Assembly (NCBI RefSeq): GCF_017901135.1
Contig: NZ_CP072801.1
Coordinates: 3,221,501-3,285,500 of the forward strand
Source of the DNA: Thiothrix litoralis
GTDB taxonomy: Bacteria; Pseudomonadota; Gammaproteobacteria; Thiotrichales; Thiotrichaceae
Length of the DNA stretch: 64,000 nt
Reading direction: 5' to 3'
The notes beneath the pieces were generated by a model. The model did not search any database, had not been told where the DNA came from, and saw only the letters and a list, made by a program, of their open reading frames with translations. How positions within the stretch are numbered: the stretch's first letter is position 1; each line of letters opens with the position of its first letter. Shown here piece by piece: positions 1-64,000 of this stretch. The translations under genes were made by a program, and so were the position numbers.

Positions 1-2
1 AC

Positions 3-425
3 GGTGATGTGGTACGCAAGAACCTGTCTAGCGAGCTGACGTTCTCCAAGGAGCACCGGGATCTGAACATCCGCCGCATGGGTTTCGTCGCCAGTGAAAT
101 CACCAAAAACGGCGGCATCGCCATCTGCGCCCCGATTGCGCCTTATGCCAGCCTCCGCCGGGAGGTACGCGAAATGATCGAAGCGGTGGGCGGCTTTATC
201 GAAGTGCATGTCTCCACCCCGCTAGAGGAATGCGAGCGGCGCGACCGCAAGGGACTGTATGCCAAGGCACGTGCCGGTTTGCTCAAACAGTTCACCGGCA
301 TCGACGACCCGTATGAAATACCGGAGAACCCTGAGTTACGCTTGGACACTACGGAAATTTCAGCGGATGAATGCGTGCATCAATTGCTGCTCAAGCTGGA
401 AAAACAGCGCTACATTGCAAAATAA
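3..425 (+). CDS. cysC: Adenylylsulfate (APS) kinase, C-terminal part
   Basis: The reading frame is open to the left edge of the window, so the N-terminus with the P-loop is missing. The visible part starts GDVVRKNLSSEL and continues with FSKEHRDLNIRRM and ICAPIAPYASLRR, which match the APS-binding and core motifs of CysC-type kinases. The C-terminus with the YAKARAG and GIDDPYE stretches is also typical. The enzyme phosphorylates adenylylsulfate to PAPS, the sulfate donor of sulfotransferases. It may be a single-domain CysC or the end of a fused CysN/CysC protein, which cannot be decided here. It converges on, and ends directly against, a sulfotransferase gene on the other strand, so the pair could supply and use PAPS in one pathway. 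Confidence 0.93.
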   Translation, partial: GDVVRKNLSSELTFSKEHRDLNIRRMGFVASEITKNGGIAICAPIAPYASLRREVREMIEAVGGFIEVHVSTPLEECERRDRKGLYAKARAGLLKQFTGIDDPYEIPENPELRLDTTEISADECVHQLLLKLEKQRYIAK

Positions 426-1352
426 TCATGTTGAAGTAGCATGTCGCACGCGGACGGCTTTACGAAGATCATCGTAGTCAGACCAACCTGTTCTTGGCTC
501 GATTTGGCTGCGCCAAACGGCGTCGAATGCCGCATTGATCTCAGGAGACAGCCGATAGCGACTTTTGTCAGCACCTTGAGTGACTTTAGTGGCGTCGCTG
601 TTGAATGGCAGGCCGATCTCTTTCTCCGCCAGACGGCGGACGCCGCGCTCATCAAAATGACTGGCATTCGCCAGCATAAAATCCCGCGAGGATTGGCGAA
701 CCACTGTATCCAGTAAGTCGTCGGTAAGCGTAATGTCCATCAATCCAGCGACTTTACGCACCGTTCCAACCAGATCCCCGACCATATCCTCATAGGTGAG
801 CAGCAGCACCGCCGCATTATCGCGCTGCTCCCACCATGAAATCATATGCAACCACCAATCGCCTAATTCGTCTTCAGGCGGCACAAAATTCTGGGCAAAA
901 GCATCCAAGTCGATCACGCCGGGTTCAAAAAACCAGTTCTCCAAAAATCTATAATAGGAAACGATGACGTCCTTTGGATTGCGGAAGGCGCAAATGTAAC
1001 GACCACCTTTGGGAACATCCTGCCAGTTGGAATGGGTCATGTAAGCGCGTGGCTCGAACGCCTGAGGCGCATCCAGGGCAATCCCCAGAGGATGGGGGAA
1101 ATCAAGACAGGGAACGACAAAACCGACCTCCTCGAAGTTCATGTCGCCCTGAGAACGCAGGCCGTGCGCAATCTGCTGTAGCCACGTCGTGCCGCTCTTG
1201 GCGAAGGGCGTGATAAAAACGTCACTGGGTCTAGGGTCGAACAGTGCAACCTGACCATAGTTTCCTGGCGTAAAGAGTTTGTCATGCAGAGCGTTAAACT
1301 GCTCTAGGGTGGTCGCACGTCCCCAAGGACGGTCAGCAGGCTTTATCGTCAT
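426..1352 (-). CDS. PAPS-dependent sulfotransferase
   Basis: This cytosolic-type sulfotransferase (Sulfotransfer_1 fold) of about 308 residues would move a sulfo group from PAPS to a hydroxyl or amine. The 5'-phosphosulfate loop is FAKSGTTWLQQI near the N-terminus, and the 3'-phosphate loop is RNPKDVIVSYYRF in the middle. An upstream GTG (1385) and an ATG (1358) are also in frame; the ATG at 1352 is chosen because GTGAG lies six bases before it. It is the last gene of the long minus-strand operon, 36 bp after the P-type ATPase. Its position at the end of a cluster with an assembly line, and next to an APS kinase, suggests that it sulfates the cluster product. The acceptor is unknown. Confidence 0.9.
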   Translation of the reverse strand: MTIKPADRPWGRATTLEQFNALHDKLFTPGNYGQVALFDPRPSDVFITPFAKSGTTWLQQIAHGLRSQGDMNFEEVGFVVPCLDFPHPLGIALDAPQAFEPRAYMTHSNWQDVPKGGRYICAFRNPKDVIVSYYRFLENWFFEPGVIDLDAFAQNFVPPEDELGDWWLHMISWWEQRDNAAVLLLTYEDMVGDLVGTVRKVAGLMDITLTDDLLDTVVRQSSRDFMLANASHFDERGVRRLAEKEIGLPFNSDATKVTQGADKSRYRLSPEINAAFDAVWRSQIEPRTGWSDYDDLRKAVRVRHATST

Positions 1353-1388
1353 AATCATCTCACTATTTGTGCGTTTATAGGCCACGTT

Positions 1389-3545
1389 TTATAAATCTTC
1401 GCGAGGTTTCTCAACAACATGAGTCTCACCCTCATCTTCCAGTGGTAGTTCTGGCAATGCCTCCTGGTGCTTGGCTAATGGCCAAAAGATATTGACCAAT
1501 TCCCCCAAAATACTGGAATAGAGTATTAACATACTGGTAAGCACGCCAAAGTGTAGGAAAAACACACCACCGATGGTCATAATGCCCGGCGCAAAGGCAA
1601 CGACCTTATTGCGACGCATGGTGTCCTCAAATTCATCAACCAGCTCAAACAGTGGCAACAGATTTTTCAAGGTACCATCCATGAAAATAATTTGTGCGGT
1701 ATCCGTTGCGGCAGTTGATGCACCTTTCAAAGAAACCGAGACCTGCGCCGCCTTTAAGGCAATCGCATCATTAATACCATCACCCACAAAACAAACGAAG
1801 CGGCCTTCATCCCGTAATTGTTTTACCAGATCAGCCTTGTTTTCCGGCAACGTTTCCGCAAAGTAATGCTCAACACCCAGTTTCTTAGCCATATTTCGGG
1901 TAGGTGCTTCATGGTCGCCCGAAATAATGTAGACATCCATGCCACGCTGCTTGAGCACCTGTATCATTTCACAGGCTTCGGGACGAATGGTTGGTTCCAT
2001 CTCCAGCAAACCCGCCAACTGATCATCAACCGCAACATAGATCAGGGAATGGCTGTCTGCCTCAGCGTGCTGCCGGATGGCTGCAATACTGTCGGGTAAC
2101 GCAATACCCTCACGTTGTAGAAAACGGGCGCTACCTACCCGGACTATCTGACCCTCGACACCAACCTTGATGCCGTAACCGACTTCATAACTGGTTTCTT
2201 CCACCGCCGGTAAATCCAGATGTTCTGCTTCGGCTCGGGCGAGTATGGCGCGGGCAACCGGATGGGGCTGGCGGTACTCGGCAGCCGCCGCCAAACGCAA
2301 TACTTCGCGTTCTGTAAACCCATCAACAGCATGAATATTACCCAAGGTGGGCTGTTCCTGCGTCAGGGTACCGGTCTTATCAAAGACCACGGTATCCACT
2401 GCCCGCAAAGCTTCAAAAACCCGCCCATCTTTAATAAGAATCTGCTGCCGCGCGAGGATTTGCAGATAAGTCATTACCGACATGGAACCGGAAATGCCTA
2501 ATCCTCCCCCCAAGTCTGCGAACATAACCGCTAAACCGGCACTAGGCCCCAACAGAGGAACCGTCAACGCCGCGATACCCAGTTTGACCGGAATAAAATT
2601 GTCAGCAATTTTGCGTCCCCGCAAAATCACAGTATCCTTGTAACTTTGGGTTTCATTCAGCAACTGACTGATTTTGGCGGCAACCGTATCTTCCCCGGCG
2701 GTCATGACCTCAACGGTCAGGCGACCGGACAATAGCAAGGTTGAAGCAAACACCTCATCCCCGACTTCCTTGTCCACCGGTTGGCTTTCCCCGGTCAGAA
2801 TGTGCTGATCAACCTGACCAAACCCTTCCACAATCCGCCCATCGACCGGCATCACTTCACCGGCATTTACCCTAACCTGATCACCTACCTGCAAATCATG
2901 GAAAGCAACCTGAAGCTCAACCCCGCTTTGAACTACCCACACCTGTTCGGGATGGGAGCTGAAAACATTAACCAGACGCCCCTGCGAGTTATCTTCCAAA
3001 TTATTGATAATACGGGCAAAAAAACCTTCCATTAAACCCACAAAGATAGCCAAAACCAAGTGTCCGGTGGCGATCAGACCCAGCGTCACTATGGCACCGA
3101 TCAGATAAAGGCTAAGATAACGGCCATTTTTGAAATCCTTCCAGACCAGCTTAAACGTTTCCCGCATCAGATATAACACAGCCAGCACTGCTACCGGAGT
3201 CAGCAGCGGATAAAACGAAGCCAGCGAGGCAACACCCACCGCCCCCAGAGACAACTGCATCTCCCTTCTGCTTTTCTTCAGCTGTTGCTCATGAGCTTGC
3301 TGTGAAACCGGATCCATCGCATCCTGCAACTGTTGCCTGTCGGTAAATAACAAAGCATCCACCGTATCCCGTAACAAACGCTTGATATTGACGGGCGGTT
3401 TGGGTGCACGTGACTGTTGGGAGACTCCCTCTCCAGACCTAACAGGTTGATGTTGCAGTTTTTTGCGTAAACGCGCCTGTTGCCGTCGTTTGTGTACAGC
3501 AACCAGCGCACCGCCTACCACCACCAGAGGAATAATCGGGATCAT
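1389..3545 (-). CDS. P1B-like P-type ATPase without the CPC metal site (copy 1)
   Basis: This 718-residue membrane ATPase has the full catalytic set in order: actuator motif LTGESQPVDK, phosphorylation motif DKTGTLTQEQ, the P1B-type HP dipeptide in QPHPVARAI, and hinge motif GDGINDAIAL. It starts with a single hydrophobic segment followed by a basic stretch (KRRQQARLRKK) and has no CxxC heavy-metal-binding domain. At the place where P1B pumps have CPC in the membrane, it reads ADLGGGLGISGSMSVM, so the metal ligands and the usual proline are absent. Metal transport therefore cannot be assumed. A GAGGTG ribosome site precedes the ATG. It sits between a methyltransferase and the sulfotransferase in the operon, which suggests export or membrane energisation linked to the product. 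Confidence 0.9.
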   Translation of the reverse strand: MIPIIPLVVVGGALVAVHKRRQQARLRKKLQHQPVRSGEGVSQQSRAPKPPVNIKRLLRDTVDALLFTDRQQLQDAMDPVSQQAHEQQLKKSRREMQLSLGAVGVASLASFYPLLTPVAVLAVLYLMRETFKLVWKDFKNGRYLSLYLIGAIVTLGLIATGHLVLAIFVGLMEGFFARIINNLEDNSQGRLVNVFSSHPEQVWVVQSGVELQVAFHDLQVGDQVRVNAGEVMPVDGRIVEGFGQVDQHILTGESQPVDKEVGDEVFASTLLLSGRLTVEVMTAGEDTVAAKISQLLNETQSYKDTVILRGRKIADNFIPVKLGIAALTVPLLGPSAGLAVMFADLGGGLGISGSMSVMTYLQILARQQILIKDGRVFEALRAVDTVVFDKTGTLTQEQPTLGNIHAVDGFTEREVLRLAAAAEYRQPHPVARAILARAEAEHLDLPAVEETSYEVGYGIKVGVEGQIVRVGSARFLQREGIALPDSIAAIRQHAEADSHSLIYVAVDDQLAGLLEMEPTIRPEACEMIQVLKQRGMDVYIISGDHEAPTRNMAKKLGVEHYFAETLPENKADLVKQLRDEGRFVCFVGDGINDAIALKAAQVSVSLKGASTAATDTAQIIFMDGTLKNLLPLFELVDEFEDTMRRNKVVAFAPGIMTIGGVFFLHFGVLTSMLILYSSILGELVNIFWPLAKHQEALPELPLEDEGETHVVEKPREDL

Positions 3546-3557
3546 CTGCTTTTCACC

Positions 3558-4229
3558 TCAACGTTTGCCGATGTGCACAACAAAGGGTTCGGCAACCTGT
3601 TCTGCGGCAAGTACTTCAAAACCGGCTGCGCTTAACATCTCACTAATATGCACAGGACTGTAGTAATGGTCGGTTATCTGGATGAGCCCCGCGCTGGTGG
3701 GGATATTGCTCTGGTAAGACGCGCCACGCACTGGGTTTTCAGGCGGTGTAGAGTAAAAGTCGGGGAAGCGCCGTCCCAGAGTTGCGGTATCGGTATTGCC
3801 TAACCCCAATAGCGCCCCCGGCTTCGCCAGTGAGTACAACGTGCGCAGCAGATCATCAGCAGCCTGCACTTCATTACACAGCAAAACCATAAAACAAAGG
3901 ATACGGTCGAAAGGCTCACCAGCACGCAACTCATCCAACGCTTCCACGTAGTGAATACCCCGCCCCTCATCCAGCGCCCGGGCATTGGCAATCTCAGCCG
4001 AAGAGGAATCGTAGGCCGTTACCTCAGCCCCGGCATCCGCCAGCATACGAGCAAAGCGCCCTTGACCACAGCCAAAATCCAACACCCGCAAACCTTGCAT
4101 ATCTCCAAAATGTGCCAGCAAACGCGGGAAAACCTGGGTGGTAGAAATGCGGTTCGGGTTATCCTGGAAATAAGCCAGGTAGGCATCCGCTTGCACGTGC
4201 CAGTCATCAGTAGGGTTGGTAGGGTTCAT
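3558..4229 (-). CDS. Class I SAM-dependent methyltransferase
   Basis: A 223-residue methyltransferase with the SAM-binding glycine motif VLDFGCGQGRFARML and the acidic residue of strand 2 in VTAYDSS. The start at 4229 (MNPTNPTDDW) is chosen because its ATG overlaps the TGA of the radical SAM gene (ATGA) and follows AGAGAGG at good distance; a longer open frame up to 4445 only runs into the upstream gene. The overlap implies translational coupling. It could methylate O, N or C of the cluster product; the sequence does not show the acceptor. Confidence 0.85.
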   Translation of the reverse strand: MNPTNPTDDWHVQADAYLAYFQDNPNRISTTQVFPRLLAHFGDMQGLRVLDFGCGQGRFARMLADAGAEVTAYDSSSAEIANARALDEGRGIHYVEALDELRAGEPFDRILCFMVLLCNEVQAADDLLRTLYSLAKPGALLGLGNTDTATLGRRFPDFYSTPPENPVRGASYQSNIPTSAGLIQITDHYYSPVHISEMLSAAGFEVLAAEQVAEPFVVHIGKR

Positions 4230-6295
4230 ACTTGCCTCTCTAAAATCAGTTTGATATCCAAAACAGGGGTAGGGCGTGCTGCGAGAAACACCAGTTCCGG
4301 TCGCAGTCGCAGGTTCAGTGCGTAGAGATAATACTTCAACAAAAAGGTGGCCGAGCTGCCGAAACGTTCTTCCATTTGGCGGTAAAGCGCCGGTTCCTCC
4401 GTAAACTGCGATACGAGCCTGACAGAAATCTGAAAAGGTGAACACAGGGGCTGCCCTGTCTTTGTATCCAGTAAATCAAGCGCCGCAAACAGGGGTTTCT
4501 GTGCGTCGTAATTGTCAACAAAGCCCTGATGCAAGAGTGCCGCAACCATCGCATTCATTGTGGCAGCACTGCGCCCGGCGAGAGCAGCGCGAAATCGCAC
4601 CCAATCCCTCCCGGCAGCTTGCCAACACTGATAAGCTGATGCGTACCAATGCTGCGGGGCATCGCCCCCCAGTTCAGGGTGATCAACCCAAGGTGGCATG
4701 GCCTTTGGCTCTGGCTTAAGCTGCCCCAGCAACTCCTCCAGCCGTGCCGTATGCTGACGCGAACTCCAGTCTGTCCAGTCACGGGTGACACGGTAATGCT
4801 TGGAAACCAGCGTCTCGTGCGCGTAGAAAAGAAAATCGTGGAGCTGATCAATGCCGCCAAAGTGCTTGAGCAAATCTTGGCTATAGTAAAAGGCAGGGTG
4901 AATGATCGACTTGGCAGTTTGCGCATCGCCTGTCACAATTTCAACGCACTCGTGGGTATCTTCCGGCAGATGGGTCAATCCCTCGTACAACCTCAGCGCC
5001 GGATAACCAGCAGCAAAGTCAAAATGCAGATCCAACCCAAACTCCGCCAGCGTTTCCAGCGTCTGGCGTACCGTTTCACGGCTTGAATAAGGGTTGGCCA
5101 ACCAAGACCACAGTGTCCAGCGCTCCATTTTACGGTGAGCGAATTCCGCCTCTTCATTCAGCTCCATCAGGTCTCGGACATGCTGCAAGGCATGTTTAAC
5201 CCGATACGGCTCCTGCATTTGCTTCAGGGTCTCATTACTCAGATCCGAAAAGATGCCGTTTTGCTCCAACATTAGCCCCGAACGTAACAGGATGCGGAAC
5301 TCATCCTTATTGAACTTGACAGGCAGGAAATAAGCACGCCAGTAAATCGGTTGTTCCAGTGTGCTATTGATACGAATCAGCCGCTCCGCTAACGCCATCA
5401 CATGTTGCTTGGTGAACGTCAGTTCAGAGCAGACAAACCAGAAGTAGCGCAGCCCAAAACCCAACAGGTTTCTGACCTCGGCTTCGATCACATCCAGATC
5501 ACGCAGCCGTACCGAGCGCCCTTTGACCAACGGTTCGCAGCAAAAAGCACAGTGGCACGGGCAACCACGGGAAATCTCCACGGCGATGGCACGCCCGGTA
5601 TCGTGCGCCGTATTTAACCCTGGCACCGGCGCTAAATGGGTTTCACGGAACGGGCGCTCACCATGGAAACGGCAAATTTCGTCAATAATTTCGGGGGTGT
5701 ATTCAAGATCATCAAGCGGCCCGTAATAAACGCGCTCGTTTTGCTGCCACTCACCTTCGTGATAGTAGAGCAAGTTGGCAATCCCTTCTGTCTTCCCCTC
5801 CAGCACTTCATCGAAGTGCGCGAGCAAATCATCCGGCTCACCGATGATACCGAAATCAGGCTTCAGGTATTCAGCCGCTGAAACCGGATTTACGGTAAAG
5901 GTGAATCCACCCACGAGAATTTTTGCCGATGAAATTTCCCGTATCCGCTGAATCGCCGCATGGGTGTCTTCCATAGGAAACCAGCGTGGCCTGCTCTCCG
6001 CTTTCGTACCTAAGTATTCATCAGACTCTGTTGAATCAGCTTGCCGAATAGTGAACCCTACTGCGCGAGGCTGATACTGCCGCACCAGATCGCTGATACA
6101 ATTTAACTGCTGCCCCCTGTTCAGCCCGAGACCATCCCAACGCCGGACGGATAAACCAGCCCGTCGCGCTAACGCCGACACCTGTACAAAGGCATAAGGA
6201 TAGACAGGATTACCGGGCCAGTTGGTCAGATTGATGAAAAGGATGTCCAGCGGTTCAGTGGATCCGCTGGATACATTATTGTAGGCAGGTAACAT
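4226..6295 (-). CDS. B12-binding radical SAM protein
   Basis: This 689-residue protein has an N-terminal Rossmann-like region typical of cobalamin-binding domains (LDILFINLTN, later ILVGGFTFT and IGEPDD), then a radical SAM core with the iron-sulfur motif CPCHCAFC (CxxxCxxC) near residue 255, and a long C-terminal region. Proteins of this class carry out methylations at unreactive carbons, ring contractions or other radical steps. The ribosome site is weak and 45 bp separate it from the JmjC gene. In this cluster it is the best candidate for a C-methylation or a skeletal rearrangement. It could also act on a carrier-bound intermediate. The exact reaction is not visible in the sequence. Confidence 0.88.
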   Translation of the reverse strand: MLPAYNNVSSGSTEPLDILFINLTNWPGNPVYPYAFVQVSALARRAGLSVRRWDGLGLNRGQQLNCISDLVRQYQPRAVGFTIRQADSTESDEYLGTKAESRPRWFPMEDTHAAIQRIREISSAKILVGGFTFTVNPVSAAEYLKPDFGIIGEPDDLLAHFDEVLEGKTEGIANLLYYHEGEWQQNERVYYGPLDDLEYTPEIIDEICRFHGERPFRETHLAPVPGLNTAHDTGRAIAVEISRGCPCHCAFCCEPLVKGRSVRLRDLDVIEAEVRNLLGFGLRYFWFVCSELTFTKQHVMALAERLIRINSTLEQPIYWRAYFLPVKFNKDEFRILLRSGLMLEQNGIFSDLSNETLKQMQEPYRVKHALQHVRDLMELNEEAEFAHRKMERWTLWSWLANPYSSRETVRQTLETLAEFGLDLHFDFAAGYPALRLYEGLTHLPEDTHECVEIVTGDAQTAKSIIHPAFYYSQDLLKHFGGIDQLHDFLFYAHETLVSKHYRVTRDWTDWSSRQHTARLEELLGQLKPEPKAMPPWVDHPELGGDAPQHWYASAYQCWQAAGRDWVRFRAALAGRSAATMNAMVAALLHQGFVDNYDAQKPLFAALDLLDTKTGQPLCSPFQISVRLVSQFTEEPALYRQMEERFGSSATFLLKYYLYALNLRLRPELVFLAARPTPVLDIKLILERQV

Positions 6296-6340
6296 GCTAT
6301 ATAAGTGTCCAGTGCAAAGGTGACTCGAAGCAGGGCGGGA

Positions 6341-7249
6341 CTATTTAGCCCGCTTACTATCCGCTGTTTTCTTGTGACAGGTACAGTCCTCACGACCATA
6401 AAGACCTAGCTGATGCAGTCCGTGCAATAATGAGGCACGGCTCTGGTACAACAACAGACCTGACAGATCATGTCCAAACGCATTAATGCTGATGGAGGGG
6501 GTCAGTGACATTACGCGATGCCACCAGCCACGCGGGATGAATAACATCTGCCCCGGCTCCAGCGTGATCTCGACCGGGCGCACCGTGGCAAACAACGGAT
6601 GACGCTTGGCATCCCAAGTATTAGGCTCCACCTCGCTCAGGGTTGAACGGTAATCGTATTTGCTACTGGGATACATCGCCGGTGAAGCCGATGGAGGAAC
6701 GAGCCAAACACGTTTACGACCACTGATTTGGGCAAGAATATTATCAATCCAATCAATATGGTAGCCTGTCAGGGTTCCAGCCGGGCCAAGCCAAGCAAAA
6801 TAAACCTGCTTCAGGGTCATAGCCTCAAGCAATGAAAAGTCCACGTCAGCCCGCAATTGAGGAAACTGCTCAAAAATCCGCAGCATGGACAAGTAACGTT
6901 TAGCGGTTCCCTCATCTTCAGCACCAGACACGGCATGACCTGCTTGCGTCAGCCCGGTCAGGTAATCAGCCATGCGGGCAGATTCAAAAGCCGTCTCGTC
7001 TTGTAGCACGTTACCCTTTTCCAACGTCACCGCACGATCAGGATCCAGTTGGGCGAAAAAATCGAAAGACCAGCGCTGGCAGGCAGGCCATTGCGTTGCC
7101 ATATCAGTGATAACAACGGGCTGGCGTGGCCGGAAATAACGTGCCGCAAATTCAGCAGACTCAAGCCGTGGCACACGATCTACACCCAACCTTGGTTGAT
7201 CCGGTGACGTAGAAGACGCCCCGTTCTGCATTTGCTCCTGTGAATACAT
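6341..7249 (-). CDS. JmjC/cupin-8 type Fe(II)/2-oxoglutarate oxygenase
   Basis: A 302-residue protein with the JmjC-type iron triad: HxD in GYHIDWIDN and the distal histidine in PRGWWHRVMS. The WSFDFF and RVWLVPPS stretches are also typical of cupin-8 hydroxylases. The start at 7249 is chosen over an open frame to 7354 because CGGAG lies six bases upstream and the longer frame overlaps the SDR gene. Enzymes of this family hydroxylate amino acids, peptides or proteins. Here hydroxylation of the assembly-line product, perhaps creating the hydroxyl later carbamoylated or sulfated, is an inference from context. The C-terminus carries CTCHKK, perhaps an extra metal site. Confidence 0.85.
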   Translation of the reverse strand: MYSQEQMQNGASSTSPDQPRLGVDRVPRLESAEFAARYFRPRQPVVITDMATQWPACQRWSFDFFAQLDPDRAVTLEKGNVLQDETAFESARMADYLTGLTQAGHAVSGAEDEGTAKRYLSMLRIFEQFPQLRADVDFSLLEAMTLKQVYFAWLGPAGTLTGYHIDWIDNILAQISGRKRVWLVPPSASPAMYPSSKYDYRSTLSEVEPNTWDAKRHPLFATVRPVEITLEPGQMLFIPRGWWHRVMSLTPSISINAFGHDLSGLLLYQSRASLLHGLHQLGLYGREDCTCHKKTADSKRAK

Positions 7250-7268
7250 AGAAAACTCCGATGCGTTT

Positions 7269-8021
7269 TTACAGGCTGGCCGTTCCGCCAGCAGATTCGC
7301 CACCATCAATAACGATGTTGGATCCAGTGATGAAAGGTGCCTCGTTTGAGGCAAGAAAGGCTACCAATGCGGCTATCTCTGTCGGATCAGCGTGCCTTCC
7401 CAAGGGAATGCGGGCATTTAAAGCCGCCATGTCATCCGGGCTGTACTCAGCTTCCTGCATTGCCGTCAAGACATAGCCAGGGCTGATACAGACGACGCGT
7501 AACGCTGGAGCCAGCTCTATGGCAAGCGTGCGCGTCAACGCAATGACCGCCGCTTTAGCTGCGTTATAGTCGGCATAACCCGGCATACCGAGCATACCGC
7601 TCACTGAAGCCATATTGATGATCACACCGCTGCCGGAGCCTTTCATACGGCGTGCAGCCGCCTGAGCACAGTAAAAAACACCCTCTACATCAACCGCCAG
7701 GGTTCGCCGCAAGCTCGCTACAGGTAGTTCAAGAAAAGGATACGGCGCACTAATGCCCGCGTTATTAAACAAGATGTCGAGTCCGCCCAATACCTCTGTG
7801 ATCTGGGTAAAAGCGCTTTCCACTGCATCAGCATCACTGACATCGACTGCCACAACCGTGACTTCAGGCAACTCAGCACGCAGCTTGGCACAACCAGCGC
7901 TATCGCAGTCCATTACCGCGACCTGCACACCTTCTGCACACAAACGTTCGACAGCAGCTCGCCCTATACCACGAGTCCCTCCGGTGACGACCGCTTTCTT
8001 TCCAGCTAACCCATGCATCAT
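7269..8021 (-). CDS. Short-chain dehydrogenase/reductase
   Basis: A classical SDR of 250 residues with the NAD(P)-binding motif TGGTRGIG, the NNAG motif, the catalytic serine in NMASVSG, and YxxxK in YNAAK. It would reduce a ketone or oxidise an alcohol in the cytosol. Its first ATG overlaps the stop of the amidinotransferase gene (ATGA), so the two are translationally coupled; a second ATG follows directly. The substrate is probably the cluster intermediate, since no fatty-acid genes are near. Confidence 0.9.
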   Translation of the reverse strand: MMHGLAGKKAVVTGGTRGIGRAAVERLCAEGVQVAVMDCDSAGCAKLRAELPEVTVVAVDVSDADAVESAFTQITEVLGGLDILFNNAGISAPYPFLELPVASLRRTLAVDVEGVFYCAQAAARRMKGSGSGVIINMASVSGMLGMPGYADYNAAKAAVIALTRTLAIELAPALRVVCISPGYVLTAMQEAEYSPDDMAALNARIPLGRHADPTEIAALVAFLASNEAPFITGSNIVIDGGESAGGTASL

Positions 8022-9166
8022 CAGAAATAACTCTCCAGATTGCCGTGTCGGCGAATATCACAAGTAGCGCAATGGAACGCCCCGCCAAGACTCCCGAAGT
8101 TACGAAAGTGTACCGGGATAGGCTCAAAGCCATGACGGCGCAGAAAATCAATCATGGGTTGTTCTTCAGCTTCAACAAATACCCGCTTCTCATCAAGACT
8201 CAGCAGGTTTAGCGATAACCAGTGACTTGAGAAATAGAAAGGGTGGGAATCAGGCACCGTCGGCGCAGGTGGCGTCAGTACCTCCCAATCAGCAAACATA
8301 TCCGGCAATTTTGTCACCCGGTCTGGATGGATCAAGACCCGGCCTGGTGCCAACGGGATAAAGCTGGCATCAATATGCATAGCGTTCGGATCATTGACCT
8401 CCAGTATATGCACGCGATAATTCTCACCGAGATGACGCTGTAACCATTCAATACCAAATCTATTGGTTACTTGGCTGATCTGGCAGAAGATATCGCGCCC
8501 ACAGCGGCTGAAGTCGGCAGCATCGAACAAAGGCTCGTGCTCGGTAATCACACTGCGCCCGGCATGAATGTCGTAGCCTGCTTCGGCATGATCGTGATTG
8601 AAGGTATGCTTACCGAGTTCGGGTTTGGGTGCTGCCGTCCAGCGTGCGCCGCGCTCAAAGTAGTGCTTGATCAACGGTCGGTAAGCGCGGGATTCAAACA
8701 AACGGCTTGGCCAAGCCATCGGGGCTTCAATAATTTCGTTGCCAACCACCAGTAAAAGGTCACGGGGCATTGCCGCATAAAGACCTGCTTCGGACGCCAC
8801 ATCCGGCGTCGCATACGCTTGTTTCCAGTCGATAGGTTCCGGGCGACGCACGGTGACACCTTGCGCTTCCAGTTCTCGGCAAAATACTTCCAGCTCCCGT
8901 TCAGCCGCAGTGGTCACTTCAGCAGGAAAGGGCTGACCACCGTTCTGACGGAAAAAGTCCCAGTGCCGGGACGGCATCGTCGCCTGCAATACCGGATGCC
9001 ATTCCGGCACACAAGCATTTTCCGCACGTCCGACAATGACCTCCTCCAAGAGATCCCATTCATTGTGGCTGTTGACTACCGGCACTGCGTCCAGATTAGG
9101 CAGTGTTGCGGGCTGTGACCGGGGGCGATCGACGGGCGATGCCTGCTTTACTGATGCTTGCGTCAT
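8021..9166 (-). CDS. Glycine amidinotransferase family protein
   Basis: This 381-residue protein is of the AGAT family, which moves the amidino group of arginine onto an amine through a cysteine-bound intermediate. The active-site cysteine is seen in GGAFHCATCDIRR near the C-terminus, and the histidine in MHIDASFIPL; an acidic residue in SRCGRDIF fits the rest of the triad. Homologues in natural-product clusters are CyrA (cylindrospermopsin) and SxtG (saxitoxin). AAGGAGAA precedes the ATG. The acceptor could be glycine, beta-alanine, another amine precursor or a carrier-bound amine. With the carbamoyltransferase, sulfotransferase and NRPS-PKS genes around it, it argues for a guanidine-containing product. 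Confidence 0.92.
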   Translation of the reverse strand: MTQASVKQASPVDRPRSQPATLPNLDAVPVVNSHNEWDLLEEVIVGRAENACVPEWHPVLQATMPSRHWDFFRQNGGQPFPAEVTTAAERELEVFCRELEAQGVTVRRPEPIDWKQAYATPDVASEAGLYAAMPRDLLLVVGNEIIEAPMAWPSRLFESRAYRPLIKHYFERGARWTAAPKPELGKHTFNHDHAEAGYDIHAGRSVITEHEPLFDAADFSRCGRDIFCQISQVTNRFGIEWLQRHLGENYRVHILEVNDPNAMHIDASFIPLAPGRVLIHPDRVTKLPDMFADWEVLTPPAPTVPDSHPFYFSSHWLSLNLLSLDEKRVFVEAEEQPMIDFLRRHGFEPIPVHFRNFGSLGGAFHCATCDIRRHGNLESYF

Positions 9167-9217
9167 TTTTGTATTCTCCTTCTCACTCTGTGAATATGTG
9201 GGGGCTGGCGATAAAAC

Positions 9218-10063
9218 TCACTCGAACGGAACTTCCGGCGATGCATAAGCCTTATCTGACAACTTCATCTGCACACCTTCCCCGGGGCCATCCTTGATGT
9301 GGTGCAGAACACAAAGAAACGAGCGTGAAACACCCGCTTCACGCGCTAGGCTTTTCAGGTATTCAGCCTGATCATGGGTAAAAAATCCTTTTTCCGGCAA
9401 CCAATCGACCGCTTCGAAATAATCCAGACTCGCCGGGCTGACCACAATCGTCGTGGTACCCTTGAGGTATTTTTCCGCTAGGTCAGCGAACATGAAGGGG
9501 CCTTGATCATCGCCCGGGGCGGCAGTCACAATTTGCAGATGCCCACCGGGCTTCAATACCTCATTGACGCCTTGCAACATCGTCTCAATGAAATCCAGGC
9601 CGAAGGGGCCGGCAGCAGAGTGGTAGAAGAAATCCTGATCCGGCGGTGTTGGTTCAAACGGCGGGTTGGAAAAGATATAGTCAAAGGTCTGACCAGCCAC
9701 CGGACGGAATACATCGCTGTTGCCATCAATGATAGCGATACGGTCTTCAAAACCATTCATTACAATATTAAAACCGGCGGTGTTTTTCGCACGCGGGTTG
9801 ATTTCAAGGGCTGTCACCTTCGCCGCACCAGCCCGGGCAGCACCAATCGACAGCACCCCGGAACCGACCCCGACTTCCAATACATTCGCCCCCTTGATCT
9901 TGTCACGATCCAGCTCGTCAAGGAAAAACGCCTGCTCCGGGTAGATCGGGAACACTTGATCAATCGCGCTGTAATCCAGTTGGTCAGTCACCACTGAATA
10001 GCCATAAATCTCGGTTAGCCGCTTGCGGGCAAGTACTTGTTGCAGATTGTCCTGTATCGTCAT
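9218..10063 (-). CDS. SAM-dependent methyltransferase with NPPF motif
   Basis: A 281-residue methyltransferase with the SAM motif VLEVGVGSGVLSIGAA and SNPPFEP. The NPP(F/Y) motif is typical of enzymes that methylate planar nitrogens, such as amides or nucleobase amines. A strong AAGGAGG site lies before the ATG, which overlaps the stop of the carbamoyltransferase gene. N-methylation of an amide or guanidine of the product fits both the motif and the neighbours, but this is inference. The family also includes RNA and protein-glutamine methyltransferases. Confidence 0.85.
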   Translation of the reverse strand: MTIQDNLQQVLARKRLTEIYGYSVVTDQLDYSAIDQVFPIYPEQAFFLDELDRDKIKGANVLEVGVGSGVLSIGAARAGAAKVTALEINPRAKNTAGFNIVMNGFEDRIAIIDGNSDVFRPVAGQTFDYIFSNPPFEPTPPDQDFFYHSAAGPFGLDFIETMLQGVNEVLKPGGHLQIVTAAPGDDQGPFMFADLAEKYLKGTTTIVVSPASLDYFEAVDWLPEKGFFTHDQAEYLKSLAREAGVSRSFLCVLHHIKDGPGEGVQMKLSDKAYASPEVPFE

Positions 10064-11784
10064 GCGATATCCTCCTTGAATACTAGGCAGTCGCCAATAG
10101 CCAACACGTCAATTTCGGTCTTGAGGAAGGTGTTGATAGCATCCTCAGGCGTGCAGACGATGGGCTCCTGATCATTGAATGAAGTATTGAGTACCACCGG
10201 TACACCCGTCAGCTTCTGGAACTCACTGATTACCTTGTGATACCGGGGGTTGGTTTCACTGCGGACACACTGCACCCGGCAAGAGCCGTCGGTATGTACG
10301 ACCGCAGGGATGCGCTCTTGCTTATCTTCCTGAGCCGGGTAAGTCATCAACATGAAATCCGCCGCACTGGTCGGCTTGTCGATTTCAAACCATTTATCGG
10401 CCTCCTCCACCAAGACGCTAGGTGCCAGCGGACGAAAATATTCCCGGTGTTTGACTTTGCGGTTGAGAATCTCCCGCATATCGCGGTTGGTCGGATTAGC
10501 CAGCAGGCTGCGATTACCCAACGCCCTAGGGCCGGTCTCCATTCTGCCTTGGAAGAAGGCGACAATCTTGTCGTCTGCAATAAAGCCCGCCACCTCTTCT
10601 TCGAGCTTATCGCTGACCCGGTAATTCAACCCACGTGCTTGCAGCGCCTCCTGAATGCGCTGTTCGGAATAGGCCGGCCCCCAATAAGCGTGATCCATCG
10701 AACCTCTTGCCGATTCCCCCAGCACATTGTGGAAAATCCAGTAGGCAGCACCGATGGCAGTACCGGCATCGTGGGAGGTGGGCTGAACATACAATTGTTT
10801 GAATGGTCCTTTCTCGAATACATAGCTGTTGGCAACACAATTAAGTGCCACTCCACCGGCCAGACAGAGATTGTCGGATCCGGTCTCCTTATGCACATGT
10901 TCAGCCATGTGCAGGAACAACTCATTGGTCAATGCCTGCATGGCTGCGGCGATATCCTCATGCACCTGTGTCAACGCATCGTCTGGCAAGCGGCGCTTGA
11001 CGCCCAGCAACTGCTCCAGACCGCCAAGATAGGCATTGGGTGGGTAATACTCCAGATGACCGAACTTCACCAAGTCATGGTCGATCACAAAAGTGCCATC
11101 CTGCAAGGGCTTAATGATCTGACGAAACTGCTCGATAAACCGTTGTGAATTGCCATAGCTGGCCAAGCCCATCAGCTTGGCTGCATCATAAATGTCGAAC
11201 CCTAGGTACACCGACAAGACTTCCCACAGCAAGCCGATCGACGACGGGTAAGGGATACCGCGTAAACGCTTGAGACGATGCCCCTCACCGTAGTAAGAAA
11301 CGGCAGTATCGTATTCACCTGTGCCATCAATTGACAGCACCGCAGCTTCCGTAAATGGTGAGGGGAAGTAAGCCGAGGCAGCGTGCGCCGCATGATGGTC
11401 AACCCAGTGGAACTGCCCCACCAAACCCAGTTCTTTGAGCTTGTGTGGAACCCGTTCTAGGGCATCCTGCCCCAGTTGCCACTCTGCATCATCCAGCCAT
11501 TCGTCACCAAAATCGCCCGTTGCCAGACGTTCCTTGCGGCGTTCAAACTGGCTGGGCACGGCAGAATAACCAATATGGTCGATGTCACCGGGGCCAATGC
11601 CAGCCTCGGCAAGGCAGTAAGCGATGGATTCAGTAGGAAATTCGTCAGGATTGTCGACCAGCACTTTTTTGCCGTGCTTGATACGGTTGAAACGCTCCTC
11701 CTCAGCCATAGCGACAATTTTTTCATCTTTGATCAGACACGCTGCCGACTCGTGGTAGACCGCGTTGATGCCAAGTATGTACAT
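10060..11784 (-). CDS. NodU/CmcH-type O-carbamoyltransferase
   Basis: A 574-residue protein beginning MYILGINAVYHESAAC. The N-terminal ASKHA fold carries the metal-binding histidines in HWVDHHAAHAAS. The C-terminal domain carries GRMETGPRALGNRS and EYFRPLAPSVL, typical of carbamoyltransferases such as TobZ, NovN and SxtI. It moves a carbamoyl group from carbamoyl phosphate, through carbamoyl-adenylate, to a hydroxyl group. The start at 11784 is chosen because the family begins at this methionine and AAGGAGAG lies upstream; an open frame extends to 11850. It follows the NRPS gene at 35 bp. It predicts an O-carbamoyl group on the product. Confidence 0.95.
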   Translation of the reverse strand: MYILGINAVYHESAACLIKDEKIVAMAEEERFNRIKHGKKVLVDNPDEFPTESIAYCLAEAGIGPGDIDHIGYSAVPSQFERRKERLATGDFGDEWLDDAEWQLGQDALERVPHKLKELGLVGQFHWVDHHAAHAASAYFPSPFTEAAVLSIDGTGEYDTAVSYYGEGHRLKRLRGIPYPSSIGLLWEVLSVYLGFDIYDAAKLMGLASYGNSQRFIEQFRQIIKPLQDGTFVIDHDLVKFGHLEYYPPNAYLGGLEQLLGVKRRLPDDALTQVHEDIAAAMQALTNELFLHMAEHVHKETGSDNLCLAGGVALNCVANSYVFEKGPFKQLYVQPTSHDAGTAIGAAYWIFHNVLGESARGSMDHAYWGPAYSEQRIQEALQARGLNYRVSDKLEEEVAGFIADDKIVAFFQGRMETGPRALGNRSLLANPTNRDMREILNRKVKHREYFRPLAPSVLVEEADKWFEIDKPTSAADFMLMTYPAQEDKQERIPAVVHTDGSCRVQCVRSETNPRYHKVISEFQKLTGVPVVLNTSFNDQEPIVCTPEDAINTFLKTEIDVLAIGDCLVFKEDIA

Positions 11785-11819
11785 AATGTTGGAATCTCTC
11801 CTTGTTAGGGTATGCTGGA

Positions 11820-14800
11820 TTAGTTGAGTGTTTCCAGCGTGGTCAGACAAGTTCTCAGCTTGTCAGCCAGACTGGCGACATGGGGTGGATAAGTCATTGT
11901 GGTGTGGCTGCCTGGAACAACCTGCACTCTGGGCACGCCAAACTGCGACCAACCTGCAATGATTTCATCCCGTTCGTCCGCTGGCGACTCCTCCGCCAGT
12001 AACAATTCAAACGGCAGCCTGATAATCCCGGACGGGTGATATTCGGTCTGTGTATTGGTTCTAAAAACGCTGAAAATACCGCGCACATGCGCCATGGTGG
12101 CTCCGCTAGGCAAGGCTTCGAGGCGCTCAAGCGCCTGTTTCAGCGCATACAGGCGCTGTTCGGCATCAAGCGGGTCAAGCTGTTCTAGCGTCAATGCCGT
12201 AGGCAACCCGTATTCCTCGGCAAACAGCCCCTCGAAGGTCATCATCAGCTCAGGCTCTGTAGCCGCAGGCAACGGCATGGAAGGGGGCAGAGTATCCATG
12301 ATAGCCAGCAGACTGACGGTTTCGCCCATCCGACTTAATTGCTGAGCCATTTCGTAGACGACCAGACCACCGAACGAGTGCCCCGCCAAGCAGTAAGGTC
12401 CTTGCGGCCAACGGGCGCGAATCTGCTGTATATGGTGTGCAGCCGCCGCTTCAACCGTAGCGTGGGGAGCCTGTTTGCCATCCAGCCCCAGCGATTCCAG
12501 GCCATAAACAGGCTGCTCTGAACCCAGCTCTTTCACCAAGGGGTAGAAGTAGAAAACATTGCCACCGTCTCCCGGCACGCAAAACAGCACTGCTTTATTA
12601 CCGTGCGCCTGCAAGGCAACCAAAGTAGACCAAGACAAATCAGGATTGGCTTGCTCCAGATAAGCAGCCAGCTCCGCCACCGTGGGGTAACGGAACAGCG
12701 CCTGTAACGGCATCTCGGTAGCGAAAGCAGCCGCAATCTGTGCCGCCAACCGCACTGCCAGCAAGGAGTGACCACCCAATTCAAAGAAATTATCGAAAAT
12801 CCCCACTGCACTGTTTTGCAGGACTTCCCGCCAGATTGCGAGCAAATCCTGTTCGGTCACGCTGCGTGGCCTGTGCAAGGCTTGCGGGGCATCCGTTTCC
12901 TGCGGGGCGGGTAGCGCCTTACGGTCGATCTTGCCGGTTGAGGTCAGCGGCAAGCTATCCAGAAAGAGGAAAGCACCGGGAATCATGTAGTTGGGCAAGC
13001 GCTCCCGTAAATGCTCACGCAGCAGGGTTTGCAGCTGTTCATACTGTTCCGGGCGGCCTGCACCGACAGCAGGTACAATGTAGGCAAGCAGCCGCTTCTG
13101 CCCATCAGCGTCCGTATGCGGCAACACCGCTATCTGGTCGACAGCTTCGTGCAGCGAAATGGCAGCCTCAATCTCACCCAGTTCCACCCGGAAACCGCGA
13201 ATCTTGACCTGACGATCCATACGCCCGACAAATTCCAGTGTCCTGTTGGCACACCAGCGGGCACGATCCCCGGTACGATAGAGCCATTCGCCGTTATGCC
13301 AATGGATAAAGCGTTCCGCATTCAGCTCCGGCCGGTTCAGATAACCACGACCTACCCCCGCACCGCCGATGTAGAGTTCACCCGGCACACCGACAGGCAA
13401 GGGATTGCGGCGAGCATCCAGCACAAAGGCGCGGGTATTCGCCAGCGGCGTGCCGATCGGCAATGACTCATCCCCCGGACATGCCCAATAACTGGTGGCG
13501 GTTACGGTGGTTTCGGTTGGACCATAGGAGTTGTAGACACCGACACCACGCGCCAGCAAGCGGTCAATATCCTCAGGGCGCAGCACATCACCACCGCTGG
13601 CCAGAAAACGTAAATCCGTTAGCTCATCAGCGCGGCTATTGTAGTACTGCATCAGCAGCGGGGTCGTGCAAACCATGCTTGCACGGTGGCGGATGCTGTC
13701 GGTGACAATATTCTCGATACTGGCAGGATTCATGCAGATCACCACACTGCCACCGACACTCAGTGGCGGGAATATCTCCTCAATCGAGATATCGAACGCG
13801 AGGCTGCCGTGTTGCAGGGAACGGTCAGCGCTGGTTAGCTTAGTCCAGGCAACGAAAGCGTGTACGTAGCTGACAACATTGCCGTGCTCGATTATCACCC
13901 CTTTGGGTATCCCCGTGGAGCCGGACGTGAACATCACATACGCGGCATCTTCAGGCTGGCTTTGGATGGGCAGATTGACCGCGTTTGGCTCCGTCGGTTC
14001 AAGCGGGGCGGTATCCACGTAGCACGGTATCATGCTGCCCATAAAACCGGCATCAAGCAGCCCAGGTTCCGTCACCAGCGCAAACGGGGTAGCATCATTC
14101 AGAATCGCAGCAACCCGCTGTTCCGGCCACGTCGGGTCAACAGGCACGTAAGCACAGCCTGCTTTGAGAATGCCCAGAATAGCGACAAGCATGTCCGCAG
14201 AACGGTTCAAACAAATGCCGACCAGACGCTTCAGCCCGGTGCTATCCAATGCCCCCGGAATATCCTCACCCGGTTGCAGCGCCACTAGCCGCCGCGCCAG
14301 CAGGTTGGCACGCGCATTCAGTTCGGCATAGGTCAACGCCGCACACTGAGTCGGTTCGACACCCTCCTGTGCCAACACCACCGCCACCGCATCGGGCGTG
14401 CGCTCCACCTGTTGCTCAAATAATTGCTGGATGCTGGCATTCGCGCCCAGCTTCGTCACCACCGGATTCCATTCTTCCACCAGTTGGCGGCGCTCGGCTG
14501 CGGTCAGCAACGGCAAGGCAGAAAGGGTACAAGCCGGATTCGCGACCAGCCCTTCGACCATCATCTGGAAATGCCCGGCCATGCGCTCAATGCTGGCCTG
14601 CTCAAACAGGGCTTTACTATAGTCCAGCCAGCCCAGCAAGCCATCAGCGGTTCTGACCAGCTCAATGCCAAGATCCAGCTCGGTGTGATCGCGACCAAGA
14701 TCCACCCAGCTCACGTGCAAATCACCAAGCGAGTAATCCCGCGCCGCTGGGTGGGACTGGGCGTATTCAACCGACAACATGACTTGGAACAGCGGGCTGT

Positions 14801-17800
14801 GGCTCAAGCTGCGTTCAATTTTCAGCTCATTAACCAACCTCTCGAAGGGAATGTCCTGATGAGCATAAGCATCCAGCGTCACTTGCCGCAGCCGTCCCAA
14901 CAGTGCTGTAAAGGACGGGTCGCCCGACAGATCCACCCGCAACGGGAGCGTATTGACAAAACAGCCAATCAGCGGGTCAAGCCCAGGACGATGGCGGTTG
15001 GCAATCGGCGTACCAATAACCAGATCGTCCTCATTGCTGTAACGCCCCAGCAGCACTGACCAGACGGCGAGCAGCATCATGAACAGGCTCACCCCGTGCT
15101 GTTCGCCGAGACGCTCCAACTGGCTTGTCAACGGCTCACTTAACGTAAACGGAAACGTAGCACCGGCGGAATCCTGCACGGATGGTCGTGGATGGTCGGT
15201 GGGCAGTCCCAGCAAGGTCGGCGCACCGTCCAGTTGTTGCTGCCACCAATGAAGCTGCTGCTGCCATTCGTTACCCGTAGCCAACGCCCGTTGCCAAATG
15301 GCGTAATCCGCATACTGAAGCGCCAAGGGTGGCAGGGTGGCAGCTTGCCCCGTCAATGCAGACCGGTAAGCAGCATCCAGTTCCCAAGTCAGCACACCCA
15401 GCGACCAGCCATCCGCTACGATGTGATGCACACACAACAGCAGCACATGCCCTTCCTCGCCTATATGCGCCAGCACCGCACGGATCAAAGGCCCCCGAGC
15501 GAGGTCAAATGGCTGTACCGAGTGCTCGCGCAACAAGCGCATACAGGCATTGGTGCGTTCCGGCTCTGGCAAGTGTGCCAGCTCAATCGTCTCGAACGGT
15601 ACCGGCTCCGGTTCAGCAAGTTGCTGGCGGGGGCTGCCATCCCGAGCCGGGAAACAGGTTCTCAAGATTTCGTGCCGCCCGACAACCGTAGCCAGCGCAG
15701 CCACCAAGGCTTCGACTTGCAATGCCCCTTGCAGGCGCAGCGCCAGCGCTATGTTGTAAGCCTCTGCCGTGTTCTCAAGCTGTGCCAGAAACCACAGGCG
15801 CTCCTGGGCAAAAGACAACGGCAACTCAGCCGGACGCGGCTGCGGTAACAAGGGAGGTTCAACAGGCACGGTACCCTGTGCTTCAATCTGCTGAGCCAGT
15901 TCGGCAACGGTCGGATGGTCAAAGACCGTGCGCAATGGCAACACAACCTGGAGTTCGCTCTGAATCTGCGTAATGACCTGAGTCACCAGTAAAGAATGAC
16001 CGCCCAGCACGAAAAAATTATCGTGGCGACCCACTGGCTTCACACCCAGTTGCCTGCTCCAAATGGCAGCCAGCGCCTGTTCCAGCGCCGTTACCGGTGG
16101 TTCTGAAACACCTGCATTCACCGGCGCAGCCACCTCCATCTGTGCCAGAACTTGCCGATCCACCTTACCGTTCGGTGTCAGCGGCAAGCTTTCCAGCACC
16201 ACAAAAGCACTCGGCACCATGTAGTCGGGCAAGTCCTGTTGCAGATGCCAGTAAAGATCTGCCGGAGCCGGTGGCTGTGATGCCGCCACATAAGCGACCA
16301 GACGCGAGCCGGAGCTGTGCTCCTGCAATTGCACCAGCGCTTCACTGACGGCAGGGTGCGCCCGTAAACGCACTTCAATTTCGGACAGTTCAACCCGGAA
16401 ACCCCGGATTTTCACTTGGGAATCATTGCGCCCCAGAAACTCGATGTCCGGGCGGCAGTGGGCATCAGCAGACTCCGCCGGAAGCCAGCGGGCGCGGTCA
16501 CCGGTGCGGAACAAACGGCCTGCTCCAAAAGGGTTGCCAATAAAGCGCTCGCGGGTCATTTCCGGGCGGTTCAGGTAGCCGCGTGCCAAGCAATCACCCC
16601 CCACATAAAGTTCCCCCTCTATTCCAGGGGGAACCGGTTGCAGCCGCTCATCGAGAATGTAGCACTGGGCATTATCAATCGGCTGACCGATCGGCACCTG
16701 CGGCAATGACCATTCTGCCTGCGCCTTGAGCGCCGTGGTGTCATACCAAGTCACATCGGCTGCCACTTCGGAAGAGCCATACAGGTTAATCAGCCGGGCA
16801 TCAGGGAATTGCGCATAAAAAGCCTGAACCAGCGGGATCGGCAAGGTTTCCCCGCTGCACACCCAATGCCGCAACTTGGGCAGACGTTCCTGTAATGGCT
16901 GCCCCCCGCTAGCCAGCATCGCCCGCAGCAACGAGGGAACCAGCACGATCCGTGTGACTTGGTAGTGTGCCAGCGTATCCATCAGGCGAGGCACATCCTT
17001 GACTGCCAGCGCCGGGATGATCACTGAAGGCACTCCTTGCAACAGTGGCCCGAAAATCTCCCAAACCGAATCGACGAAAGACAACGCTGTCTTTTGGCAA
17101 CACACTTCACCGGGAGTGAACGGCAGGGTACGCCACATCCATGCCAGCCGGTTGCTGGTGGCACGATGCAAGGCTTGCACGCCCTTGGGCAAGCCGGTCG
17201 AGCCAGAGGTGTAAATGACATAGGCCAAATCAGTGGGTGCAACCGTAATATCCCCCGTATTCACCCCCTCGGTCAGCTCGGGAAGCGCATCCCGATCAAT
17301 GTCGACAACCCGCGCACTCGTCGCGGGCAACTCTCCGCGCAGGCTTGCCCGGGTGATCAACAAGGGCGTGCCGGAATCATGCAACATGTACTCCAGACGT
17401 GCCCGTGGGTAACTCGGATCCAGCGGCAGATAGGCAGCACCCACCTTCAGTATGCCCAGCAAACCCGCGACCATCGTCATGGAGCGATCGACAAATACCC
17501 CAACCAGCGTTTCCCGACCGATTCCCTCAAGGCGGAGCTGATGTGCCACCCGGTCTGCCCAGTCGGCAAGCGCCCGATAAGACAGGGTTGAGTCTGTCTG
17601 ATCTTCAGCGCAGTCGATCAAGGCAACGGCATCCGGCGTGCGCTCCACCTGCTGCATGAATTGCGCATACAAAGGTAGATCCCGTGTATCAACAGCCGTA
17701 TCCGCCTGCACCTCGGTGGCTGTCCAGTCCTGCAAAATCTGCTGGCGCATGGCAGCAGTCAATAGCGGCAGCTCCAAGGCAGGTTGCGCCAAATGCTCCA

Positions 17801-19283
17801 ACATGGCGCGAATGGTCGCTTGCAGGTAGTCAGTCAGCCGCTGGATGCTGTGCGGCTGGAACCGGTTTGCATCATAGGTAAACTGCCCGCTGAGTTCGCC
17901 CGCCATGTCGAACATCGACAGGGAAAGCTCCTCCGGCGTCCCGCGCTGACCAATCGCCAGCGTCTCGGCGAACAGGCTGACCGCACGCGCAGGCCGCCGT
18001 GCCGCATCCAGAATAAAACCGAAGGTAGGCTTGTTGGAACGACCAGATGCATCAGCAGCCTGTAACAGGCGCAACACTTCCGAAAACGGCAGCATCTGAT
18101 GCTCGAATGCCGAGGCAAGGCGACTTTGGGTACGCCCCAGCAACTCCCTGACACTCGGGTTGCCGGAAAGGTCGACTTCCAGACACAGTGGATTGATCAG
18201 GTAGCCAGCAGTTCGGCTCCAGCCCGCGAGATGCCTGACCGCCGTCGGTGTGGTCACCAGAAAATGATCCCGCCCGCTGTAACGGGCAAGCACAACCTGA
18301 TACGCCGTCAGCAAACAGGTAAACAAGGAAACATGCTGGTTGCGGGTAAAGGTGCGCAGTGCATCCGTCAGCGCCGCATCAACCCCAAAGTCAAGGGTTG
18401 CCCCGCGATAATGACCCGCCCCATCAGGGTTAACGGCGCTCAAGTCAGCAGGCAGACGGGGAGGTACAGGCCAGTGCGCAACCTGACTTTTCCAGTAGGC
18501 TCGCAAGGACTCACCCTCTTGACGCATGACATCCTGTTCCCAGCGTACAAATTCACGATAACCGAGTTCCGCCTTTGCCACTTCTGGCGCTGAACCGGTA
18601 CACACTGCGCGGTAGAAGTTCTCAAGGTCTTCGATCAGCACTTCCTGCGTCAGGAAGTCAGAAGCAATGTGATGAATGGTCCAATGGAACAGATGCTGTA
18701 CCATTCCCCCGGCAACAACGGTACGTAATACCGAGGTACGCATCACCGGCCCCTGCGCCAGATCGAATGCCCGCTCAGACTCCTGCTCAATCCAAGCGGT
18801 AACCCTTGCCTCCGTCCAGCCCTCACCATCATGAACCGGCAGTTCAACGCAACAGTCCCTGTCAACGTGCTGGCGCGGCAGCACGGCTTCAGCACCCTCC
18901 GGCAACGGGTAACGGGTACGCAATACCGGGTGCTGCCTAATCAGTAGTTGTAGCGCCTGTTGCAGGGCATCGACTTCAACCGCTTCCTGCAAGCGAGCCA
19001 CGAAGAACAGGTTGTAGATTGGCGTTTCGGGTTCGAGACGCCACGCCATCCACAACCCCTGCTGACCAGCGGAAAGCGGGTATTCGTCAGGCTCGGCGGC
19101 GGTTTCCTGTAGCCACGCCAGTAGCTCGTCCCGGTGGGCGCGGATGACTTGAACGTCTTCCTGACGCGGGCCACCCTGACGAGCCGAATAATGCAGTCGT
19201 CCATCAACCAATTCCAGCCGCTCTCCGCGTGCCTCCAGATCCTGGAGAAATTCAATGATGTTCAAATGACGATGGTGGTCCAT
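11820..19283 (-). CDS. Two-module NRPS (docking-C-A-T-C-A-T-TE)
   Basis: A 2487-residue terminal synthetase. Residues about 8-60 resemble TubC-type N-terminal docking domains (NIIEFLQDLEARG). Then follow C1 (HHIASDF near 204), A1 (YTSGSTGLPKG near 691), T1 (LGGHSLL near 1094), C2 (HHIVADGW), A2 (FTSGSTGIPKG), T2 (ELGGHSLLA near 2180) and a thioesterase with GHSFGG. The A1 pocket residues read V-D-W-V-V-S-L-A-D by alignment to GrsA, close to the code I remember for beta-alanine. A2 reads D-I-E-C-L-S-S-V-T, which I cannot assign; the Glu may bind a basic side chain. No epimerase or methyltransferase domain is present. It overlaps the upstream NRPS-PKS gene by 22 bp. The TE releases the product. 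Confidence 0.95.
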   Translation of the reverse strand: MDHHRHLNIIEFLQDLEARGERLELVDGRLHYSARQGGPRQEDVQVIRAHRDELLAWLQETAAEPDEYPLSAGQQGLWMAWRLEPETPIYNLFFVARLQEAVEVDALQQALQLLIRQHPVLRTRYPLPEGAEAVLPRQHVDRDCCVELPVHDGEGWTEARVTAWIEQESERAFDLAQGPVMRTSVLRTVVAGGMVQHLFHWTIHHIASDFLTQEVLIEDLENFYRAVCTGSAPEVAKAELGYREFVRWEQDVMRQEGESLRAYWKSQVAHWPVPPRLPADLSAVNPDGAGHYRGATLDFGVDAALTDALRTFTRNQHVSLFTCLLTAYQVVLARYSGRDHFLVTTPTAVRHLAGWSRTAGYLINPLCLEVDLSGNPSVRELLGRTQSRLASAFEHQMLPFSEVLRLLQAADASGRSNKPTFGFILDAARRPARAVSLFAETLAIGQRGTPEELSLSMFDMAGELSGQFTYDANRFQPHSIQRLTDYLQATIRAMLEHLAQPALELPLLTAAMRQQILQDWTATEVQADTAVDTRDLPLYAQFMQQVERTPDAVALIDCAEDQTDSTLSYRALADWADRVAHQLRLEGIGRETLVGVFVDRSMTMVAGLLGILKVGAAYLPLDPSYPRARLEYMLHDSGTPLLITRASLRGELPATSARVVDIDRDALPELTEGVNTGDITVAPTDLAYVIYTSGSTGLPKGVQALHRATSNRLAWMWRTLPFTPGEVCCQKTALSFVDSVWEIFGPLLQGVPSVIIPALAVKDVPRLMDTLAHYQVTRIVLVPSLLRAMLASGGQPLQERLPKLRHWVCSGETLPIPLVQAFYAQFPDARLINLYGSSEVAADVTWYDTTALKAQAEWSLPQVPIGQPIDNAQCYILDERLQPVPPGIEGELYVGGDCLARGYLNRPEMTRERFIGNPFGAGRLFRTGDRARWLPAESADAHCRPDIEFLGRNDSQVKIRGFRVELSEIEVRLRAHPAVSEALVQLQEHSSGSRLVAYVAASQPPAPADLYWHLQQDLPDYMVPSAFVVLESLPLTPNGKVDRQVLAQMEVAAPVNAGVSEPPVTALEQALAAIWSRQLGVKPVGRHDNFFVLGGHSLLVTQVITQIQSELQVVLPLRTVFDHPTVAELAQQIEAQGTVPVEPPLLPQPRPAELPLSFAQERLWFLAQLENTAEAYNIALALRLQGALQVEALVAALATVVGRHEILRTCFPARDGSPRQQLAEPEPVPFETIELAHLPEPERTNACMRLLREHSVQPFDLARGPLIRAVLAHIGEEGHVLLLCVHHIVADGWSLGVLTWELDAAYRSALTGQAATLPPLALQYADYAIWQRALATGNEWQQQLHWWQQQLDGAPTLLGLPTDHPRPSVQDSAGATFPFTLSEPLTSQLERLGEQHGVSLFMMLLAVWSVLLGRYSNEDDLVIGTPIANRHRPGLDPLIGCFVNTLPLRVDLSGDPSFTALLGRLRQVTLDAYAHQDIPFERLVNELKIERSLSHSPLFQVMLSVEYAQSHPAARDYSLGDLHVSWVDLGRDHTELDLGIELVRTADGLLGWLDYSKALFEQASIERMAGHFQMMVEGLVANPACTLSALPLLTAAERRQLVEEWNPVVTKLGANASIQQLFEQQVERTPDAVAVVLAQEGVEPTQCAALTYAELNARANLLARRLVALQPGEDIPGALDSTGLKRLVGICLNRSADMLVAILGILKAGCAYVPVDPTWPEQRVAAILNDATPFALVTEPGLLDAGFMGSMIPCYVDTAPLEPTEPNAVNLPIQSQPEDAAYVMFTSGSTGIPKGVIIEHGNVVSYVHAFVAWTKLTSADRSLQHGSLAFDISIEEIFPPLSVGGSVVICMNPASIENIVTDSIRHRASMVCTTPLLMQYYNSRADELTDLRFLASGGDVLRPEDIDRLLARGVGVYNSYGPTETTVTATSYWACPGDESLPIGTPLANTRAFVLDARRNPLPVGVPGELYIGGAGVGRGYLNRPELNAERFIHWHNGEWLYRTGDRARWCANRTLEFVGRMDRQVKIRGFRVELGEIEAAISLHEAVDQIAVLPHTDADGQKRLLAYIVPAVGAGRPEQYEQLQTLLREHLRERLPNYMIPGAFLFLDSLPLTSTGKIDRKALPAPQETDAPQALHRPRSVTEQDLLAIWREVLQNSAVGIFDNFFELGGHSLLAVRLAAQIAAAFATEMPLQALFRYPTVAELAAYLEQANPDLSWSTLVALQAHGNKAVLFCVPGDGGNVFYFYPLVKELGSEQPVYGLESLGLDGKQAPHATVEAAAAHHIQQIRARWPQGPYCLAGHSFGGLVVYEMAQQLSRMGETVSLLAIMDTLPPSMPLPAATEPELMMTFEGLFAEEYGLPTALTLEQLDPLDAEQRLYALKQALERLEALPSGATMAHVRGIFSVFRTNTQTEYHPSGIIRLPFELLLAEESPADERDEIIAGWSQFGVPRVQVVPGSHTTMTYPPHVASLADKLRTCLTTLETLN

Positions 19284-22200
19284 TGACCCTCTCCCGCTGA
19301 ATTATCGGCGTCGGACGCCTGGCTGGTAGATGCATCTGCGGGCTTATGCTCACCCAGTAGCGTGCTTGCTTCCACGACCAGTTCGTTGATCGTGATGCCC
19401 TGCAATATGCGGGGCAACGCAATCTGTAAGCCCAGTTCCCGCCGTAACTGGTTACGCAGCTCAATCAGCATCAATGAATCAAAACCCAGAAATAGCAGAT
19501 TGCTGTCAGCATCCAGAGCGGCGGTGTCGGCACATCCCAGCACCTTGCCAACCGTGAGCGTCAGTTGCTGACGAATATCGGCATGACTGCCCGCACCCCG
19601 TGTCGTCACTGCCGTTGCGGCGGTAGTCACCTCCGGGCTGCGGAGAAAGGCCGCGAGAAAGCCCTGATGCGCCTGAAAGCTGTCGATAAAACGGGGCCAG
19701 TCTGCCCGTATCAGCGCCACATGCCCCTGCTCACTCAGGAGCTGCTGCAAGGCGGCGCGGGCCGCAGCCACTGGCAAGGCTCCCAACCCGGTGTGTGCCA
19801 GCGTATCTTGCCCAGCGCTGTCTGCTGCCATCCCGATACCTGCCCAATCCCCCCAACTCACGCTGAGCGCTGGCAGGTCTTGTTGCTGGCGGTAAGCAGC
19901 CAATGCATCGAGAAAAGCATTCGCCGCCGCATAATCGGCGTGTCCGCCCAACCCAAGCAAGGACGAGGCCGATGAAAACAGCACGAAGAAATCCAGCTCA
20001 AACGGGCGCGACAGTTGATGCACGTTCCAGCTTCCCGCCACCTTTGCGTGCAAGACTGATGCAAACCGTGCCCAAGCAGGCTGGGCTGCTGGTTCCGCCG
20101 CGATGGTTCCAGCCGCATGGACAATGCCTTTCAAGGGCAGCGCTGCGCCACCTGCCTCCAGCTTGGCAAACAGCTTACCCATGGCTTGCGCGTCGGTCAC
20201 ATCCAGTTCCGGCGTCTGCACGGTGACACCCCGCTGGCGTAATGTCGCCAGACGCTGGTGCTGTGCTGTTGTCTTCACCCCGTGACGGCTGGTGAGTATC
20301 AGGTGACGCGCCCCCAGCGCTGCCAACACCTCAGCAACTTCCAAGCCGAGCGCACCCAGACCACCGGTAATCAGGTAAGCGGCTTCAGCCTGCACGGTTC
20401 CTCGCATGATCGCGGCAGGTGCCGTTGCCTGTTGCAGGCGTGCCACATACCGGTCGTCGCCACGCAAGGCAACCTGTGCTTCGGCATCATCGGACGGCAC
20501 AGACGCATTCAACTCTGCCCACAGTCCAGCAGCACGTTCTGCAATGTCCTCGGCGGGGTTCAGGTCAATTAGGCCACCCCATCGCGAGGAGTATTCGAGC
20601 GCAAGGCTACGCCCCAGCCCCCACAGTGTGGCCTGTGACGGGTTCAAGCCTGCTGGGCGGAATTCCACATGCTCAGAGCCGACAGCCTGAGCTCCACAGG
20701 TCACCAACCACAGACGTAGGCGATCAGTACCAACGCCACCCAGCCACGGCAACACACCCAGAACACCGCCGCAAATCCGCTGCTGCGCCTGCATCAGGGC
20801 ATCAGCAGGGACATCCCCGGCAGGCGGGGTTTCATCCAACCCCCACAGGTACACCAAGCGCTGCACGGGCTGAGCGGATGCGACAGTTGCACATTCCCGC
20901 CAAAAGGCCGTGAACTGCTGCGGATCCGCCGGGTTGATCGTCCAACGATTGCGGCCTTGCGAGGCGAAGGTATCCCCCGTGTACAACAGGAATACGCTCA
21001 GACCGGCAGCTTCTGCCCGGGTCGCCATGGCGGCACCGACACCCGCCTGATCCGCCAGAATAACCCAGCAACCACCAGTACCTGCTGCCCCCACATCCAC
21101 CTTGCCAGTGACAGGCAAGCGCTGCCAAACCGGTGCGTACAACAAGTCACGCCATGACGGCGCTGCTTGATCATCACTTGCTTGTTGTTGCAGTTCCGCC
21201 GCCAGCAAGGGCACGATCCCAAGCTGTTCCTCTGTCAACTTGCCCAAGGCAAACAGCCGTTGCGCGGCTTGCTGCAAAGCCGCTTGCAGGGAATGCTGAT
21301 CAGGCAGACGGTTGAGCGGCTTGCGCTCAACCCAGCACTGCTTGCGCTGAAACGGCATGGTCGGCAACACCTGCTTGCGCCACGCCTGATCGCTATACAA
21401 GCCAGACCAGTTGATAGCACAACCTCGCTCATACAACTGTCCCAAGCTGCCCAATAGCTGCGACCAGTCATCCTGCCCCCGGCGCAGGCTGGGTAGTAAT
21501 AATGGTGCATCCGCCTCCGTATCCCAGCCAAGGTGTTCGGCAATTTCCGCCACCATCCCCAGCAGGGCGGGCGTGGGGCCAATTTCAAGAATAATGCCGA
21601 CCTGCTGACGCCGCAGGGTCTGAATGCCATCAGCAAAACGCACAGCCTGACGGGTGTGTTTTACCCAATAGCCCGGGTCAAGCAGCGCATCCGACACCAC
21701 CTCCCCGGTCACGTTAGAGATGACCGGAATCCGGGCGGAGCTTAACCGCAGCCCACCCAAAGCGGTAGCAAACGGTTCCAGCATGGGTTCCAGTGCCGCT
21801 GAATGAAAAGCGTGGGAAACATCCAGCCGCTTGTGCCGCACGCCCTGCTCCCGCAGTTGTTCAGCCAGTCTCTCCAGTGTAGCTAGCTCACCCGACACGA
21901 CCGTACTGACCGCGCCATTGATCGCAGCGATGCAAGCTTGCCCGTCATGGGCTTGCAGGTACTGTTCCACTTGCGCCTCATCCAGCGCCACCGCCAGCAT
22001 CCCACCACCGGCTGGCAACGCTTGGATCAAGCGACCACGCTCGGCAACAATGTGCAAGGCATCCTCCAGTTCAAACACGCCAGCCACGCAGGCAGCCACG
22101 TATTCGCCCAAACTATGCCCCATCACCAAGTCAGGCGTAACCCCCCAGGATTGCCACAGTTCCGCCAACGCGAGTTCGACGGTGAACAGCGCCGGTTGCG

Positions 22201-25200
22201 TGTACCGGGTCTGTGTCAGCAAGGCGGCTTTTTCGGTATCACCCGCCTCCGCTGCAAACAGGACCGATAACAACGGCTCGGGCAAAACCGGATCAAGGAT
22301 AGCCGCACAACGGTCAACGGCGGCACGAAACGGCGCAGAACTGCTGTAGAGCTGGTGCGCCATACCGAGGTACTGAGCACCCTGACCAGTGAACAGGAAG
22401 GCAATCTTGCCGTGCCCTGTACTATCTGCCGCCGCAAGGGTACGGGGTAACGGCAAAGCCTCCAGCTTCCCAGCCAGTTCCGGCGCGGAAGCCGCCACCA
22501 CAGCGCAGCGGTAGGGAAAGTGAATGCGCCCGGTGGCAGCCGTAGCGCACAAACTGGTCAAATCGGTCGCTGGCTGCTCAATCAGTAAACCACGATAACG
22601 CCCTACCAAATCACGTAAGCCTGGCTGGCTGGCTGCGGACAGAACCAGCAAATGACGTGACGATACCGTAATAGCCTCAGGAGCCGCCGGGCTGGCTGCT
22701 ACATCTGTCGGCGCTTCTTCAAGCACGATATGGCAGTTGGTACCACCCATGCCAAAAGAGCTGACCCCCGCACGGCGTGGCGTCGCCATTTCACGCGATG
22801 CAAGCCATGGCGTCAGTTGGGTACTGACACGAAACGGGCTATTGGCGAAATCAATCTCGGGGTTGGGGGTGTGAAAATGCAGGCTCGGCGGAATCGCTTT
22901 GTGCTGAAGCGTCAGTACGGTCTTGATGAAACCCGCTATTCCCGCCGCCTCATCCAGATGACCGATATTGGCTTTAACCGAACCGATGGCGCAATGTTGT
23001 GGCGCGGGCGCATTAGCTGTCTCCCAACCCCGCCGGGTATAGGCGCGGGTCAGCGCCGCAATCTCAATGGGATCGCCCAGTCGGGTACCGGTACCGTGCG
23101 CTTCGACATACTCGATAGTGCGCGGGTCGACAGCGGCGGCGACCAGTGCGGCCTCCACGACGGCTGCTTGCCCGACCACGCTAGGAGCCGTATAACCCAC
23201 CTTGAGCGCACCATCATTGTTGACCGCAGACCCCTTGATGACAGCAAGGATTGGGTCGCCATCAGCCTGCGCAGCAACCAGAGGCTTGAGTAAAACCATG
23301 CCCGCACCATTACCGAACAGCGTCCCCTCAGCCTGCGCATCGAAAGCCCGGCAGCGCCCATCAGGCGAACGAATCATACCCTCTTCAAACAAATAGCCGG
23401 TTTTTTGCGGTATTTTCAGGGCAACGCTACCTGCCAGCGCCACCTCACATTCGCCAGCCCGCAGACTTTGACAGGCCATATGCACGACAACCAGCCCAGT
23501 CGAACAGGCCGTTTGCACATTGATAGCGGGCCCCGTTAATTGCAGCCGGTAAGCAATGCGGGTGGCAAGGAAGTTGCGGTCATTGGCCAAGTTCTCCTGA
23601 TACTCCGCCAGTGTTGCCTCGGTGACGGGATGGGTGGCTACAACATTATTGAGGAAATAGCTGCTGGCACTGCTACCGGCATAGACGCCGATGCGACCAG
23701 CATCGCCACCCGGAGCAATACCGGCACGCTCCATCGCCTCCCAAGCGCATTCCAGTAGCAGACGCTGTTGCGGATCCAGCAGTGCCGCTTCTTTATCGCT
23801 GAAACCGAAAAATTCGGCATCAAAACCCGCGATATCGGCCAGTACAGCACCGGATTTCACATAACTGGGGTCATGACGCAATGGGGCATCCGGTTGTTCA
23901 AGTTCCTCATCGGAGAAATCCGAGATTGAATCTACCCCGGCACAGAGGTTCGACCAAAAGTCCTCCGGTGTCACCGCGCCGGGAAAACGGCACGCCATGC
24001 TGATGACGGCAATGTCCTGATCCTGATGCCGGTTGACATCACGCTGCCCGGGAGAGGATTTTGCTTCCGGTGCGGCTTGCTGCACATAGTTGGCCTGCGC
24101 GGCGACAGTCGGGTATTCCAGCAATGCCGCCACCGACAGGCTGAACGTCGGAAAAGCTTCGCGTAACTGCTGATGGAGTTGCGCCAGACGCAGGGAGTCG
24201 CCCCCTATTTCAAAAAAGTTTTCGTGGATACCTACGGTGTCGGTCAACAACACCCTTTTCCACAACTGGGTGATATGGGTCTGGGTGTTCCCAGAAACTG
24301 CATGATTGGGCAAAAGGCCGGACTGAGCCAGCTCAACCAGCTTGCGCCGGTCAACCTTGCCGCTGGGCGTCGATGGCAGCGTCTCCAGAGCCATTAGCCG
24401 CTGAACCTGCCAATGCCGTGGAGCCTGCTCGCGCAGCGTTGCCAACAGACGCCGCGTGTTCACGGAGGCTGGCGTTACAAACGCTACCAAGCTACGGTTT
24501 TCGGCGAGTGCTGGGTCTTCCTGCACCACCACTTTCACTGCATCCAGCGGCTCGCCACAGGCTCTTAATGCCGCCTCGACAGCACTGAGTTCAATGCGGT
24601 GACCACGTACCTTGACCTGATCGTCAGCACGACCGGCAAATAACAACATCCCTTCAGGACTCATGCGGACACGATCCCCGGTACGGTAAAGCCGTTGCGT
24701 ACCGCCGAAAGGGTTTTCAATAAAACGCGCCGCTGTCTCTATAGACCGGTTGAGGTAACCGAGTGCCTGCAAAGCGCTCCCTACCAGCAATTCCCCTACC
24801 TCACCGGGGGCAACTTCATGCTGTAACGTATCCACGATATACAGCTCAGTACCCGCGATAGGGTAGCCAATGGGTGCGTCTGCGCCCCCCAGCTCGATGC
24901 CTGCCCCCAGTTCGACATGGCTGATTTCAGGCACTTCACTGCAACCGTACAGGTTAACCAGTGATACGTTCGGCAAGGCATGTCGAAAGTTGTCAACCAG
25001 ATCACTGGTCAGACGCTCACCGCTGACGATGCACAGCCTGAGTTGGGGCAAGCGCTGCCCAAGGTCAGGGGCAGCAATCAACAAGGCTCGTAACTGGGAT
25101 ACCACCAGCGAAATCCGGGTAACCCCGTGTTCTGCCAACAATGCCAGCAGTTTCTCCGGGTTGCTGCTGTGGGAATCCGGCGCTACCAACAGCGGACGCC

Positions 25201-25867
25201 CTTGCAACAAGGTACCGAATATTTCCAGACTCGCATCGACAAAATGCAGGGCAGTCTTCTGGCAACAGATATCCGCATCAGACAGGGGAAATGCCCGCCA
25301 TAGCCAATCAAGGCGGCTTTGCATCTGCTGGTACGTGCCGCAGACGCCTTTGGGTTCATCCGTACTGCCGGAAGTATACAACACATGAAACAGACGCTCG
25401 CCGGGGACTGCTGCCACTGGTACACGATCAGGCCGAGCCTGCTGACACAAGTCGGGCACCGTCAACACATGTTCTACCGAAGCCGTGAATGCTGCCTGTG
25501 TGCACTGGTCAGCCAGCAGAAAGCGCAGACCGGCACTGCGCACCATGCGTTGCTGCAAATCTGCCGGATAAGTGGGGTCAATCGGCAGGTAAGCGCCTCC
25601 GGCTTTGAGTATGCCTAGCATGGCGCAAATCGCATCCACGCCCCGCGCCATGCACAACCCAACCAAGCGGCAGCCATCATCCGTTCCTGCGCCCACACCC
25701 AGCCCCCGCAAGGCGCTGGCGATGCGGTCAGACTGCTGCTGGAGCTCAGCATAGCTGAGCGTACCATTGGGGGTAAGTAGGGCAACGGCGTCAGGCTGTT
25801 TGGCCACCTGATCGGCGAACTGCGCCAAAAGATCCTTGTTTGAGCCGATGGTTATATCCATAGTCAT
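19262..25867 (-). CDS. Hybrid NRPS-PKS (A-T-KS-AT-KR-ACP)
   Basis: About 2201 residues from the ATG at 25867. The domains in order are: a loading A domain (YTSGSTDEPKG; pocket V-D-L-S-I-S-L-E-I), a T domain (EIGGDSLRL), a KS with active cysteine in TACSTGLV plus EAHGTGT and NIGHLDEAAG, an AT with GHSLGEY and HAFH (the malonyl-type motif), a KR with TGGLGALG and YAAAN, and an ACP with LGFDSLML. No dehydratase or enoylreductase motif is seen, so one malonate extension with reduction to a hydroxyl is expected. The absence of a C domain at the N-terminus marks it as the starter protein. An open frame upstream to 25981 lies inside the nitrilase gene. The A pocket has Asp shifted by one position, as in domains for beta-amino or other unusual acids. 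Confidence 0.94.
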   Translation of the reverse strand: MTMDITIGSNKDLLAQFADQVAKQPDAVALLTPNGTLSYAELQQQSDRIASALRGLGVGAGTDDGCRLVGLCMARGVDAICAMLGILKAGGAYLPIDPTYPADLQQRMVRSAGLRFLLADQCTQAAFTASVEHVLTVPDLCQQARPDRVPVAAVPGERLFHVLYTSGSTDEPKGVCGTYQQMQSRLDWLWRAFPLSDADICCQKTALHFVDASLEIFGTLLQGRPLLVAPDSHSSNPEKLLALLAEHGVTRISLVVSQLRALLIAAPDLGQRLPQLRLCIVSGERLTSDLVDNFRHALPNVSLVNLYGCSEVPEISHVELGAGIELGGADAPIGYPIAGTELYIVDTLQHEVAPGEVGELLVGSALQALGYLNRSIETAARFIENPFGGTQRLYRTGDRVRMSPEGMLLFAGRADDQVKVRGHRIELSAVEAALRACGEPLDAVKVVVQEDPALAENRSLVAFVTPASVNTRRLLATLREQAPRHWQVQRLMALETLPSTPSGKVDRRKLVELAQSGLLPNHAVSGNTQTHITQLWKRVLLTDTVGIHENFFEIGGDSLRLAQLHQQLREAFPTFSLSVAALLEYPTVAAQANYVQQAAPEAKSSPGQRDVNRHQDQDIAVISMACRFPGAVTPEDFWSNLCAGVDSISDFSDEELEQPDAPLRHDPSYVKSGAVLADIAGFDAEFFGFSDKEAALLDPQQRLLLECAWEAMERAGIAPGGDAGRIGVYAGSSASSYFLNNVVATHPVTEATLAEYQENLANDRNFLATRIAYRLQLTGPAINVQTACSTGLVVVHMACQSLRAGECEVALAGSVALKIPQKTGYLFEEGMIRSPDGRCRAFDAQAEGTLFGNGAGMVLLKPLVAAQADGDPILAVIKGSAVNNDGALKVGYTAPSVVGQAAVVEAALVAAAVDPRTIEYVEAHGTGTRLGDPIEIAALTRAYTRRGWETANAPAPQHCAIGSVKANIGHLDEAAGIAGFIKTVLTLQHKAIPPSLHFHTPNPEIDFANSPFRVSTQLTPWLASREMATPRRAGVSSFGMGGTNCHIVLEEAPTDVAASPAAPEAITVSSRHLLVLSAASQPGLRDLVGRYRGLLIEQPATDLTSLCATAATGRIHFPYRCAVVAASAPELAGKLEALPLPRTLAAADSTGHGKIAFLFTGQGAQYLGMAHQLYSSSAPFRAAVDRCAAILDPVLPEPLLSVLFAAEAGDTEKAALLTQTRYTQPALFTVELALAELWQSWGVTPDLVMGHSLGEYVAACVAGVFELEDALHIVAERGRLIQALPAGGGMLAVALDEAQVEQYLQAHDGQACIAAINGAVSTVVSGELATLERLAEQLREQGVRHKRLDVSHAFHSAALEPMLEPFATALGGLRLSSARIPVISNVTGEVVSDALLDPGYWVKHTRQAVRFADGIQTLRRQQVGIILEIGPTPALLGMVAEIAEHLGWDTEADAPLLLPSLRRGQDDWSQLLGSLGQLYERGCAINWSGLYSDQAWRKQVLPTMPFQRKQCWVERKPLNRLPDQHSLQAALQQAAQRLFALGKLTEEQLGIVPLLAAELQQQASDDQAAPSWRDLLYAPVWQRLPVTGKVDVGAAGTGGCWVILADQAGVGAAMATRAEAAGLSVFLLYTGDTFASQGRNRWTINPADPQQFTAFWRECATVASAQPVQRLVYLWGLDETPPAGDVPADALMQAQQRICGGVLGVLPWLGGVGTDRLRLWLVTCGAQAVGSEHVEFRPAGLNPSQATLWGLGRSLALEYSSRWGGLIDLNPAEDIAERAAGLWAELNASVPSDDAEAQVALRGDDRYVARLQQATAPAAIMRGTVQAEAAYLITGGLGALGLEVAEVLAALGARHLILTSRHGVKTTAQHQRLATLRQRGVTVQTPELDVTDAQAMGKLFAKLEAGGAALPLKGIVHAAGTIAAEPAAQPAWARFASVLHAKVAGSWNVHQLSRPFELDFFVLFSSASSLLGLGGHADYAAANAFLDALAAYRQQQDLPALSVSWGDWAGIGMAADSAGQDTLAHTGLGALPVAAARAALQQLLSEQGHVALIRADWPRFIDSFQAHQGFLAAFLRSPEVTTAATAVTTRGAGSHADIRQQLTLTVGKVLGCADTAALDADSNLLFLGFDSLMLIELRNQLRRELGLQIALPRILQGITINELVVEASTLLGEHKPADASTSQASDADNSAGEGQWTTIVI

Positions 25868-25869
25868 GC

Positions 25870-26610
25870 TTACGAGCCTGAGTAGTATGTTCGCAGGGTG
25901 GGGAGTTCCGCCAAATCCAGATCGCCGATCAAAACCCCTTCCATCTGCGCAATCCGTTGACGGACACCTAACGGGTGGCAAATCATGCTAACCGAGAGCG
26001 TGTTGTCCGACACTGCATCACACAGCACAAAATAAACCAGATTTTCGAAGGCACGCGCCAGCGGCAACGCTTGCAACGGCTCCCCATCCATCTCGTAATC
26101 CGCTAGGTAACTGGGGCAGAAAATCACCTCTGCACCCTGTTCCGCCAGATCCGCAAGGTATCGCGGGTAAGCCATATCCCAGCAGGAAATAATGGCAATA
26201 CGCGCCAACCCGATATCAATGACGCGAGACGCATCACCGCTTTGGTAGACCCGCTTTTCCGCTCGCCACAGGTGAACCTTGTCGTAGCGGTAATGAATAT
26301 TGCCGTCAGGATCCAGCAGATACATGCTGTTTTTGCGGTTGTGCGCATCACCTGAATCAGCGCCGAAAATGACCCAGACCCGGTTTTCACGGCTGGCCGC
26401 TTGCAGTGAAGCAATGGCTGGCGACAGGTCAACCCATTGATCCATCAGCGGATTCAGACTGTACTCAGGAAAACAGACAATCTGTGCACCTGCCCCAGCA
26501 GCCTGCGGAATCACCGCCAGCATACTGGACAGGTTACGTTCCAGATCATCGCTGACCCGCAGGGACGCAACCGCAATCCGCAAGCAGCGGGCAGATGAGC
26601 CGGGCATCAT
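25870..26610 (-). CDS. Nitrilase-fold carbon-nitrogen hydrolase
   Basis: A 246-residue member of the nitrilase superfamily with the Glu-Lys-Cys triad: FPEYSLNPL, RYDKVHLW and ISCWDMAYP. Such enzymes cleave amides or carbamoyl-amines, or run in reverse as amide synthases with a donor. The ATG at 26610 overlaps the stop of the dehydratase gene, and the stop lies two bases before the hybrid synthetase start. It could trim an amide, release ammonia for another step, or be a beta-ureidopropionase-like enzyme acting near the beta-alanine supply. The substrate cannot be told from the sequence. Confidence 0.87.
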   Translation of the reverse strand: MMPGSSARCLRIAVASLRVSDDLERNLSSMLAVIPQAAGAGAQIVCFPEYSLNPLMDQWVDLSPAIASLQAASRENRVWVIFGADSGDAHNRKNSMYLLDPDGNIHYRYDKVHLWRAEKRVYQSGDASRVIDIGLARIAIISCWDMAYPRYLADLAEQGAEVIFCPSYLADYEMDGEPLQALPLARAFENLVYFVLCDAVSDNTLSVSMICHPLGVRQRIAQMEGVLIGDLDLAELPTLRTYYSGS

Positions 26611-27584
26611 CAAGCGGCTGCCCGCAGGCGGCTCAACAGGGAGGCATCGACATTCGCCCCACACAATAACAACGCCACTTTTTTGCCTTCAAAATGGCTA
26701 GCCTTTTGCAACAGTGCTGCGACCGACAAGGCTCCAGAACCTTCCACCACAATCCCGTGGTACTCATCCAGCAGCAGCATGGCGTGACCAATTTCCTCTT
26801 CGCTGACCAGGATGTAATCATCCACATAATCGCGGCAGAACGCGAAGGTAACCGCGCCCTGCTCAACACCGCCTGCCGTCGCGTCTGACAGCGTTGGCAA
26901 TGAGGGCATTTCCAGAATCTTGTTGGCGCGAACCGATTCGGCCATAACGGCCGAATTGGCTGGCTGTACACCGATGATCTCGATATCCGGCCTGACACTG
27001 CGCAGATAACCGGCAATACCACCAATCAACCCGCCGCCACCCACAGGCACCACAATCGAATTCACGTCATCGCCGAGATCCGCAAGCTGGGCGAGAATTT
27101 CGCGGGCAATGGTGGCTTGCGCGTACATCGCATCCCACTCGTTATAAGGTGAACGGAACGTCAGGTTGTGCTCTGCTGCATAGGCTCTCGCGACCACTTC
27201 GGCATCCACAATGTCTTCGCCTTCATGGATGATCTCGACCGGGTTCTGGCTAATCGCCGCAACCTTGTGAGGCACGACCGTATTCGGCAAAAATACCGTG
27301 CCCGGTATGCCCAGCTTCTTCATCGCCCACGACATCGAGATGCCATTGTTGCCGGTCGACACCGTGACAACATGCCGCCGCTGCTCCGCACTCAACCCTG
27401 ACAGCATGAAATACGCGCTGCGTGCTTTGCAGCAGTTAGTCAACTGGAGGTTTTCCTGTTTGAGGTACACAGTACCACCAATGGCTTCACCCAACAGCGA
27501 AGAGGGTGTCAATGGCGTCGGCTGAATAACATCGGCCAGTACTTGTGCAGCTTGTTCGGTCTTTTCCTTGAATGGGTAATTCAT
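26610..27584 (-). CDS. Fold-type II PLP ammonia-lyase (threonine/serine dehydratase family)
   Basis: A 324-residue PLP enzyme. The PLP lysine lies in LTNCCKARSA, where the family usually reads TGSFKxRGA; the lysine itself is kept. The phosphate cup is GGGGLIGG. The length fits single-domain dehydratases without a regulatory ACT domain, such as hydroxyaspartate or serine/threonine dehydratases and racemases. The altered TNCC loop suggests a substrate other than threonine. It is the second gene of the operon, 26 bp after the adenylation-decarboxylase gene. It may make an oxo acid or an aminoacrylate-derived precursor. Confidence 0.86.
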   Translation of the reverse strand: MNYPFKEKTEQAAQVLADVIQPTPLTPSSLLGEAIGGTVYLKQENLQLTNCCKARSAYFMLSGLSAEQRRHVVTVSTGNNGISMSWAMKKLGIPGTVFLPNTVVPHKVAAISQNPVEIIHEGEDIVDAEVVARAYAAEHNLTFRSPYNEWDAMYAQATIAREILAQLADLGDDVNSIVVPVGGGGLIGGIAGYLRSVRPDIEIIGVQPANSAVMAESVRANKILEMPSLPTLSDATAGGVEQGAVTFAFCRDYVDDYILVSEEEIGHAMLLLDEYHGIVVEGSGALSVAALLQKASHFEGKKVALLLCGANVDASLLSRLRAAA

Positions 27585-27610
27585 AGTTGAAGCATCTCAT
27601 TGAGTGTCGT

Positions 27611-30600
27611 TTATAGAGGGTAAACGGGCGCGGTCAGCGCCTGCCGGTCGATTTTGCCGCCTAGGGTAAACGGCATTTCACCCAGAATCCGGTATTCGCG
27701 TGGTACCATGTAATCTGGCAAAGCCTTGCTGAGAAGGCGCTTGATGGTTGTGAGCTGATCAGCACTGTCACCACAGGCATCCAATACCAAGTGAGCCACT
27801 AAAAATTTATCCCCCTGCCCGTCGTCACCAACTGACGTCGCGCAATGCACGATGCCGGAGACTTCCTGCAACGTTGCCTCCACTTCGGATAACTCGACAC
27901 GATGACCGCGTATTTTCACTAGGTCATCATTGCGCCCCCGGTAGTCGATATTGCCGTCATCCAGCCACTTGCCCCGGTCACCGGTACGGAACAGGGTAGC
28001 GTTCGGCTGCCGCGCAAACGGGTCTGGCACAAAACGTTCATGGGGTTCGTCCAGACGATGAAAGTAACCCGGTGATACCGCCACCCCACCGACATAGATT
28101 TCACCGATCACGCCTACCGGAACGGGCTGGCGATTTTCATCCAGAATGTAGACTTGGCAGTTGGGCAACGGCTTGCCAATCGGCACCAGCGGCTCTCCCG
28201 GTTCCTCCTTGAAGGTGGCGATCGCGGAGAAGGCATCCGCCAACGAAAAGCCGTGGAGGTTTTCACCATTACCCAACATCGGGCTGATTTCATCACCACA
28301 AACCGCCTGAGCAATGCCAAGCTGATCTTCCAATACCTGATGAATGTCCGCTTGTGTCGTCAGGGGGTTCGCCAGAATGACCCGGAATACGACCACAGGG
28401 CAGTCTTGCCCATAGCGCGTATTGGTCAGCGTAGTCTTGGAAACAAAGGTCGACCCACGCAGGAATTGCATCTCCTGAATCTGCTGGTTGATGGCGTTGA
28501 TCGCACGGTTATCGGCCGGGGAAAGTGCCCCTGCATCCAGCTTCTGCCGGTAGGCTTGCGGGATATAACGGTAATTCACGATATTAAGCGGCGGCTCGAA
28601 CAGTAGCTCAAAGCAATCCATGGCATCGACAATACGGGAAAAAAATAGTGCCTTGTCGACACTGGCGTTGAACAATGCCTCGTAGCCTTTCCTGCCAATC
28701 AGTTGCAACGAAGCATGTACCAGCAAGGCCATGGCCGACCGTGAGCCCTCAATACTGAAGCGCCCCACATCGTAGGAATCGGGCGTTGCCTGATACGCAG
28801 CGGTCGTTTCCCCGTATTGCAATTCCTCCGGGTCGCGGAACAGACACACGCTAATGCCCTGCGGCAGGTAAAGTTGCTTGTGGGCGCAAAAGGTAACGGA
28901 TTGCGCCCGTTCCAGCCCCTTAAAACGCGGGCGATACTGCTCTGAAAACAGCGCACTGCCGCCCCAAGCCGCATCGACATGAAAATAGATACCGTGCGCT
29001 TGGGCAATGTCAGCCATCTGCTCCAGCGGGTCGATGTGACCGGTTTCGGTGGCTCCGGCGATCCCGACCATGGCAAAGACCAGCAACCCATCCTGCTTGC
29101 ATTGCTCCAGTTTGCGATTCAGGTCGGCGGTATCCAACACACCATCCGGGGTAAAGTCCACATGCACGATATTGCGCATCCCCAGCCCAAGCACGGAGGC
29201 TGACTTTTTCATCGAGTAATGCATCAGCTTAGAACCCAACAGAACCAGATCCTTATAACCGCTGGCGGCAAGGATGGAATAGATGCTTTGGTCTTGCCAG
29301 TCACGCCTTCCCGTCAATTGCGACAAAGCGCGGTTACGGGCAATCATCAGGGCGGTAATGTTAGAAATCGTCCCACCAGTGGTCACCAAACCCAAGTTGG
29401 TATTCACCTTTTGCACATACTTGGCATAAAACGCATCGTCCAGCCCGTAGAAGCAGCGGTGCAACATGGCCAACGCTTCACGTTCCAGGAAAATCGCTGA
29501 CTTAGCTGTTTCGATCTTCACCAGATTCTGGTTCATTTGTGAAATCAACTTGCTGACATCGTGTACAAAATCGGGCAGTGCCGAGGTCATATGACCAACA
29601 TACAGGGGGGATGCCGTATCAATGGAATACGGTAAGACTTCTTTATGGAACCAGTCGAAGTAGCTGGCCTGCTGAGTGGGCGACTCAGCCATGCGAGTCT
29701 GCTGAAAATGCGCGGCTAGCTCCTTGACGGGAACGTTCGCTGCGGTGATCTCGCTGCCGAAATCCAGTGCCTTGGAGAAGTACGCCAACACGTTGTCCAC
29801 ATCCGAGCGCTTCACCTCATACCAGCTTGCATCAGCGCTGGTTTCCGTAGCGCCATAGACATTAATCAGGCGTGCCTGCTTGAAACGTTGATAGAAAAGC
29901 CCAGCCAGCGCTTTCGATAATGCCTCGCCACTGCAAAACACCTGCTTCAGGTGCTCCAAGTGGAAAATCAGCTCCTTACGCACGCACAGCATCGACTTCA
30001 ACAGGGACGGTGCTACCACCAAACGGGTAATCCTTTTCCTTGCCAGCACCCGAATCAATTGCTCGGGGTCATTCGCCTCATCATCGGCTAGAATCACCAA
30101 AGGAATACCCTTGAGCAAAGGGGCAAAGATTTCAGCCAGATGATCCACGGCACTGATCGAGACACGGTGACAGGCGACTTCCTGTGCCTGAAACGGGTAC
30201 ACGTTCCAGGTCCAGTGCAAGCGGTTGAGGATGCCCTGATAGATGCCGCGAACAGCCTTGGGATGACCCGTCAGCCCAGAGGTGTAGATCACGTAGAGGA
30301 GTGAATCCACACTCACCGCGTTATCAGGGTTGCAGGCTGGCTGTTGACTAATAAGCGGCCAATCAGTATCCAGATCAATCCGCCCGGGAAATGGCAGGGG
30401 GTTATCCAAGCAGAGTATTTTACGGGTGATCAAGGCACTGGGTTGGCAATCACACAGAATAGTGCTTACCCGTCCAACCGGCGTACTACTATCCAACGGG
30501 ACATAGGCGGCACCGGCCTTGAGTACACCTAACAGGGCAACCACCCAGTCCACAGAGCGCTCCAGATAAAGGGCGACGAGCTGCCCGGAACCTATGCCAC

Positions 30601-30751
30601 ACTCCGCCAGATAATGCGCTATCTGGTTGGCTTTCGCATTCAGCTCGCCATAGGTGATGTCAGCGCTGGCGTCAGACAGGGCAACCTGACCCGGCGTCAG
30701 CATCACTTGCTGCTGGAAAAGCTGTGCTAAAGACTGGAATTCATGGGGCAT
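27611..30751 (-). CDS. Adenylation domain interrupted by a PLP aspartate-decarboxylase-like domain
   Basis: A 1046-residue protein with an NRPS A domain split by an inserted enzyme. The first part (1-310) carries YTSGLTGHPK near 156 and the A5 motif YGATETSAD near 299. The insert (about 315-855) is a group II PLP decarboxylase with HVDAAWGG (Asp near 593) and the PLP lysine in FCAHKQLY (near 625); its N-terminal part (YVGHMTSALP, then GGTISNITAL) resembles PanP-type aspartate 1-decarboxylases. The A domain resumes with PIGKPLPNCQVYIL and GEIYVGG and ends with the A10 lysine in GGKIDRQAL. No carrier domain follows. The pocket reads V-D-A-V-F-S-V-A-D, again beta-alanine-like. The likely role is to form beta-alanine from aspartate, activate it and load a carrier in trans. 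It is the first gene of the operon. Confidence 0.93.
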   Translation of the reverse strand: MPHEFQSLAQLFQQQVMLTPGQVALSDASADITYGELNAKANQIAHYLAECGIGSGQLVALYLERSVDWVVALLGVLKAGAAYVPLDSSTPVGRVSTILCDCQPSALITRKILCLDNPLPFPGRIDLDTDWPLISQQPACNPDNAVSVDSLLYVIYTSGLTGHPKAVRGIYQGILNRLHWTWNVYPFQAQEVACHRVSISAVDHLAEIFAPLLKGIPLVILADDEANDPEQLIRVLARKRITRLVVAPSLLKSMLCVRKELIFHLEHLKQVFCSGEALSKALAGLFYQRFKQARLINVYGATETSADASWYEVKRSDVDNVLAYFSKALDFGSEITAANVPVKELAAHFQQTRMAESPTQQASYFDWFHKEVLPYSIDTASPLYVGHMTSALPDFVHDVSKLISQMNQNLVKIETAKSAIFLEREALAMLHRCFYGLDDAFYAKYVQKVNTNLGLVTTGGTISNITALMIARNRALSQLTGRRDWQDQSIYSILAASGYKDLVLLGSKLMHYSMKKSASVLGLGMRNIVHVDFTPDGVLDTADLNRKLEQCKQDGLLVFAMVGIAGATETGHIDPLEQMADIAQAHGIYFHVDAAWGGSALFSEQYRPRFKGLERAQSVTFCAHKQLYLPQGISVCLFRDPEELQYGETTAAYQATPDSYDVGRFSIEGSRSAMALLVHASLQLIGRKGYEALFNASVDKALFFSRIVDAMDCFELLFEPPLNIVNYRYIPQAYRQKLDAGALSPADNRAINAINQQIQEMQFLRGSTFVSKTTLTNTRYGQDCPVVVFRVILANPLTTQADIHQVLEDQLGIAQAVCGDEISPMLGNGENLHGFSLADAFSAIATFKEEPGEPLVPIGKPLPNCQVYILDENRQPVPVGVIGEIYVGGVAVSPGYFHRLDEPHERFVPDPFARQPNATLFRTGDRGKWLDDGNIDYRGRNDDLVKIRGHRVELSEVEATLQEVSGIVHCATSVGDDGQGDKFLVAHLVLDACGDSADQLTTIKRLLSKALPDYMVPREYRILGEMPFTLGGKIDRQALTAPVYPL

Positions 30752-30834
30752 GATAAATTATAACCACTCGTCTATTCTAAGTATTTATGTCTTAAAAACT
30801 GCCAATTAGCTTATAATCTGTACGACGCAAAAAC

Positions 30835-30873
30835 AACATTTCCTAACACTTCGTGACATTTCTTAACATTTCC
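30835..30873 (+). promoter_or_regulatory. Tandem CTTAACA-type operator, four 10-bp repeats
   Basis: Four copies of a 10-bp unit close to TAACATTTCC start at 30835, 30845, 30855 and 30865 with exact helical spacing. They lie in the 297-bp gap between the divergent NRPS operon (start 30751) and the gene at 31049. The same motif occurs at six other places in the window. Four in-phase direct repeats suggest cooperative binding of an OmpR/PhoB-type regulator. A TATAAT-like box for the minus-strand operon is present at 30757-30762, ending only five bases before the ATG, so that transcript may have almost no leader. Another TATAAT lies on the plus strand at 30812-30817. No other signal was seen in this gap. 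Confidence 0.6.
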
Positions 30874-31048
30874 TTGCGTAAGTGACCACACCCCCCCTCT
30901 CGGTACCTGATGGTGGTGGCGGGTCATAGATCCACGTATGGATCGCCGCAAACTGAGTAGCATTTTTTCAATTGCCCTAGCACAACGACTTCCTTGCAGA
31001 TTCCAGATCATTTACAGTGGTTAAAACAGAAAGATTTGGAGCAAGGAC

Positions 31049-31921
31049 ATGACAGATACCCGCAGTGAGTATGACAATGCTACAGAAGAGGTTCGGCAAT
31101 TGAGCGATGAAGTAGTCACCGACAAAAAGGCAGGAAAAGACGCTGAAATCGGGTTGCCCGCGAATCGGGTGATCCGCAAAAGGATTGCGGCTAGAACCAT
31201 TGGCGTCCATTTGAGCGCTTTACCGCCTGAACTACAGGCACTCAAAAAGGCTACCGATAACGCTTATCTGACCAAGTATGACCTGCCTGACGAAATTCAT
31301 CTGACCCTTTCTAACGGGGACAGGAAGGTGTTATCAAGAGAGGAAGCTTGGGCATTTGCTGACGAGGCGGGTTCAAAACTGGAATCGGACATAACGCCTG
31401 ACACCCTGGCTAGCAAGGCAATTGCTTTGTTTTCCTCTACCGGGCAAGGGGTATACGCCAATTACGGTCGTCCAAGCATCGACTTTGCTGGTTTCTTCCA
31501 TGACACCATGGCATCTCAGGGGCGGAATAATATCATGCTGGGGCCAATACTGATTGCTGTCGATACCGTCAATGCTGCTGGCTTGACGGCATTAGGCCAC
31601 GTCACACGAAGTGCCCCACTGACGGACAAAGCCGTCCTTTCTGATGTAGTCTCCACGGGTGTATTTGAAGGAAGCACGTCTTGGGCCTCAGCGAAACTCG
31701 GTGTCCTTACTGGAGCCAAGCTGATGCGCCTTACCGCCGTGCTACCTATCCCAGGTGCTCATCTTGCAGCAGTGCCGATCGGCTTACTGGTGGGTATCTC
31801 AACCGCCATCTTCGCCAAGCATTTCACCAATCAGTACAAGGATCGCGCCATTGACCTTGCCCACCAATCTATCATGCAGTCTTCAGCTTCTGAAACGGCC
31901 CGGGACGCTATTCCAGCGTAA
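31049..31921 (+). CDS. Unknown protein with hydrophobic glycine/alanine-rich C-terminal half
   Basis: I do not recognise this 290-residue protein. The N-terminal 100 residues are charged and look soluble. The C-terminal half holds two or three hydrophobic stretches (NIMLGPILIAVDTVNAAG and, near the end, PGAHLAAVPIGLLVGIST), which could insert into a membrane. A GGAGCAAGGAC ribosome site precedes the ATG. It starts divergently from the NRPS operon across the four-repeat operator, and so may share its regulation. Its layout is reminiscent of the DUF697 proteins elsewhere in the window, but I see no clear sequence match. Confidence 0.75.
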   Translation: MTDTRSEYDNATEEVRQLSDEVVTDKKAGKDAEIGLPANRVIRKRIAARTIGVHLSALPPELQALKKATDNAYLTKYDLPDEIHLTLSNGDRKVLSREEAWAFADEAGSKLESDITPDTLASKAIALFSSTGQGVYANYGRPSIDFAGFFHDTMASQGRNNIMLGPILIAVDTVNAAGLTALGHVTRSAPLTDKAVLSDVVSTGVFEGSTSWASAKLGVLTGAKLMRLTAVLPIPGAHLAAVPIGLLVGISTAIFAKHFTNQYKDRAIDLAHQSIMQSSASETARDAIPA

Positions 31922-31948
31922 TGACTTGTTGTCTGATGCAGTACTTAA

Positions 31949-32116
31949 TTGGCCTTCACCCATAAACGCATTGTTACATTGAAGGATGCGCTGCAATCCG
32001 GTGAGTTATACCCTAACAATGCGCCTATTTCTGAAGGACAAAATAAGCAAATTGGTAATGCCGTGCCTGTTAACCTAGCTTTGGCGATGGGCAGAAGCCT
32101 GATTGCGTTATTAAAT
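31949..32116 (+). pseudogene. C-terminal remnant of a cytosine-5 DNA methyltransferase, cut by an IS
   Basis: Reading from 31949, the frame codes for a tail containing ISEGQNKQIGNAVPVNLALA, the motif IX-X region of C5 cytosine methyltransferases. No upstream catalytic part is present; the frame is closed by a TAA at 31946. The IS element enters at 32117. If the element and one copy of the AAAT duplication are removed, the frame continues at 33954 as SIEAENTL and ends at a TAA at 33978-33980. So the IS entered the last codons of what was already, or later became, a fragment. Confidence 0.7.
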
Positions 32117-32128
32117 AGTGTCTGACCG
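32117..32128. repeat. Left terminal inverted repeat of the ISNCY-like element
   Basis: AGTGTCTGACCG, the inverted partner of 33938-33949; the next bases (GAAA versus AAAA) still match partly. AAAT directly outside is the target duplication. Confidence 0.8.
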
Positions 32129-32274
32129 GAAACCCTAAAACCCTTTTCCGATCAAGATGCTACGCCCGTTTTCCTTGCCCTAAGATTTCCCGGAAGCAGG
32201 CCAGAAAGCTGCAAAAGCGCCCAAAATAGGGCAAAATAGGGCATCCATCCGCCAAACTTCGCAGGAGACACACG

Positions 32275-32754
32275 ATGCGTGAAGTGATCGCCCGCCAACT
32301 TCGCCTGGGTCACGCTGACATCGGCAGGCTGACCTTCAACCCACGTTCGCGGGACGACATCCCGCAGGTGTTGCAAGGGCTGCAATACATTTATGTGACA
32401 GACGAACTGCGTGAGGCGGTGTTTGCGGTGCTGGAAAAGCGGGTTCCGGCGGAGGTGGACGCCAGCCGTGGACGCCCCGGCATGGATCTGTGGAATGCGC
32501 TGGTGCTGGCGACATTGCGGGTGAACCTGAACTGGGACTATGACCGGCTGCTGGAGATGGCGAACCAGCACCGCAGCATCCGTCAGATGCTGGGGCATGG
32601 TTTCTGGGATGATGACGATGAGTACAAGCTGCAAACGGTCAAGGACAACGCCGCTCTGGTGGACGAAGCCAGCCTGCAACGCATCAACCAGTTGGTGGTG
32701 GAGGCCGGTCACAAGCTGCTAAAAAAAAGCCGCGCCGCTGAGCGCCCGTTGTGA
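32275..32754 (+). CDS. ISNCY-like transposase, N-terminal open frame
   Basis: This 159-residue frame holds the N-terminal part of the transposase (ITRQ-like start MREVIARQ, then NPRSRDDIPQVL and RGRPGMDLWNALVLATLR, typical of this IS group). It ends shortly after a run of eight A (32721-32728). The following frame continues the protein in the +1 phase. Removing one A from the run would join the two into one transposase. This can be transcript slippage, as known for some IS elements, or a real inactivating mutation. Confidence 0.8.
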   Translation: MREVIARQLRLGHADIGRLTFNPRSRDDIPQVLQGLQYIYVTDELREAVFAVLEKRVPAEVDASRGRPGMDLWNALVLATLRVNLNWDYDRLLEMANQHRSIRQMLGHGFWDDDDEYKLQTVKDNAALVDEASLQRINQLVVEAGHKLLKKSRAAERPL

Positions 32755-32761
32755 CTCCTTC

Positions 32762-33748
32762 GTGGTGGAAAGCAACATCCACTACCCGACCGACATCAAC
32801 CTGTTGTACGACGCGGTGCGTTGTTCGGTGCGCACGGTGGCCGATTGGTGTGAAGGGCACGGCGACAGCCGCTGGCGGCAATGGCAGTACAATCTCCGCC
32901 AGGTGAAGAAAGCCTGCCGTCATGCGCAGAAGCTCAAGCACTCCAGCTCCCAAGACCCGGACAAGCAGGCCACCCGGCAACAGGCCATCCGTGACGCCCA
33001 CCACACCTACCTGGGCCTGTGCGCCGCGCTGTTGTCGAAAGTGGAGGAAACGGTGGCTGACCTGCCCCTCAGCCTGCTGGACAGCCGGTCGGGCAACGAC
33101 CTCCAGCGCTGGCTGGGGTACGGGTGGCATCAGGTTGACCTGGTGCGGCGGCGGGTGCTGGACGGGGAAACCATCCCCCACGGCGACAAGATCTTCTCCC
33201 TCTTCGAGGATTACAGCGAATGGCTCAGCAAGGGCAAAGCCGGTGTGCCGGTGGAGCTGGGCCTGAACGTGTGCGTGATGGAATCGGCTGACGGCTTCAT
33301 CCTCCACCACCAAGTGATGCAACACTGCCCCGACAGTGAGATTGCCGTGACCATGGTTAAGCAAGCCAAAGCGCTGTTCCCCTCCCTGAGCGCGTGCAGC
33401 TTTGACAAGGGGTTCCACTCACCGGCCAACCAGCGCGAACTGGCCGAACTGCTCGACCGGGTGGTGTTGCCGAAAAAGGGCCGCTGGAGCCAGGCGGACA
33501 CTGCCCGTGAAACCGACCCGGCGTTTGTCCAGGCCAGACGCCAGCACTCAGCGGTGGAATCCGGCATCAACGCACTGGAAGTCCATGGGCTGGACTATTG
33601 CCCCGACCGGGGGCTGGAACGCTTCAAGCGCTATGTGGCACTGGCGGTGGTGGGCAGGAACCTGCAAAAGGTCGGGGCCATTTTACAGGCCAGGGCGTTG
33701 GAGGCCTTGCAGAAGGATGAACGCCGACGACAGCGCCAAGCCGCCTGA
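32762..33748 (+). CDS. ISNCY-like transposase, C-terminal catalytic frame
   Basis: A 328-residue frame starting VVESNIHYPTDINLLYDAVR, where V(V)ESNIHYPTD holds the first catalytic aspartate of a DDE transposase. The second lies in SACSFDKGFHSPANQ and the Glu in QHSAVESGINALEVHGL. It has no good start of its own, since the phase is closed by a TAA at 32720 just before the A8 run; expression probably depends on slippage from the first frame. Several long open frames on the opposite strand here are shadows. Confidence 0.8.
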   Translation: MVESNIHYPTDINLLYDAVRCSVRTVADWCEGHGDSRWRQWQYNLRQVKKACRHAQKLKHSSSQDPDKQATRQQAIRDAHHTYLGLCAALLSKVEETVADLPLSLLDSRSGNDLQRWLGYGWHQVDLVRRRVLDGETIPHGDKIFSLFEDYSEWLSKGKAGVPVELGLNVCVMESADGFILHHQVMQHCPDSEIAVTMVKQAKALFPSLSACSFDKGFHSPANQRELAELLDRVVLPKKGRWSQADTARETDPAFVQARRQHSAVESGINALEVHGLDYCPDRGLERFKRYVALAVVGRNLQKVGAILQARALEALQKDERRRQRQAA

Positions 33749-33937
33749 ACCACCCCACAACGCCGACCGATGAGGGAAAATGCCGGGAAGGCAGGGCAGC
33801 CCCTGCACCGAAGGCAAGCCTGCGCTGCCAGCCATGCCTTGAAACCCAGCGTTTTACCCTCGTGCTTGCCAGAAGGTGGCGGGGAAAACGGCTGCATGGA
33901 CTAAAATTGGGCACTCGTGGCGGCAGGAAGGCTTTTT

Positions 33938-33949
33938 CGGTCAGACACT
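33938..33949. repeat. Right terminal inverted repeat of the ISNCY-like element
   Basis: CGGTCAGACACT, the exact inverse of the left end, followed by the second AAAT copy. Confidence 0.8.
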
Positions 33950-33975
33950 AAATAGTATCGAAGCTGAGAATACCT

Positions 33976-33997
33976 TGTAACAAAACTTAACAAAATG
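33976..33997 (+). promoter_or_regulatory. CTTAACA-type operator before the second P-type ATPase
   Basis: GTAACAAAACTTAACAAAAT shows two copies of the motif ten bases apart. A -10-like box TACGAT lies at 34026-34031, 30 bp after the second repeat, and the ATPase ATG is at 34074. The site overlaps the former stop codon of the broken methyltransferase gene, outside the IS, so it was not brought by the element. Confidence 0.55.
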
Positions 33998-34073
33998 CCA
34001 GTTGCATCGTCGATGCTTACCCATCTACGATTATCCCAATCAAGATAGCATTCACACAAGGAACGTCAGTAAC

Positions 34074-36206
34074 ATGATTGGTGTATTAGCGATCAGTTTT
34101 ATCGCGTCCCATATTGCTACCAGAGTGGTCAAAGCAAAAAAACATAAAAGCAAGCTTAAGCAAACACTACTCCCTCATAAGCCCGTCATCACGCCCCTGG
34201 AAGACCGTTTTCAAGCCGCTATCGAGCAAAAATTCGACCGAATACTGGGGGATAAGCGCAACCAGCAACTGCAACGTCTGAGTGGTTCTCTCGCCACAGC
34301 GGAAATTCCCGCAGAAGCCAAACAAGATAACCGCTATTTGCTCAGTACTGGCTTGAATGCTTGGGCTGCTGTACTGCTGGGGGTGATTGCACCTGCTTGG
34401 TTGATCCTGACCGTACCGTTTTCTCTGTATCTGGTAAGAAAGCCTTTCCAACGTGCGTGGCATGGGGTGATGCATGAAGGCCGAGTGAGTGTGAATGTGG
34501 TGGATAGTGCTGCCGTCAGTATTGCTCTCCTGACAGGCTTTTGGCAGGTGACAGCGATCAGTTTGTTTCTGTATGCCACTGCCCTAAAATTGTTAAACAG
34601 GGCGAAACAAAAATCCCGCCAGCAACTATCCAACATGTTCACGCAAACGCCTGCTACGGTCTGGATTCAGCGCGGCGAGGTGGAAGCTGAAATCAAGCTA
34701 AAAAACCTGCAAGCAGATGACATCGTGGTGGTACGTTCGGGAGAAGTGATTCCAGTGGATGGCCTGATTCTGCAAGGCACGGGACTGGTTGACCAACGCG
34801 CCTTGACGGGGGAATCCCAGCCCGCCGAAAAACAAGTAGGCGATGAAGTGTTTGCTTGTACCCTGCTGCTCAGTGGGAGGGTACAAATCCAGGTACAGAG
34901 CACGGGGCAGCAAACCGTTGTTGCCCGCATTGGTGAATTGCTGCAAAAAACGGCTGGGTACAAGAATCAGCATGAGTTTCAGGCCGAACGCTTTACTGAC
35001 CGCTCGGTTGTCCCCACCTTGTTGCTCAGTGCGCTGGCACTGCCGGTCAGCGGGGTATCCGGTACCATTGGGGTCTTGTGGTCGTGCTTTGGCTACAACA
35101 TGCGCATTACCTCACCGATGAGTGTCATGAACTTCCTGCGCCATGCTTCCGAGCAACAAATCCTGATCAAGGATGGCATGGCATTGGATACTCTGCCCAA
35201 CATTGATACAGTCGTGTTCGACAAAACTGGCACCTTGACGGAAGAAGAGCCGGAACTGTACCGGATACATATTTTTGCCCAGTATGGCGAAACAACCATG
35301 TTGGCTTATGCCGCCGCTGCCGAATACCGTCAGACCCACCCGATTGCCCGCGCCATTCTGGCGGCGGCTAATAAACAGGAACTGTCACTTCCCGGGGTTG
35401 AGGACAGCTATTGCAAACTGGGTTACGGTATCGAAGCCCGGATTGACGGGCAAACAATCCAGATCGGCAGTGCCCGGTTCATGGAAAGTAGTGGTATCAA
35501 GATACCGGAAACCGCTTGGTTGATGCAGACGGAAGCGGAAACCTCGGGTCATTCCATTGTCATGCTGGCGATAGGCAACGTGTTGGCAGGTGCGATCGAG
35601 CTACGCCCACAAATACGCACCTCAGCCCAGCAGGTGATACAGGCATTAAAAGCGCAGGGTATCCGTACCTGCATCATTTCCGGTGACCGGGATCTCCCTA
35701 CCCGCCGCCTGAGTGAGACCCTTGGCATCGACCAGTATTTCGCCAATACATTGCCAGAACAGAAAGCTGAAATTGTCCAACGCTTGCAAGCCGAGGGGAG
35801 CACCGTCTGCTTCGTCGGTGATGGCATCAATGATGCGATTGCCCTCAAACAAGCTGACATCTCGGTTTCACTCAGCGGTGCAACCACGGCAGCTACTGAT
35901 ACGGCGCAAATCATCCTCATGGATGCCGACCTTATCCATCTGGTGACACTGACCGATATGGGGCGGCAGTTCCAACAGAACCAGCAGCAAAATATGCGTA
36001 TTTCTGTCATCCCTGCCATCATCAGCATTGGCGGGATTTTCATCTTACATGGCGGCCTGTTACTGGCGGCTGGTATGTTTTACGGCGGCATGGGATTAGG
36101 TGTCAGAAATGCCATTCGACCTATCCGCCCCCCCCGACTTGAAAATAACCAGGAGTCTAGTCATGCAAACCCCACAGCAACTCAGGCAGCACTATCAGTA
36201 CGTTAG
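34074..36206 (+). CDS. P1B-like P-type ATPase with FGY in place of CPC (copy 2)
   Basis: A 710-residue ATPase that begins with a membrane segment (MIGVLAISFIASHIATRVV) followed by a lysine-rich stretch. Catalytic motifs are intact: LTGESQPAEK, DKTGTLTEEE, the P1B dipeptide in TDHP-like position (RQTHPIARAI), and GDGINDAIAL. The membrane metal site reads FGYNMRITSPMSVM where copper and zinc pumps have CPC. No CxxC metal-binding domain is present. The ATG at 34074 is preceded by AAGGA and fits the start of the two homologues; an open frame to 34002 has no support. The 3' end overlaps egtB by 44 bp, so the two are co-expressed. Confidence 0.9.
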   Translation: MIGVLAISFIASHIATRVVKAKKHKSKLKQTLLPHKPVITPLEDRFQAAIEQKFDRILGDKRNQQLQRLSGSLATAEIPAEAKQDNRYLLSTGLNAWAAVLLGVIAPAWLILTVPFSLYLVRKPFQRAWHGVMHEGRVSVNVVDSAAVSIALLTGFWQVTAISLFLYATALKLLNRAKQKSRQQLSNMFTQTPATVWIQRGEVEAEIKLKNLQADDIVVVRSGEVIPVDGLILQGTGLVDQRALTGESQPAEKQVGDEVFACTLLLSGRVQIQVQSTGQQTVVARIGELLQKTAGYKNQHEFQAERFTDRSVVPTLLLSALALPVSGVSGTIGVLWSCFGYNMRITSPMSVMNFLRHASEQQILIKDGMALDTLPNIDTVVFDKTGTLTEEEPELYRIHIFAQYGETTMLAYAAAAEYRQTHPIARAILAAANKQELSLPGVEDSYCKLGYGIEARIDGQTIQIGSARFMESSGIKIPETAWLMQTEAETSGHSIVMLAIGNVLAGAIELRPQIRTSAQQVIQALKAQGIRTCIISGDRDLPTRRLSETLGIDQYFANTLPEQKAEIVQRLQAEGSTVCFVGDGINDAIALKQADISVSLSGATTAATDTAQIILMDADLIHLVTLTDMGRQFQQNQQQNMRISVIPAIISIGGIFILHGGLLLAAGMFYGGMGLGVRNAIRPIRPPRLENNQESSHANPTATQAALSVR

Positions 36207-37413
36207 GCAAGTTTCCGAGCAGATTTGTGCGCCATTGGTGACGGAGGATTACCAGATTCAGTCCATAGAGGAAACCAGTCCACCCAAATGGCATCTGGCG
36301 CATGTCACCTGGTTTTTTGAAACCTTCCTGCTCAAACTGCACAGCAAGGATTATCAGCCATTCCATCCACAGTTTGAAATATTGTTCAATTCCTACTACG
36401 AAACTGTCGGCAAGCTCCACCCACGCCCCAAACGTGGTCTGCTAGCGCGTCCCACTGTTAAGGAAGTCTATGCCTACCGTCATACAGTCGATAAAGCAAT
36501 GGATGTGTTGTTCGATATGCTAGAACAGTACCCGGATGACAAAATCCAGTCTTTCATCGAACTGGGGCTAAACCATGAACAACAACATCAGGAGCTGATG
36601 TGCATGGACATCAAGCACAATTTCTCGGTCAATCCCCTGAAACCGGCCTACCGCAGTGACTTGCCCACTAGCCCGGTGGGCAACACATTTGCAGTGCAGT
36701 GGCATGAACAGACCGCCGGGGTTTATGAAGTCGGTCATGATGGCAACGGCTTTGCCTATGACAATGAAGCACCGCGCCACCCGCAGTATGTGCCTGAATT
36801 CAAACTAGCCAACCGGCTGGTGACCAATGGCGAGTATCTGGCATTCATTGAGGACGGCGGCTATCAGCAGGTTGACCTGTGGCTGTCGGATGGCTGGCAT
36901 CACATCAATCAGTACGGCTGGCAATACCCCCTTTACTGGCAACGGGACGGCCAGTTCTGGCAGGAAATGACCTTGGGAGGCCTACGCCTGCTTAACCCGC
37001 ACGAGCCAGTTAGCCATGTCAGTTACTACGAAGCTGATGCCTACGCCCGTTGGGCAGGCAAACGCCTACCCACCGAAGCCGAAGTCGAAATCGTGTTGGC
37101 TGGCAAACCGCTACAAGGAAATTTCTTCGACCAAGAGCATTTGCACCCACAACCAGCCACTGTGGATGGGCAATGGTTCGGTGACTTGTGGGCATGGACA
37201 GCCACTGACTATCACCCCTACCCCGGCTTCAAACCACTGGAAGGCTCGGCAGGCGAATACAACGGCAAATTCATGTGTAACCAGAAAGTGTTGCGCGGCG
37301 GATGCTGCGCCACGTCACTGGATCATATGCGCGTGACCTACCGTAACTTTTTCTATCCCCATGAACGTTGGGCATTCACCGGCATCCGAATGGCTGATAA
37401 TGCAAGCAAATAA
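36163..37413 (+). CDS. egtB: EgtB-type sulfoxide synthase (ergothioneine pathway)
   Basis: A 416-residue protein with an N-terminal DinB-like iron-binding domain (WHLAHVTWFFE and NHEQQHQELM, giving the three-histidine iron site) and a C-terminal FGE-sulfatase domain (VTNGEYLAFIEDGGY, RLPTEAEVE, VLRGGCCATSLDHMR). The enzyme joins hercynine with cysteine or gamma-glutamylcysteine using oxygen. AGGAG lies seven bases before the ATG at 36163; the longer frame from 36100 overlaps the ATPase more and lacks such a site. It is followed by egtD at 21 bp. The missing egtC and egtE may lie elsewhere, or cysteine is the direct donor. Confidence 0.93.
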   Translation: MQTPQQLRQHYQYVRQVSEQICAPLVTEDYQIQSIEETSPPKWHLAHVTWFFETFLLKLHSKDYQPFHPQFEILFNSYYETVGKLHPRPKRGLLARPTVKEVYAYRHTVDKAMDVLFDMLEQYPDDKIQSFIELGLNHEQQHQELMCMDIKHNFSVNPLKPAYRSDLPTSPVGNTFAVQWHEQTAGVYEVGHDGNGFAYDNEAPRHPQYVPEFKLANRLVTNGEYLAFIEDGGYQQVDLWLSDGWHHINQYGWQYPLYWQRDGQFWQEMTLGGLRLLNPHEPVSHVSYYEADAYARWAGKRLPTEAEVEIVLAGKPLQGNFFDQEHLHPQPATVDGQWFGDLWAWTATDYHPYPGFKPLEGSAGEYNGKFMCNQKVLRGGCCATSLDHMRVTYRNFFYPHERWAFTGIRMADNASK

Positions 37414-37434
37414 TCCTATTAAAGGAGAGGAATC

Positions 37435-38385
37435 ATGAATTTTCAATTCCACGATTACCAACCTGTATTTGAAGACCTTCATACCTCCGTGGTAAAGGGT
37501 TTACAGCAATCCCCCAAGCAATTGCATCCGAAATTTTTTTACGATGAGGAAGGTTCGCAAATTTTTGACCAGATCTGTGAGCAACCCGAATATTACGTGC
37601 CGACAGTAGAACACAGCATTTGTGAAACCTATGCCGCTGACATGATTGCCTGTCTGGGTGACGACTGCCACATCATCGAACCGGGCGCGGGCAGCAGCAA
37701 GAAAGTCCGTTTCCTGCTCAACCGGATGCAGCCTGCCATGTACGTGCCCATGGACATTTCTGCTGAACATCTGCGGGCATCGGCACAGAAGCTGGCGAAC
37801 GATTATCCACGTCTGCCCATCCATGCAGTGTGTGTTGACCACACGAAGCCGTATAAATTGCCTGCTGAAATACCTGCTAACAAACGGGTATTTTTCTACC
37901 CAGGCTCCAGTCTGGGTAACTTTGACCCGGATGATGCCATCCGCTTTTTGCACGATATACGCGAAAAAGCGGGTGCGGATGGTTCATTACTGATCGGTAT
38001 TGACACCAAAAAGTCGGTGGATGTATTGAACAGTGCCTACAACGATGCTGCTGGCGTCACTGCTGCTTTCAACCTCAACCTGCTGAAACGCATCCAGAAT
38101 GAGCTAGACAGTGAAGTGGATGTGGACGGTTTTCACCACCATGCCTTTTACAACGAGCGACAAGGCAGGATTGAAATGCACCTATACAGCAACAAGGAGC
38201 AGACGCTGCGGGTCAGTGGCAGCACCTTCCGCTTAAGGGAGGGCGAATCGATCCATACTGAAAACTCCTACAAATACACCGTGGATGAATTCAAGGCGCT
38301 GGCTTGGGAAGCGGGTTGGCAAAGTGAGAGGGTCTGGCAGGACGAGCGCAAGTATTTCAGCGTGCACTTTCTGCGTAGTCGATGA
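37435..38385 (+). CDS. egtD: L-histidine N-alpha-methyltransferase
   Basis: A 316-residue EgtD that methylates histidine three times to hercynine with SAM. Visible family residues are the SAM motif IIEPGAGSSKKVRFLL, the histidine-binding Asn in PGSSLGNFDP, the RIEMHLYS strand and the Glu/Ser pair in IHTENSYKY, which bind the imidazole. AAAGGAGAGG precedes the ATG. With egtB directly upstream it makes a two-gene ergothioneine unit. Why it is embedded here behind a P-type ATPase is discussed in the findings. Confidence 0.95.
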   Translation: MNFQFHDYQPVFEDLHTSVVKGLQQSPKQLHPKFFYDEEGSQIFDQICEQPEYYVPTVEHSICETYAADMIACLGDDCHIIEPGAGSSKKVRFLLNRMQPAMYVPMDISAEHLRASAQKLANDYPRLPIHAVCVDHTKPYKLPAEIPANKRVFFYPGSSLGNFDPDDAIRFLHDIREKAGADGSLLIGIDTKKSVDVLNSAYNDAAGVTAAFNLNLLKRIQNELDSEVDVDGFHHHAFYNERQGRIEMHLYSNKEQTLRVSGSTFRLREGESIHTENSYKYTVDEFKALAWEAGWQSERVWQDERKYFSVHFLRSR

Positions 38386-38496
38386 GAAATATAACCAATT
38401 AAATCAATCTTTATACAATTTCACCCTAATTCGTTCTCATTTCAAACAGCAATTATTGAACGACTAAAACTCATTGAATCTACTGGAGAAAGATAA

Positions 38497-39480
38497 ATGG
38501 CAATATTGAAAGATCCAACCATTGATAAAAAAGGTGTTGAGGTCGAGAACTTGTTGCGTGCCTTGCCGCAATTGGCGGATGTCAATTTCTGGCGTGGGTT
38601 AAATCCATCGGCCGCCATTTCCAATTTCCATTTTGTAGGGCAGGATGTGTCCAATCAGGTAAACGCTGCCGATATCGATGCTTATACCCGCCAACTTCAA
38701 GAAGAACGTTATTTTCAGTCTCCTGTATTGCTACCCGAGGCACTGACAAGAACCATGCGGCAATGTATCGAACAGGTCGAGCAGGCAGGGTTTCCAGCAA
38801 TTTTTGCCCTCGTCTATGATGTGTTCTATGAAGGGATGGGTTATCTGGACTCAGTGATTAAGGAAATTTTGGGTAAGAATTATCGGTTGATCCCGAATTT
38901 CTGGATTTATCATATAGATAGTTCGGAGAAAGGCAAGGGGTTTGAGCCACACCGTGACACAGAATATACCGATACGATTGATGACAATGGTTTGCCCACG
39001 GTGTTAACGCTGTGGGTAGCGGTGACGGACGCAACACCGCTCAATTCCTGCATGTATGTGCTACCCGCCAACCGTGACCCTGATTATGCCAAGGCAATAC
39101 ACACGCTGGATAAGATTCCTATCAAACTGTTTCCACTGGAAGACATCCGGGCGATTCCTGCAAAGGCCGGTTCCCTGTCCTGCTGGGATCAGTACCTGAT
39201 GCATTGGGGAAGCCGCAGTAGCAAATACGCGAAAGAACCACGTATTAGTTATGCATTTTACTGTCAGCGAGGGGATATTCCACCAGTGGATGATGCATGG
39301 ATCGACCTTTCTCTACCACTGACGTTTGAACACCGTTTGGCTTTGGTATGCCGTGGCCTGAACAAATATTCCCGTCTGAATCTGAAGAGCTCAGAACATA
39401 CCCAGCCATTGCAGGCATTTTTGGAAGAAAAACAGGCCGAACTAGTACACTCGACAGAGGAAAAGGTATCGGCACCATGA
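38497..39480 (+). CDS. PhyH-family Fe(II)/2-oxoglutarate dioxygenase
   Basis: A 327-residue oxygenase of the phytanoyl-CoA dioxygenase family. The iron ligands are HxD in EPHRDTEY and the distal His in LMHWGSRS; the 2-oxoglutarate Arg follows in EPRISYAF. GGAGAAAGATAA precedes the ATG. A 111-bp AT-rich gap separates it from egtD, with no terminator seen, so it may belong to the same transcript. It could hydroxylate the cluster product or a free amino acid. Confidence 0.86.
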   Translation: MAILKDPTIDKKGVEVENLLRALPQLADVNFWRGLNPSAAISNFHFVGQDVSNQVNAADIDAYTRQLQEERYFQSPVLLPEALTRTMRQCIEQVEQAGFPAIFALVYDVFYEGMGYLDSVIKEILGKNYRLIPNFWIYHIDSSEKGKGFEPHRDTEYTDTIDDNGLPTVLTLWVAVTDATPLNSCMYVLPANRDPDYAKAIHTLDKIPIKLFPLEDIRAIPAKAGSLSCWDQYLMHWGSRSSKYAKEPRISYAFYCQRGDIPPVDDAWIDLSLPLTFEHRLALVCRGLNKYSRLNLKSSEHTQPLQAFLEEKQAELVHSTEEKVSAP

Positions 39481-39492
39481 TTGCGTACACCG

Positions 39493-40092
39493 CTACCTGA
39501 CAGCAGCTAATCTGAGTCGGGTGCGTTGCTGGATAAACCGCTTCCCCCGACTAAACTCCTTGCGGAAGAAGCTTCTCAGCTTGTTGGCATTGACATCATC
39601 CAACGTGCCACCCGCACGGAAGTGCTTGATAAAGCTTTGTCCAACTGCGTAGGTAATGGCTCCTCCCAGCAGGGTCAGGCTGGCATTACCACCCAGTGTG
39701 CCAATGCCCGGTACAAACTTGAAGGCACTGCCCATTCCCAACAGGGCAAGCGTTGGTAGCGAGCCACCCAGCACCGCAAGCAGAACTGCCCTGACCTTGT
39801 GGCGGTCAAAAGCCACCCCGTAATGCTGACACAGTTGTTCCAGCATATTGTGTTGGGTTCCGCTCAAGGCAACCAAGTCAAACAGTGGCAAGGGTACTAA
39901 CCCCAGCGCAGAACCAGCCAACACGTGATTGTTGACGATACGGTCTGCCTCCTGTTCACGGATAGCGCGGTTTTTCGTGCTCAATTCATCCTGCATGTGG
40001 CTCAGACGTGTCGTCAATTCGTCCAGCAAAGCTGCTTGCTGGCGAGATAGAACCGCTTCCCCGTCAACGAGTGTTATTGTTTCGGTATTCAT
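39493..40092 (-). CDS. DUF697-family membrane protein
   Basis: A 199-residue protein with an N-terminal helical part (residues 15-45, coiled-coil-like) and a DUF697 domain: IVNNHVLAGSALGLVPLPLF, then QLCQHYGVAFDRHKV and SFIKHFRAGGTLDD. The same domain ends the TAXI fusion at 57114-59318 (HIAAGMALSAVPIPILDVAA, HFDAGGKLEDF). The domain has two hydrophobic stretches, and its function is unknown. It converges on the PhyH gene and diverges from the OmpA-like gene across an operator. Confidence 0.85.
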   Translation of the reverse strand: MNTETITLVDGEAVLSRQQAALLDELTTRLSHMQDELSTKNRAIREQEADRIVNNHVLAGSALGLVPLPLFDLVALSGTQHNMLEQLCQHYGVAFDRHKVRAVLLAVLGGSLPTLALLGMGSAFKFVPGIGTLGGNASLTLLGGAITYAVGQSFIKHFRAGGTLDDVNANKLRSFFRKEFSRGKRFIQQRTRLRLAAVR

Positions 40093-40155
40093 AGCCTGCT
40101 CATACGTATTTGATAACCAAAGAATAACAAATAATCAGGCGCTGGCTGAATCAAA

Positions 40156-40177
40156 GTAACAAAACTTAACAAAATAC
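40156..40177 (+). promoter_or_regulatory. CTTAACA-type operator in the DUF697/OmpA divergent gap
   Basis: GTAACAAAACTTAACAAAAT, identical over 20 bases to the site at 33976. A good -10 box TATGAT is at 40204-40209, 29 bp after the second repeat, pointing at the OmpA-like gene. The near-identical geometry at two separate promoters supports function. Confidence 0.6.
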
Positions 40178-40244
40178 TGCTGAAAGCCCTCAGGACAGAT
40201 TGCTATGATAGCAGGCAGAATCTTGCGTGCACCGTCCACATACA

Positions 40245-41282
40245 ATGAGTTACATAATGCAACGAGCATGGACAATACAATTGATTGGCCTTTTGGCGGT
40301 AATCTTATTGCTGGCATTCACCTTCCCGCATTTTGCGCAACGCCTGCCTGAACGTATCGCCAGTCACGCACAACAGCGTTTGCACGAACAGGGCATGAGC
40401 TGGGCAAGCGTGCAAGCGAAAGACAGGAACGTGGTAATCCGTGGCAGCACCCCCCATACCTCAGAGCAGCAACAAGCCGTGCAGACACTCCAGTCATTGT
40501 GGTACGTCCAGAACGTGGAAAATGCCACCCTCCCCCACATCGTAGAACCCTATACGATGCACATACAATGGGACGGCAATACCTTGTCACTCAACGGCTA
40601 CGTCAGCAACGATGACACCAAAGCAGCCTTAGCCGGGCAGATCAAGTCTGCATTCGGCCATGCTGCCGAACTGGCAGAGGTGCAAACCGGGGCAGGTGCA
40701 CCTAAGGGTTGGGAAACTATCATTGGCAATACCCTGCTTGCGCAAATCAAGCCACTCAAAACTGCCTCTATCCGCATGACGGATCAGGCTGTTAACTTCT
40801 CTGGCAAAGCCAGCACCACCCGAGAAATCGAGGCACTGAAAAAAGCCTTGGAGCCTTTACAGGCACAGGGATACGACATTTCGCTCAACATGGTGGCACT
40901 GGATAATGCAGCGATCGTCTGCCAGCAAGAATTCAACCGCTTGCTAACACAAGAAAACATCGTGTTTTCATCCGGTGGTTCCAGCATCGACAGCAAGAGC
41001 GACACCCTGTTGCAAGCGCTGGCAGACGCCGCCATCTTTTGTGCACACTCGACCATTCTGATCAGCGGTCATACTGACGATGTAGGCAGTGAAGAAACCA
41101 ACCTGAAGCTCAGCGAACAACGTGCCAAGGCCGTTAAAGGCTGGCTGTTCAATCAGGGTGGCGTCCCGCTGGAGCGCCTAAAAACCGCAGGCAAGGGTTC
41201 CTCTGAACCACTGGTGAATAACGATACCGAAGCAAACCGCGCCAAAAACCGGCGCATTGAATTTATCGTGGAGGGCATTTAA
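40245..41282 (+). CDS. OmpA-like protein with N-terminal membrane anchor and BON-like repeats
   Basis: The protein has one N-terminal hydrophobic segment (IQLIGLLAVILLLAFTF), then a periplasmic region with two BON-like units (VVIRGSTPHTSEQQ and LSLNGYVSNDDTKAAL), and a C-terminal OmpA peptidoglycan-binding domain (ILISGHTDDVGSEETN, LSEQRAKAVKGWL, KNRRIEF). It is likely anchored in the inner membrane and binds peptidoglycan. Starts at 40227 (GTG), 40245 and 40257 are possible; 40245 is taken as the first ATG. Its stop directly abuts the start of the coiled-coil gene, so the two proteins probably work together. Confidence 0.86.
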   Translation: MSYIMQRAWTIQLIGLLAVILLLAFTFPHFAQRLPERIASHAQQRLHEQGMSWASVQAKDRNVVIRGSTPHTSEQQQAVQTLQSLWYVQNVENATLPHIVEPYTMHIQWDGNTLSLNGYVSNDDTKAALAGQIKSAFGHAAELAEVQTGAGAPKGWETIIGNTLLAQIKPLKTASIRMTDQAVNFSGKASTTREIEALKKALEPLQAQGYDISLNMVALDNAAIVCQQEFNRLLTQENIVFSSGGSSIDSKSDTLLQALADAAIFCAHSTILISGHTDDVGSEETNLKLSEQRAKAVKGWLFNQGGVPLERLKTAGKGSSEPLVNNDTEANRAKNRRIEFIVEGI

Positions 41283-42227
41283 ATGCTGGGCTTACCCCTG
41301 ATTTACGAAATGGTGCTGGTCGTCACTCTGGCCTGTTTGATTACTTGGCTAATGGGTCGCACTTTGTGCAAATCCAGGGAACACGAGGAACGCGCAGCAA
41401 AGCAGTCCCTGCAAACGGCCAATGAACAACTGGAAGCCCTACTGGCAAAAAAGGAGGCGGGCATTCATCAATTAGCAGAGCAGTTAAAAACCGCCCGGCA
41501 GGACATGACCGCCTTACAGCAGCAGCACAAAACCACTGCCAACCTGCTGAAAACGTTGCAACAGGAACATCAAACCAGCCTGACCAGCATCCAAGAGCTG
41601 ACAGCTTACCGCGTACAGTTTGAAGAACTCAGCAAAATCCATGATCATCAGGCAAGACAAGTCGTAAACTTGCAAGAACACTTAACACAAACTCAGGGTG
41701 AAATGGCACAAGCTGCCGCGCTCAGCGAAGAACAACGGGTGGTTCTCCACAATACCATCGAGCAGTTACGCCAAGAAAAACAGGATGCCGAGACCCAGAT
41801 CGCAGAACAACAAGCCTCACTAGCCACCTATCTGCAACAACAACAAATACTGGCAAGCCACTTAACACAAACTCAGGCTGAAATGGCACAAGCTGCCGCG
41901 CTCAGCGAAGAACAACGGGTGGTTCTGCACAATACTATCGAGCAGTTACGCCAAGAAAAACAGGATGCCGAGACCCAGATCGCGGAACAACAAGCCTCAC
42001 TAGCCACCTATCTGCAACAACAACAAATACTGGCAAGTAAAGCAAGCAACCAAGATGAGCTCATTGCACAACTCAGAGAAAAGAATGCCGAATTACAGGA
42101 AACCAACGACAAACAACGCGGAATAATTGATGCTTTGAACGAAAAAGTTAACCATTATCTGCAATCCGTGAATTCCACCAACCACCGAATTTCCAGTATG
42201 CTGGAGACATTTCCCCCCCCCCAATAA
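41283..42227 (+). CDS. Membrane-anchored coiled-coil protein with internal 60-residue duplication
   Basis: A 314-residue protein with one N-terminal membrane helix (LIYEMVLVVTLACLITWLMG) followed by about 270 residues of Gln/Glu/Lys-rich coiled coil. A 60-residue block, HLTQTQ(G/A)EMAQAAAL onward, occurs twice in direct succession. Position directly after the OmpA-like gene with no gap suggests a partner in an envelope-spanning assembly. The gene ends in a run of ten C. No enzymatic motif is seen. Confidence 0.82.
   Translation: MLGLPLIYEMVLVVTLACLITWLMGRTLCKSREHEERAAKQSLQTANEQLEALLAKKEAGIHQLAEQLKTARQDMTALQQQHKTTANLLKTLQQEHQTSLTSIQELTAYRVQFEELSKIHDHQARQVVNLQEHLTQTQGEMAQAAALSEEQRVVLHNTIEQLRQEKQDAETQIAEQQASLATYLQQQQILASHLTQTQAEMAQAAALSEEQRVVLHNTIEQLRQEKQDAETQIAEQQASLATYLQQQQILASKASNQDELIAQLREKNAELQETNDKQRGIIDALNEKVNHYLQSVNSTNHRISSMLETFPPPQ
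41679..42037 (+). repeat. Tandem duplication, two 180-bp copies
   Basis: The blocks 41679-41858 and 41859-42037 differ at only a few bases (GGGTG/GGCTG, CTCCAC/CTGCAC, ACCATC/ACTATC, GCAGAA/GCGGAA). The period of 180 bp keeps the frame and lengthens the coiled coil. The high identity implies a recent duplication. Confidence 0.93.
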
Positions 42228-42230
42228 AGC

Positions 42231-42869
42231 TTATTCCGGCGAATCACGCTGGGTACTGTTGAAAATGTTAGCGAGAACCCGCACGGGTATCAGATGTTCT
42301 TCTTTATCAGCCCACTTCGCTAAAGTGGCAGCCACGCCGGGCACTTTACGGTTGGTCATAATGCTCGCGGTAAACGCCGCCGTATGCGCATCCACCGATT
42401 TAAGGAAAGGAGCATTCAGGCTTTTACGGTGATAAGCCGCCGTATTCTGAGAAAAGTTGACCCCCTGATACTGTATTTGGGCACCTTCAAACAGGGTCAG
42501 CACACTGCGGTAGCTTGCCATCTGGATATTGCCAAAACAGATGCCATCGCTGGATCTTGATCCGTCCACGGTAATGACGAGATTACTGGAAAGGGGCGAC
42601 AAGATTAAAAGTGGCTCATCATAGACTTGTAACCCACTTTCTTCCAATGAACGCCTGACTTGCTCTTTGACCTGATCTACATTTGTCCAACAACCACCCG
42701 ATACTTTATCCTCAACCAACAAAACGATATTTTTGATAAGACCAACTGATTGATCAACATTAATAAACTTACCGGAACGAATGCCCATATCTTGTGCCGA
42801 TACCTGAACAGGTAAACCCTCTCCCACCAGTAAAATGCCTGCTACTAACAAGACTTTGGCATACCTCAC
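42231..42869 (-). CDS. Secreted protein of unknown function
   Basis: A 212-residue protein with a signal peptide (KVLLVAGILLVGEGLPVQVSAQD, cleavage likely after VSA). The GTG start follows a GAGGGGGG ribosome site. Two cysteines remain in the mature part (GGCWTNV and DGICFGN), perhaps forming a disulfide. It ends three bases from the converging coiled-coil gene and is the last gene of the minus-strand set that begins with the aminotransferase, after a 109-bp gap. I do not recognise the family. Confidence 0.8.
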   Translation of the reverse strand: MRYAKVLLVAGILLVGEGLPVQVSAQDMGIRSGKFINVDQSVGLIKNIVLLVEDKVSGGCWTNVDQVKEQVRRSLEESGLQVYDEPLLILSPLSSNLVITVDGSRSSDGICFGNIQMASYRSVLTLFEGAQIQYQGVNFSQNTAAYHRKSLNAPFLKSVDAHTAAFTASIMTNRKVPGVAATLAKWADKEEHLIPVRVLANIFNSTQRDSPE

Positions 42870-42978
42870 AACGGCTTACCCCCCTCTAATGATGATAAGC
42901 CCAGTTTAATGTGTTTGCTGGCAAATTAATATAAATCCTGTTTCATACAGGCTGCTCAACACAATGAGGCTACTTACC

Positions 42979-43659
42979 CTATCGGGCAGTAATCCGTGCG
43001 ACACACCTGACTTGCATTCCCATCAACATCTCTAAAATATCACTAGGCTCCAAACGCTGCGTATAATCATGATTAAAATAATCCAGCACAACAGTTCCTT
43101 CCTGATTAATTACATAAGTAACCGGCAAGGGTAAGCGGTAAGAGTCATCGCCATTTTCTTCAGGCAACTCCAGATCGAATGCTTCGTAAATAGTGCGGAC
43201 AATTTGCGGAATCGGATACGCAATCCCAAATAATTCTCCCACACGGTTTGCTTCATCGAACAGCAAGTCAAAATCCAAGCCGTATTCACGCTGCACTGCC
43301 GACAGATTTTCGGGTTTGGCAGGCGCAATGCAAAGCAAACGTGCACCGCATTCGTTGATTTGCGCCCGTATACGCTGAAGGTGCTGCAATTCCAGCGTAT
43401 CGTAACCACACCAACCACCCCGGAAAAAACTCAGGACAACTGGCGCTTCCCGCAGCACGTTTGCCAGCGTAAACGTCTGACCGTGGCAGTTTGTCAGGGC
43501 AAAATCGGGAGCCGTATCACCGGTACGCAGACGGCGGCTGAAATGGTTCGAGTGCTTCAAGCCCTCAATCGCCTCCTCCAGTTGACCGAGCACTTTGGCG
43601 GAAATGTTTTTACGCTGGTTTGTCTTGAACTGTTCCAGCTCGGTGCTTAGCAAAGTCAT
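42979..43659 (-). CDS. Peroxiredoxin-like (AhpC/TSA) family protein
   Basis: A 226-residue thioredoxin-fold protein. The active-site region reads VLSFFRGGWCGYDTLEL where the family normally has FYRGGWCPYC, so one cysteine is kept and the second is Asp. The RTGDTAPDFAL stretch is typical of the AhpC/TSA fold. It may reduce peroxides with the single cysteine, or may be a redox sensor. It lies 32 bp after the Asp/Glu-racemase-fold gene. Confidence 0.85.
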   Translation of the reverse strand: MTLLSTELEQFKTNQRKNISAKVLGQLEEAIEGLKHSNHFSRRLRTGDTAPDFALTNCHGQTFTLANVLREAPVVLSFFRGGWCGYDTLELQHLQRIRAQINECGARLLCIAPAKPENLSAVQREYGLDFDLLFDEANRVGELFGIAYPIPQIVRTIYEAFDLELPEENGDDSYRLPLPVTYVINQEGTVVLDYFNHDYTQRLEPSDILEMLMGMQVRCVARITAR

Positions 43660-43691
43660 CGTCTCTATCCAAAATTACATGAAAGGAAAAA

Positions 43692-44456
43692 TCAGTTATC
43701 CAGCCGGGCGCATGTGCCCATGACAGACTTGAGAGTCAAGCCTAGATGACGCGCAATCGCCCAGTAAAGAATCGTATCAGCCGCCACAATGGGTTTACCC
43801 ATTTCTGCTTCCAGTGTGGCGAGAATCGGTAGGGTGCGCACTGCTGTACCGGGGATCACAATCACCTCAGCATCCGGGGCGGCTTTGGCCAACGCCAGAA
43901 AAGAGCGGTTAGTCAAATCCTGCGAGAGGGTGTAGTAATCTTTCAATGACTTGCCAGGTTCAGTCAGCCCCAAATCGTGCAGGTTGGCAGCCATTAACAC
44001 CTTAAAGCCGCACTGCCCCATAAAAGCGCTGAACTGGTCACGCCAGTCCGGCTCATAATACGGACAGTTAATCGCAATAGTGCTAACACCAAACGCCCGT
44101 AAACCATCCACAATTGCCAACGCGGTCATGATACAAGGTATGCCAGCCGCCTGTTGCATCGCGTCACAACGTGCTCTAGCTTCGGCTTCCGACTGCGTAC
44201 CTGCCCATGCGAATGGCGTACCAACCTGCGCAATTAGCTCACAGCTCATCGCTTTAAGGCTGCGGGCATTGAGATTCAGATGTTCCTGTATTGATGGCGC
44301 TGCAATGCTTTTTAGTTGAAAATCAAAATCTGGCAGTAATAATGGTGCCTGCTGTACCCTCACCGTCTCTTCAATCACTGTCGGAAATTCAGCTACCGCT
44401 GGCTCAAACCAAGCAGGTGGGGTAATAAAGCCAATCGTTGGTACTGCACAACTCAT
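43692..44456 (-). CDS. Asp/Glu racemase-superfamily protein (maleate isomerase/AMDase-like) lacking both cysteines
   Basis: A 254-residue protein of the maleate isomerase/arylmalonate decarboxylase group, with the C-terminal signature TAVRTLPILATLEAEMGKPI. In the active family members a cysteine precedes the TxxRT stretch (SCTxLRT); here it is IPGTAVRT, with Gly. The first cysteine site, usually ACTS, reads AWAGTQS. So neither usual catalytic thiol is present. AGGAT precedes the ATG. It overlaps no gene and lies 11 bp after the third P-type ATPase. Confidence 0.8.
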   Translation of the reverse strand: MSCAVPTIGFITPPAWFEPAVAEFPTVIEETVRVQQAPLLLPDFDFQLKSIAAPSIQEHLNLNARSLKAMSCELIAQVGTPFAWAGTQSEAEARARCDAMQQAAGIPCIMTALAIVDGLRAFGVSTIAINCPYYEPDWRDQFSAFMGQCGFKVLMAANLHDLGLTEPGKSLKDYYTLSQDLTNRSFLALAKAAPDAEVIVIPGTAVRTLPILATLEAEMGKPIVAADTILYWAIARHLGLTLKSVMGTCARLDN

Positions 44457-44467
44457 TACATCTAATC

Positions 44468-46519
44468 CTATTGTTTACGTTTGTCGGGATGTTCCAATAG
44501 TGGCAACATCGCACCGGAAATATTGACCAGCAACCCCCCGGCATACAGCGCAATCGCACCACCGATACCCATACCGAACACCAAAATGCCCGATACGCAA
44601 GCGATACCTGAAGCGGTATTCATTAGTTCGCTGTTATTCATGCGTTTTTGCAGTTCAGCAGACATCTTGATCAGGTAAGGCAGGTGCAGCAGGTCAGGTG
44701 TCATCAGCACCACATCGGCGGTATCCTGCGCAATGGTTGCCGCACCATGCAGCGATACGGATACATCCGCTTTTTGCAGGGCAACCGAGTCGTTGATGCC
44801 ATCACCAATAAAACAAACCTTGCGGCCTTCGTTTTGCAACCTCTCGACGTGCTTGGCTTTGTCGGCAGGCAGGGTTTCGGCAAAGTAATCGTCAATACCC
44901 AGCGTGTCAGCCAGATGCCGGGTTGGCTTTTCCTGATCACCAGAAATGATATACAGCTTGATGCCGAGTGCATGGAGCGCCTTGATGGCATCGTGGGCTT
45001 GTGGACGCAGGGTAGGCCGTAATTCGAGTGCACCCAGCAGCACTGAATTCGCAGAAGCTACGTAAACAATCGAATAGCCTTTATCACCCGCTTCCGCCTG
45101 CAAGGCTTCCAGTGCTTCGGGGATGACGGTACCGGCATTGCGGATAAAACGTTCGCTGCCGATCATAATGCTGTGCTGTGTCTGTTCAGCATCACGTAAT
45201 TCCACCCGCAGGCCATGACCAATCGCGTAATCGGTATTGACCATCTCCAGCAATTCAATGCCCTGTTGCTGTGCATGGCGGCAAATCGCTTGCGCAATCG
45301 GGTGTTTTTGACGTTGTTCTGCGCTCGCCGCGTATTGCAACACCTGTGCTTCGCTAAAACCGTTACAGGCAATGACGCGCTCAATATGAGGAACTTCCTC
45401 GGTCAAGGTGCCAGTCTTGTCGAAGACCACCGTATCCACATGGTGTAGCACATCAAAAGCACGGCCATCCTTGACAAAAATGCCGTTGCGCGAGGCGATA
45501 CGCAGGTAATTCAAGACAGTCAAGGGTGCAGAGGTACGCATTTGGTAACCGAAACCACTATAACTGAGGGCAATCGCGTGGCTAACGCCGATCAGTGGCA
45601 GGGCAACCGCAGATGCCAGCATGGTACGCAACGCGCCCTTCTCAACGATGGCATCACCGCGTGACTGCACCTTGTGTTTGAAGGTTGCAGCGTGTTCCAG
45701 CGTTTTGGCAATTTGCCCGGTAAGGGTTTCCGCACCCTGCTTTTCAACAATCACTTGCAAACGACCAGACACCAGCAAAGTAGAGGTGAGTACCGGGTCG
45801 CCCGGCTTTTTTTCGATGGGCTGCGCTTCCCCGGTCAGCAAATGTTGATCCACCATCCCCTCACCTGCCGCTACATAGCCATCAACGGGAATCATGTCAC
45901 CAGCATTGACGACAATCATGTCTTGCGCCTGCAAACTGCTCAAGGATACTTCGATTTCCACACCGTCTTTCAGTAGCCAGACGGTTTCGGACAATTCACC
46001 AAAGATACGGCTAAAATCGGTCTGTGCTTCACGCTCGGTTTTGGCCACCAACCGACTGGTGGTAAACAACACCGTGAACAACACGCTAGTGATAAAGAAA
46101 TATCCCAGAAACAGGGTAAAGCTCACTGACAGGGTGTCAAATAGCACCACTGCCAGCTTACTCTTCTTCTGATACGCTGCCCGCATTTTACGCATCAAGT
46201 AAATGTAGTTGTAACCTAGCAACGGCAAACCCGCCAATCCGATCAGTGGCGAAGTGATAGCTCCCAACCCCAACAGCCCCAGCGCACCCAGCGCAACCCT
46301 TTGCTGATGAGCGGCTTCAGCCTCAATAGCCGACATCATGCTTTTTTTACCCTTGGCATGAACAGCTTCAATGGCTACCGGCGGGGCAAGTGTGGCACTT
46401 TGAAGCGGCAGCACAGGCAATACCTTCTGCTTGGCTGTCCGCCGGTTTATCCTAACTTTAAGACGATCCAATAAGACGCCGCCCGCGCCTCCGAGCAACA
46501 AAACTGTCAAAATAGGCAT
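44468..46519 (-). CDS. P1B-like P-type ATPase with FGY in place of CPC (copy 3)
   Basis: A 683-residue ATPase with an N-terminal membrane segment (MPILTVLLLGGAGGVLLDRL) and a basic stretch, as in the other copies. The motifs are LTGEAQPIEK (the serine of TGES is Ala), DKTGTLTEEV, QKHPIAQAI with the P1B HP dipeptide, and GDGINDSVAL. The membrane site reads GFGYQMRTSAPLTVL, aligning FGY with CPC. It follows the 34-residue reading frame by three bases, so its translation is probably coupled to that peptide. The operon otherwise holds small-molecule enzymes. Confidence 0.9.
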   Translation of the reverse strand: MPILTVLLLGGAGGVLLDRLKVRINRRTAKQKVLPVLPLQSATLAPPVAIEAVHAKGKKSMMSAIEAEAAHQQRVALGALGLLGLGAITSPLIGLAGLPLLGYNYIYLMRKMRAAYQKKSKLAVVLFDTLSVSFTLFLGYFFITSVLFTVLFTTSRLVAKTEREAQTDFSRIFGELSETVWLLKDGVEIEVSLSSLQAQDMIVVNAGDMIPVDGYVAAGEGMVDQHLLTGEAQPIEKKPGDPVLTSTLLVSGRLQVIVEKQGAETLTGQIAKTLEHAATFKHKVQSRGDAIVEKGALRTMLASAVALPLIGVSHAIALSYSGFGYQMRTSAPLTVLNYLRIASRNGIFVKDGRAFDVLHHVDTVVFDKTGTLTEEVPHIERVIACNGFSEAQVLQYAASAEQRQKHPIAQAICRHAQQQGIELLEMVNTDYAIGHGLRVELRDAEQTQHSIMIGSERFIRNAGTVIPEALEALQAEAGDKGYSIVYVASANSVLLGALELRPTLRPQAHDAIKALHALGIKLYIISGDQEKPTRHLADTLGIDDYFAETLPADKAKHVERLQNEGRKVCFIGDGINDSVALQKADVSVSLHGAATIAQDTADVVLMTPDLLHLPYLIKMSAELQKRMNNSELMNTASGIACVSGILVFGMGIGGAIALYAGGLLVNISGAMLPLLEHPDKRKQ

Positions 46520-46522
46520 GGC

Positions 46523-46627
46523 TTACTCTTTGCCTTCACCGGCAGGAAACAACAAGCCCATCTCATCGAGCTTCTTTGAGTGATCCACTGAGCGTATTCC
46601 CAGTGCTCTCATTGATTTTTTCGGCAT
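46523..46627 (-). CDS. 34-residue peptide upstream of P-type ATPase
   Basis: An open frame MPKKSMRALGIRSV... with a good AAAGGACAG ribosome site seven bases before its ATG. It ends in GEGKE and TAA, three bases from the ATPase start, and supplies the ATPase ribosome site (AAGAGTAAG). The composition is basic at the N-terminus and acidic at the end, with no membrane helix or cysteine. It could be a small subunit, a leader peptide for coupled translation, or a precursor peptide. I do not recognise it. Confidence 0.55.
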   Translation of the reverse strand: MPKKSMRALGIRSVDHSKKLDEMGLLFPAGEGKE

Positions 46628-46652
46628 AAAACTGTCCTTTTTTATTTAATGC

Positions 46653-47759
46653 TTATTGAATAACCTTGACCAGCTCACCCAACGCCTCATCATCCACGGC
46701 GACACCCAACCCAGGATCGTCATTCGCCATCCACATCTCGCCATTGTCAACCACAATCGGGTTATTCGTTGCTACCGTGGCGGGGGAATAATTATGAGCA
46801 TCAATGGTGGTAATCAGGTTGTTGGGCGAAGTCGTCAAGGCTAAATGCGTCAGGGCGGCCGTGGTGATTTCCGTACCCCACTGGGTTGAATAGGTAATGC
46901 CCAACGTTGTTGCGCCGACAATATCCCGCACCACCCGCGCCGGAGAAATGCCACCAAACTTATTAATATGCAAAACGATGCTGTCACAGGCGTTAGTTGC
47001 ATAAGCACGCAGCACATCATTCACACTGTTGAGGCTGTTATCCAGCTTGATCGGGAGATTGACCCGCTCACGCACCGAGCGACAATCATCCACTGTCCAG
47101 CAGGGCTGCTCGATGGTGAAGTCCAAATCTCGCACCCGATTGAGAATATGCAAGGCATGATCCACTCGCCAGTTACCGGCCACATCGACGGTAAACATTT
47201 CGTTATCACGCTTTTCTGCCAACAGGCTCTGGATACGCGCCAAATCCAGTTGCATGTCGCCATGACCTACCCGGAACTGGAATTGACGATAGCCTTCCAG
47301 ACGCCAGTCGTTCAGGGTTTGCACCATGTCTGCTGGTGGTGCGTGGGTAATGGAGCGGTACAACGGCGCTTTTTCCTGCAACTTACCACCCAGCAGTGCG
47401 TGCAGGGGTTGCCCCAGTGACTTGCCGAGAATGTCCCAGCAGGCCATGTCAAAGCCGGTCTTGATAGCTCCCTGCCCTGGAATCATGTTCATGGTTTGCT
47501 GGATAACACCAAGCTGGCAGGGATCTTTATCCATCAAATGGCGTTCGATCAGTTCGGCACTGCTGGCCAGAATACCCGGCGCATACATGGGGTAAGAGCC
47601 GACAGCACCAGATTCACCATAACCCACCAGACCACAGTCTGTTGCAATACGGGTAATGATCACTTCGGCATTGTCCACACCCGGTTCCAGTGAACACGTG
47701 AACTTGCCGCAAATCATCGGCATTTCTTTCCGGTACAGGGAAACTTTCTTTATCTTCAT
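46653..47759 (-). CDS. Enolase-superfamily protein (mandelate racemase/MLE type), variant active site
   Basis: A 368-residue protein with the enolase-superfamily metal ligands in FTVDVAGNW, FTIEQPC and PIKLDNSLN. Where the MLE group has a lysine at the end of strand 2 (KxK) it reads FQFRVGHGD, and where the strand-6 lysine is expected it reads IVLHINKFGG. Compared with the paralogue at 51271, the lysines are Arg and His. AAGGAGG precedes the ATG at 47759. It follows the TauD-type gene. The family acts by taking a proton next to a carboxylate, in racemisation or dehydration. Confidence 0.85.
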   Translation of the reverse strand: MKIKKVSLYRKEMPMICGKFTCSLEPGVDNAEVIITRIATDCGLVGYGESGAVGSYPMYAPGILASSAELIERHLMDKDPCQLGVIQQTMNMIPGQGAIKTGFDMACWDILGKSLGQPLHALLGGKLQEKAPLYRSITHAPPADMVQTLNDWRLEGYRQFQFRVGHGDMQLDLARIQSLLAEKRDNEMFTVDVAGNWRVDHALHILNRVRDLDFTIEQPCWTVDDCRSVRERVNLPIKLDNSLNSVNDVLRAYATNACDSIVLHINKFGGISPARVVRDIVGATTLGITYSTQWGTEITTAALTHLALTTSPNNLITTIDAHNYSPATVATNNPIVVDNGEMWMANDDPGLGVAVDDEALGELVKVIQ

Positions 47760-47772
47760 CGCACTTTCCTCC

Positions 47773-48780
47773 TTAAAAGCGGCTACCGACACGCTTTTTC
47801 AACATGCCCGTAGTCACACCCATCACCCGTGCTTCACCGGGCTGGATAGCGTAGGCTGGGCGGGCATGACTCCAGCGCTCGTTATCAATCAGGGCAACAT
47901 CGGCGTCTTGCCAGCGCAGCCCCAGCGATGCCTTGTTGTTGATGGCATAGATGGTGGCGATGTCTTCTTCGGTGAAGGGAGTGCCATCACCCACTAACAT
48001 GGTATGCGGACGTTCCTCATCAAGCAGCGTGTTGAAAGGATGCCACTGATCGAAGAACAATCCGTGATTCGCCAGATTGGCAAAGAACAGGTTCTTGCCC
48101 AGTTTTTCGTTGTACTCAAAGGCATCAGCCCAGTAACTGGTACGCAAGATGCCATCCGGCATCCATTGATGATCCCAGCCTTCGGCCAGCACATAGCGCT
48201 CCACATCTTCCCGCGATTCGGTCAGGAACGTATCCTGCCAGTGCTTGTGCACAATGGTATTGTCACCATGCTTGTCGGTCATGTTACGGACATAGCGCAC
48301 ACCGTGTTTCTGTAACTTCTGACCAATGTCCGTTTTCAGCAGTTCATCGGTGGTAACTTCGTTATCGGATGCTAGTGTCCAGCCTCCCGTTTTGGGGCAA
48401 TCCATGGAACCCAGCACCAAACAGCGGGGTGAAACCGACAGGTAGCAGCCTTCGTTGTGGTAGCCCATGTCGATGTGTGGCGGGGTATCATCAATGGAAT
48501 AAACGGCATCGCTCCACTTGCTACGAGGGGCGGCACCACCTTCATAAGCATTGAAGTCCTGATAGATAATGGCACTCCAGCGCTCCAGTTCGCTCAGGTG
48601 TTGCATACCGGTATTGACCAGCACGACCAAGCCTTTCTCGTGCCACTGGTCATGAATGGCAATTTCCAGCGCATGTTGACTGGCGTACTGACTGCAATCC
48701 AGTGTGTAAGCATCCATATCAAGGGCGAGATCGCCGTTACCAAATGGGTAGATAAAGCGCTGCGCTCGGTTATAGGTCAT
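47773..48780 (-). CDS. TauD/TfdA-family Fe(II)/2-oxoglutarate dioxygenase
   Basis: A 335-residue oxygenase with the iron motif HxE in GYHNEGCYL (the TauD group allows Asp or Glu), and the distal His with Arg in DNERWSHARPAY. SyrP-like members of this group hydroxylate amino acids on carrier domains during peptide assembly. The ATG overlaps the aminotransferase stop (ATGA). It may hydroxylate the amino acid handled by its neighbours. Confidence 0.87.
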   Translation of the reverse strand: MTYNRAQRFIYPFGNGDLALDMDAYTLDCSQYASQHALEIAIHDQWHEKGLVVLVNTGMQHLSELERWSAIIYQDFNAYEGGAAPRSKWSDAVYSIDDTPPHIDMGYHNEGCYLSVSPRCLVLGSMDCPKTGGWTLASDNEVTTDELLKTDIGQKLQKHGVRYVRNMTDKHGDNTIVHKHWQDTFLTESREDVERYVLAEGWDHQWMPDGILRTSYWADAFEYNEKLGKNLFFANLANHGLFFDQWHPFNTLLDEERPHTMLVGDGTPFTEEDIATIYAINNKASLGLRWQDADVALIDNERWSHARPAYAIQPGEARVMGVTTGMLKKRVGSRF

Positions 48781-50018
48781 GTTACTGCTCCTAAAAAATG
48801 TTTCATGGGTCGGGATGCCTTGCTAAAGGGTTTTACCGTATCCCGTCTTCTGTTCAGTGACACCAGTTTCGACCGAGATAGGCATTCGGTTTGTTCCAGA
48901 TAATTGGCCAGACGTTTCAGACCGGCTTCAATCTGCGGGGTGGGGCAGGCAAAGTTGAGGCGGAGGAAAGCGTTATCCCGCTGCTGAAAGTCAATACCGG
49001 GTACCGAACCGATGGCATGGTACTGCGCCAATTCCAGCGCCATTTGCATGGCATCACGCCCGCCATCAGCCACATCAACCAGTGCGAAAAAACCGGCCTG
49101 TGGCTGCGAACGCAAATTCAGACCGAGATGACTGGCAGTCTGCTTGAACATCGCCCAGTTGTGACGCAGCAACGCGCGGTGTTTCCCCACTAGCTCATCT
49201 CGGTGTTGCAACAGTTCCAGTGCCAGCAACTGACTGGGTAAACTGGTACACATGTTCAACACGGCCTTGACGTTGGTCATCAACGCTACCTGTGCTTCAG
49301 GAACGATCAGATAGCCTATGCGAAAACCGGCAATCGCCAGCGATTTGGACAGACTGTTGATGATCATGTGCTGGTCAGCGACATGGATGGCACTGGGAAT
49401 GGGGGTATCCCCTAATGGCAGATCTTGGTACACCTCGTCAAAAATCACCGGAACACCCAAGCTAGCGATCACTTCCAATTCCGCCGCTGACAACACAGCA
49501 CCGTGTGGATTACTGGGCGAATTGATCAGAATCGCCTGCGTTTTACTGGAAATGAAACGCGGCAGTTGCTCCACGTCGATGCAATAATCATCCCTGACGG
49601 GTACAAAGCGACACCGGGCTGAAAAAATCTTCGCCATGACCCTGTAAGCAGGATAGTGTGATTCGGGCAAAATGATTTCCCCGCCGGTTTCCAACAACAT
49701 GGCTAACGCAATGGTCAGTGCCCCGGAGGCACCATCAGTAATGCAAACCCGCTCCGGTGATAAGTCGTAGCCGAACTGTTCCCGGTAATGACGGCAAACA
49801 GCGTGACGCAAACTGGCCATACCATTAATATCCCCGTAACTGACATGCCTACCAAGCATTTTCCTATCTAGATGTATGTCAACATGCTCAAAGGGATTGA
49901 AAGAGGATACCCCCTTACCGAAATTGACCGGTTCCAAGCGACGATGATCCGTGCTATCGAAAACATTCATGATTTCGTCCATCGCAAGCGACGGGTACGA
50001 ACGATAGTGATCAAACAT
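48777..50018 (-). CDS. Class I/II PLP aminotransferase
   Basis: A 413-residue fold-type I enzyme with the PLP lysine in NSLSKSLAIAGFRIGY, the PLP Asp in VIFDEVYQD and the NSPSNPHG motif. GAGGAAGGG precedes the ATG. It is the first gene of the operon that continues with the TauD-type oxygenase and the enolase-like enzyme. It would convert an oxo acid to an amino acid, or the reverse, as part of building-block supply. Confidence 0.9.
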   Translation of the reverse strand: MFDHYRSYPSLAMDEIMNVFDSTDHRRLEPVNFGKGVSSFNPFEHVDIHLDRKMLGRHVSYGDINGMASLRHAVCRHYREQFGYDLSPERVCITDGASGALTIALAMLLETGGEIILPESHYPAYRVMAKIFSARCRFVPVRDDYCIDVEQLPRFISSKTQAILINSPSNPHGAVLSAAELEVIASLGVPVIFDEVYQDLPLGDTPIPSAIHVADQHMIINSLSKSLAIAGFRIGYLIVPEAQVALMTNVKAVLNMCTSLPSQLLALELLQHRDELVGKHRALLRHNWAMFKQTASHLGLNLRSQPQAGFFALVDVADGGRDAMQMALELAQYHAIGSVPGIDFQQRDNAFLRLNFACPTPQIEAGLKRLANYLEQTECLSRSKLVSLNRRRDTVKPFSKASRPMKHFLGAVT

Positions 50019-50088
50019 TACCTTAACCCTTCCTCGTAATAGGTACCTGAAAAAAGATTAGGTGCAACTAATGCACAGCACAAGCAAA

Positions 50089-50109
50089 CGTGACATTTCT
50101 TAACATTTA
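50089..50109 (+). promoter_or_regulatory. CTTAACA-type operator upstream of the aminotransferase operon
   Basis: CGTGACATTTCTTAACATTT with two units ten bases apart. It overlaps the last codons of the HMG-CoA-lyase-like gene and lies 71 bp upstream of the aminotransferase ATG. The motif points away from the aminotransferase, unlike the other sites, so its role is less sure. Confidence 0.45.
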
Positions 50110-51101
50110 ACAGAGACACCGTTTACGCTGTGCAGAGCAGCCAAGCTATCCAGTACCTGCGAGAGGGTTTTGTAAGGTTGGCGGGGCAATAAATCAATCA
50201 GATCACCCAGCTTATGCGGATACTGTGCCAGCAGCGCACGACTCCAGATGGGGTCAACATTTTTCTGTGCCAGTACGCCATACAAGTGGCGGTCATCCCC
50301 ATCAACCTGACGTAACGACAGGTATTGTTCACAAAACGCCCGCGTTTCTGTTTCAATCGACGCTTTCGCCAACGCATTAGCAGCCAGATACCCCCCCAGC
50401 GAGGTATTACCACCGGCTAGACCAAAACCATTCAGCGAAACATCAATCAGGTCACAACCACAAGCAAATGCACAGTTGGAGTTCTCAATCGCGTTACCCA
50501 GCGTATCATGCGCATGGAACCCTAGCGGCTGATGGCAATGCTGTTTCGCCACGGCAATCAGCGGTTCGATTTCGTGCGGCGACAAGGCTCCCCGTGAATC
50601 AGCAAAGTAAACCCGGTCAATACTGTTTGACGGGGAAATCTTTTGCAGAAGGTCAGCCACTTCATCATGCCGGTAGGAAGAAATGCAAATCAGGTTCAGA
50701 CTAACCTTGATGGTTGATGACTGTTCATGCAGATAGTCAGCAATCCGTAATGCTTGGTCAATCACCTCCGCCGTACAGGTCAGACGCACCAGCGACAAAT
50801 AGAGCAACTTACCCGCAACTGCCGCCTGCCAGCCGTCCTCTGCCGGGTTCAACATGCCGACGAATTGCAGATCAGGATGCTGACGCACACTCTCCGCCAA
50901 AAATTCGACAGGGCAGCCGTTGACCAGTGAGGTCGTTGCGGCTGGTGGGCGCAGAAAACCGATTTCCACCTGCGTCACGCCCTGCCTGCCAAGGAAACCC
51001 AACAGCGCATCGATCTCCTCACGGGAAAACTGCCACTGGTTGAGATAACCGCCATCCCGTAACGTTACATCCAGTATATTGTGGAAACTGATGCCATGCA
51101 T
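50100..51101 (-). CDS. DRE-TIM metallolyase (HMG-CoA lyase/oxovalerate aldolase-like)
   Basis: A 333-residue TIM-barrel protein with the metal and base motif DVTLRDGGY at the start, the metal histidines in GFHAHDTLG and the GGNTSLGG loop. This family forms or breaks C-C bonds next to a carboxylate or carbonyl (HMG-CoA lyase, 4-hydroxy-2-oxovalerate aldolase, isopropylmalate synthase). Length and motifs fit the aldolase branch better than the synthases, which are longer. It starts divergently from the enolase-like operon across an operator, and precedes the aminotransferase by 81 bp. Confidence 0.86.
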   Translation of the reverse strand: MHGISFHNILDVTLRDGGYLNQWQFSREEIDALLGFLGRQGVTQVEIGFLRPPAATTSLVNGCPVEFLAESVRQHPDLQFVGMLNPAEDGWQAAVAGKLLYLSLVRLTCTAEVIDQALRIADYLHEQSSTIKVSLNLICISSYRHDEVADLLQKISPSNSIDRVYFADSRGALSPHEIEPLIAVAKQHCHQPLGFHAHDTLGNAIENSNCAFACGCDLIDVSLNGFGLAGGNTSLGGYLAANALAKASIETETRAFCEQYLSLRQVDGDDRHLYGVLAQKNVDPIWSRALLAQYPHKLGDLIDLLPRQPYKTLSQVLDSLAALHSVNGVSVKC

Positions 51102-51177
51102 ATTTTGCAGCCTGCTCCGTGAAACGGTTTAAATTCCCGTGAAGCGTAGTCAGGCTTTGTTGCAAACGCAATAAAAC

Positions 51178-51197
51178 GCAACATTTCTTAACATTTT
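51178..51197 (+). promoter_or_regulatory. CTTAACA-type operator between the metallolyase and enolase-like genes
   Basis: GCAACATTTCTTAACATTTT in the 169-bp divergent gap. It can serve either the metallolyase gene (ATG at 51101) or the plus-strand operon starting at 51271. No convincing -10 box stands at the distance seen elsewhere; TAACAG and CAGTAT near 51225-51233 are the best candidates. Confidence 0.5.
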
Positions 51198-51270
51198 TAC
51201 CGTTGAGTTCAGGAGCAAGTTGCGTAACAGTATGGGTTCGTTGAGACGAAGCTTTACCCAAGGAAGATAT

Positions 51271-52380
51271 ATGCCTCTCAGGATCAGCAAAATCACGGTT
51301 TACGCACTCGAACTTCCCCTCAACAAACCCTATCGGGTGTCAGGCGGGCGCGTGTATGTAGAAAAAATGGACAGTGTGATCGTCGCTATCGAGACCGATA
51401 ACGGACTGATCGGGTGGGGCGAAGGTTGCCCGTTTGGTAACGCTTACCTACCGGCATTTTCGGCAGGCATTCATGCTGGCATTGCCGAACTAGCCCCCCA
51501 TCTGCTAGGTGAAAATCCGCTGCATCTGGAACAATTCAACCACACGATGGATATTCTTCTGGCTGGGCATTGGTACGTCAAATCAGCCTTGGATATGGCC
51601 TGTTGGGACATTCTCGGCAAGCATACCCAGCTACCCCTGTATGCTTTGCTGGGCGGGCGCTTCAGCCATAGCGTCGACATTCTGGGGGTATTTGCCAACG
51701 GTACGCCGGATGAAATGGTTGCTGATCTGCGTAACCTGCGCAAATTGGGTTACCACCTCTTTTCCCCCAAAATTGGCGGTGACGTAGCCGTGGACATTGC
51801 CCGGATCGAAGCTATCCGTGCCGACCTGCAAGCCCACGAAAAAATCACCCTTGACGCCAACCGGAGCTGGTTGCCAGATCAGGCCATACAAATCATCAAT
51901 GCGATCAATGATCCCACCCTATATTTCGAGCAACCCTGCGAAACGCTGGATGAATGCCGCGCCGTGCGTCAATTGACCCGCAACCCGCTGATTCTGGATG
52001 AGTGTATTCACAGCTTTGCCGATTTGCTGCAAGCTCAACGGGAGAATATCGCCCAAGCCATCAACATCAAGCTGGGGCGGGTTGGCGGTGTAACTAAAGC
52101 ACGCCGGATGCGGGATTTCTGTGTCAATACGGGGCTGCGCATGAACATTGAGGAAACGGGCGGCAGCGTTATTGCCAGCACCGCAGCCGTGCATTTGGCT
52201 GTGGCCACCCCCCCCCGTTACCGGCTGGCAACGTCGGACAACACCCGTCTGCACAAAATCGTGCCAGCCATGGGCGGCTATATTTTTGATACTGGCGTCG
52301 GCATACCCCCAGACACGCCCGGACTGGGCGTTGACCCCATTCTGGACATATTGGGCGAACCCGTTGCCGTCTACAGCTAA
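51271..52380 (+). CDS. Enolase-superfamily protein (MLE/hydroxyproline-dehydratase-like)
   Basis: A 369-residue protein with a complete MLE-type site: Lys in LFSPKIGGD, Asp in TLDANRSW, Glu in YFEQPCE, Asp in LILDECIHS and Lys in AINIKLGRVGG. This resembles cis-3-hydroxyproline dehydratase and hydroxyproline-betaine epimerase enzymes, which act on hydroxylated or methylated amino acids. AAGGAAG lies before the ATG at 51271; an open frame to 51220 crosses the promoter. It heads a six-gene plus-strand operon and is a diverged paralogue of 46653-47759. Confidence 0.88.
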   Translation: MPLRISKITVYALELPLNKPYRVSGGRVYVEKMDSVIVAIETDNGLIGWGEGCPFGNAYLPAFSAGIHAGIAELAPHLLGENPLHLEQFNHTMDILLAGHWYVKSALDMACWDILGKHTQLPLYALLGGRFSHSVDILGVFANGTPDEMVADLRNLRKLGYHLFSPKIGGDVAVDIARIEAIRADLQAHEKITLDANRSWLPDQAIQIINAINDPTLYFEQPCETLDECRAVRQLTRNPLILDECIHSFADLLQAQRENIAQAINIKLGRVGGVTKARRMRDFCVNTGLRMNIEETGGSVIASTAAVHLAVATPPRYRLATSDNTRLHKIVPAMGGYIFDTGVGIPPDTPGLGVDPILDILGEPVAVYS

Positions 52381-52406
52381 CCTATTTCTGTTTTCACCCT
52401 CAACTT

Positions 52407-53051
52407 ATGGATCGAAACACTACCATGACCAGTCACCAGGAACGCTATGATAATTGGGCCCCCGACTACAACAAAGATGTCGCCGCCAGAAACTACGACG
52501 GCCCCGAATACATGGTTGAATACCTCATGGAACTGGCAGACGCGAATAAAGTGCCGGTCTCGCCTTCACTGCCAGACTTCAAGATCCTTGACGTGGCCTG
52601 TGGCTCAGGGCTGGTAGGGCAGATGCTGCAAAAAAAGGGCTTCAGCCACATTGACGGTACTGACCTGTCACAGGGCATGATTGTCGAAGCACATCATTCT
52701 GGTGCTTACCAGACCCTGATGGCATGGATCAACCTGAACCAGCCGCTGCCCTTTTTCCTGCATGGACAATACGATCTGACCGTTTGCTGCGGTGTGTTTG
52801 CGCTGGACTTCGTTGAGCCAAAATCACTCAGTCATCTGGTGCAAGTGACCAAACCAGGCGGCACCATCATCATGAGCACCAAAACCACGTATTACGACAC
52901 TTACGATTTCGCTGGGTATTACCAAAGCTTGGTGGAAACAGGTGCACTGGAACTGGTCGACTACCGCATGAACAAGCCTTACCTCGGCACTGAAGCCGAT
53001 GGGCATTACTGGGTATTCAACGTTCCGGCGGCGCAAGAGGGCGCAGCATGA
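52407..53051 (+). CDS. Class I SAM-dependent methyltransferase
   Basis: A 214-residue methyltransferase with the SAM motif ILDVACGSGLVGQML and Asp in GTDLSQGM. ATGs at 52407 and 52425 are both possible; neither has a strong ribosome site. Its stop overlaps the start of the dehydrogenase-like gene (ATGA). It resembles small-molecule O- or N-methyltransferases of the Williams-Beuren group. The acceptor is unknown. Confidence 0.85.
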   Translation: MDRNTTMTSHQERYDNWAPDYNKDVAARNYDGPEYMVEYLMELADANKVPVSPSLPDFKILDVACGSGLVGQMLQKKGFSHIDGTDLSQGMIVEAHHSGAYQTLMAWINLNQPLPFFLHGQYDLTVCCGVFALDFVEPKSLSHLVQVTKPGGTIIMSTKTTYYDTYDFAGYYQSLVETGALELVDYRMNKPYLGTEADGHYWVFNVPAAQEGAA

Positions 53052-53962
53052 CCAAACAATGCCTGTTTCTGAATAACCGCGAACCTTACCCTGAAGACTG
53101 CTTTGACCGCATCCCCGGCATCGAAATGGTCTGGGCACAAAACCATACCAGTCGCTTTTCACTGGTGGAATCGCTGGAAACCCACCCAGACACACAAATC
53201 CTGATCACTACCCTGATGGATTTGCACGCCGCTAATCTCGCCAAACTGCCCAAGCTGGAGCTGATCATCACCATCACCACCGGCACCGATTACATTGATA
53301 AAGCGTATTGCCAACAGCACGGCATCAAAATCCGCAACACGCCGGGCTTTACCGGTGCATCGGTTGCCGAACACGCAATGGCGTTGATGCTGGCTTCTGC
53401 CAAGCGTATTGCCGATTTCAACCGTGAAATCCGCACGGGTGACTTCCAGATTTTCGAGCATCAGGGCATTGAATTGTGCGGCAGGCAAGCCGGTATCATC
53501 GGCATGGGCGCAATCGGTTCACAAGTTGCCCGAATGCTGCAAGGCTTTGGTATCAACACTGTATTCTGCAACCGCAGCCCGAAAAACAGCGATCTCGCCA
53601 CCCAAGTGGACATGGATAGCCTGCTGGCGAATAGCGACATTATTTTCTTAACCCTGTCACTGAATGCCGACTCCCGCCACCTGATCAACGCAGAGACGCT
53701 GGCGAAGGTCAAACCGGGCGCTATCCTCATCAATATCTCACCGGATGAACTGATTAATATGGCTGACCTGAAAGAGGCGCTGGAAAGCGGCAAGTTGTCG
53801 TATGCAGGCATGGACATCCACCACGAAGACGAACGCTTTCTGCAACTGCCCAACACCGTTCTGAGTCCGCGTCGTGCCTGGTACACGCAGGATGCTTTCA
53901 ACCGCCGCATTGCCATTTTCACCCAGACATTGGCGGATTACATGCAGGATCAAACCCTATGA
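53048..53962 (+). CDS. D-2-hydroxyacid dehydrogenase-like protein with altered catalytic residues
   Basis: A 304-residue protein with the NAD-binding motif GIIGMGAIGSQVARML and the VAEHAMALML helix of the family. The catalytic Arg, usually in LINxARG, is replaced (ILINISPDELI), and the catalytic His of TPHxAW is Arg (LSPRRAWYT). The fold and cofactor site are kept, so it may bind NAD(P) and catalyse another reaction. It overlaps both neighbours by ATGA-type junctions. Confidence 0.85.
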   Translation: MTKQCLFLNNREPYPEDCFDRIPGIEMVWAQNHTSRFSLVESLETHPDTQILITTLMDLHAANLAKLPKLELIITITTGTDYIDKAYCQQHGIKIRNTPGFTGASVAEHAMALMLASAKRIADFNREIRTGDFQIFEHQGIELCGRQAGIIGMGAIGSQVARMLQGFGINTVFCNRSPKNSDLATQVDMDSLLANSDIIFLTLSLNADSRHLINAETLAKVKPGAILINISPDELINMADLKEALESGKLSYAGMDIHHEDERFLQLPNTVLSPRRAWYTQDAFNRRIAIFTQTLADYMQDQTL

Positions 53963-54405
53963 AACTGTTACTGATACAGGGTGCAAACCTGAACTCACTC
54001 GGCAAACGTGAGGGCAATACCTACGATAGCACCACTGCCGAACAACTCGACGCCATGCTAACGCAGCACGCCAGCGACTGGGGTTACGCGCTGGACATTT
54101 TCTACACCAATATCGAAGGCGAAGCCGTCAACAAAGTGTACGATAGTGTTGCGTCAGGTGTAGATGGCATTCTCGCTAACCCTGCGGGTTTCACTTACAA
54201 CGCTTACTCGCTGCGGGATTGCCTGAATTACGTCGCGCCGCCTTATGTGGAAATCCATCTCACCAATATCGACCAGCGAGAAATTAAGTCAGCCTTGTCA
54301 TCCGCCGCTGTCGGCGTGGTACACGGCTTTGGCATCAACTCCTATTTTGTCGCGCTGGAAGCCCTGTTAAGGCACCTCAAACATGAAAAATCTCAGGATC
54401 ATTGA
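53959..54405 (+). CDS. Type II dehydroquinase (AroQ)-fold protein, altered active site
   Basis: A 148-residue protein of AroQ length with QGANLNSLGKREGNTY (family NGPNLNLLGxREPxxY), keeping Arg and Tyr. The site NPAGFTYNAYSLRD has Tyr where the family has the catalytic His (THTS). VEIHLTN keeps the second His. The change argues against a plain shikimate-pathway role. It sits between the dehydrogenase-like and arginase-fold genes with overlapping ends, so it belongs to this pathway rather than to housekeeping. Confidence 0.85.
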   Translation: MKLLLIQGANLNSLGKREGNTYDSTTAEQLDAMLTQHASDWGYALDIFYTNIEGEAVNKVYDSVASGVDGILANPAGFTYNAYSLRDCLNYVAPPYVEIHLTNIDQREIKSALSSAAVGVVHGFGINSYFVALEALLRHLKHEKSQDH

Positions 54406-55381
54406 AGTTTGCTCGGAACTGGGCGCAGCACAACTGGGAGCCAGCATGGGGCCAGATGCCATCCGTATGGCAGCGTATCAGGCGGGCAGTGATTTTTTCG
54501 CCCGTCATGCGATTATCCGCCTACCGGAGCGCAACAAGCTGCTCGCCGACAAACACCACAATCCGGGTTGCCCGCATGTCAAACGGCTGCGTTACATTCT
54601 GGAAAACTGCCAGACCGTCTGTAATACCGTAACTGATACGCTGGAAGCCGGGGATTTCCCACTGGTGCTCTCCGCCGACCATTCATCCGCCATCGGCAGC
54701 ATCGCGGGTATCAAACAGGCTTACCCGGAAGAGCGGCTGGGCATCATCTGGATCGATGCGCACAGCGATATGCATTCCCCTTACACCACCCACTCCGGCA
54801 ACATGCACGGGATGCCATTGGGAGCAGCACTGGGCATGGATGAACAAGCCCGAATCCTGCTGGGCGAAAAACCCAACGTATTGCCGCTGGCTGACCAACG
54901 TCAGTGGAACCACTTAAAAGCATTGGGTGGCACTCTTCCCAAGGTGCTGCCGGAAGATCTGGTATTGATCGGCGTGCGCTTTTTCAAACCGGAACATTCG
55001 ATCCTGATTAATGATCAGGGCATAAAGCTGTATTCCGTAGCCATGATTCGTGAGCAAGGCGCAGACTTTTATGCCAAACTCATCCATGAACAATTACAGC
55101 ATTGCGACCGACTGTACGTTTCGTTTGATGTTGATAGTCTGGACTGTGATGTGGTTTCGCGCGGCACAGGTACTCCCGAACCCGATGGTCTGTATATGGA
55201 TGAAGCACTGACACTCATGCAAGCGATCATGACCAACCCCAAGGTCTGCTGTCTGGAAATTGCCGAAGTCAACCCGGTGCTGGACGACAAGGGCAATGCC
55301 ATGGGAGAAGCTGCCTGGAACATTCTGGAAAAGACGATCGAAAACCGTACTCATCTTCCTGATAGCACGTTGCAACGCTAA
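54383..55381 (+). CDS. Arginase/agmatinase-fold ureohydrolase
   Basis: A 332-residue protein with the binuclear manganese motifs SADHSSAIG, WIDAHSDMHSP and SFDVDSLDCD. This family cleaves guanidino groups to urea and an amine, or formimino groups. Length and the start MKNLRIIEV fit arginase or guanidino-acid hydrolases. It overlaps the AroQ-like gene by 23 bp. Together with the amidinotransferase 45 kb away, it suggests that a guanidino group is both installed and removed, or that ornithine is produced. Confidence 0.9.
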   Translation: MKNLRIIEVCSELGAAQLGASMGPDAIRMAAYQAGSDFFARHAIIRLPERNKLLADKHHNPGCPHVKRLRYILENCQTVCNTVTDTLEAGDFPLVLSADHSSAIGSIAGIKQAYPEERLGIIWIDAHSDMHSPYTTHSGNMHGMPLGAALGMDEQARILLGEKPNVLPLADQRQWNHLKALGGTLPKVLPEDLVLIGVRFFKPEHSILINDQGIKLYSVAMIREQGADFYAKLIHEQLQHCDRLYVSFDVDSLDCDVVSRGTGTPEPDGLYMDEALTLMQAIMTNPKVCCLEIAEVNPVLDDKGNAMGEAAWNILEKTIENRTHLPDSTLQR

Positions 55382-55484
55382 GCTGCATACCTTTCAAACC
55401 CGTCATTGGAAACCTTGGTATTAATAATGAGCAAACCCGTCCCCCTATCCCATTGGTTAAAACAGGCATTGGGTTTGGCTACAC

Positions 55485-56195
55485 ATGGATGATACATCAG
55501 CCGTGCATATTCACACTGCCCGTCCTGAGCAGGTCGATCAGGCAGAAAAGACGTTGCTGGATCAGGTGGAACTCGCCCGCGCCACTACCTTCAAATTTCC
55601 CAAAGACCGGGAGCTGTATGTTGCAGCACATATTTTTCTACGGCAGACACTGAGTCAGTATGCCCCCGTCTCCCCCGCCGACTGGCAGTTCGACACCAAT
55701 GCGTATGGCAAGCCATTTATTATCAATTCCGGTTATCAATGGCTACAGTTCAATCTGTCGCATACACAGGGTTTAATCGCCTGCGCCGTCAGTCATGGCT
55801 TGCCTGTTGGCGTAGATGTGGAACGATGCAAACCATTAAGCGATCTGGATGCACTTTGCCGCTATACCCTGTCTCCGTTGGAAGCCTATGATGTGCTGTC
55901 AATCAGCAATACAGAACAAAGGGCACGCCGCTTTTTCACCTACTGGACACTGAAAGAAGCCTATATCAAAGCTCGAGGCATAGGGCTCTCCCTTCCCCTA
56001 CAGCAATTCACTTTTGTACAAGATGAAAATCTGACATGGCAGTTATATACGGATGAAACGACCGTGCCTGATAACAGTAGAAGCTGGCAATTTGATACCG
56101 AAATCATTGGGCAGCACTATTTATCGATCGGTGCACAGAACACAAAGCTCGTTAATACCCATGAGTTGACTTTTTCTATATTCACTGGATCGTGA
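55485..56195 (+). CDS. Sfp-type phosphopantetheinyl transferase
   Basis: A 236-residue enzyme with the Sfp signatures VGVDVERC and FFTYWTLKEAYIKARGIGLS, where Asp and Glu bind magnesium and Lys binds CoA. It attaches the phosphopantetheine arm to carrier domains and so would activate the T and ACP domains of the assembly line at 11.8-25.9 kb. Its presence at the end of this operon links the right-hand operon to the NRPS-PKS cluster. A 103-bp gap separates it from the arginase-fold gene. Confidence 0.93.
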   Translation: MDDTSAVHIHTARPEQVDQAEKTLLDQVELARATTFKFPKDRELYVAAHIFLRQTLSQYAPVSPADWQFDTNAYGKPFIINSGYQWLQFNLSHTQGLIACAVSHGLPVGVDVERCKPLSDLDALCRYTLSPLEAYDVLSISNTEQRARRFFTYWTLKEAYIKARGIGLSLPLQQFTFVQDENLTWQLYTDETTVPDNSRSWQFDTEIIGQHYLSIGAQNTKLVNTHELTFSIFTGS

Positions 56196-56200
56196 CTGAC

Positions 56201-56953
56201 TCAGAGCGGTTTGATGTGCAAACTACCGGATTCCAGTTGGGTGAACGGATAGACCTTATCGCCTTCCTGTTTAGGAATCAGCTTCATCTGCTTACGCAGG
56301 CTGAACTGACGTACACTGCCATTACCCTCCAGCACCTTACCTTCCAGCGCCACGGTGTCACCAGCATGTAGCACCACAATATCGTCTTCCTGCAAATCCG
56401 CCACGGCTGTTTCGATTTCCGCGCCGTCACGCAGCACCCAGACCCGCGCATAACGGGGATTGAATGGCTTGGAAAAACCGACATTATTGGTGATATTTCC
56501 CGCATGTAGCAGCAGCTTGCGGGTGCCGAATGAAAACAGCAACAGCACCGAAGCCGTCACCGTACTGCCCGTCGCCAGCGAACCTACCACACCGATACCC
56601 TCGAACAAAGTAGCAGGGGATTTCTGATCGGTCTTGTCAGACTGGCGAATGGTACGCACGAAATGGTAGGTATTGTAACCTAGCAGCGGCAAACTCAGCA
56701 GCCGCACGGGGGGGTAAAACAAGGAACCGGCTGCCGACAAGGCTAATGTATACCAAGCAACTTTTTGGTAATGATTCAGCTCCCCCACATCATCGAATAC
56801 CTTGACCGCACCCGCCGATGGCAAACTGTTGTGGTGCACGGTATCAGGCGCTGGCAGGCTGGGAACATGTTCCAGCTCATGGCTTTTTCTGTACTGCCGC
56901 CAGAGCGCACTTGCCGCCCCGCTGACGATTAACAACATACCTAACTGAATCAT
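56201..56953 (-). CDS. Truncated P-type ATPase homologue (N-terminal membrane and actuator part only)
   Basis: A 250-residue protein homologous to the first third of the window's P-type ATPases: an N-terminal membrane segment (MIQLGMLLIVSGAASALW), two hairpins (RLLSLPLLGYNTYHFVRTI and GSTVTASVLLLFSFGTRKLL) and a partial actuator (VWVLRDGAEIETAVADLQ, DDIVVLHAGDTV). At the TGES position it reads SLRKQMKL. The phosphorylation and nucleotide domains are absent. AGAGGTG precedes the ATG and no decayed remainder follows, so it looks like a maintained short protein. It may be a subunit or regulator of the full-length ATPases. Confidence 0.85.
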   Translation of the reverse strand: MIQLGMLLIVSGAASALWRQYRKSHELEHVPSLPAPDTVHHNSLPSAGAVKVFDDVGELNHYQKVAWYTLALSAAGSLFYPPVRLLSLPLLGYNTYHFVRTIRQSDKTDQKSPATLFEGIGVVGSLATGSTVTASVLLLFSFGTRKLLLHAGNITNNVGFSKPFNPRYARVWVLRDGAEIETAVADLQEDDIVVLHAGDTVALEGKVLEGNGSVRQFSLRKQMKLIPKQEGDKVYPFTQLESGSLHIKPL

Positions 56954-57033
56954 GCCAACACCTCTTGTTACCCATTACACCTAGATTATCAATGAATCAT
57001 TATTTCACCTGCCTACACAACAAGAAAGTATCC

Positions 57034-57053
57034 GCAACATTTCTTAACATTCT
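57034..57053 (+). promoter_or_regulatory. CTTAACA-type operator before the TAXI-DUF697 gene
   Basis: GCAACATTTCTTAACATTCT with a ten-base period, in the divergent gap between the truncated ATPase and the TAXI fusion. A TACATT box at 57071-57076 starts 18 bp after the second repeat, the same distance as at the 59648 site. Confidence 0.55.
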
Positions 57054-57113
57054 TTGTGCCTATTAAATGCTACATTACGAGGCAGCCCAGTCCATAGCCC
57101 CAAAGTGTCAAAA

Positions 57114-59318
57114 ATGAAACTGAAATGCAAATCCTGCAAAATATGGCTACCGTTGCTTGCGATTCTGGGCGCTGGTTTTTACATTGCTTGGCAATTTGTT
57201 CCACCAGCGGCTTCCAACAACCTGCGCATCGCCGCAGGCAGTGAAGGCAGCACTTACTACCATTATGCGCAGGCATACCAACAATCGCTCAAATCGGAAG
57301 GTATCAACCTAGAGCTTCAAACCACCGCCGGTTCGGTTGAATCCCTGAAACTGCTGCGTGAAGGCAAGGTCGATTTGGCATTTATTCAGGGCGGGATTGG
57401 CAAAAATGTGCCAGCAGAAGAAGGTCTGCACTCCATCGCCAGCCTGTTCTACGAACCCTTGTGGGTATTTATGCGCAAAGACACGGGCAATCAAAGCACC
57501 AGTTACCTGCACGAACTGCAAGGCAAGCGTTTGGCCATTGGTGAGGAAGGCAGTGGCACTCATGCTTTGGCATCGCGTCTGTTGTATGACAGCGGTGTCA
57601 AGAGCGACAATACCACACTGTTCAGCGTCAGCGGCAAAAACGCCATCAGCAAACTGGAAGCGGGTGTCATCGACGCGGCCTTTTTTGTATCCGCACCCGA
57701 ATCCGACACGGTTACCCAACTGACGAATCACGTCGATATCCAAATCATGAATTTCAAGCGTCATGCTGATGCTTACACCCGCCGTTACCCGTTTCTGGAT
57801 GCCCTGCATCTGGGCGAAGGTTCACTCAACCTGCAAACCAATGTCCCCCATAATGACATGACCTTACTGGCTGCCACGGCGGCTTTAGTGGTGAGCAAAA
57901 ATATGCACGCAGATCATATCCGCCTGCTGACCCGAGAAGCCCTGCGCATTCACAGTAAAGCGGGGCTGTTGGAAAAACCCTGGCAGTTCCCGTCCAAGCA
58001 GCACCTGGAAATTCCCATTCACCCCGATGCTGAGCAATATTTGCAAAATGGCCCGTCCTTTCTAGAAACATACCTGCCATTTTCAGTTGCTGCCCGCTTG
58101 GATCAGCTCAAGATCATGCTGATTCCCCTGCTGACGCTGCTGCTACCGCTGGCCAAGGGTGTGGTGCCACTGTATCAAAGACGCATCCGCTCACGCACTT
58201 ACCGCTGGTACAAGGATCTCAATCAGGTTGACCGCGAACTAGGCAACTACGATTTGCACAAAACACAACAAGCCATCGGTAACATGAAGCAACTACACGG
58301 CGAGTTGGCGCGGGAAGTTTCTGTACCACTGTCCTACATGTCGGAGTTTTACGCCATGCGGGTACATACCGACCATATCCTCAGGCGCTTGCAGGAAAGG
58401 GAAACCAGCTTGCTGGGTGATACAGACAACAAAGCCGTTGAGACTTTTCCTGCAAACGAACCACCTGACGACATAGCTATGCCCACATCCGTGGCAAACG
58501 AAGCGGTAGAGGTGGATGTGGATGTGGATGTGGTTGCCCCCGAATCCATCAAGAGCATGGCATCCAAGCTTCATATACCACACAGCTTCAGCCTTTCTAC
58601 CCTTAAATTATCCAGAAATCAGGCACAACCGGCAGACGCTAGTACACCCCATTACGCCGATACTAAAGACAAAACTGCCACTAGCGCTATCAAAAACATA
58701 GCGGCAAAAATACACCTGCCACGCCATTTCGACCTCTCTACGTTGCGACCATCTGCCACCAAGCAAGAAGAGGCAGAAAAAATAGCCAAAGCCGAGGCAG
58801 CCGCTGCGGTGCGGGCGCAGGAAGAAGCACGATTAGCCAGCATTGCTGCCATTGCTGCCAGACATAAACAAGCCAATCACCTTGTCGGAAAGCATATTGC
58901 AGCGGGTATGGCACTTAGTGCGGTTCCTATACCCATACTGGATGTTGCAGCCTTAACCAGCACCCAGCTTAACCTGATACACAGCCTCAGCGAGCATTAC
59001 GGTGTGGATTTCGACCGGAAACACGGCAAGTTCATCCTGCTATCCATGATAAGCAGCTCCCTGCCAACCACCGCCATGATGGGACTAAGCAGTCTGAGCA
59101 AATCCATTCCGGGTATCGGTACACTGGGCGGCGGAGCAAGCCTGGCCGCCTTGTCTGGTGCTATCATTTTCGCCACCGGAAAGGTCTTCATCCGGCATTT
59201 TGATGCAGGTGGCAAGCTCGAGGATTTTGATAGCAAACAGCAGCAGGACGATTTCCGCAAAGCACTAAAGGAAGGTCTGAAGAAGGATGAGGAAGCACTA
59301 GCGGGGCAATCGGCCTGA
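57114..59318 (+). CDS. TAXI-family solute receptor fused to a DUF697 domain
   Basis: A 734-residue protein. The N-terminus has a CxxC (KCKSCKIW) and a membrane segment (LPLLAILGAGFYIAW). Residues about 35-320 are a TAXI-type periplasmic receptor (LRIAAGSEGSTYYHYAQAY, VDLAFIQGG, GEEGSGTHALA). A second hydrophobic segment (LKIMLIPLLTLLLPLAKG) returns the chain to the cytoplasm. A charged linker follows with VDVDVDV, two related blocks (ASKLHIPHSFSLSTL and AAKIHLPRHFDLSTL), an Ala/Glu helix and a C-terminal DUF697 domain. No TRAP permease is nearby. The start at 57114 fits this layout; 57054 would overlap the operator. Confidence 0.87.
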   Translation: MKLKCKSCKIWLPLLAILGAGFYIAWQFVPPAASNNLRIAAGSEGSTYYHYAQAYQQSLKSEGINLELQTTAGSVESLKLLREGKVDLAFIQGGIGKNVPAEEGLHSIASLFYEPLWVFMRKDTGNQSTSYLHELQGKRLAIGEEGSGTHALASRLLYDSGVKSDNTTLFSVSGKNAISKLEAGVIDAAFFVSAPESDTVTQLTNHVDIQIMNFKRHADAYTRRYPFLDALHLGEGSLNLQTNVPHNDMTLLAATAALVVSKNMHADHIRLLTREALRIHSKAGLLEKPWQFPSKQHLEIPIHPDAEQYLQNGPSFLETYLPFSVAARLDQLKIMLIPLLTLLLPLAKGVVPLYQRRIRSRTYRWYKDLNQVDRELGNYDLHKTQQAIGNMKQLHGELAREVSVPLSYMSEFYAMRVHTDHILRRLQERETSLLGDTDNKAVETFPANEPPDDIAMPTSVANEAVEVDVDVDVVAPESIKSMASKLHIPHSFSLSTLKLSRNQAQPADASTPHYADTKDKTATSAIKNIAAKIHLPRHFDLSTLRPSATKQEEAEKIAKAEAAAAVRAQEEARLASIAAIAARHKQANHLVGKHIAAGMALSAVPIPILDVAALTSTQLNLIHSLSEHYGVDFDRKHGKFILLSMISSSLPTTAMMGLSSLSKSIPGIGTLGGGASLAALSGAIIFATGKVFIRHFDAGGKLEDFDSKQQQDDFRKALKEGLKKDEEALAGQSA

Positions 59319-59340
59319 TCACCCCCCAGTGTTAAAGACC

Positions 59341-59592
59341 TTATGCCTTGGCGGCAGCTTCCTGAACTTCTTCAGCTTTTCCAACCTTTTCCTCGACCAC
59401 TGTCACTACAGCTTCAGCGGCATCTTCGGCCTTGTCTTCAGCCTTCTTCTGGAAAGAAGCCATAAACGAGCTGACGCCGTTTTTCAGCTTCTCACTGGTT
59501 TCATTCAACCATTGCTTGGCATTGTCATCTTTATAAACATAAGTGGTGACTGCGCCAACCGCAGCGCCCACAACGAAATTTAATGGAAACAT
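59341..59592 (-). CDS. YtxH-like small membrane protein
   Basis: An 83-residue protein with a glycine-zipper-like membrane segment (FPLNFVVGAAVGAVTTYVY) and an amphipathic, Ala/Glu/Lys-rich tail. AAGGAG lies eight bases before the ATG at 59592. It has the best copy of the shared operator and a perfect TATAAT in front. Small proteins of similar layout accompany some P-type ATPases (for example PacL proteins with mycobacterial CtpC), which is only an analogy here. Confidence 0.82.
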   Translation of the reverse strand: MFPLNFVVGAAVGAVTTYVYKDDNAKQWLNETSEKLKNGVSSFMASFQKKAEDKAEDAAEAVVTVVEEKVGKAEEVQEAAAKA

Positions 59593-59647
59593 CTCATTAC
59601 TCCTTAATGTGCAAAGCACTGTTATTATACAGGCTGAAACACAGATA

Positions 59648-59667
59648 AATTGTTAAGAATTGTTAAG
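59648..59667 (-). promoter_or_regulatory. Perfect CTTAACAATT direct repeat before the YtxH-like gene
   Basis: On the minus strand, two identical 10-bp units CTTAACAATT stand back to back. A perfect TATAAT (59624-59629 on the plus strand) begins 18 bp downstream and the ATG is at 59592. This is the cleanest copy of the motif in the window and has the layout of a class II activator site that replaces the -35 box. Confidence 0.68.
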
Positions 59668-59799
59668 TAGCACTTTTCTGTATCGCCACGGGTGTAACCG
59701 GAATGGAGATTTTTTAGAGTACTCTGAATTGCTGCCTTTTGCCAACCGCCAACACTTAGGCTATGCTGCGCCGCGATATACCCAAAAAGAGATAGCATC

Positions 59800-61140
59800 A
59801 TGCATATTCATACCCCCAATGGTGAGGGGCTGCACCGCATCGTGATCGTAGGCGGTGGCGCGGGTGGCTTGGAACTCGCCACACTACTCGGCGATAGCCT
59901 TGGTAAACAACGCCGCGCCCACATTACCCTGATCGACAAAAACCGTACCCACATCTGGAAACCGATGCTGCACGAAATCGCTTCCGGCAGCATGGATTAC
60001 ACCCTGCACGAAATCGACTACCTTGCCCAAGCGCACTGGCACCATTTCCGCTACCGCATTGGTGCCATGAGCAAGGTTGACCGCACTCAACGGCTGGTAT
60101 TCATTGACTCCCATGCCGATGAAGACGGTCAAACCGTTACCCCCGACCGCATCATTCCTTACGATACTCTGGTGGTGGCGATTGGCAGCCGTACCCACGA
60201 CTTCAATATTCCCGGCGTGGCAGAACACGCGATCCAACTGGATACGGCGGAACAGGCCGAGCGTTTTCACCGCAAGCTGGTCAATGCCTTTATCCGCGCC
60301 AATGCGCAAGCCGACGATTTGCAAGCCGGGCAATTGCAGGTTGCCATTATCGGCGCAGGTGCAACCGGGGTCGAGCTGGCGGCCGAGCTGCATAAAAGTG
60401 TGCGTGCTTTGGTGACTTACGGGCTGGAACGCATTGATGCCGACCGCGACGTAACCCTCAACCTGATCGAAGCCGCACCGCGCATCCTGCCTGCCTTACC
60501 GGAACGCATTGCCGGGGAAGCCATGCGCGTCCTCAACAAGCTGGAAGTGAAGGTACGCACCGATGCCCGCGTTTCTGGCGTGCAAGCGGGTGGTGTGCAA
60601 CTGGCGTCCGGCGAATTCATCCCCGCTGAACTGGTGGTGTGGGCAGCCGGTATCCGCTCGTTTGTGTGCCTGCAAAACATGGACAACCTTGAGATCAATG
60701 GCATCAACCAGTTGCTGGTCAAACCCACCCTGCAAACCACGCTGGATGACAATATCTTCGCGTTTGGGGATTGCGCCGCCGCCCCTTGGCTGGGCAAGGA
60801 TGCGGGCACACTGATTCCACCGCGTGCGCAAGCTGCTCACCAACAGGCGATGCACCTCACCCAACAATTGCACCATCGGCTAGATGGCAAACCACTGCGA
60901 GATTTCCAGTATCAGGATTTCGGTTCACTGGTATCACTGGGCGAAAACTGGGCAGCAGGCGGCTTGATGGGCAGCCTTGCCAAAGGCACCTTGTTTGTGG
61001 AAGGTTACATTGCCCGCTTCATGTACAATATGCTTTACAAAAAACACCAGTTCGGGCTGCATGGCTTCTGGAAAGTAGCACTGGATACGGTATCAGGGTT
61101 TATCCGCCGCAGAACCACCCCGCGCATCAAGCTGCACTAA
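59800..61140 (+). CDS. ndh: Type II NADH dehydrogenase
   Basis: A 446-residue flavoprotein with the FAD motif IVIVGGGAGGLELA, the NADH motif VAIIGAGATGVELAAEL and the second FAD motif IFAFGDCAAAP. The C-terminus has an amphipathic membrane-binding region (VEGYIARFMYNMLY). It oxidises NADH and reduces quinone without pumping protons. AAGAGATAGCATC precedes the ATG. It looks like core metabolism and marks the right border of the specialised locus. Confidence 0.93.
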   Translation: MHIHTPNGEGLHRIVIVGGGAGGLELATLLGDSLGKQRRAHITLIDKNRTHIWKPMLHEIASGSMDYTLHEIDYLAQAHWHHFRYRIGAMSKVDRTQRLVFIDSHADEDGQTVTPDRIIPYDTLVVAIGSRTHDFNIPGVAEHAIQLDTAEQAERFHRKLVNAFIRANAQADDLQAGQLQVAIIGAGATGVELAAELHKSVRALVTYGLERIDADRDVTLNLIEAAPRILPALPERIAGEAMRVLNKLEVKVRTDARVSGVQAGGVQLASGEFIPAELVVWAAGIRSFVCLQNMDNLEINGINQLLVKPTLQTTLDDNIFAFGDCAAAPWLGKDAGTLIPPRAQAAHQQAMHLTQQLHHRLDGKPLRDFQYQDFGSLVSLGENWAAGGLMGSLAKGTLFVEGYIARFMYNMLYKKHQFGLHGFWKVALDTVSGFIRRRTTPRIKLH

Positions 61141-61144
61141 AGCT

Positions 61145-61179
61145 CCGGCGCTAATACGCTTAACGAGGCGTCCGGTTTT
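61145..61179 (+). terminator. Possible terminator after ndh
   Basis: CCGGCGC and GCGTCCGG can pair (one bulged T) around a 16-base loop, followed by TTTTA. The position directly behind ndh fits a terminator, but the T run is short. It could also be part of the IS607 end. Confidence 0.3.
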
Positions 61180-61194
61180 ACTTAGGCAGAACCG

Positions 61195-62418
61195 TTACTT
61201 TGAACTTATACAAACCTGAACATCGTCAAATTTGCAGTCAAATTCCTGCTTCACTGGGGCTGGTTTCGCCTTTGGCTTACGCCCAAGACCAGAGCCCCCC
61301 CCTCCACAGGCAGACACCGTGTAACTCACGGCGTAGTTGGCTAAGTTAATAGCCGCGTTCACATCCCGATCGTGGCTTACGCCACAGGTCGGACAATCCC
61401 ACTGCCGGACTGACAGGGGCAGCTTTTCCAGCTTTTCACCGCAGGCGCAACAGGTCTTGCTGCTGGCAAAGAACCTGCCTGCAACTACCACGACACCACC
61501 GCGCCTATCGGCTTTGTATTCCAACTGGCGGCGAAACTCAAAAAAGCCCATATCACTGATTGCCCGAGATAGATGGCGATTTTTCACCATGCCAAACACG
61601 TTCAGGTCTTCGATGCCAAGGGTATGGAAACGGCGGGTCAAATCCGTCGTGAGTTGGTGCAAAGCGTTCTTGCGGATATTGGCAATACGCGCATGGAGTT
61701 TTGCCAGTTTGCGCTTGGCTTTAGCGCGGTTGGTACTGCCGTTGACCTTGCGGGATAGGCTGCGCGAGAGCCGTTGCAGGCGGGAAAGCAAGGCTTTATA
61801 CGGCTTCGCACCCGTCACCACTTCCCCCGTTGACAGTGTTGCCAGTGCGGATACGCCCAAATCCACGCCCACTACGCCTTGGTTTTCGGCGGGTGGCACG
61901 TGACTGGAATCGGTATCCACCGTGATGCTGGCGAACCACTGGTCAGCGGTGCGGGAAACCGTGGCAGAGAGGATTTTGCCGGAAAAGCGTAACGTTTCCC
62001 GCATCCGCACTGACCCAAGGTGGGGGATGCGGATGCGGGAAGTGTCAACGGAAAATTGGTCGTTGGTCAGGGTGAAGCTGTCATGGCTTTTGCCTTTCTT
62101 TTTGAATTGCGGGTACTTGGCGTGACCTGCAAAGAAGTTCTTGAAGGCTACGCCCAGTTGGATGATCGCCATTTGTGGGGCGTTTTTGGTGACTTCCAGC
62201 ATCCACGGGAATTGCTCGCGTTTGATGGCATTGAGTTGTTTGCGGAGTGAAAACTGCGAGGGTTTGGGGAGGTCGTTATCGTCTTTCCATGCGGCGTATT
62301 GGGTTTGCCATTCCGCTAACGCCCAGTTGTAGGTAAACCGTGCAGTGCCTGCGGCTTTAGCAAAGTAAGTGGCTTGTTTGTTGTTGGGGTCAAGGCGAAT
62401 TTTGTGGCTGATGATCAT
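61195..62418 (-). CDS. tnpB: TnpB RNA-guided nuclease
   Basis: A 407-residue TnpB with the N-terminal HTH-like start (MIISHKIRLDPNNKQ), RuvC residues in GVDLGVSAL (Asp), LGIEDLNV (Glu) and SHDRDVNAA (Asp), and a zinc finger CCACGEK...CPTCGV between the last two. It is full length and no inactivating change is seen. TnpB proteins cut DNA guided by an RNA made from the element end. The ATG overlaps the stop of the tnpA remnant. The guide RNA would overlap the 3' end and the flank near 61195. Confidence 0.93.
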   Translation of the reverse strand: MIISHKIRLDPNNKQATYFAKAAGTARFTYNWALAEWQTQYAAWKDDNDLPKPSQFSLRKQLNAIKREQFPWMLEVTKNAPQMAIIQLGVAFKNFFAGHAKYPQFKKKGKSHDSFTLTNDQFSVDTSRIRIPHLGSVRMRETLRFSGKILSATVSRTADQWFASITVDTDSSHVPPAENQGVVGVDLGVSALATLSTGEVVTGAKPYKALLSRLQRLSRSLSRKVNGSTNRAKAKRKLAKLHARIANIRKNALHQLTTDLTRRFHTLGIEDLNVFGMVKNRHLSRAISDMGFFEFRRQLEYKADRRGGVVVVAGRFFASSKTCCACGEKLEKLPLSVRQWDCPTCGVSHDRDVNAAINLANYAVSYTVSACGGGGSGLGRKPKAKPAPVKQEFDCKFDDVQVCISSK

Positions 62419-62626
62419 GTGCGGGAATCTTCCACGGCTTGCTTTACACCGTCCAGCAGTTTTTTGTTTTTGCGGGAACGCGAGCCGTATAAACGGGCAG
62501 AAAATACCGTGATGATTTCCAGCACGTCACTTGCCAAGTCTTCTTCAAACGTGGTGCCTTCTCCCTTATTGACGATGATCACCTCAACCATTCTGCCGCT
62601 TCACCGATGGATAGTAACTCGTCCAT
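62415..62626 (-). pseudogene. IS607 TnpA serine recombinase with internal deletion
   Basis: The start at 62626 codes for MDELLSIGEAAEWLR, the MerR-like N-terminus of IS607 TnpA, then meets a TGA. In another phase, from 62591, the code continues FSARLYGSRSRKNKK up to 62415, the C-terminus of the same family. The whole catalytic middle, including the active serine, is missing. The deletion point lies near 62590. Confidence 0.75.
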
Positions 62627-62682
62627 GTTGTGTATATTAGTATAATTATGTATAAGTTTCAAGTGAACTGTAACTTACCCTT

Positions 62683-62700
62683 AGGGCAATCGCATTAAAA
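62683..62700. repeat. Left inverted repeat of ISAs1 element
   Basis: AGGGCAATCGCATTAAAA, the exact inverse of 63924-63941. Confidence 0.9.
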
Positions 62701-62754
62701 TACTCTTGACAAAACCACGATAAGCCCGTTTCCTATCAGGCTTTTTGTAGCCCC

Positions 62755-63903
62755 ATGAAACAACTCCATTCAACGGCGTCGATAGTCGACCATTTTGCTT
62801 CAATCCCTGATCCGCGAATGGATCGTCGCAAGCGGCACAAACTGAGCGATATTTTCTTCATCACCTTGTGTGCGGTGATTTGCGGTGCGGATGACTGGGC
62901 ATCCATCGAACAGTTTGGCAAAGCCAAAGAAAAGTGGTTCACCGCCGTACTGAATTTGAAACAAGGCATTCCGTCACACGACACGTTTGGGCGGATTTTT
63001 GCGCTGATCGATACCCAGAAGTTCAGTGAGTGTTTTAGCCGTTGGGTGGCAGACCTGTCCGGTCTCAGCAGCGGCGAGATCATCGCGATTGACGGTAAAT
63101 GCCTGCGCCGTAGCCTCGATCGTGCCTCCGGCAAGTCCGCCATTTACATGGTCAGTGCATGGGCAAGCCAGAATCAGCTAGTGCTGGGTCAGCAGCGGGT
63201 GGATGACAAGTCCAATGAAATCACCGCCATCCCTAAGTTGTTGATGCAGCTTAATATTGCGGGTGCGGTGGTGACCTTGGATGCGATGGGCTGCCAAACG
63301 GCGATTGCCCAGCAGATCGTGGATCAGGGGGCTGATTACCTGCTCAGCCTGAAGGGCAACCAAGGCACACTCCATCAGGACGTGAAACTGTTTTTTGAAT
63401 CCGCCAACACCTGCCCGCCGAGTGGGCACACCAACGATGACGGCGGGCATGGGCGAATTGAAACCCGCATCGTGCGGGCTACCTCGGACATTAAGTGGCT
63501 AAAGAAAGACCATCCCCATTGGACTAAGCTCACCAGCATCATTGCCGTCACCGCCATCCGCGAATGCAAAGACAAAACCACTGAGGAAACCCGTTACTTC
63601 ATCAGCAGCATGGATGCTTCCAACCCTGAACGTTTGGGGCAAATCGTGCGGGCGCATTGGGGCATTGAAAACAACCTGCATTGGGTGTTGGATTATGCTT
63701 TTCGTGAAGACGACCAACGGATGCGCTCCGGCAATGGCGATGCCAACATGGCAGTTGTCCGGCACATTGCCCTCAATTTGGTCAAAACCGAGAAAACCGT
63801 CAAGCTCGGTGTAAAGAACAAGCGTCTCAATGCGGGCTGGGATGAGGACTATCTGCTAAAAATCGTCACAGGCAGACCGGGGGCTACCAAGCCTAAAATT
63901 TAG
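62755..63903 (+). CDS. ISAs1-family transposase
   Basis: A 382-residue DDE transposase starting MKQLHSTASIVDHFASIPDPR. The catalytic region includes AIDGKCLRRS (Asp), VTLDAMGCQTAIAQQI (Asp) and AHWGIENNLHWVLDYAFRED (Glu), all typical of the ISAs1 group. Length is normal and the frame is intact, so the element may be active. Confidence 0.95.
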   Translation: MKQLHSTASIVDHFASIPDPRMDRRKRHKLSDIFFITLCAVICGADDWASIEQFGKAKEKWFTAVLNLKQGIPSHDTFGRIFALIDTQKFSECFSRWVADLSGLSSGEIIAIDGKCLRRSLDRASGKSAIYMVSAWASQNQLVLGQQRVDDKSNEITAIPKLLMQLNIAGAVVTLDAMGCQTAIAQQIVDQGADYLLSLKGNQGTLHQDVKLFFESANTCPPSGHTNDDGGHGRIETRIVRATSDIKWLKKDHPHWTKLTSIIAVTAIRECKDKTTEETRYFISSMDASNPERLGQIVRAHWGIENNLHWVLDYAFREDDQRMRSGNGDANMAVVRHIALNLVKTEKTVKLGVKNKRLNAGWDEDYLLKIVTGRPGATKPKI

Positions 63904-63923
63904 AGCTTTGTAAAACAAGATGT

Positions 63924-63941
63924 TTTTAATGCGATTGCCCT
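63924..63941. repeat. Right inverted repeat of ISAs1 element
   Basis: TTTTAATGCGATTGCCCT, the exact inverse of the left end, followed by G and the second copy of the target duplication. The remaining 48 bp to the window end show no complete gene. Confidence 0.9.
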
Positions 63942-64000
63942 GAACTTACCCTCAGCAAATTACCGTAGAACAACTCTTTACCCGTGCTGGTCTGCATCCA

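Follow-up and report, generated by a model that had tools for sequence, protein, structure and literature searches.

On its minus strand, the window (the 64-kb stretch of the Thiothrix litoralis genome analyzed here) encodes a fused protein with the order A(N)–PLP decarboxylase–A(C) at positions 27611..30751, as identified with Pfam and NCBIfam profiles; the open reading frame runs from an ATG start to a TAA end, uninterrupted by stops, and specifies 1046 aa. The N-terminal part of the adenylation (A) domain (residues 1–316; 29804..30751, minus strand) extends through motif a5 and beyond, and contains pocket residues one to nine of the specificity code. It is followed by the insert with its linkers (residues 317–850; 28202..29803, minus strand), a group II PLP decarboxylase of the PanP clade with its core at ca. 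residues 331–816, and by the C-terminal part of the A domain (residues 851–1046; 27611..28201, minus strand), which carries motifs a6–a10. Pfam places AMP-binding at residues 12–312 (the better of two stretches) and Pyridoxal_deC at 402–729, with AMP-binding_C at 956–1033 scoring slightly below its cut-off (22.6 vs. 24.5 bits), and finds no T domain in the chain; the NCBIfam model AA-adenyl-dom (TIGR01733) matches in two stretches with 358.9 bits, above its cut-off of 317.4.

The insert, of ca. 534 residues, separates motif a5 from motif a6 in an NRPS A domain. Residue 297 is the start of motif a5 (NVYGATE) and residue 857 that of the PIGKPL stretch preceding a6, giving an a5-to-PIG spacing of 553 residues, with 571 and 568 residues in the two other fused chains described below; the spacing in free A domains is 15–24 residues (29 of 54 rows, the 25 rows that do not match the motif pattern being left out of this count). 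Thus, the insert occupies a short loop of variable length. An earlier note, made from the letters of this DNA, had proposed an A domain split by a decarboxylase between a5 and the stretch before a6, and both the profiles and the motif spacing agree with it; we regard this architecture as near certain.

The next gene on the strand encodes a PALP-fold threonine/serine dehydratase-like enzyme (26610..27584), followed by a carbon–nitrogen hydrolase (25870..26664), both assigned using Pfam and NCBIfam. Two megasynthases follow, also on the minus strand: an NRPS-PKS of composition A-T-KS-AT-KR-T (19262..25981), with the A1 code VDLSISLEIK and the P-loop SGSTDEPKG, and an NRPS of composition C-A-T-C-A-T-TE with a TubC_N docking domain (11820..19283), with the codes VDWSVSLADK (A2) and DIELAGSVTK (A3). 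Probable tailoring and transport genes, assigned to the cluster by strand and spacing, occupy 426..11850 (minus strand) and encode a NodU-type carbamoyltransferase, two methyltransferases, an SDR, a cupin-8 protein, a B12-radical SAM protein, a P-type ATPase, a sulfotransferase, and one protein with no Pfam match. From the fused gene through the carbamoyltransferase gene, neighboring genes are separated by gaps of at most 26 bases or are listed as overlapping open reading frames. Four T domains were found in the window, all within the two megasynthases, and each is accompanied by an A or AT domain of its own module. Given the altered P-loop and degenerate a9 motif of A1, the T domain of the A1 module could be the acceptor to which the fused enzyme delivers, although this is a guess.

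The same domain order, for which the earlier note had advised a search, was found in two further genomes. The copy in G018 (same family, different genus) has 1074 aa and 62% identity across residues 2–1039, and that in G244 (different family) has 1062 aa and 60% identity; the fused chain has the same junctions in all three. Of the 63 genomes in the order, two carry a fused copy (T. litoralis and G018; the family search took in the same 63 genomes), as do 2 of 369 in the class sample (T. litoralis and G244), 1 of 398 in the phylum sample (T. litoralis), and 1 of 3 in the order of G244; the order, class and phylum samples overlap. All remaining matches at E ≤ 1e-80 (10 genomes in the class sample and 34 in the phylum sample) were confined to query residues 293–847, and therefore concern the decarboxylase part only. 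No fused relatives were found in plasmids, where 2 of 1731 matching records cover 80% of the query at one place and, at both loci, the genes are annotated as separate; nor were any found in genome_contigs, where 18 stretches matched the pattern and one was confirmed as a relative (L009, 22% identity), its match of 1548 bases being too short to contain the insert. The joining of two genes by a sequencing, assembly or frameshift error, named beforehand as a way in which the fusion could prove spurious, is excluded by the independent copies in G018 and G244: the chain recurs, with recognizable linkers, in three separate assemblies, in genes with G+C contents of 55, 42, and 47%, and nothing was found that favors such an error.

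The resemblance of the insert to PanP, and the presence of the PLP lysine and aspartate, both noted at the outset, were confirmed. NCBIfam PanP (TIGR03799) matches residues 331–811 with 505.3 bits, under its equivalog cut-off of 606.1, partly because the N-terminus is missing: relative to free PanPs, the insert lacks approximately the first 40 residues and is embedded in the A domain. The free PanP-like matches align with the insert over ca. 430–520 residues at 36–43% identity, with active-site residues kept. By alignment, H511, D593, K625, the loop tyrosine Y653, and R671 are retained in the inserts. K625 (28877..28879, minus strand; in CAHKQ) aligns as the predicted PLP Schiff-base lysine and D593 (28973..28975, minus strand; in HVDAAWGG) as the predicted aspartate that contacts the pyridine nitrogen of PLP, roles that we presume from the enzyme family. 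A tree built from 40 decarboxylases unites the three inserts in one clade (100/100) within PanP, adjoining the PanPs of Nostoc and Gloeocapsopsis clusters (98/100). In a 28-row tree, the inserts group with PanPs encoded close to NRPS genes (Paenibacillus, Halomonas, Nostoc, and Gloeocapsopsis) or PKS genes (Chroococcidiopsis), and with that of Aeromonas, near which no A domain was found; they stand apart from the remaining free PanPs, with those of Mycetohabitans and Cupriavidus on the other side. Both trees carry long-branch warnings, and the Paenibacillus row in the 28-row tree is a shortened frame.

In the enclosing A domain, the window copy retains motifs a5, a7, a8, a9, and a10, the last with its catalytic lysine K1033 (27653..27655, minus strand) placed by alignment. 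The pocket, which the earlier note had read as V-D-A-V-F-S-V-A-D and likened to β-alanine codes, is by alignment VDASFSVADK in the window copy; the β-alanine-like type stands, but position four holds S instead of V. The corresponding codes are VDASFSIADK in G018 and VGVSFSIAGK in G244, where both aspartates are replaced by glycine. The A halves of the three copies form a single clade in two trees (100/100 and 100/99), and the A-domain tree joins them to A1 and A2 of the window and to the VD-type A domains from the loci of Nostoc, Gloeocapsopsis, Paenibacillus, and Halomonas in a clade of nine rows (100/99), in which Halomonas and A1 have long branches. The insert and A-domain trees fit one old insertion event, in which a cluster PanP entered a neighboring A domain. 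A relationship to solanimycin, raised by a match to the SolG model, was rejected, the likeness being one of A domains only and the sol cluster, as far as described in the parts of the source available, having other genes.

A second ground for doubt stated in advance was that the A subdomains might be unable to meet. The structure model instead brings them together: the two A halves are predicted to fold into a normal A core, matching normal cores and also 5wmm, a solved structure of an interrupted A domain. Scans of viral contigs recovered six A-domain loci and no decarboxylase relative, so the insert had no alignment rows in the structure prediction; its portion of the model is unreliable and was not used, and the model is informative on the A halves only, not on the packing of the insert. 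As group II decarboxylases are dimeric, the fused protein would be expected to carry a pair of A domains at the periphery of a decarboxylase dimer.

The β-alanine reading of the pocket is supported by the proximity of PanP genes to A domains of this type. From the plasmid sample we took the 14 records with a PanP at E ≤ 1e-60 and read each for 15 kb to either side. Eight of the 14 have NRPS A domains within this distance, and in six of these eight a pocket of the type [VI]D.S.S..[DN]K is present: VDASSSIADK (Paenibacillus), VDGSFSVADK (Halomonas), VDWSISLANK (Nostoc), IDWSISLANK (Gloeocapsopsis), and VDTS[IV]SFGDK (two Mycetohabitans loci). As for the two lacking such a pocket, the neighboring NRPS gene extends beyond the stretch in one (L105, Mycetohabitans), and in the other (L107) the NRPS gene adjoining PanP is complete and the annotation of PanP is fragmented. 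At a ninth locus (L100), a single AMP-binding row with a dissimilar pocket was taken for an acyl-CoA ligase. Across the 14 loci, this type accounts for 7 of 34 A-domain rows (one being cut before the last residue), compared with 0 of the 13 A rows drawn from the second NRPS cluster of T. litoralis and from other family genomes; in those other family genomes, no match at 1e-90 was found besides that of the T. litoralis fused gene itself. The sample is small, was found through PanP, and includes several close relatives, so it supports the β-alanine reading short of proving it. In the A-domain tree, the Mycetohabitans VD domains group with other A domains of their own genus, so the VD code probably arose there separately. 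The pocket of the window copy differs at one position from the PanP-linked Halomonas code, in A domains that overall are only 32% identical. VDWVISLADK is taken as a β-alanine code; neither it nor related codes gave a match in the open literature searched, where nothing linking PanP with nonribosomal synthesis was found either.

To the explanation that the fused chain is a bifunctional enzyme, in which the decarboxylase supplies a β-amino acid and the A domain activates it, we give an even chance. A PanP-type PLP decarboxylase would have been inserted, probably once, into the short a5–a6 loop of an A domain of the β-amino-acid type, and both parts would have been maintained thereafter. The decarboxylase would most likely strip the α-carboxylate from L-aspartate or a close analogue, yielding β-alanine or a similar β-amino acid, which the enclosing A domain would bind via the VDASFSVADK pocket and then adenylate. 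In the window, where the fused gene appears to lead an NRPS-PKS operon, the activated unit would probably be handed over in trans to one of the carrier domains in the assembly line. We infer the two activities, together with the identity of substrate and acceptor, the operon, and any channeling. The fused enzyme would not be the only source of β-alanine in T. litoralis, a role that was rejected on the presence of panD in this genome; the panD match in G018 is in two pieces, and no match was found in G244, whose genome is 87% complete. The T. litoralis genome also has dsrA, above its cut-off, which together with its size and G+C content suggests a sulfur oxidizer.

The earlier note had gone further, proposing that the chain makes β-alanine from aspartate and activates it. 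While the split A domain, the likeness to PanP, and the β-alanine-like pocket all stand, this specific sequence of reactions is called into question by the residues of the decarboxylase and by the altered P-loop of the A domain. The inserts keep 83–87 of the 101 columns that are invariant among 30 free PanPs, and 13 of the 101 are altered in all three, including D622 (to C), R656 (to T, A, and T) and R772 (to K, K, and S). In a second alignment, which includes the PanPs of Halomonas, Paenibacillus, Aeromonas, Chroococcidiopsis, and Cupriavidus, the positions of these three residues are occupied by D, R, and R in 15 of 15 free PanPs, and some of the other columns among the 13 vary. R656 lies three residues past the loop tyrosine Y653; it could bind the side-chain carboxylate of the substrate, and its loss could signal a different substrate. 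Together with the sub-threshold PanP score and the G244 pocket, these losses argue against a simple aspartate-to-β-alanine reading. With the catalytic residues kept, they would fit a bifunctional chain whose decarboxylase had switched from aspartate to another substrate, with the A domain activating that other product. We consider such a switch unlikely, in view of the large share of PanP-invariant columns retained and the single position that separates the window pocket from the PanP-linked Halomonas code.

All 27 of 27 free A domains have the a8 'RG', as does the window copy, and it is lost in G018 and G244; a9 is intact in the window copy only. These two motifs are tied to thiolation. No condensation domains were found in the genomes of G018 or G244, which also have few carriers: a sole match in a 101-aa frame in G244, and matches in frames of 2501, 1364, and 81 aa in G018. 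The lost motifs and missing condensation domains further weigh against the simple reading. The fused gene of G244 is flanked by dcd and an EamA transporter gene, and that of G018 by a phosphopantetheinyl transferase gene and a DUF697 gene. Stand-alone amide synthetases of the same fold are known in which the adenylate is attacked directly by an amine. By analogy, the fused chain, itself devoid of a T domain, may be a ligase that needs no carrier, with a soluble amine attacking β-alanyl-AMP or a similar adenylate, and with the NRPS context in the window incidental or secondary. This is improbable: the window copy retains a8 and a9 and heads a same-strand row of NRPS-PKS genes, the G018 copy adjoins the phosphopantetheinyl transferase gene, and the G244 genome is only 87% complete. 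A broader proposal, tentative and unlikely in our judgment, is a family of self-supplying ligases, in which the embedded PLP enzyme decarboxylates an acidic amino acid and the A domain adenylates the product, operating in some bacteria outside NRPS and carrier-free to make β-alanyl amides.

It is quite improbable that only one half of the chain is active, whether through a degenerate A domain to which the decarboxylase docks as to a scaffold, or with the roles exchanged. The a3 P-loop reads SGLTG..KAV in all three fused copies, which also argues against the simple reading; SG[ST]TG.PKG is found in 26 of 27 distinct free A domains, the exception being A1 of the window, and among the A domains of the PanP-linked plasmid loci the Halomonas VD domain ends in PKAV and two more rows deviate. 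Identity among the copies is 66–71% in the decarboxylase, 51–55% in the N-terminal A part, 57–58% in the a6–a8 part, and 38–51% in the C-terminal subdomain of the A domain, with 38–69% in the two linkers; the low values of the C-terminal subdomain against those of the decarboxylase, like the shared P-loop substitutions, would suit a degenerate A domain. However, the a10 lysine, the a7 TGD, the a5 glutamate, and most pocket residues are conserved across these diverged genomes, as are H511, D593, K625, and Y653 of the decarboxylase in all three copies.

If both activities are real, this would be an A domain that produces its own substrate, with a type and site of insertion that are absent from the reviews consulted. 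The a5–a6 loop would be a place in the A domain that tolerates the insertion of a large enzyme, which is relevant to engineering, and the VD.S.S..DK pockets near PanP genes suggest a sequence rule for predicting β-alanine modules. In that case, the passage from an NRPS A domain to a carrier-free ligase could be tested on the two copies that lie outside NRPS clusters.

The main catalogue of interrupted A domains, that of Lundy from 2020, reportedly includes an a6–a7 insertion site. The wider comparison draws on the available parts of five papers (PMC9765074, PMC10204066, PMC8949500, PMC11355689, PMC10127204). Those parts name the interrupted A domains TioS/TioN, KtzH, MarQ, PchF, ColG, and IndC, with methyltransferase, oxidase, monooxygenase or reductase inserts at a8–a9 or a2–a3 (PMC8949500, PMC11355689), and FMO inserts at a4–a5 and a8–a9 (PMC10204066). 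Pyridoxal_deC at a5–a6 is outside the insert types and sites of these reviews. As the earlier note had supposed of decarboxylase inserts, a description of a PLP decarboxylase within an A domain, or of any insert at a5–a6, was not found in the accessible portions of the open literature searched, and the 2020 catalogue is not known to contain one. The fused chain resembles TioS/TioN, KtzH, MarQ, PchF, ColG, and IndC in having a second catalytic domain within an A domain, and differs from them in the nature of that domain (a PLP decarboxylase), in the site (a5–a6), and in having a chain without a T domain. The plasmid clusters of Nostoc, Gloeocapsopsis, Paenibacillus, Halomonas, and Mycetohabitans, like the fused chain, pair PanP with a VD-pocket A domain, and, Mycetohabitans excepted, their PanPs and A domains group with the corresponding parts of the fused chain in both trees; in these clusters, however, each of the two enzymes has a gene of its own.

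The A domain A2 of the window's C-A-T-C-A-T-TE NRPS (16104-17693) has, by alignment, the pocket VDWSVSLADK; because of this code, we predict that the product likely holds a second β-alanine-type position. In the loading A domain of the NRPS-PKS (A1; approximately 24302-25861, within 19262-25981), motif alignment identified a P-loop of the form SGSTDEPKG and a degenerate a9 motif, and the domain forms a long branch in the A-domain tree; judged from these sequence features, A1 may be impaired. The window's own genome also encodes a second NRPS cluster (G000:C1:219122-230183), with the A-domain codes DVEAIGAITK, DVQVVAHV-K, and DVEYVGGITK.

Elsewhere in the window, the ergothioneine genes egtB and egtD are followed by a PhyH-like gene (36100-38385, forward strand). 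Three heavy-metal P-type ATPases are encoded (1389-3545, 34002-36206, and 44468-46519), one of which sits in the window's same-strand row of natural-product genes. Two neighboring ORFs (32275-33748, forward strand) read by eye like pieces of one transposase; no Pfam match was found for this pair at 1e-5. Profile matching also identified a TnpB-family gene (61195-62418, reverse strand), for which the best model was IS200/IS605 TnpB, with a score under that model's own cut-off and the general TnpB cut-off exceeded.

In the same-family genome of another genus that carries a fused copy, the fused gene adjoins a same-strand gene row (L033, 10205-19719) encoding a band-7 protein, periplasmic binding proteins, an ammonium transporter, an ABC ATPase, an AAT-family acyltransferase, and a phosphopantetheinyl transferase.

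On a plasmid of Halomonas sp. KG2, a compact cluster (L106, 3834-21974) encodes an NRPS with the pocket VDGSFSVADK, whose P-loop has the same ending, PKAV, as that of the fused A domains. The cluster also encodes a PanP-like protein, an acyltransferase-domain protein, and an MFS transporter, along with a phosphopantetheinyl transferase. In this cluster, the decarboxylase and adenylation activities are divided between separate genes.
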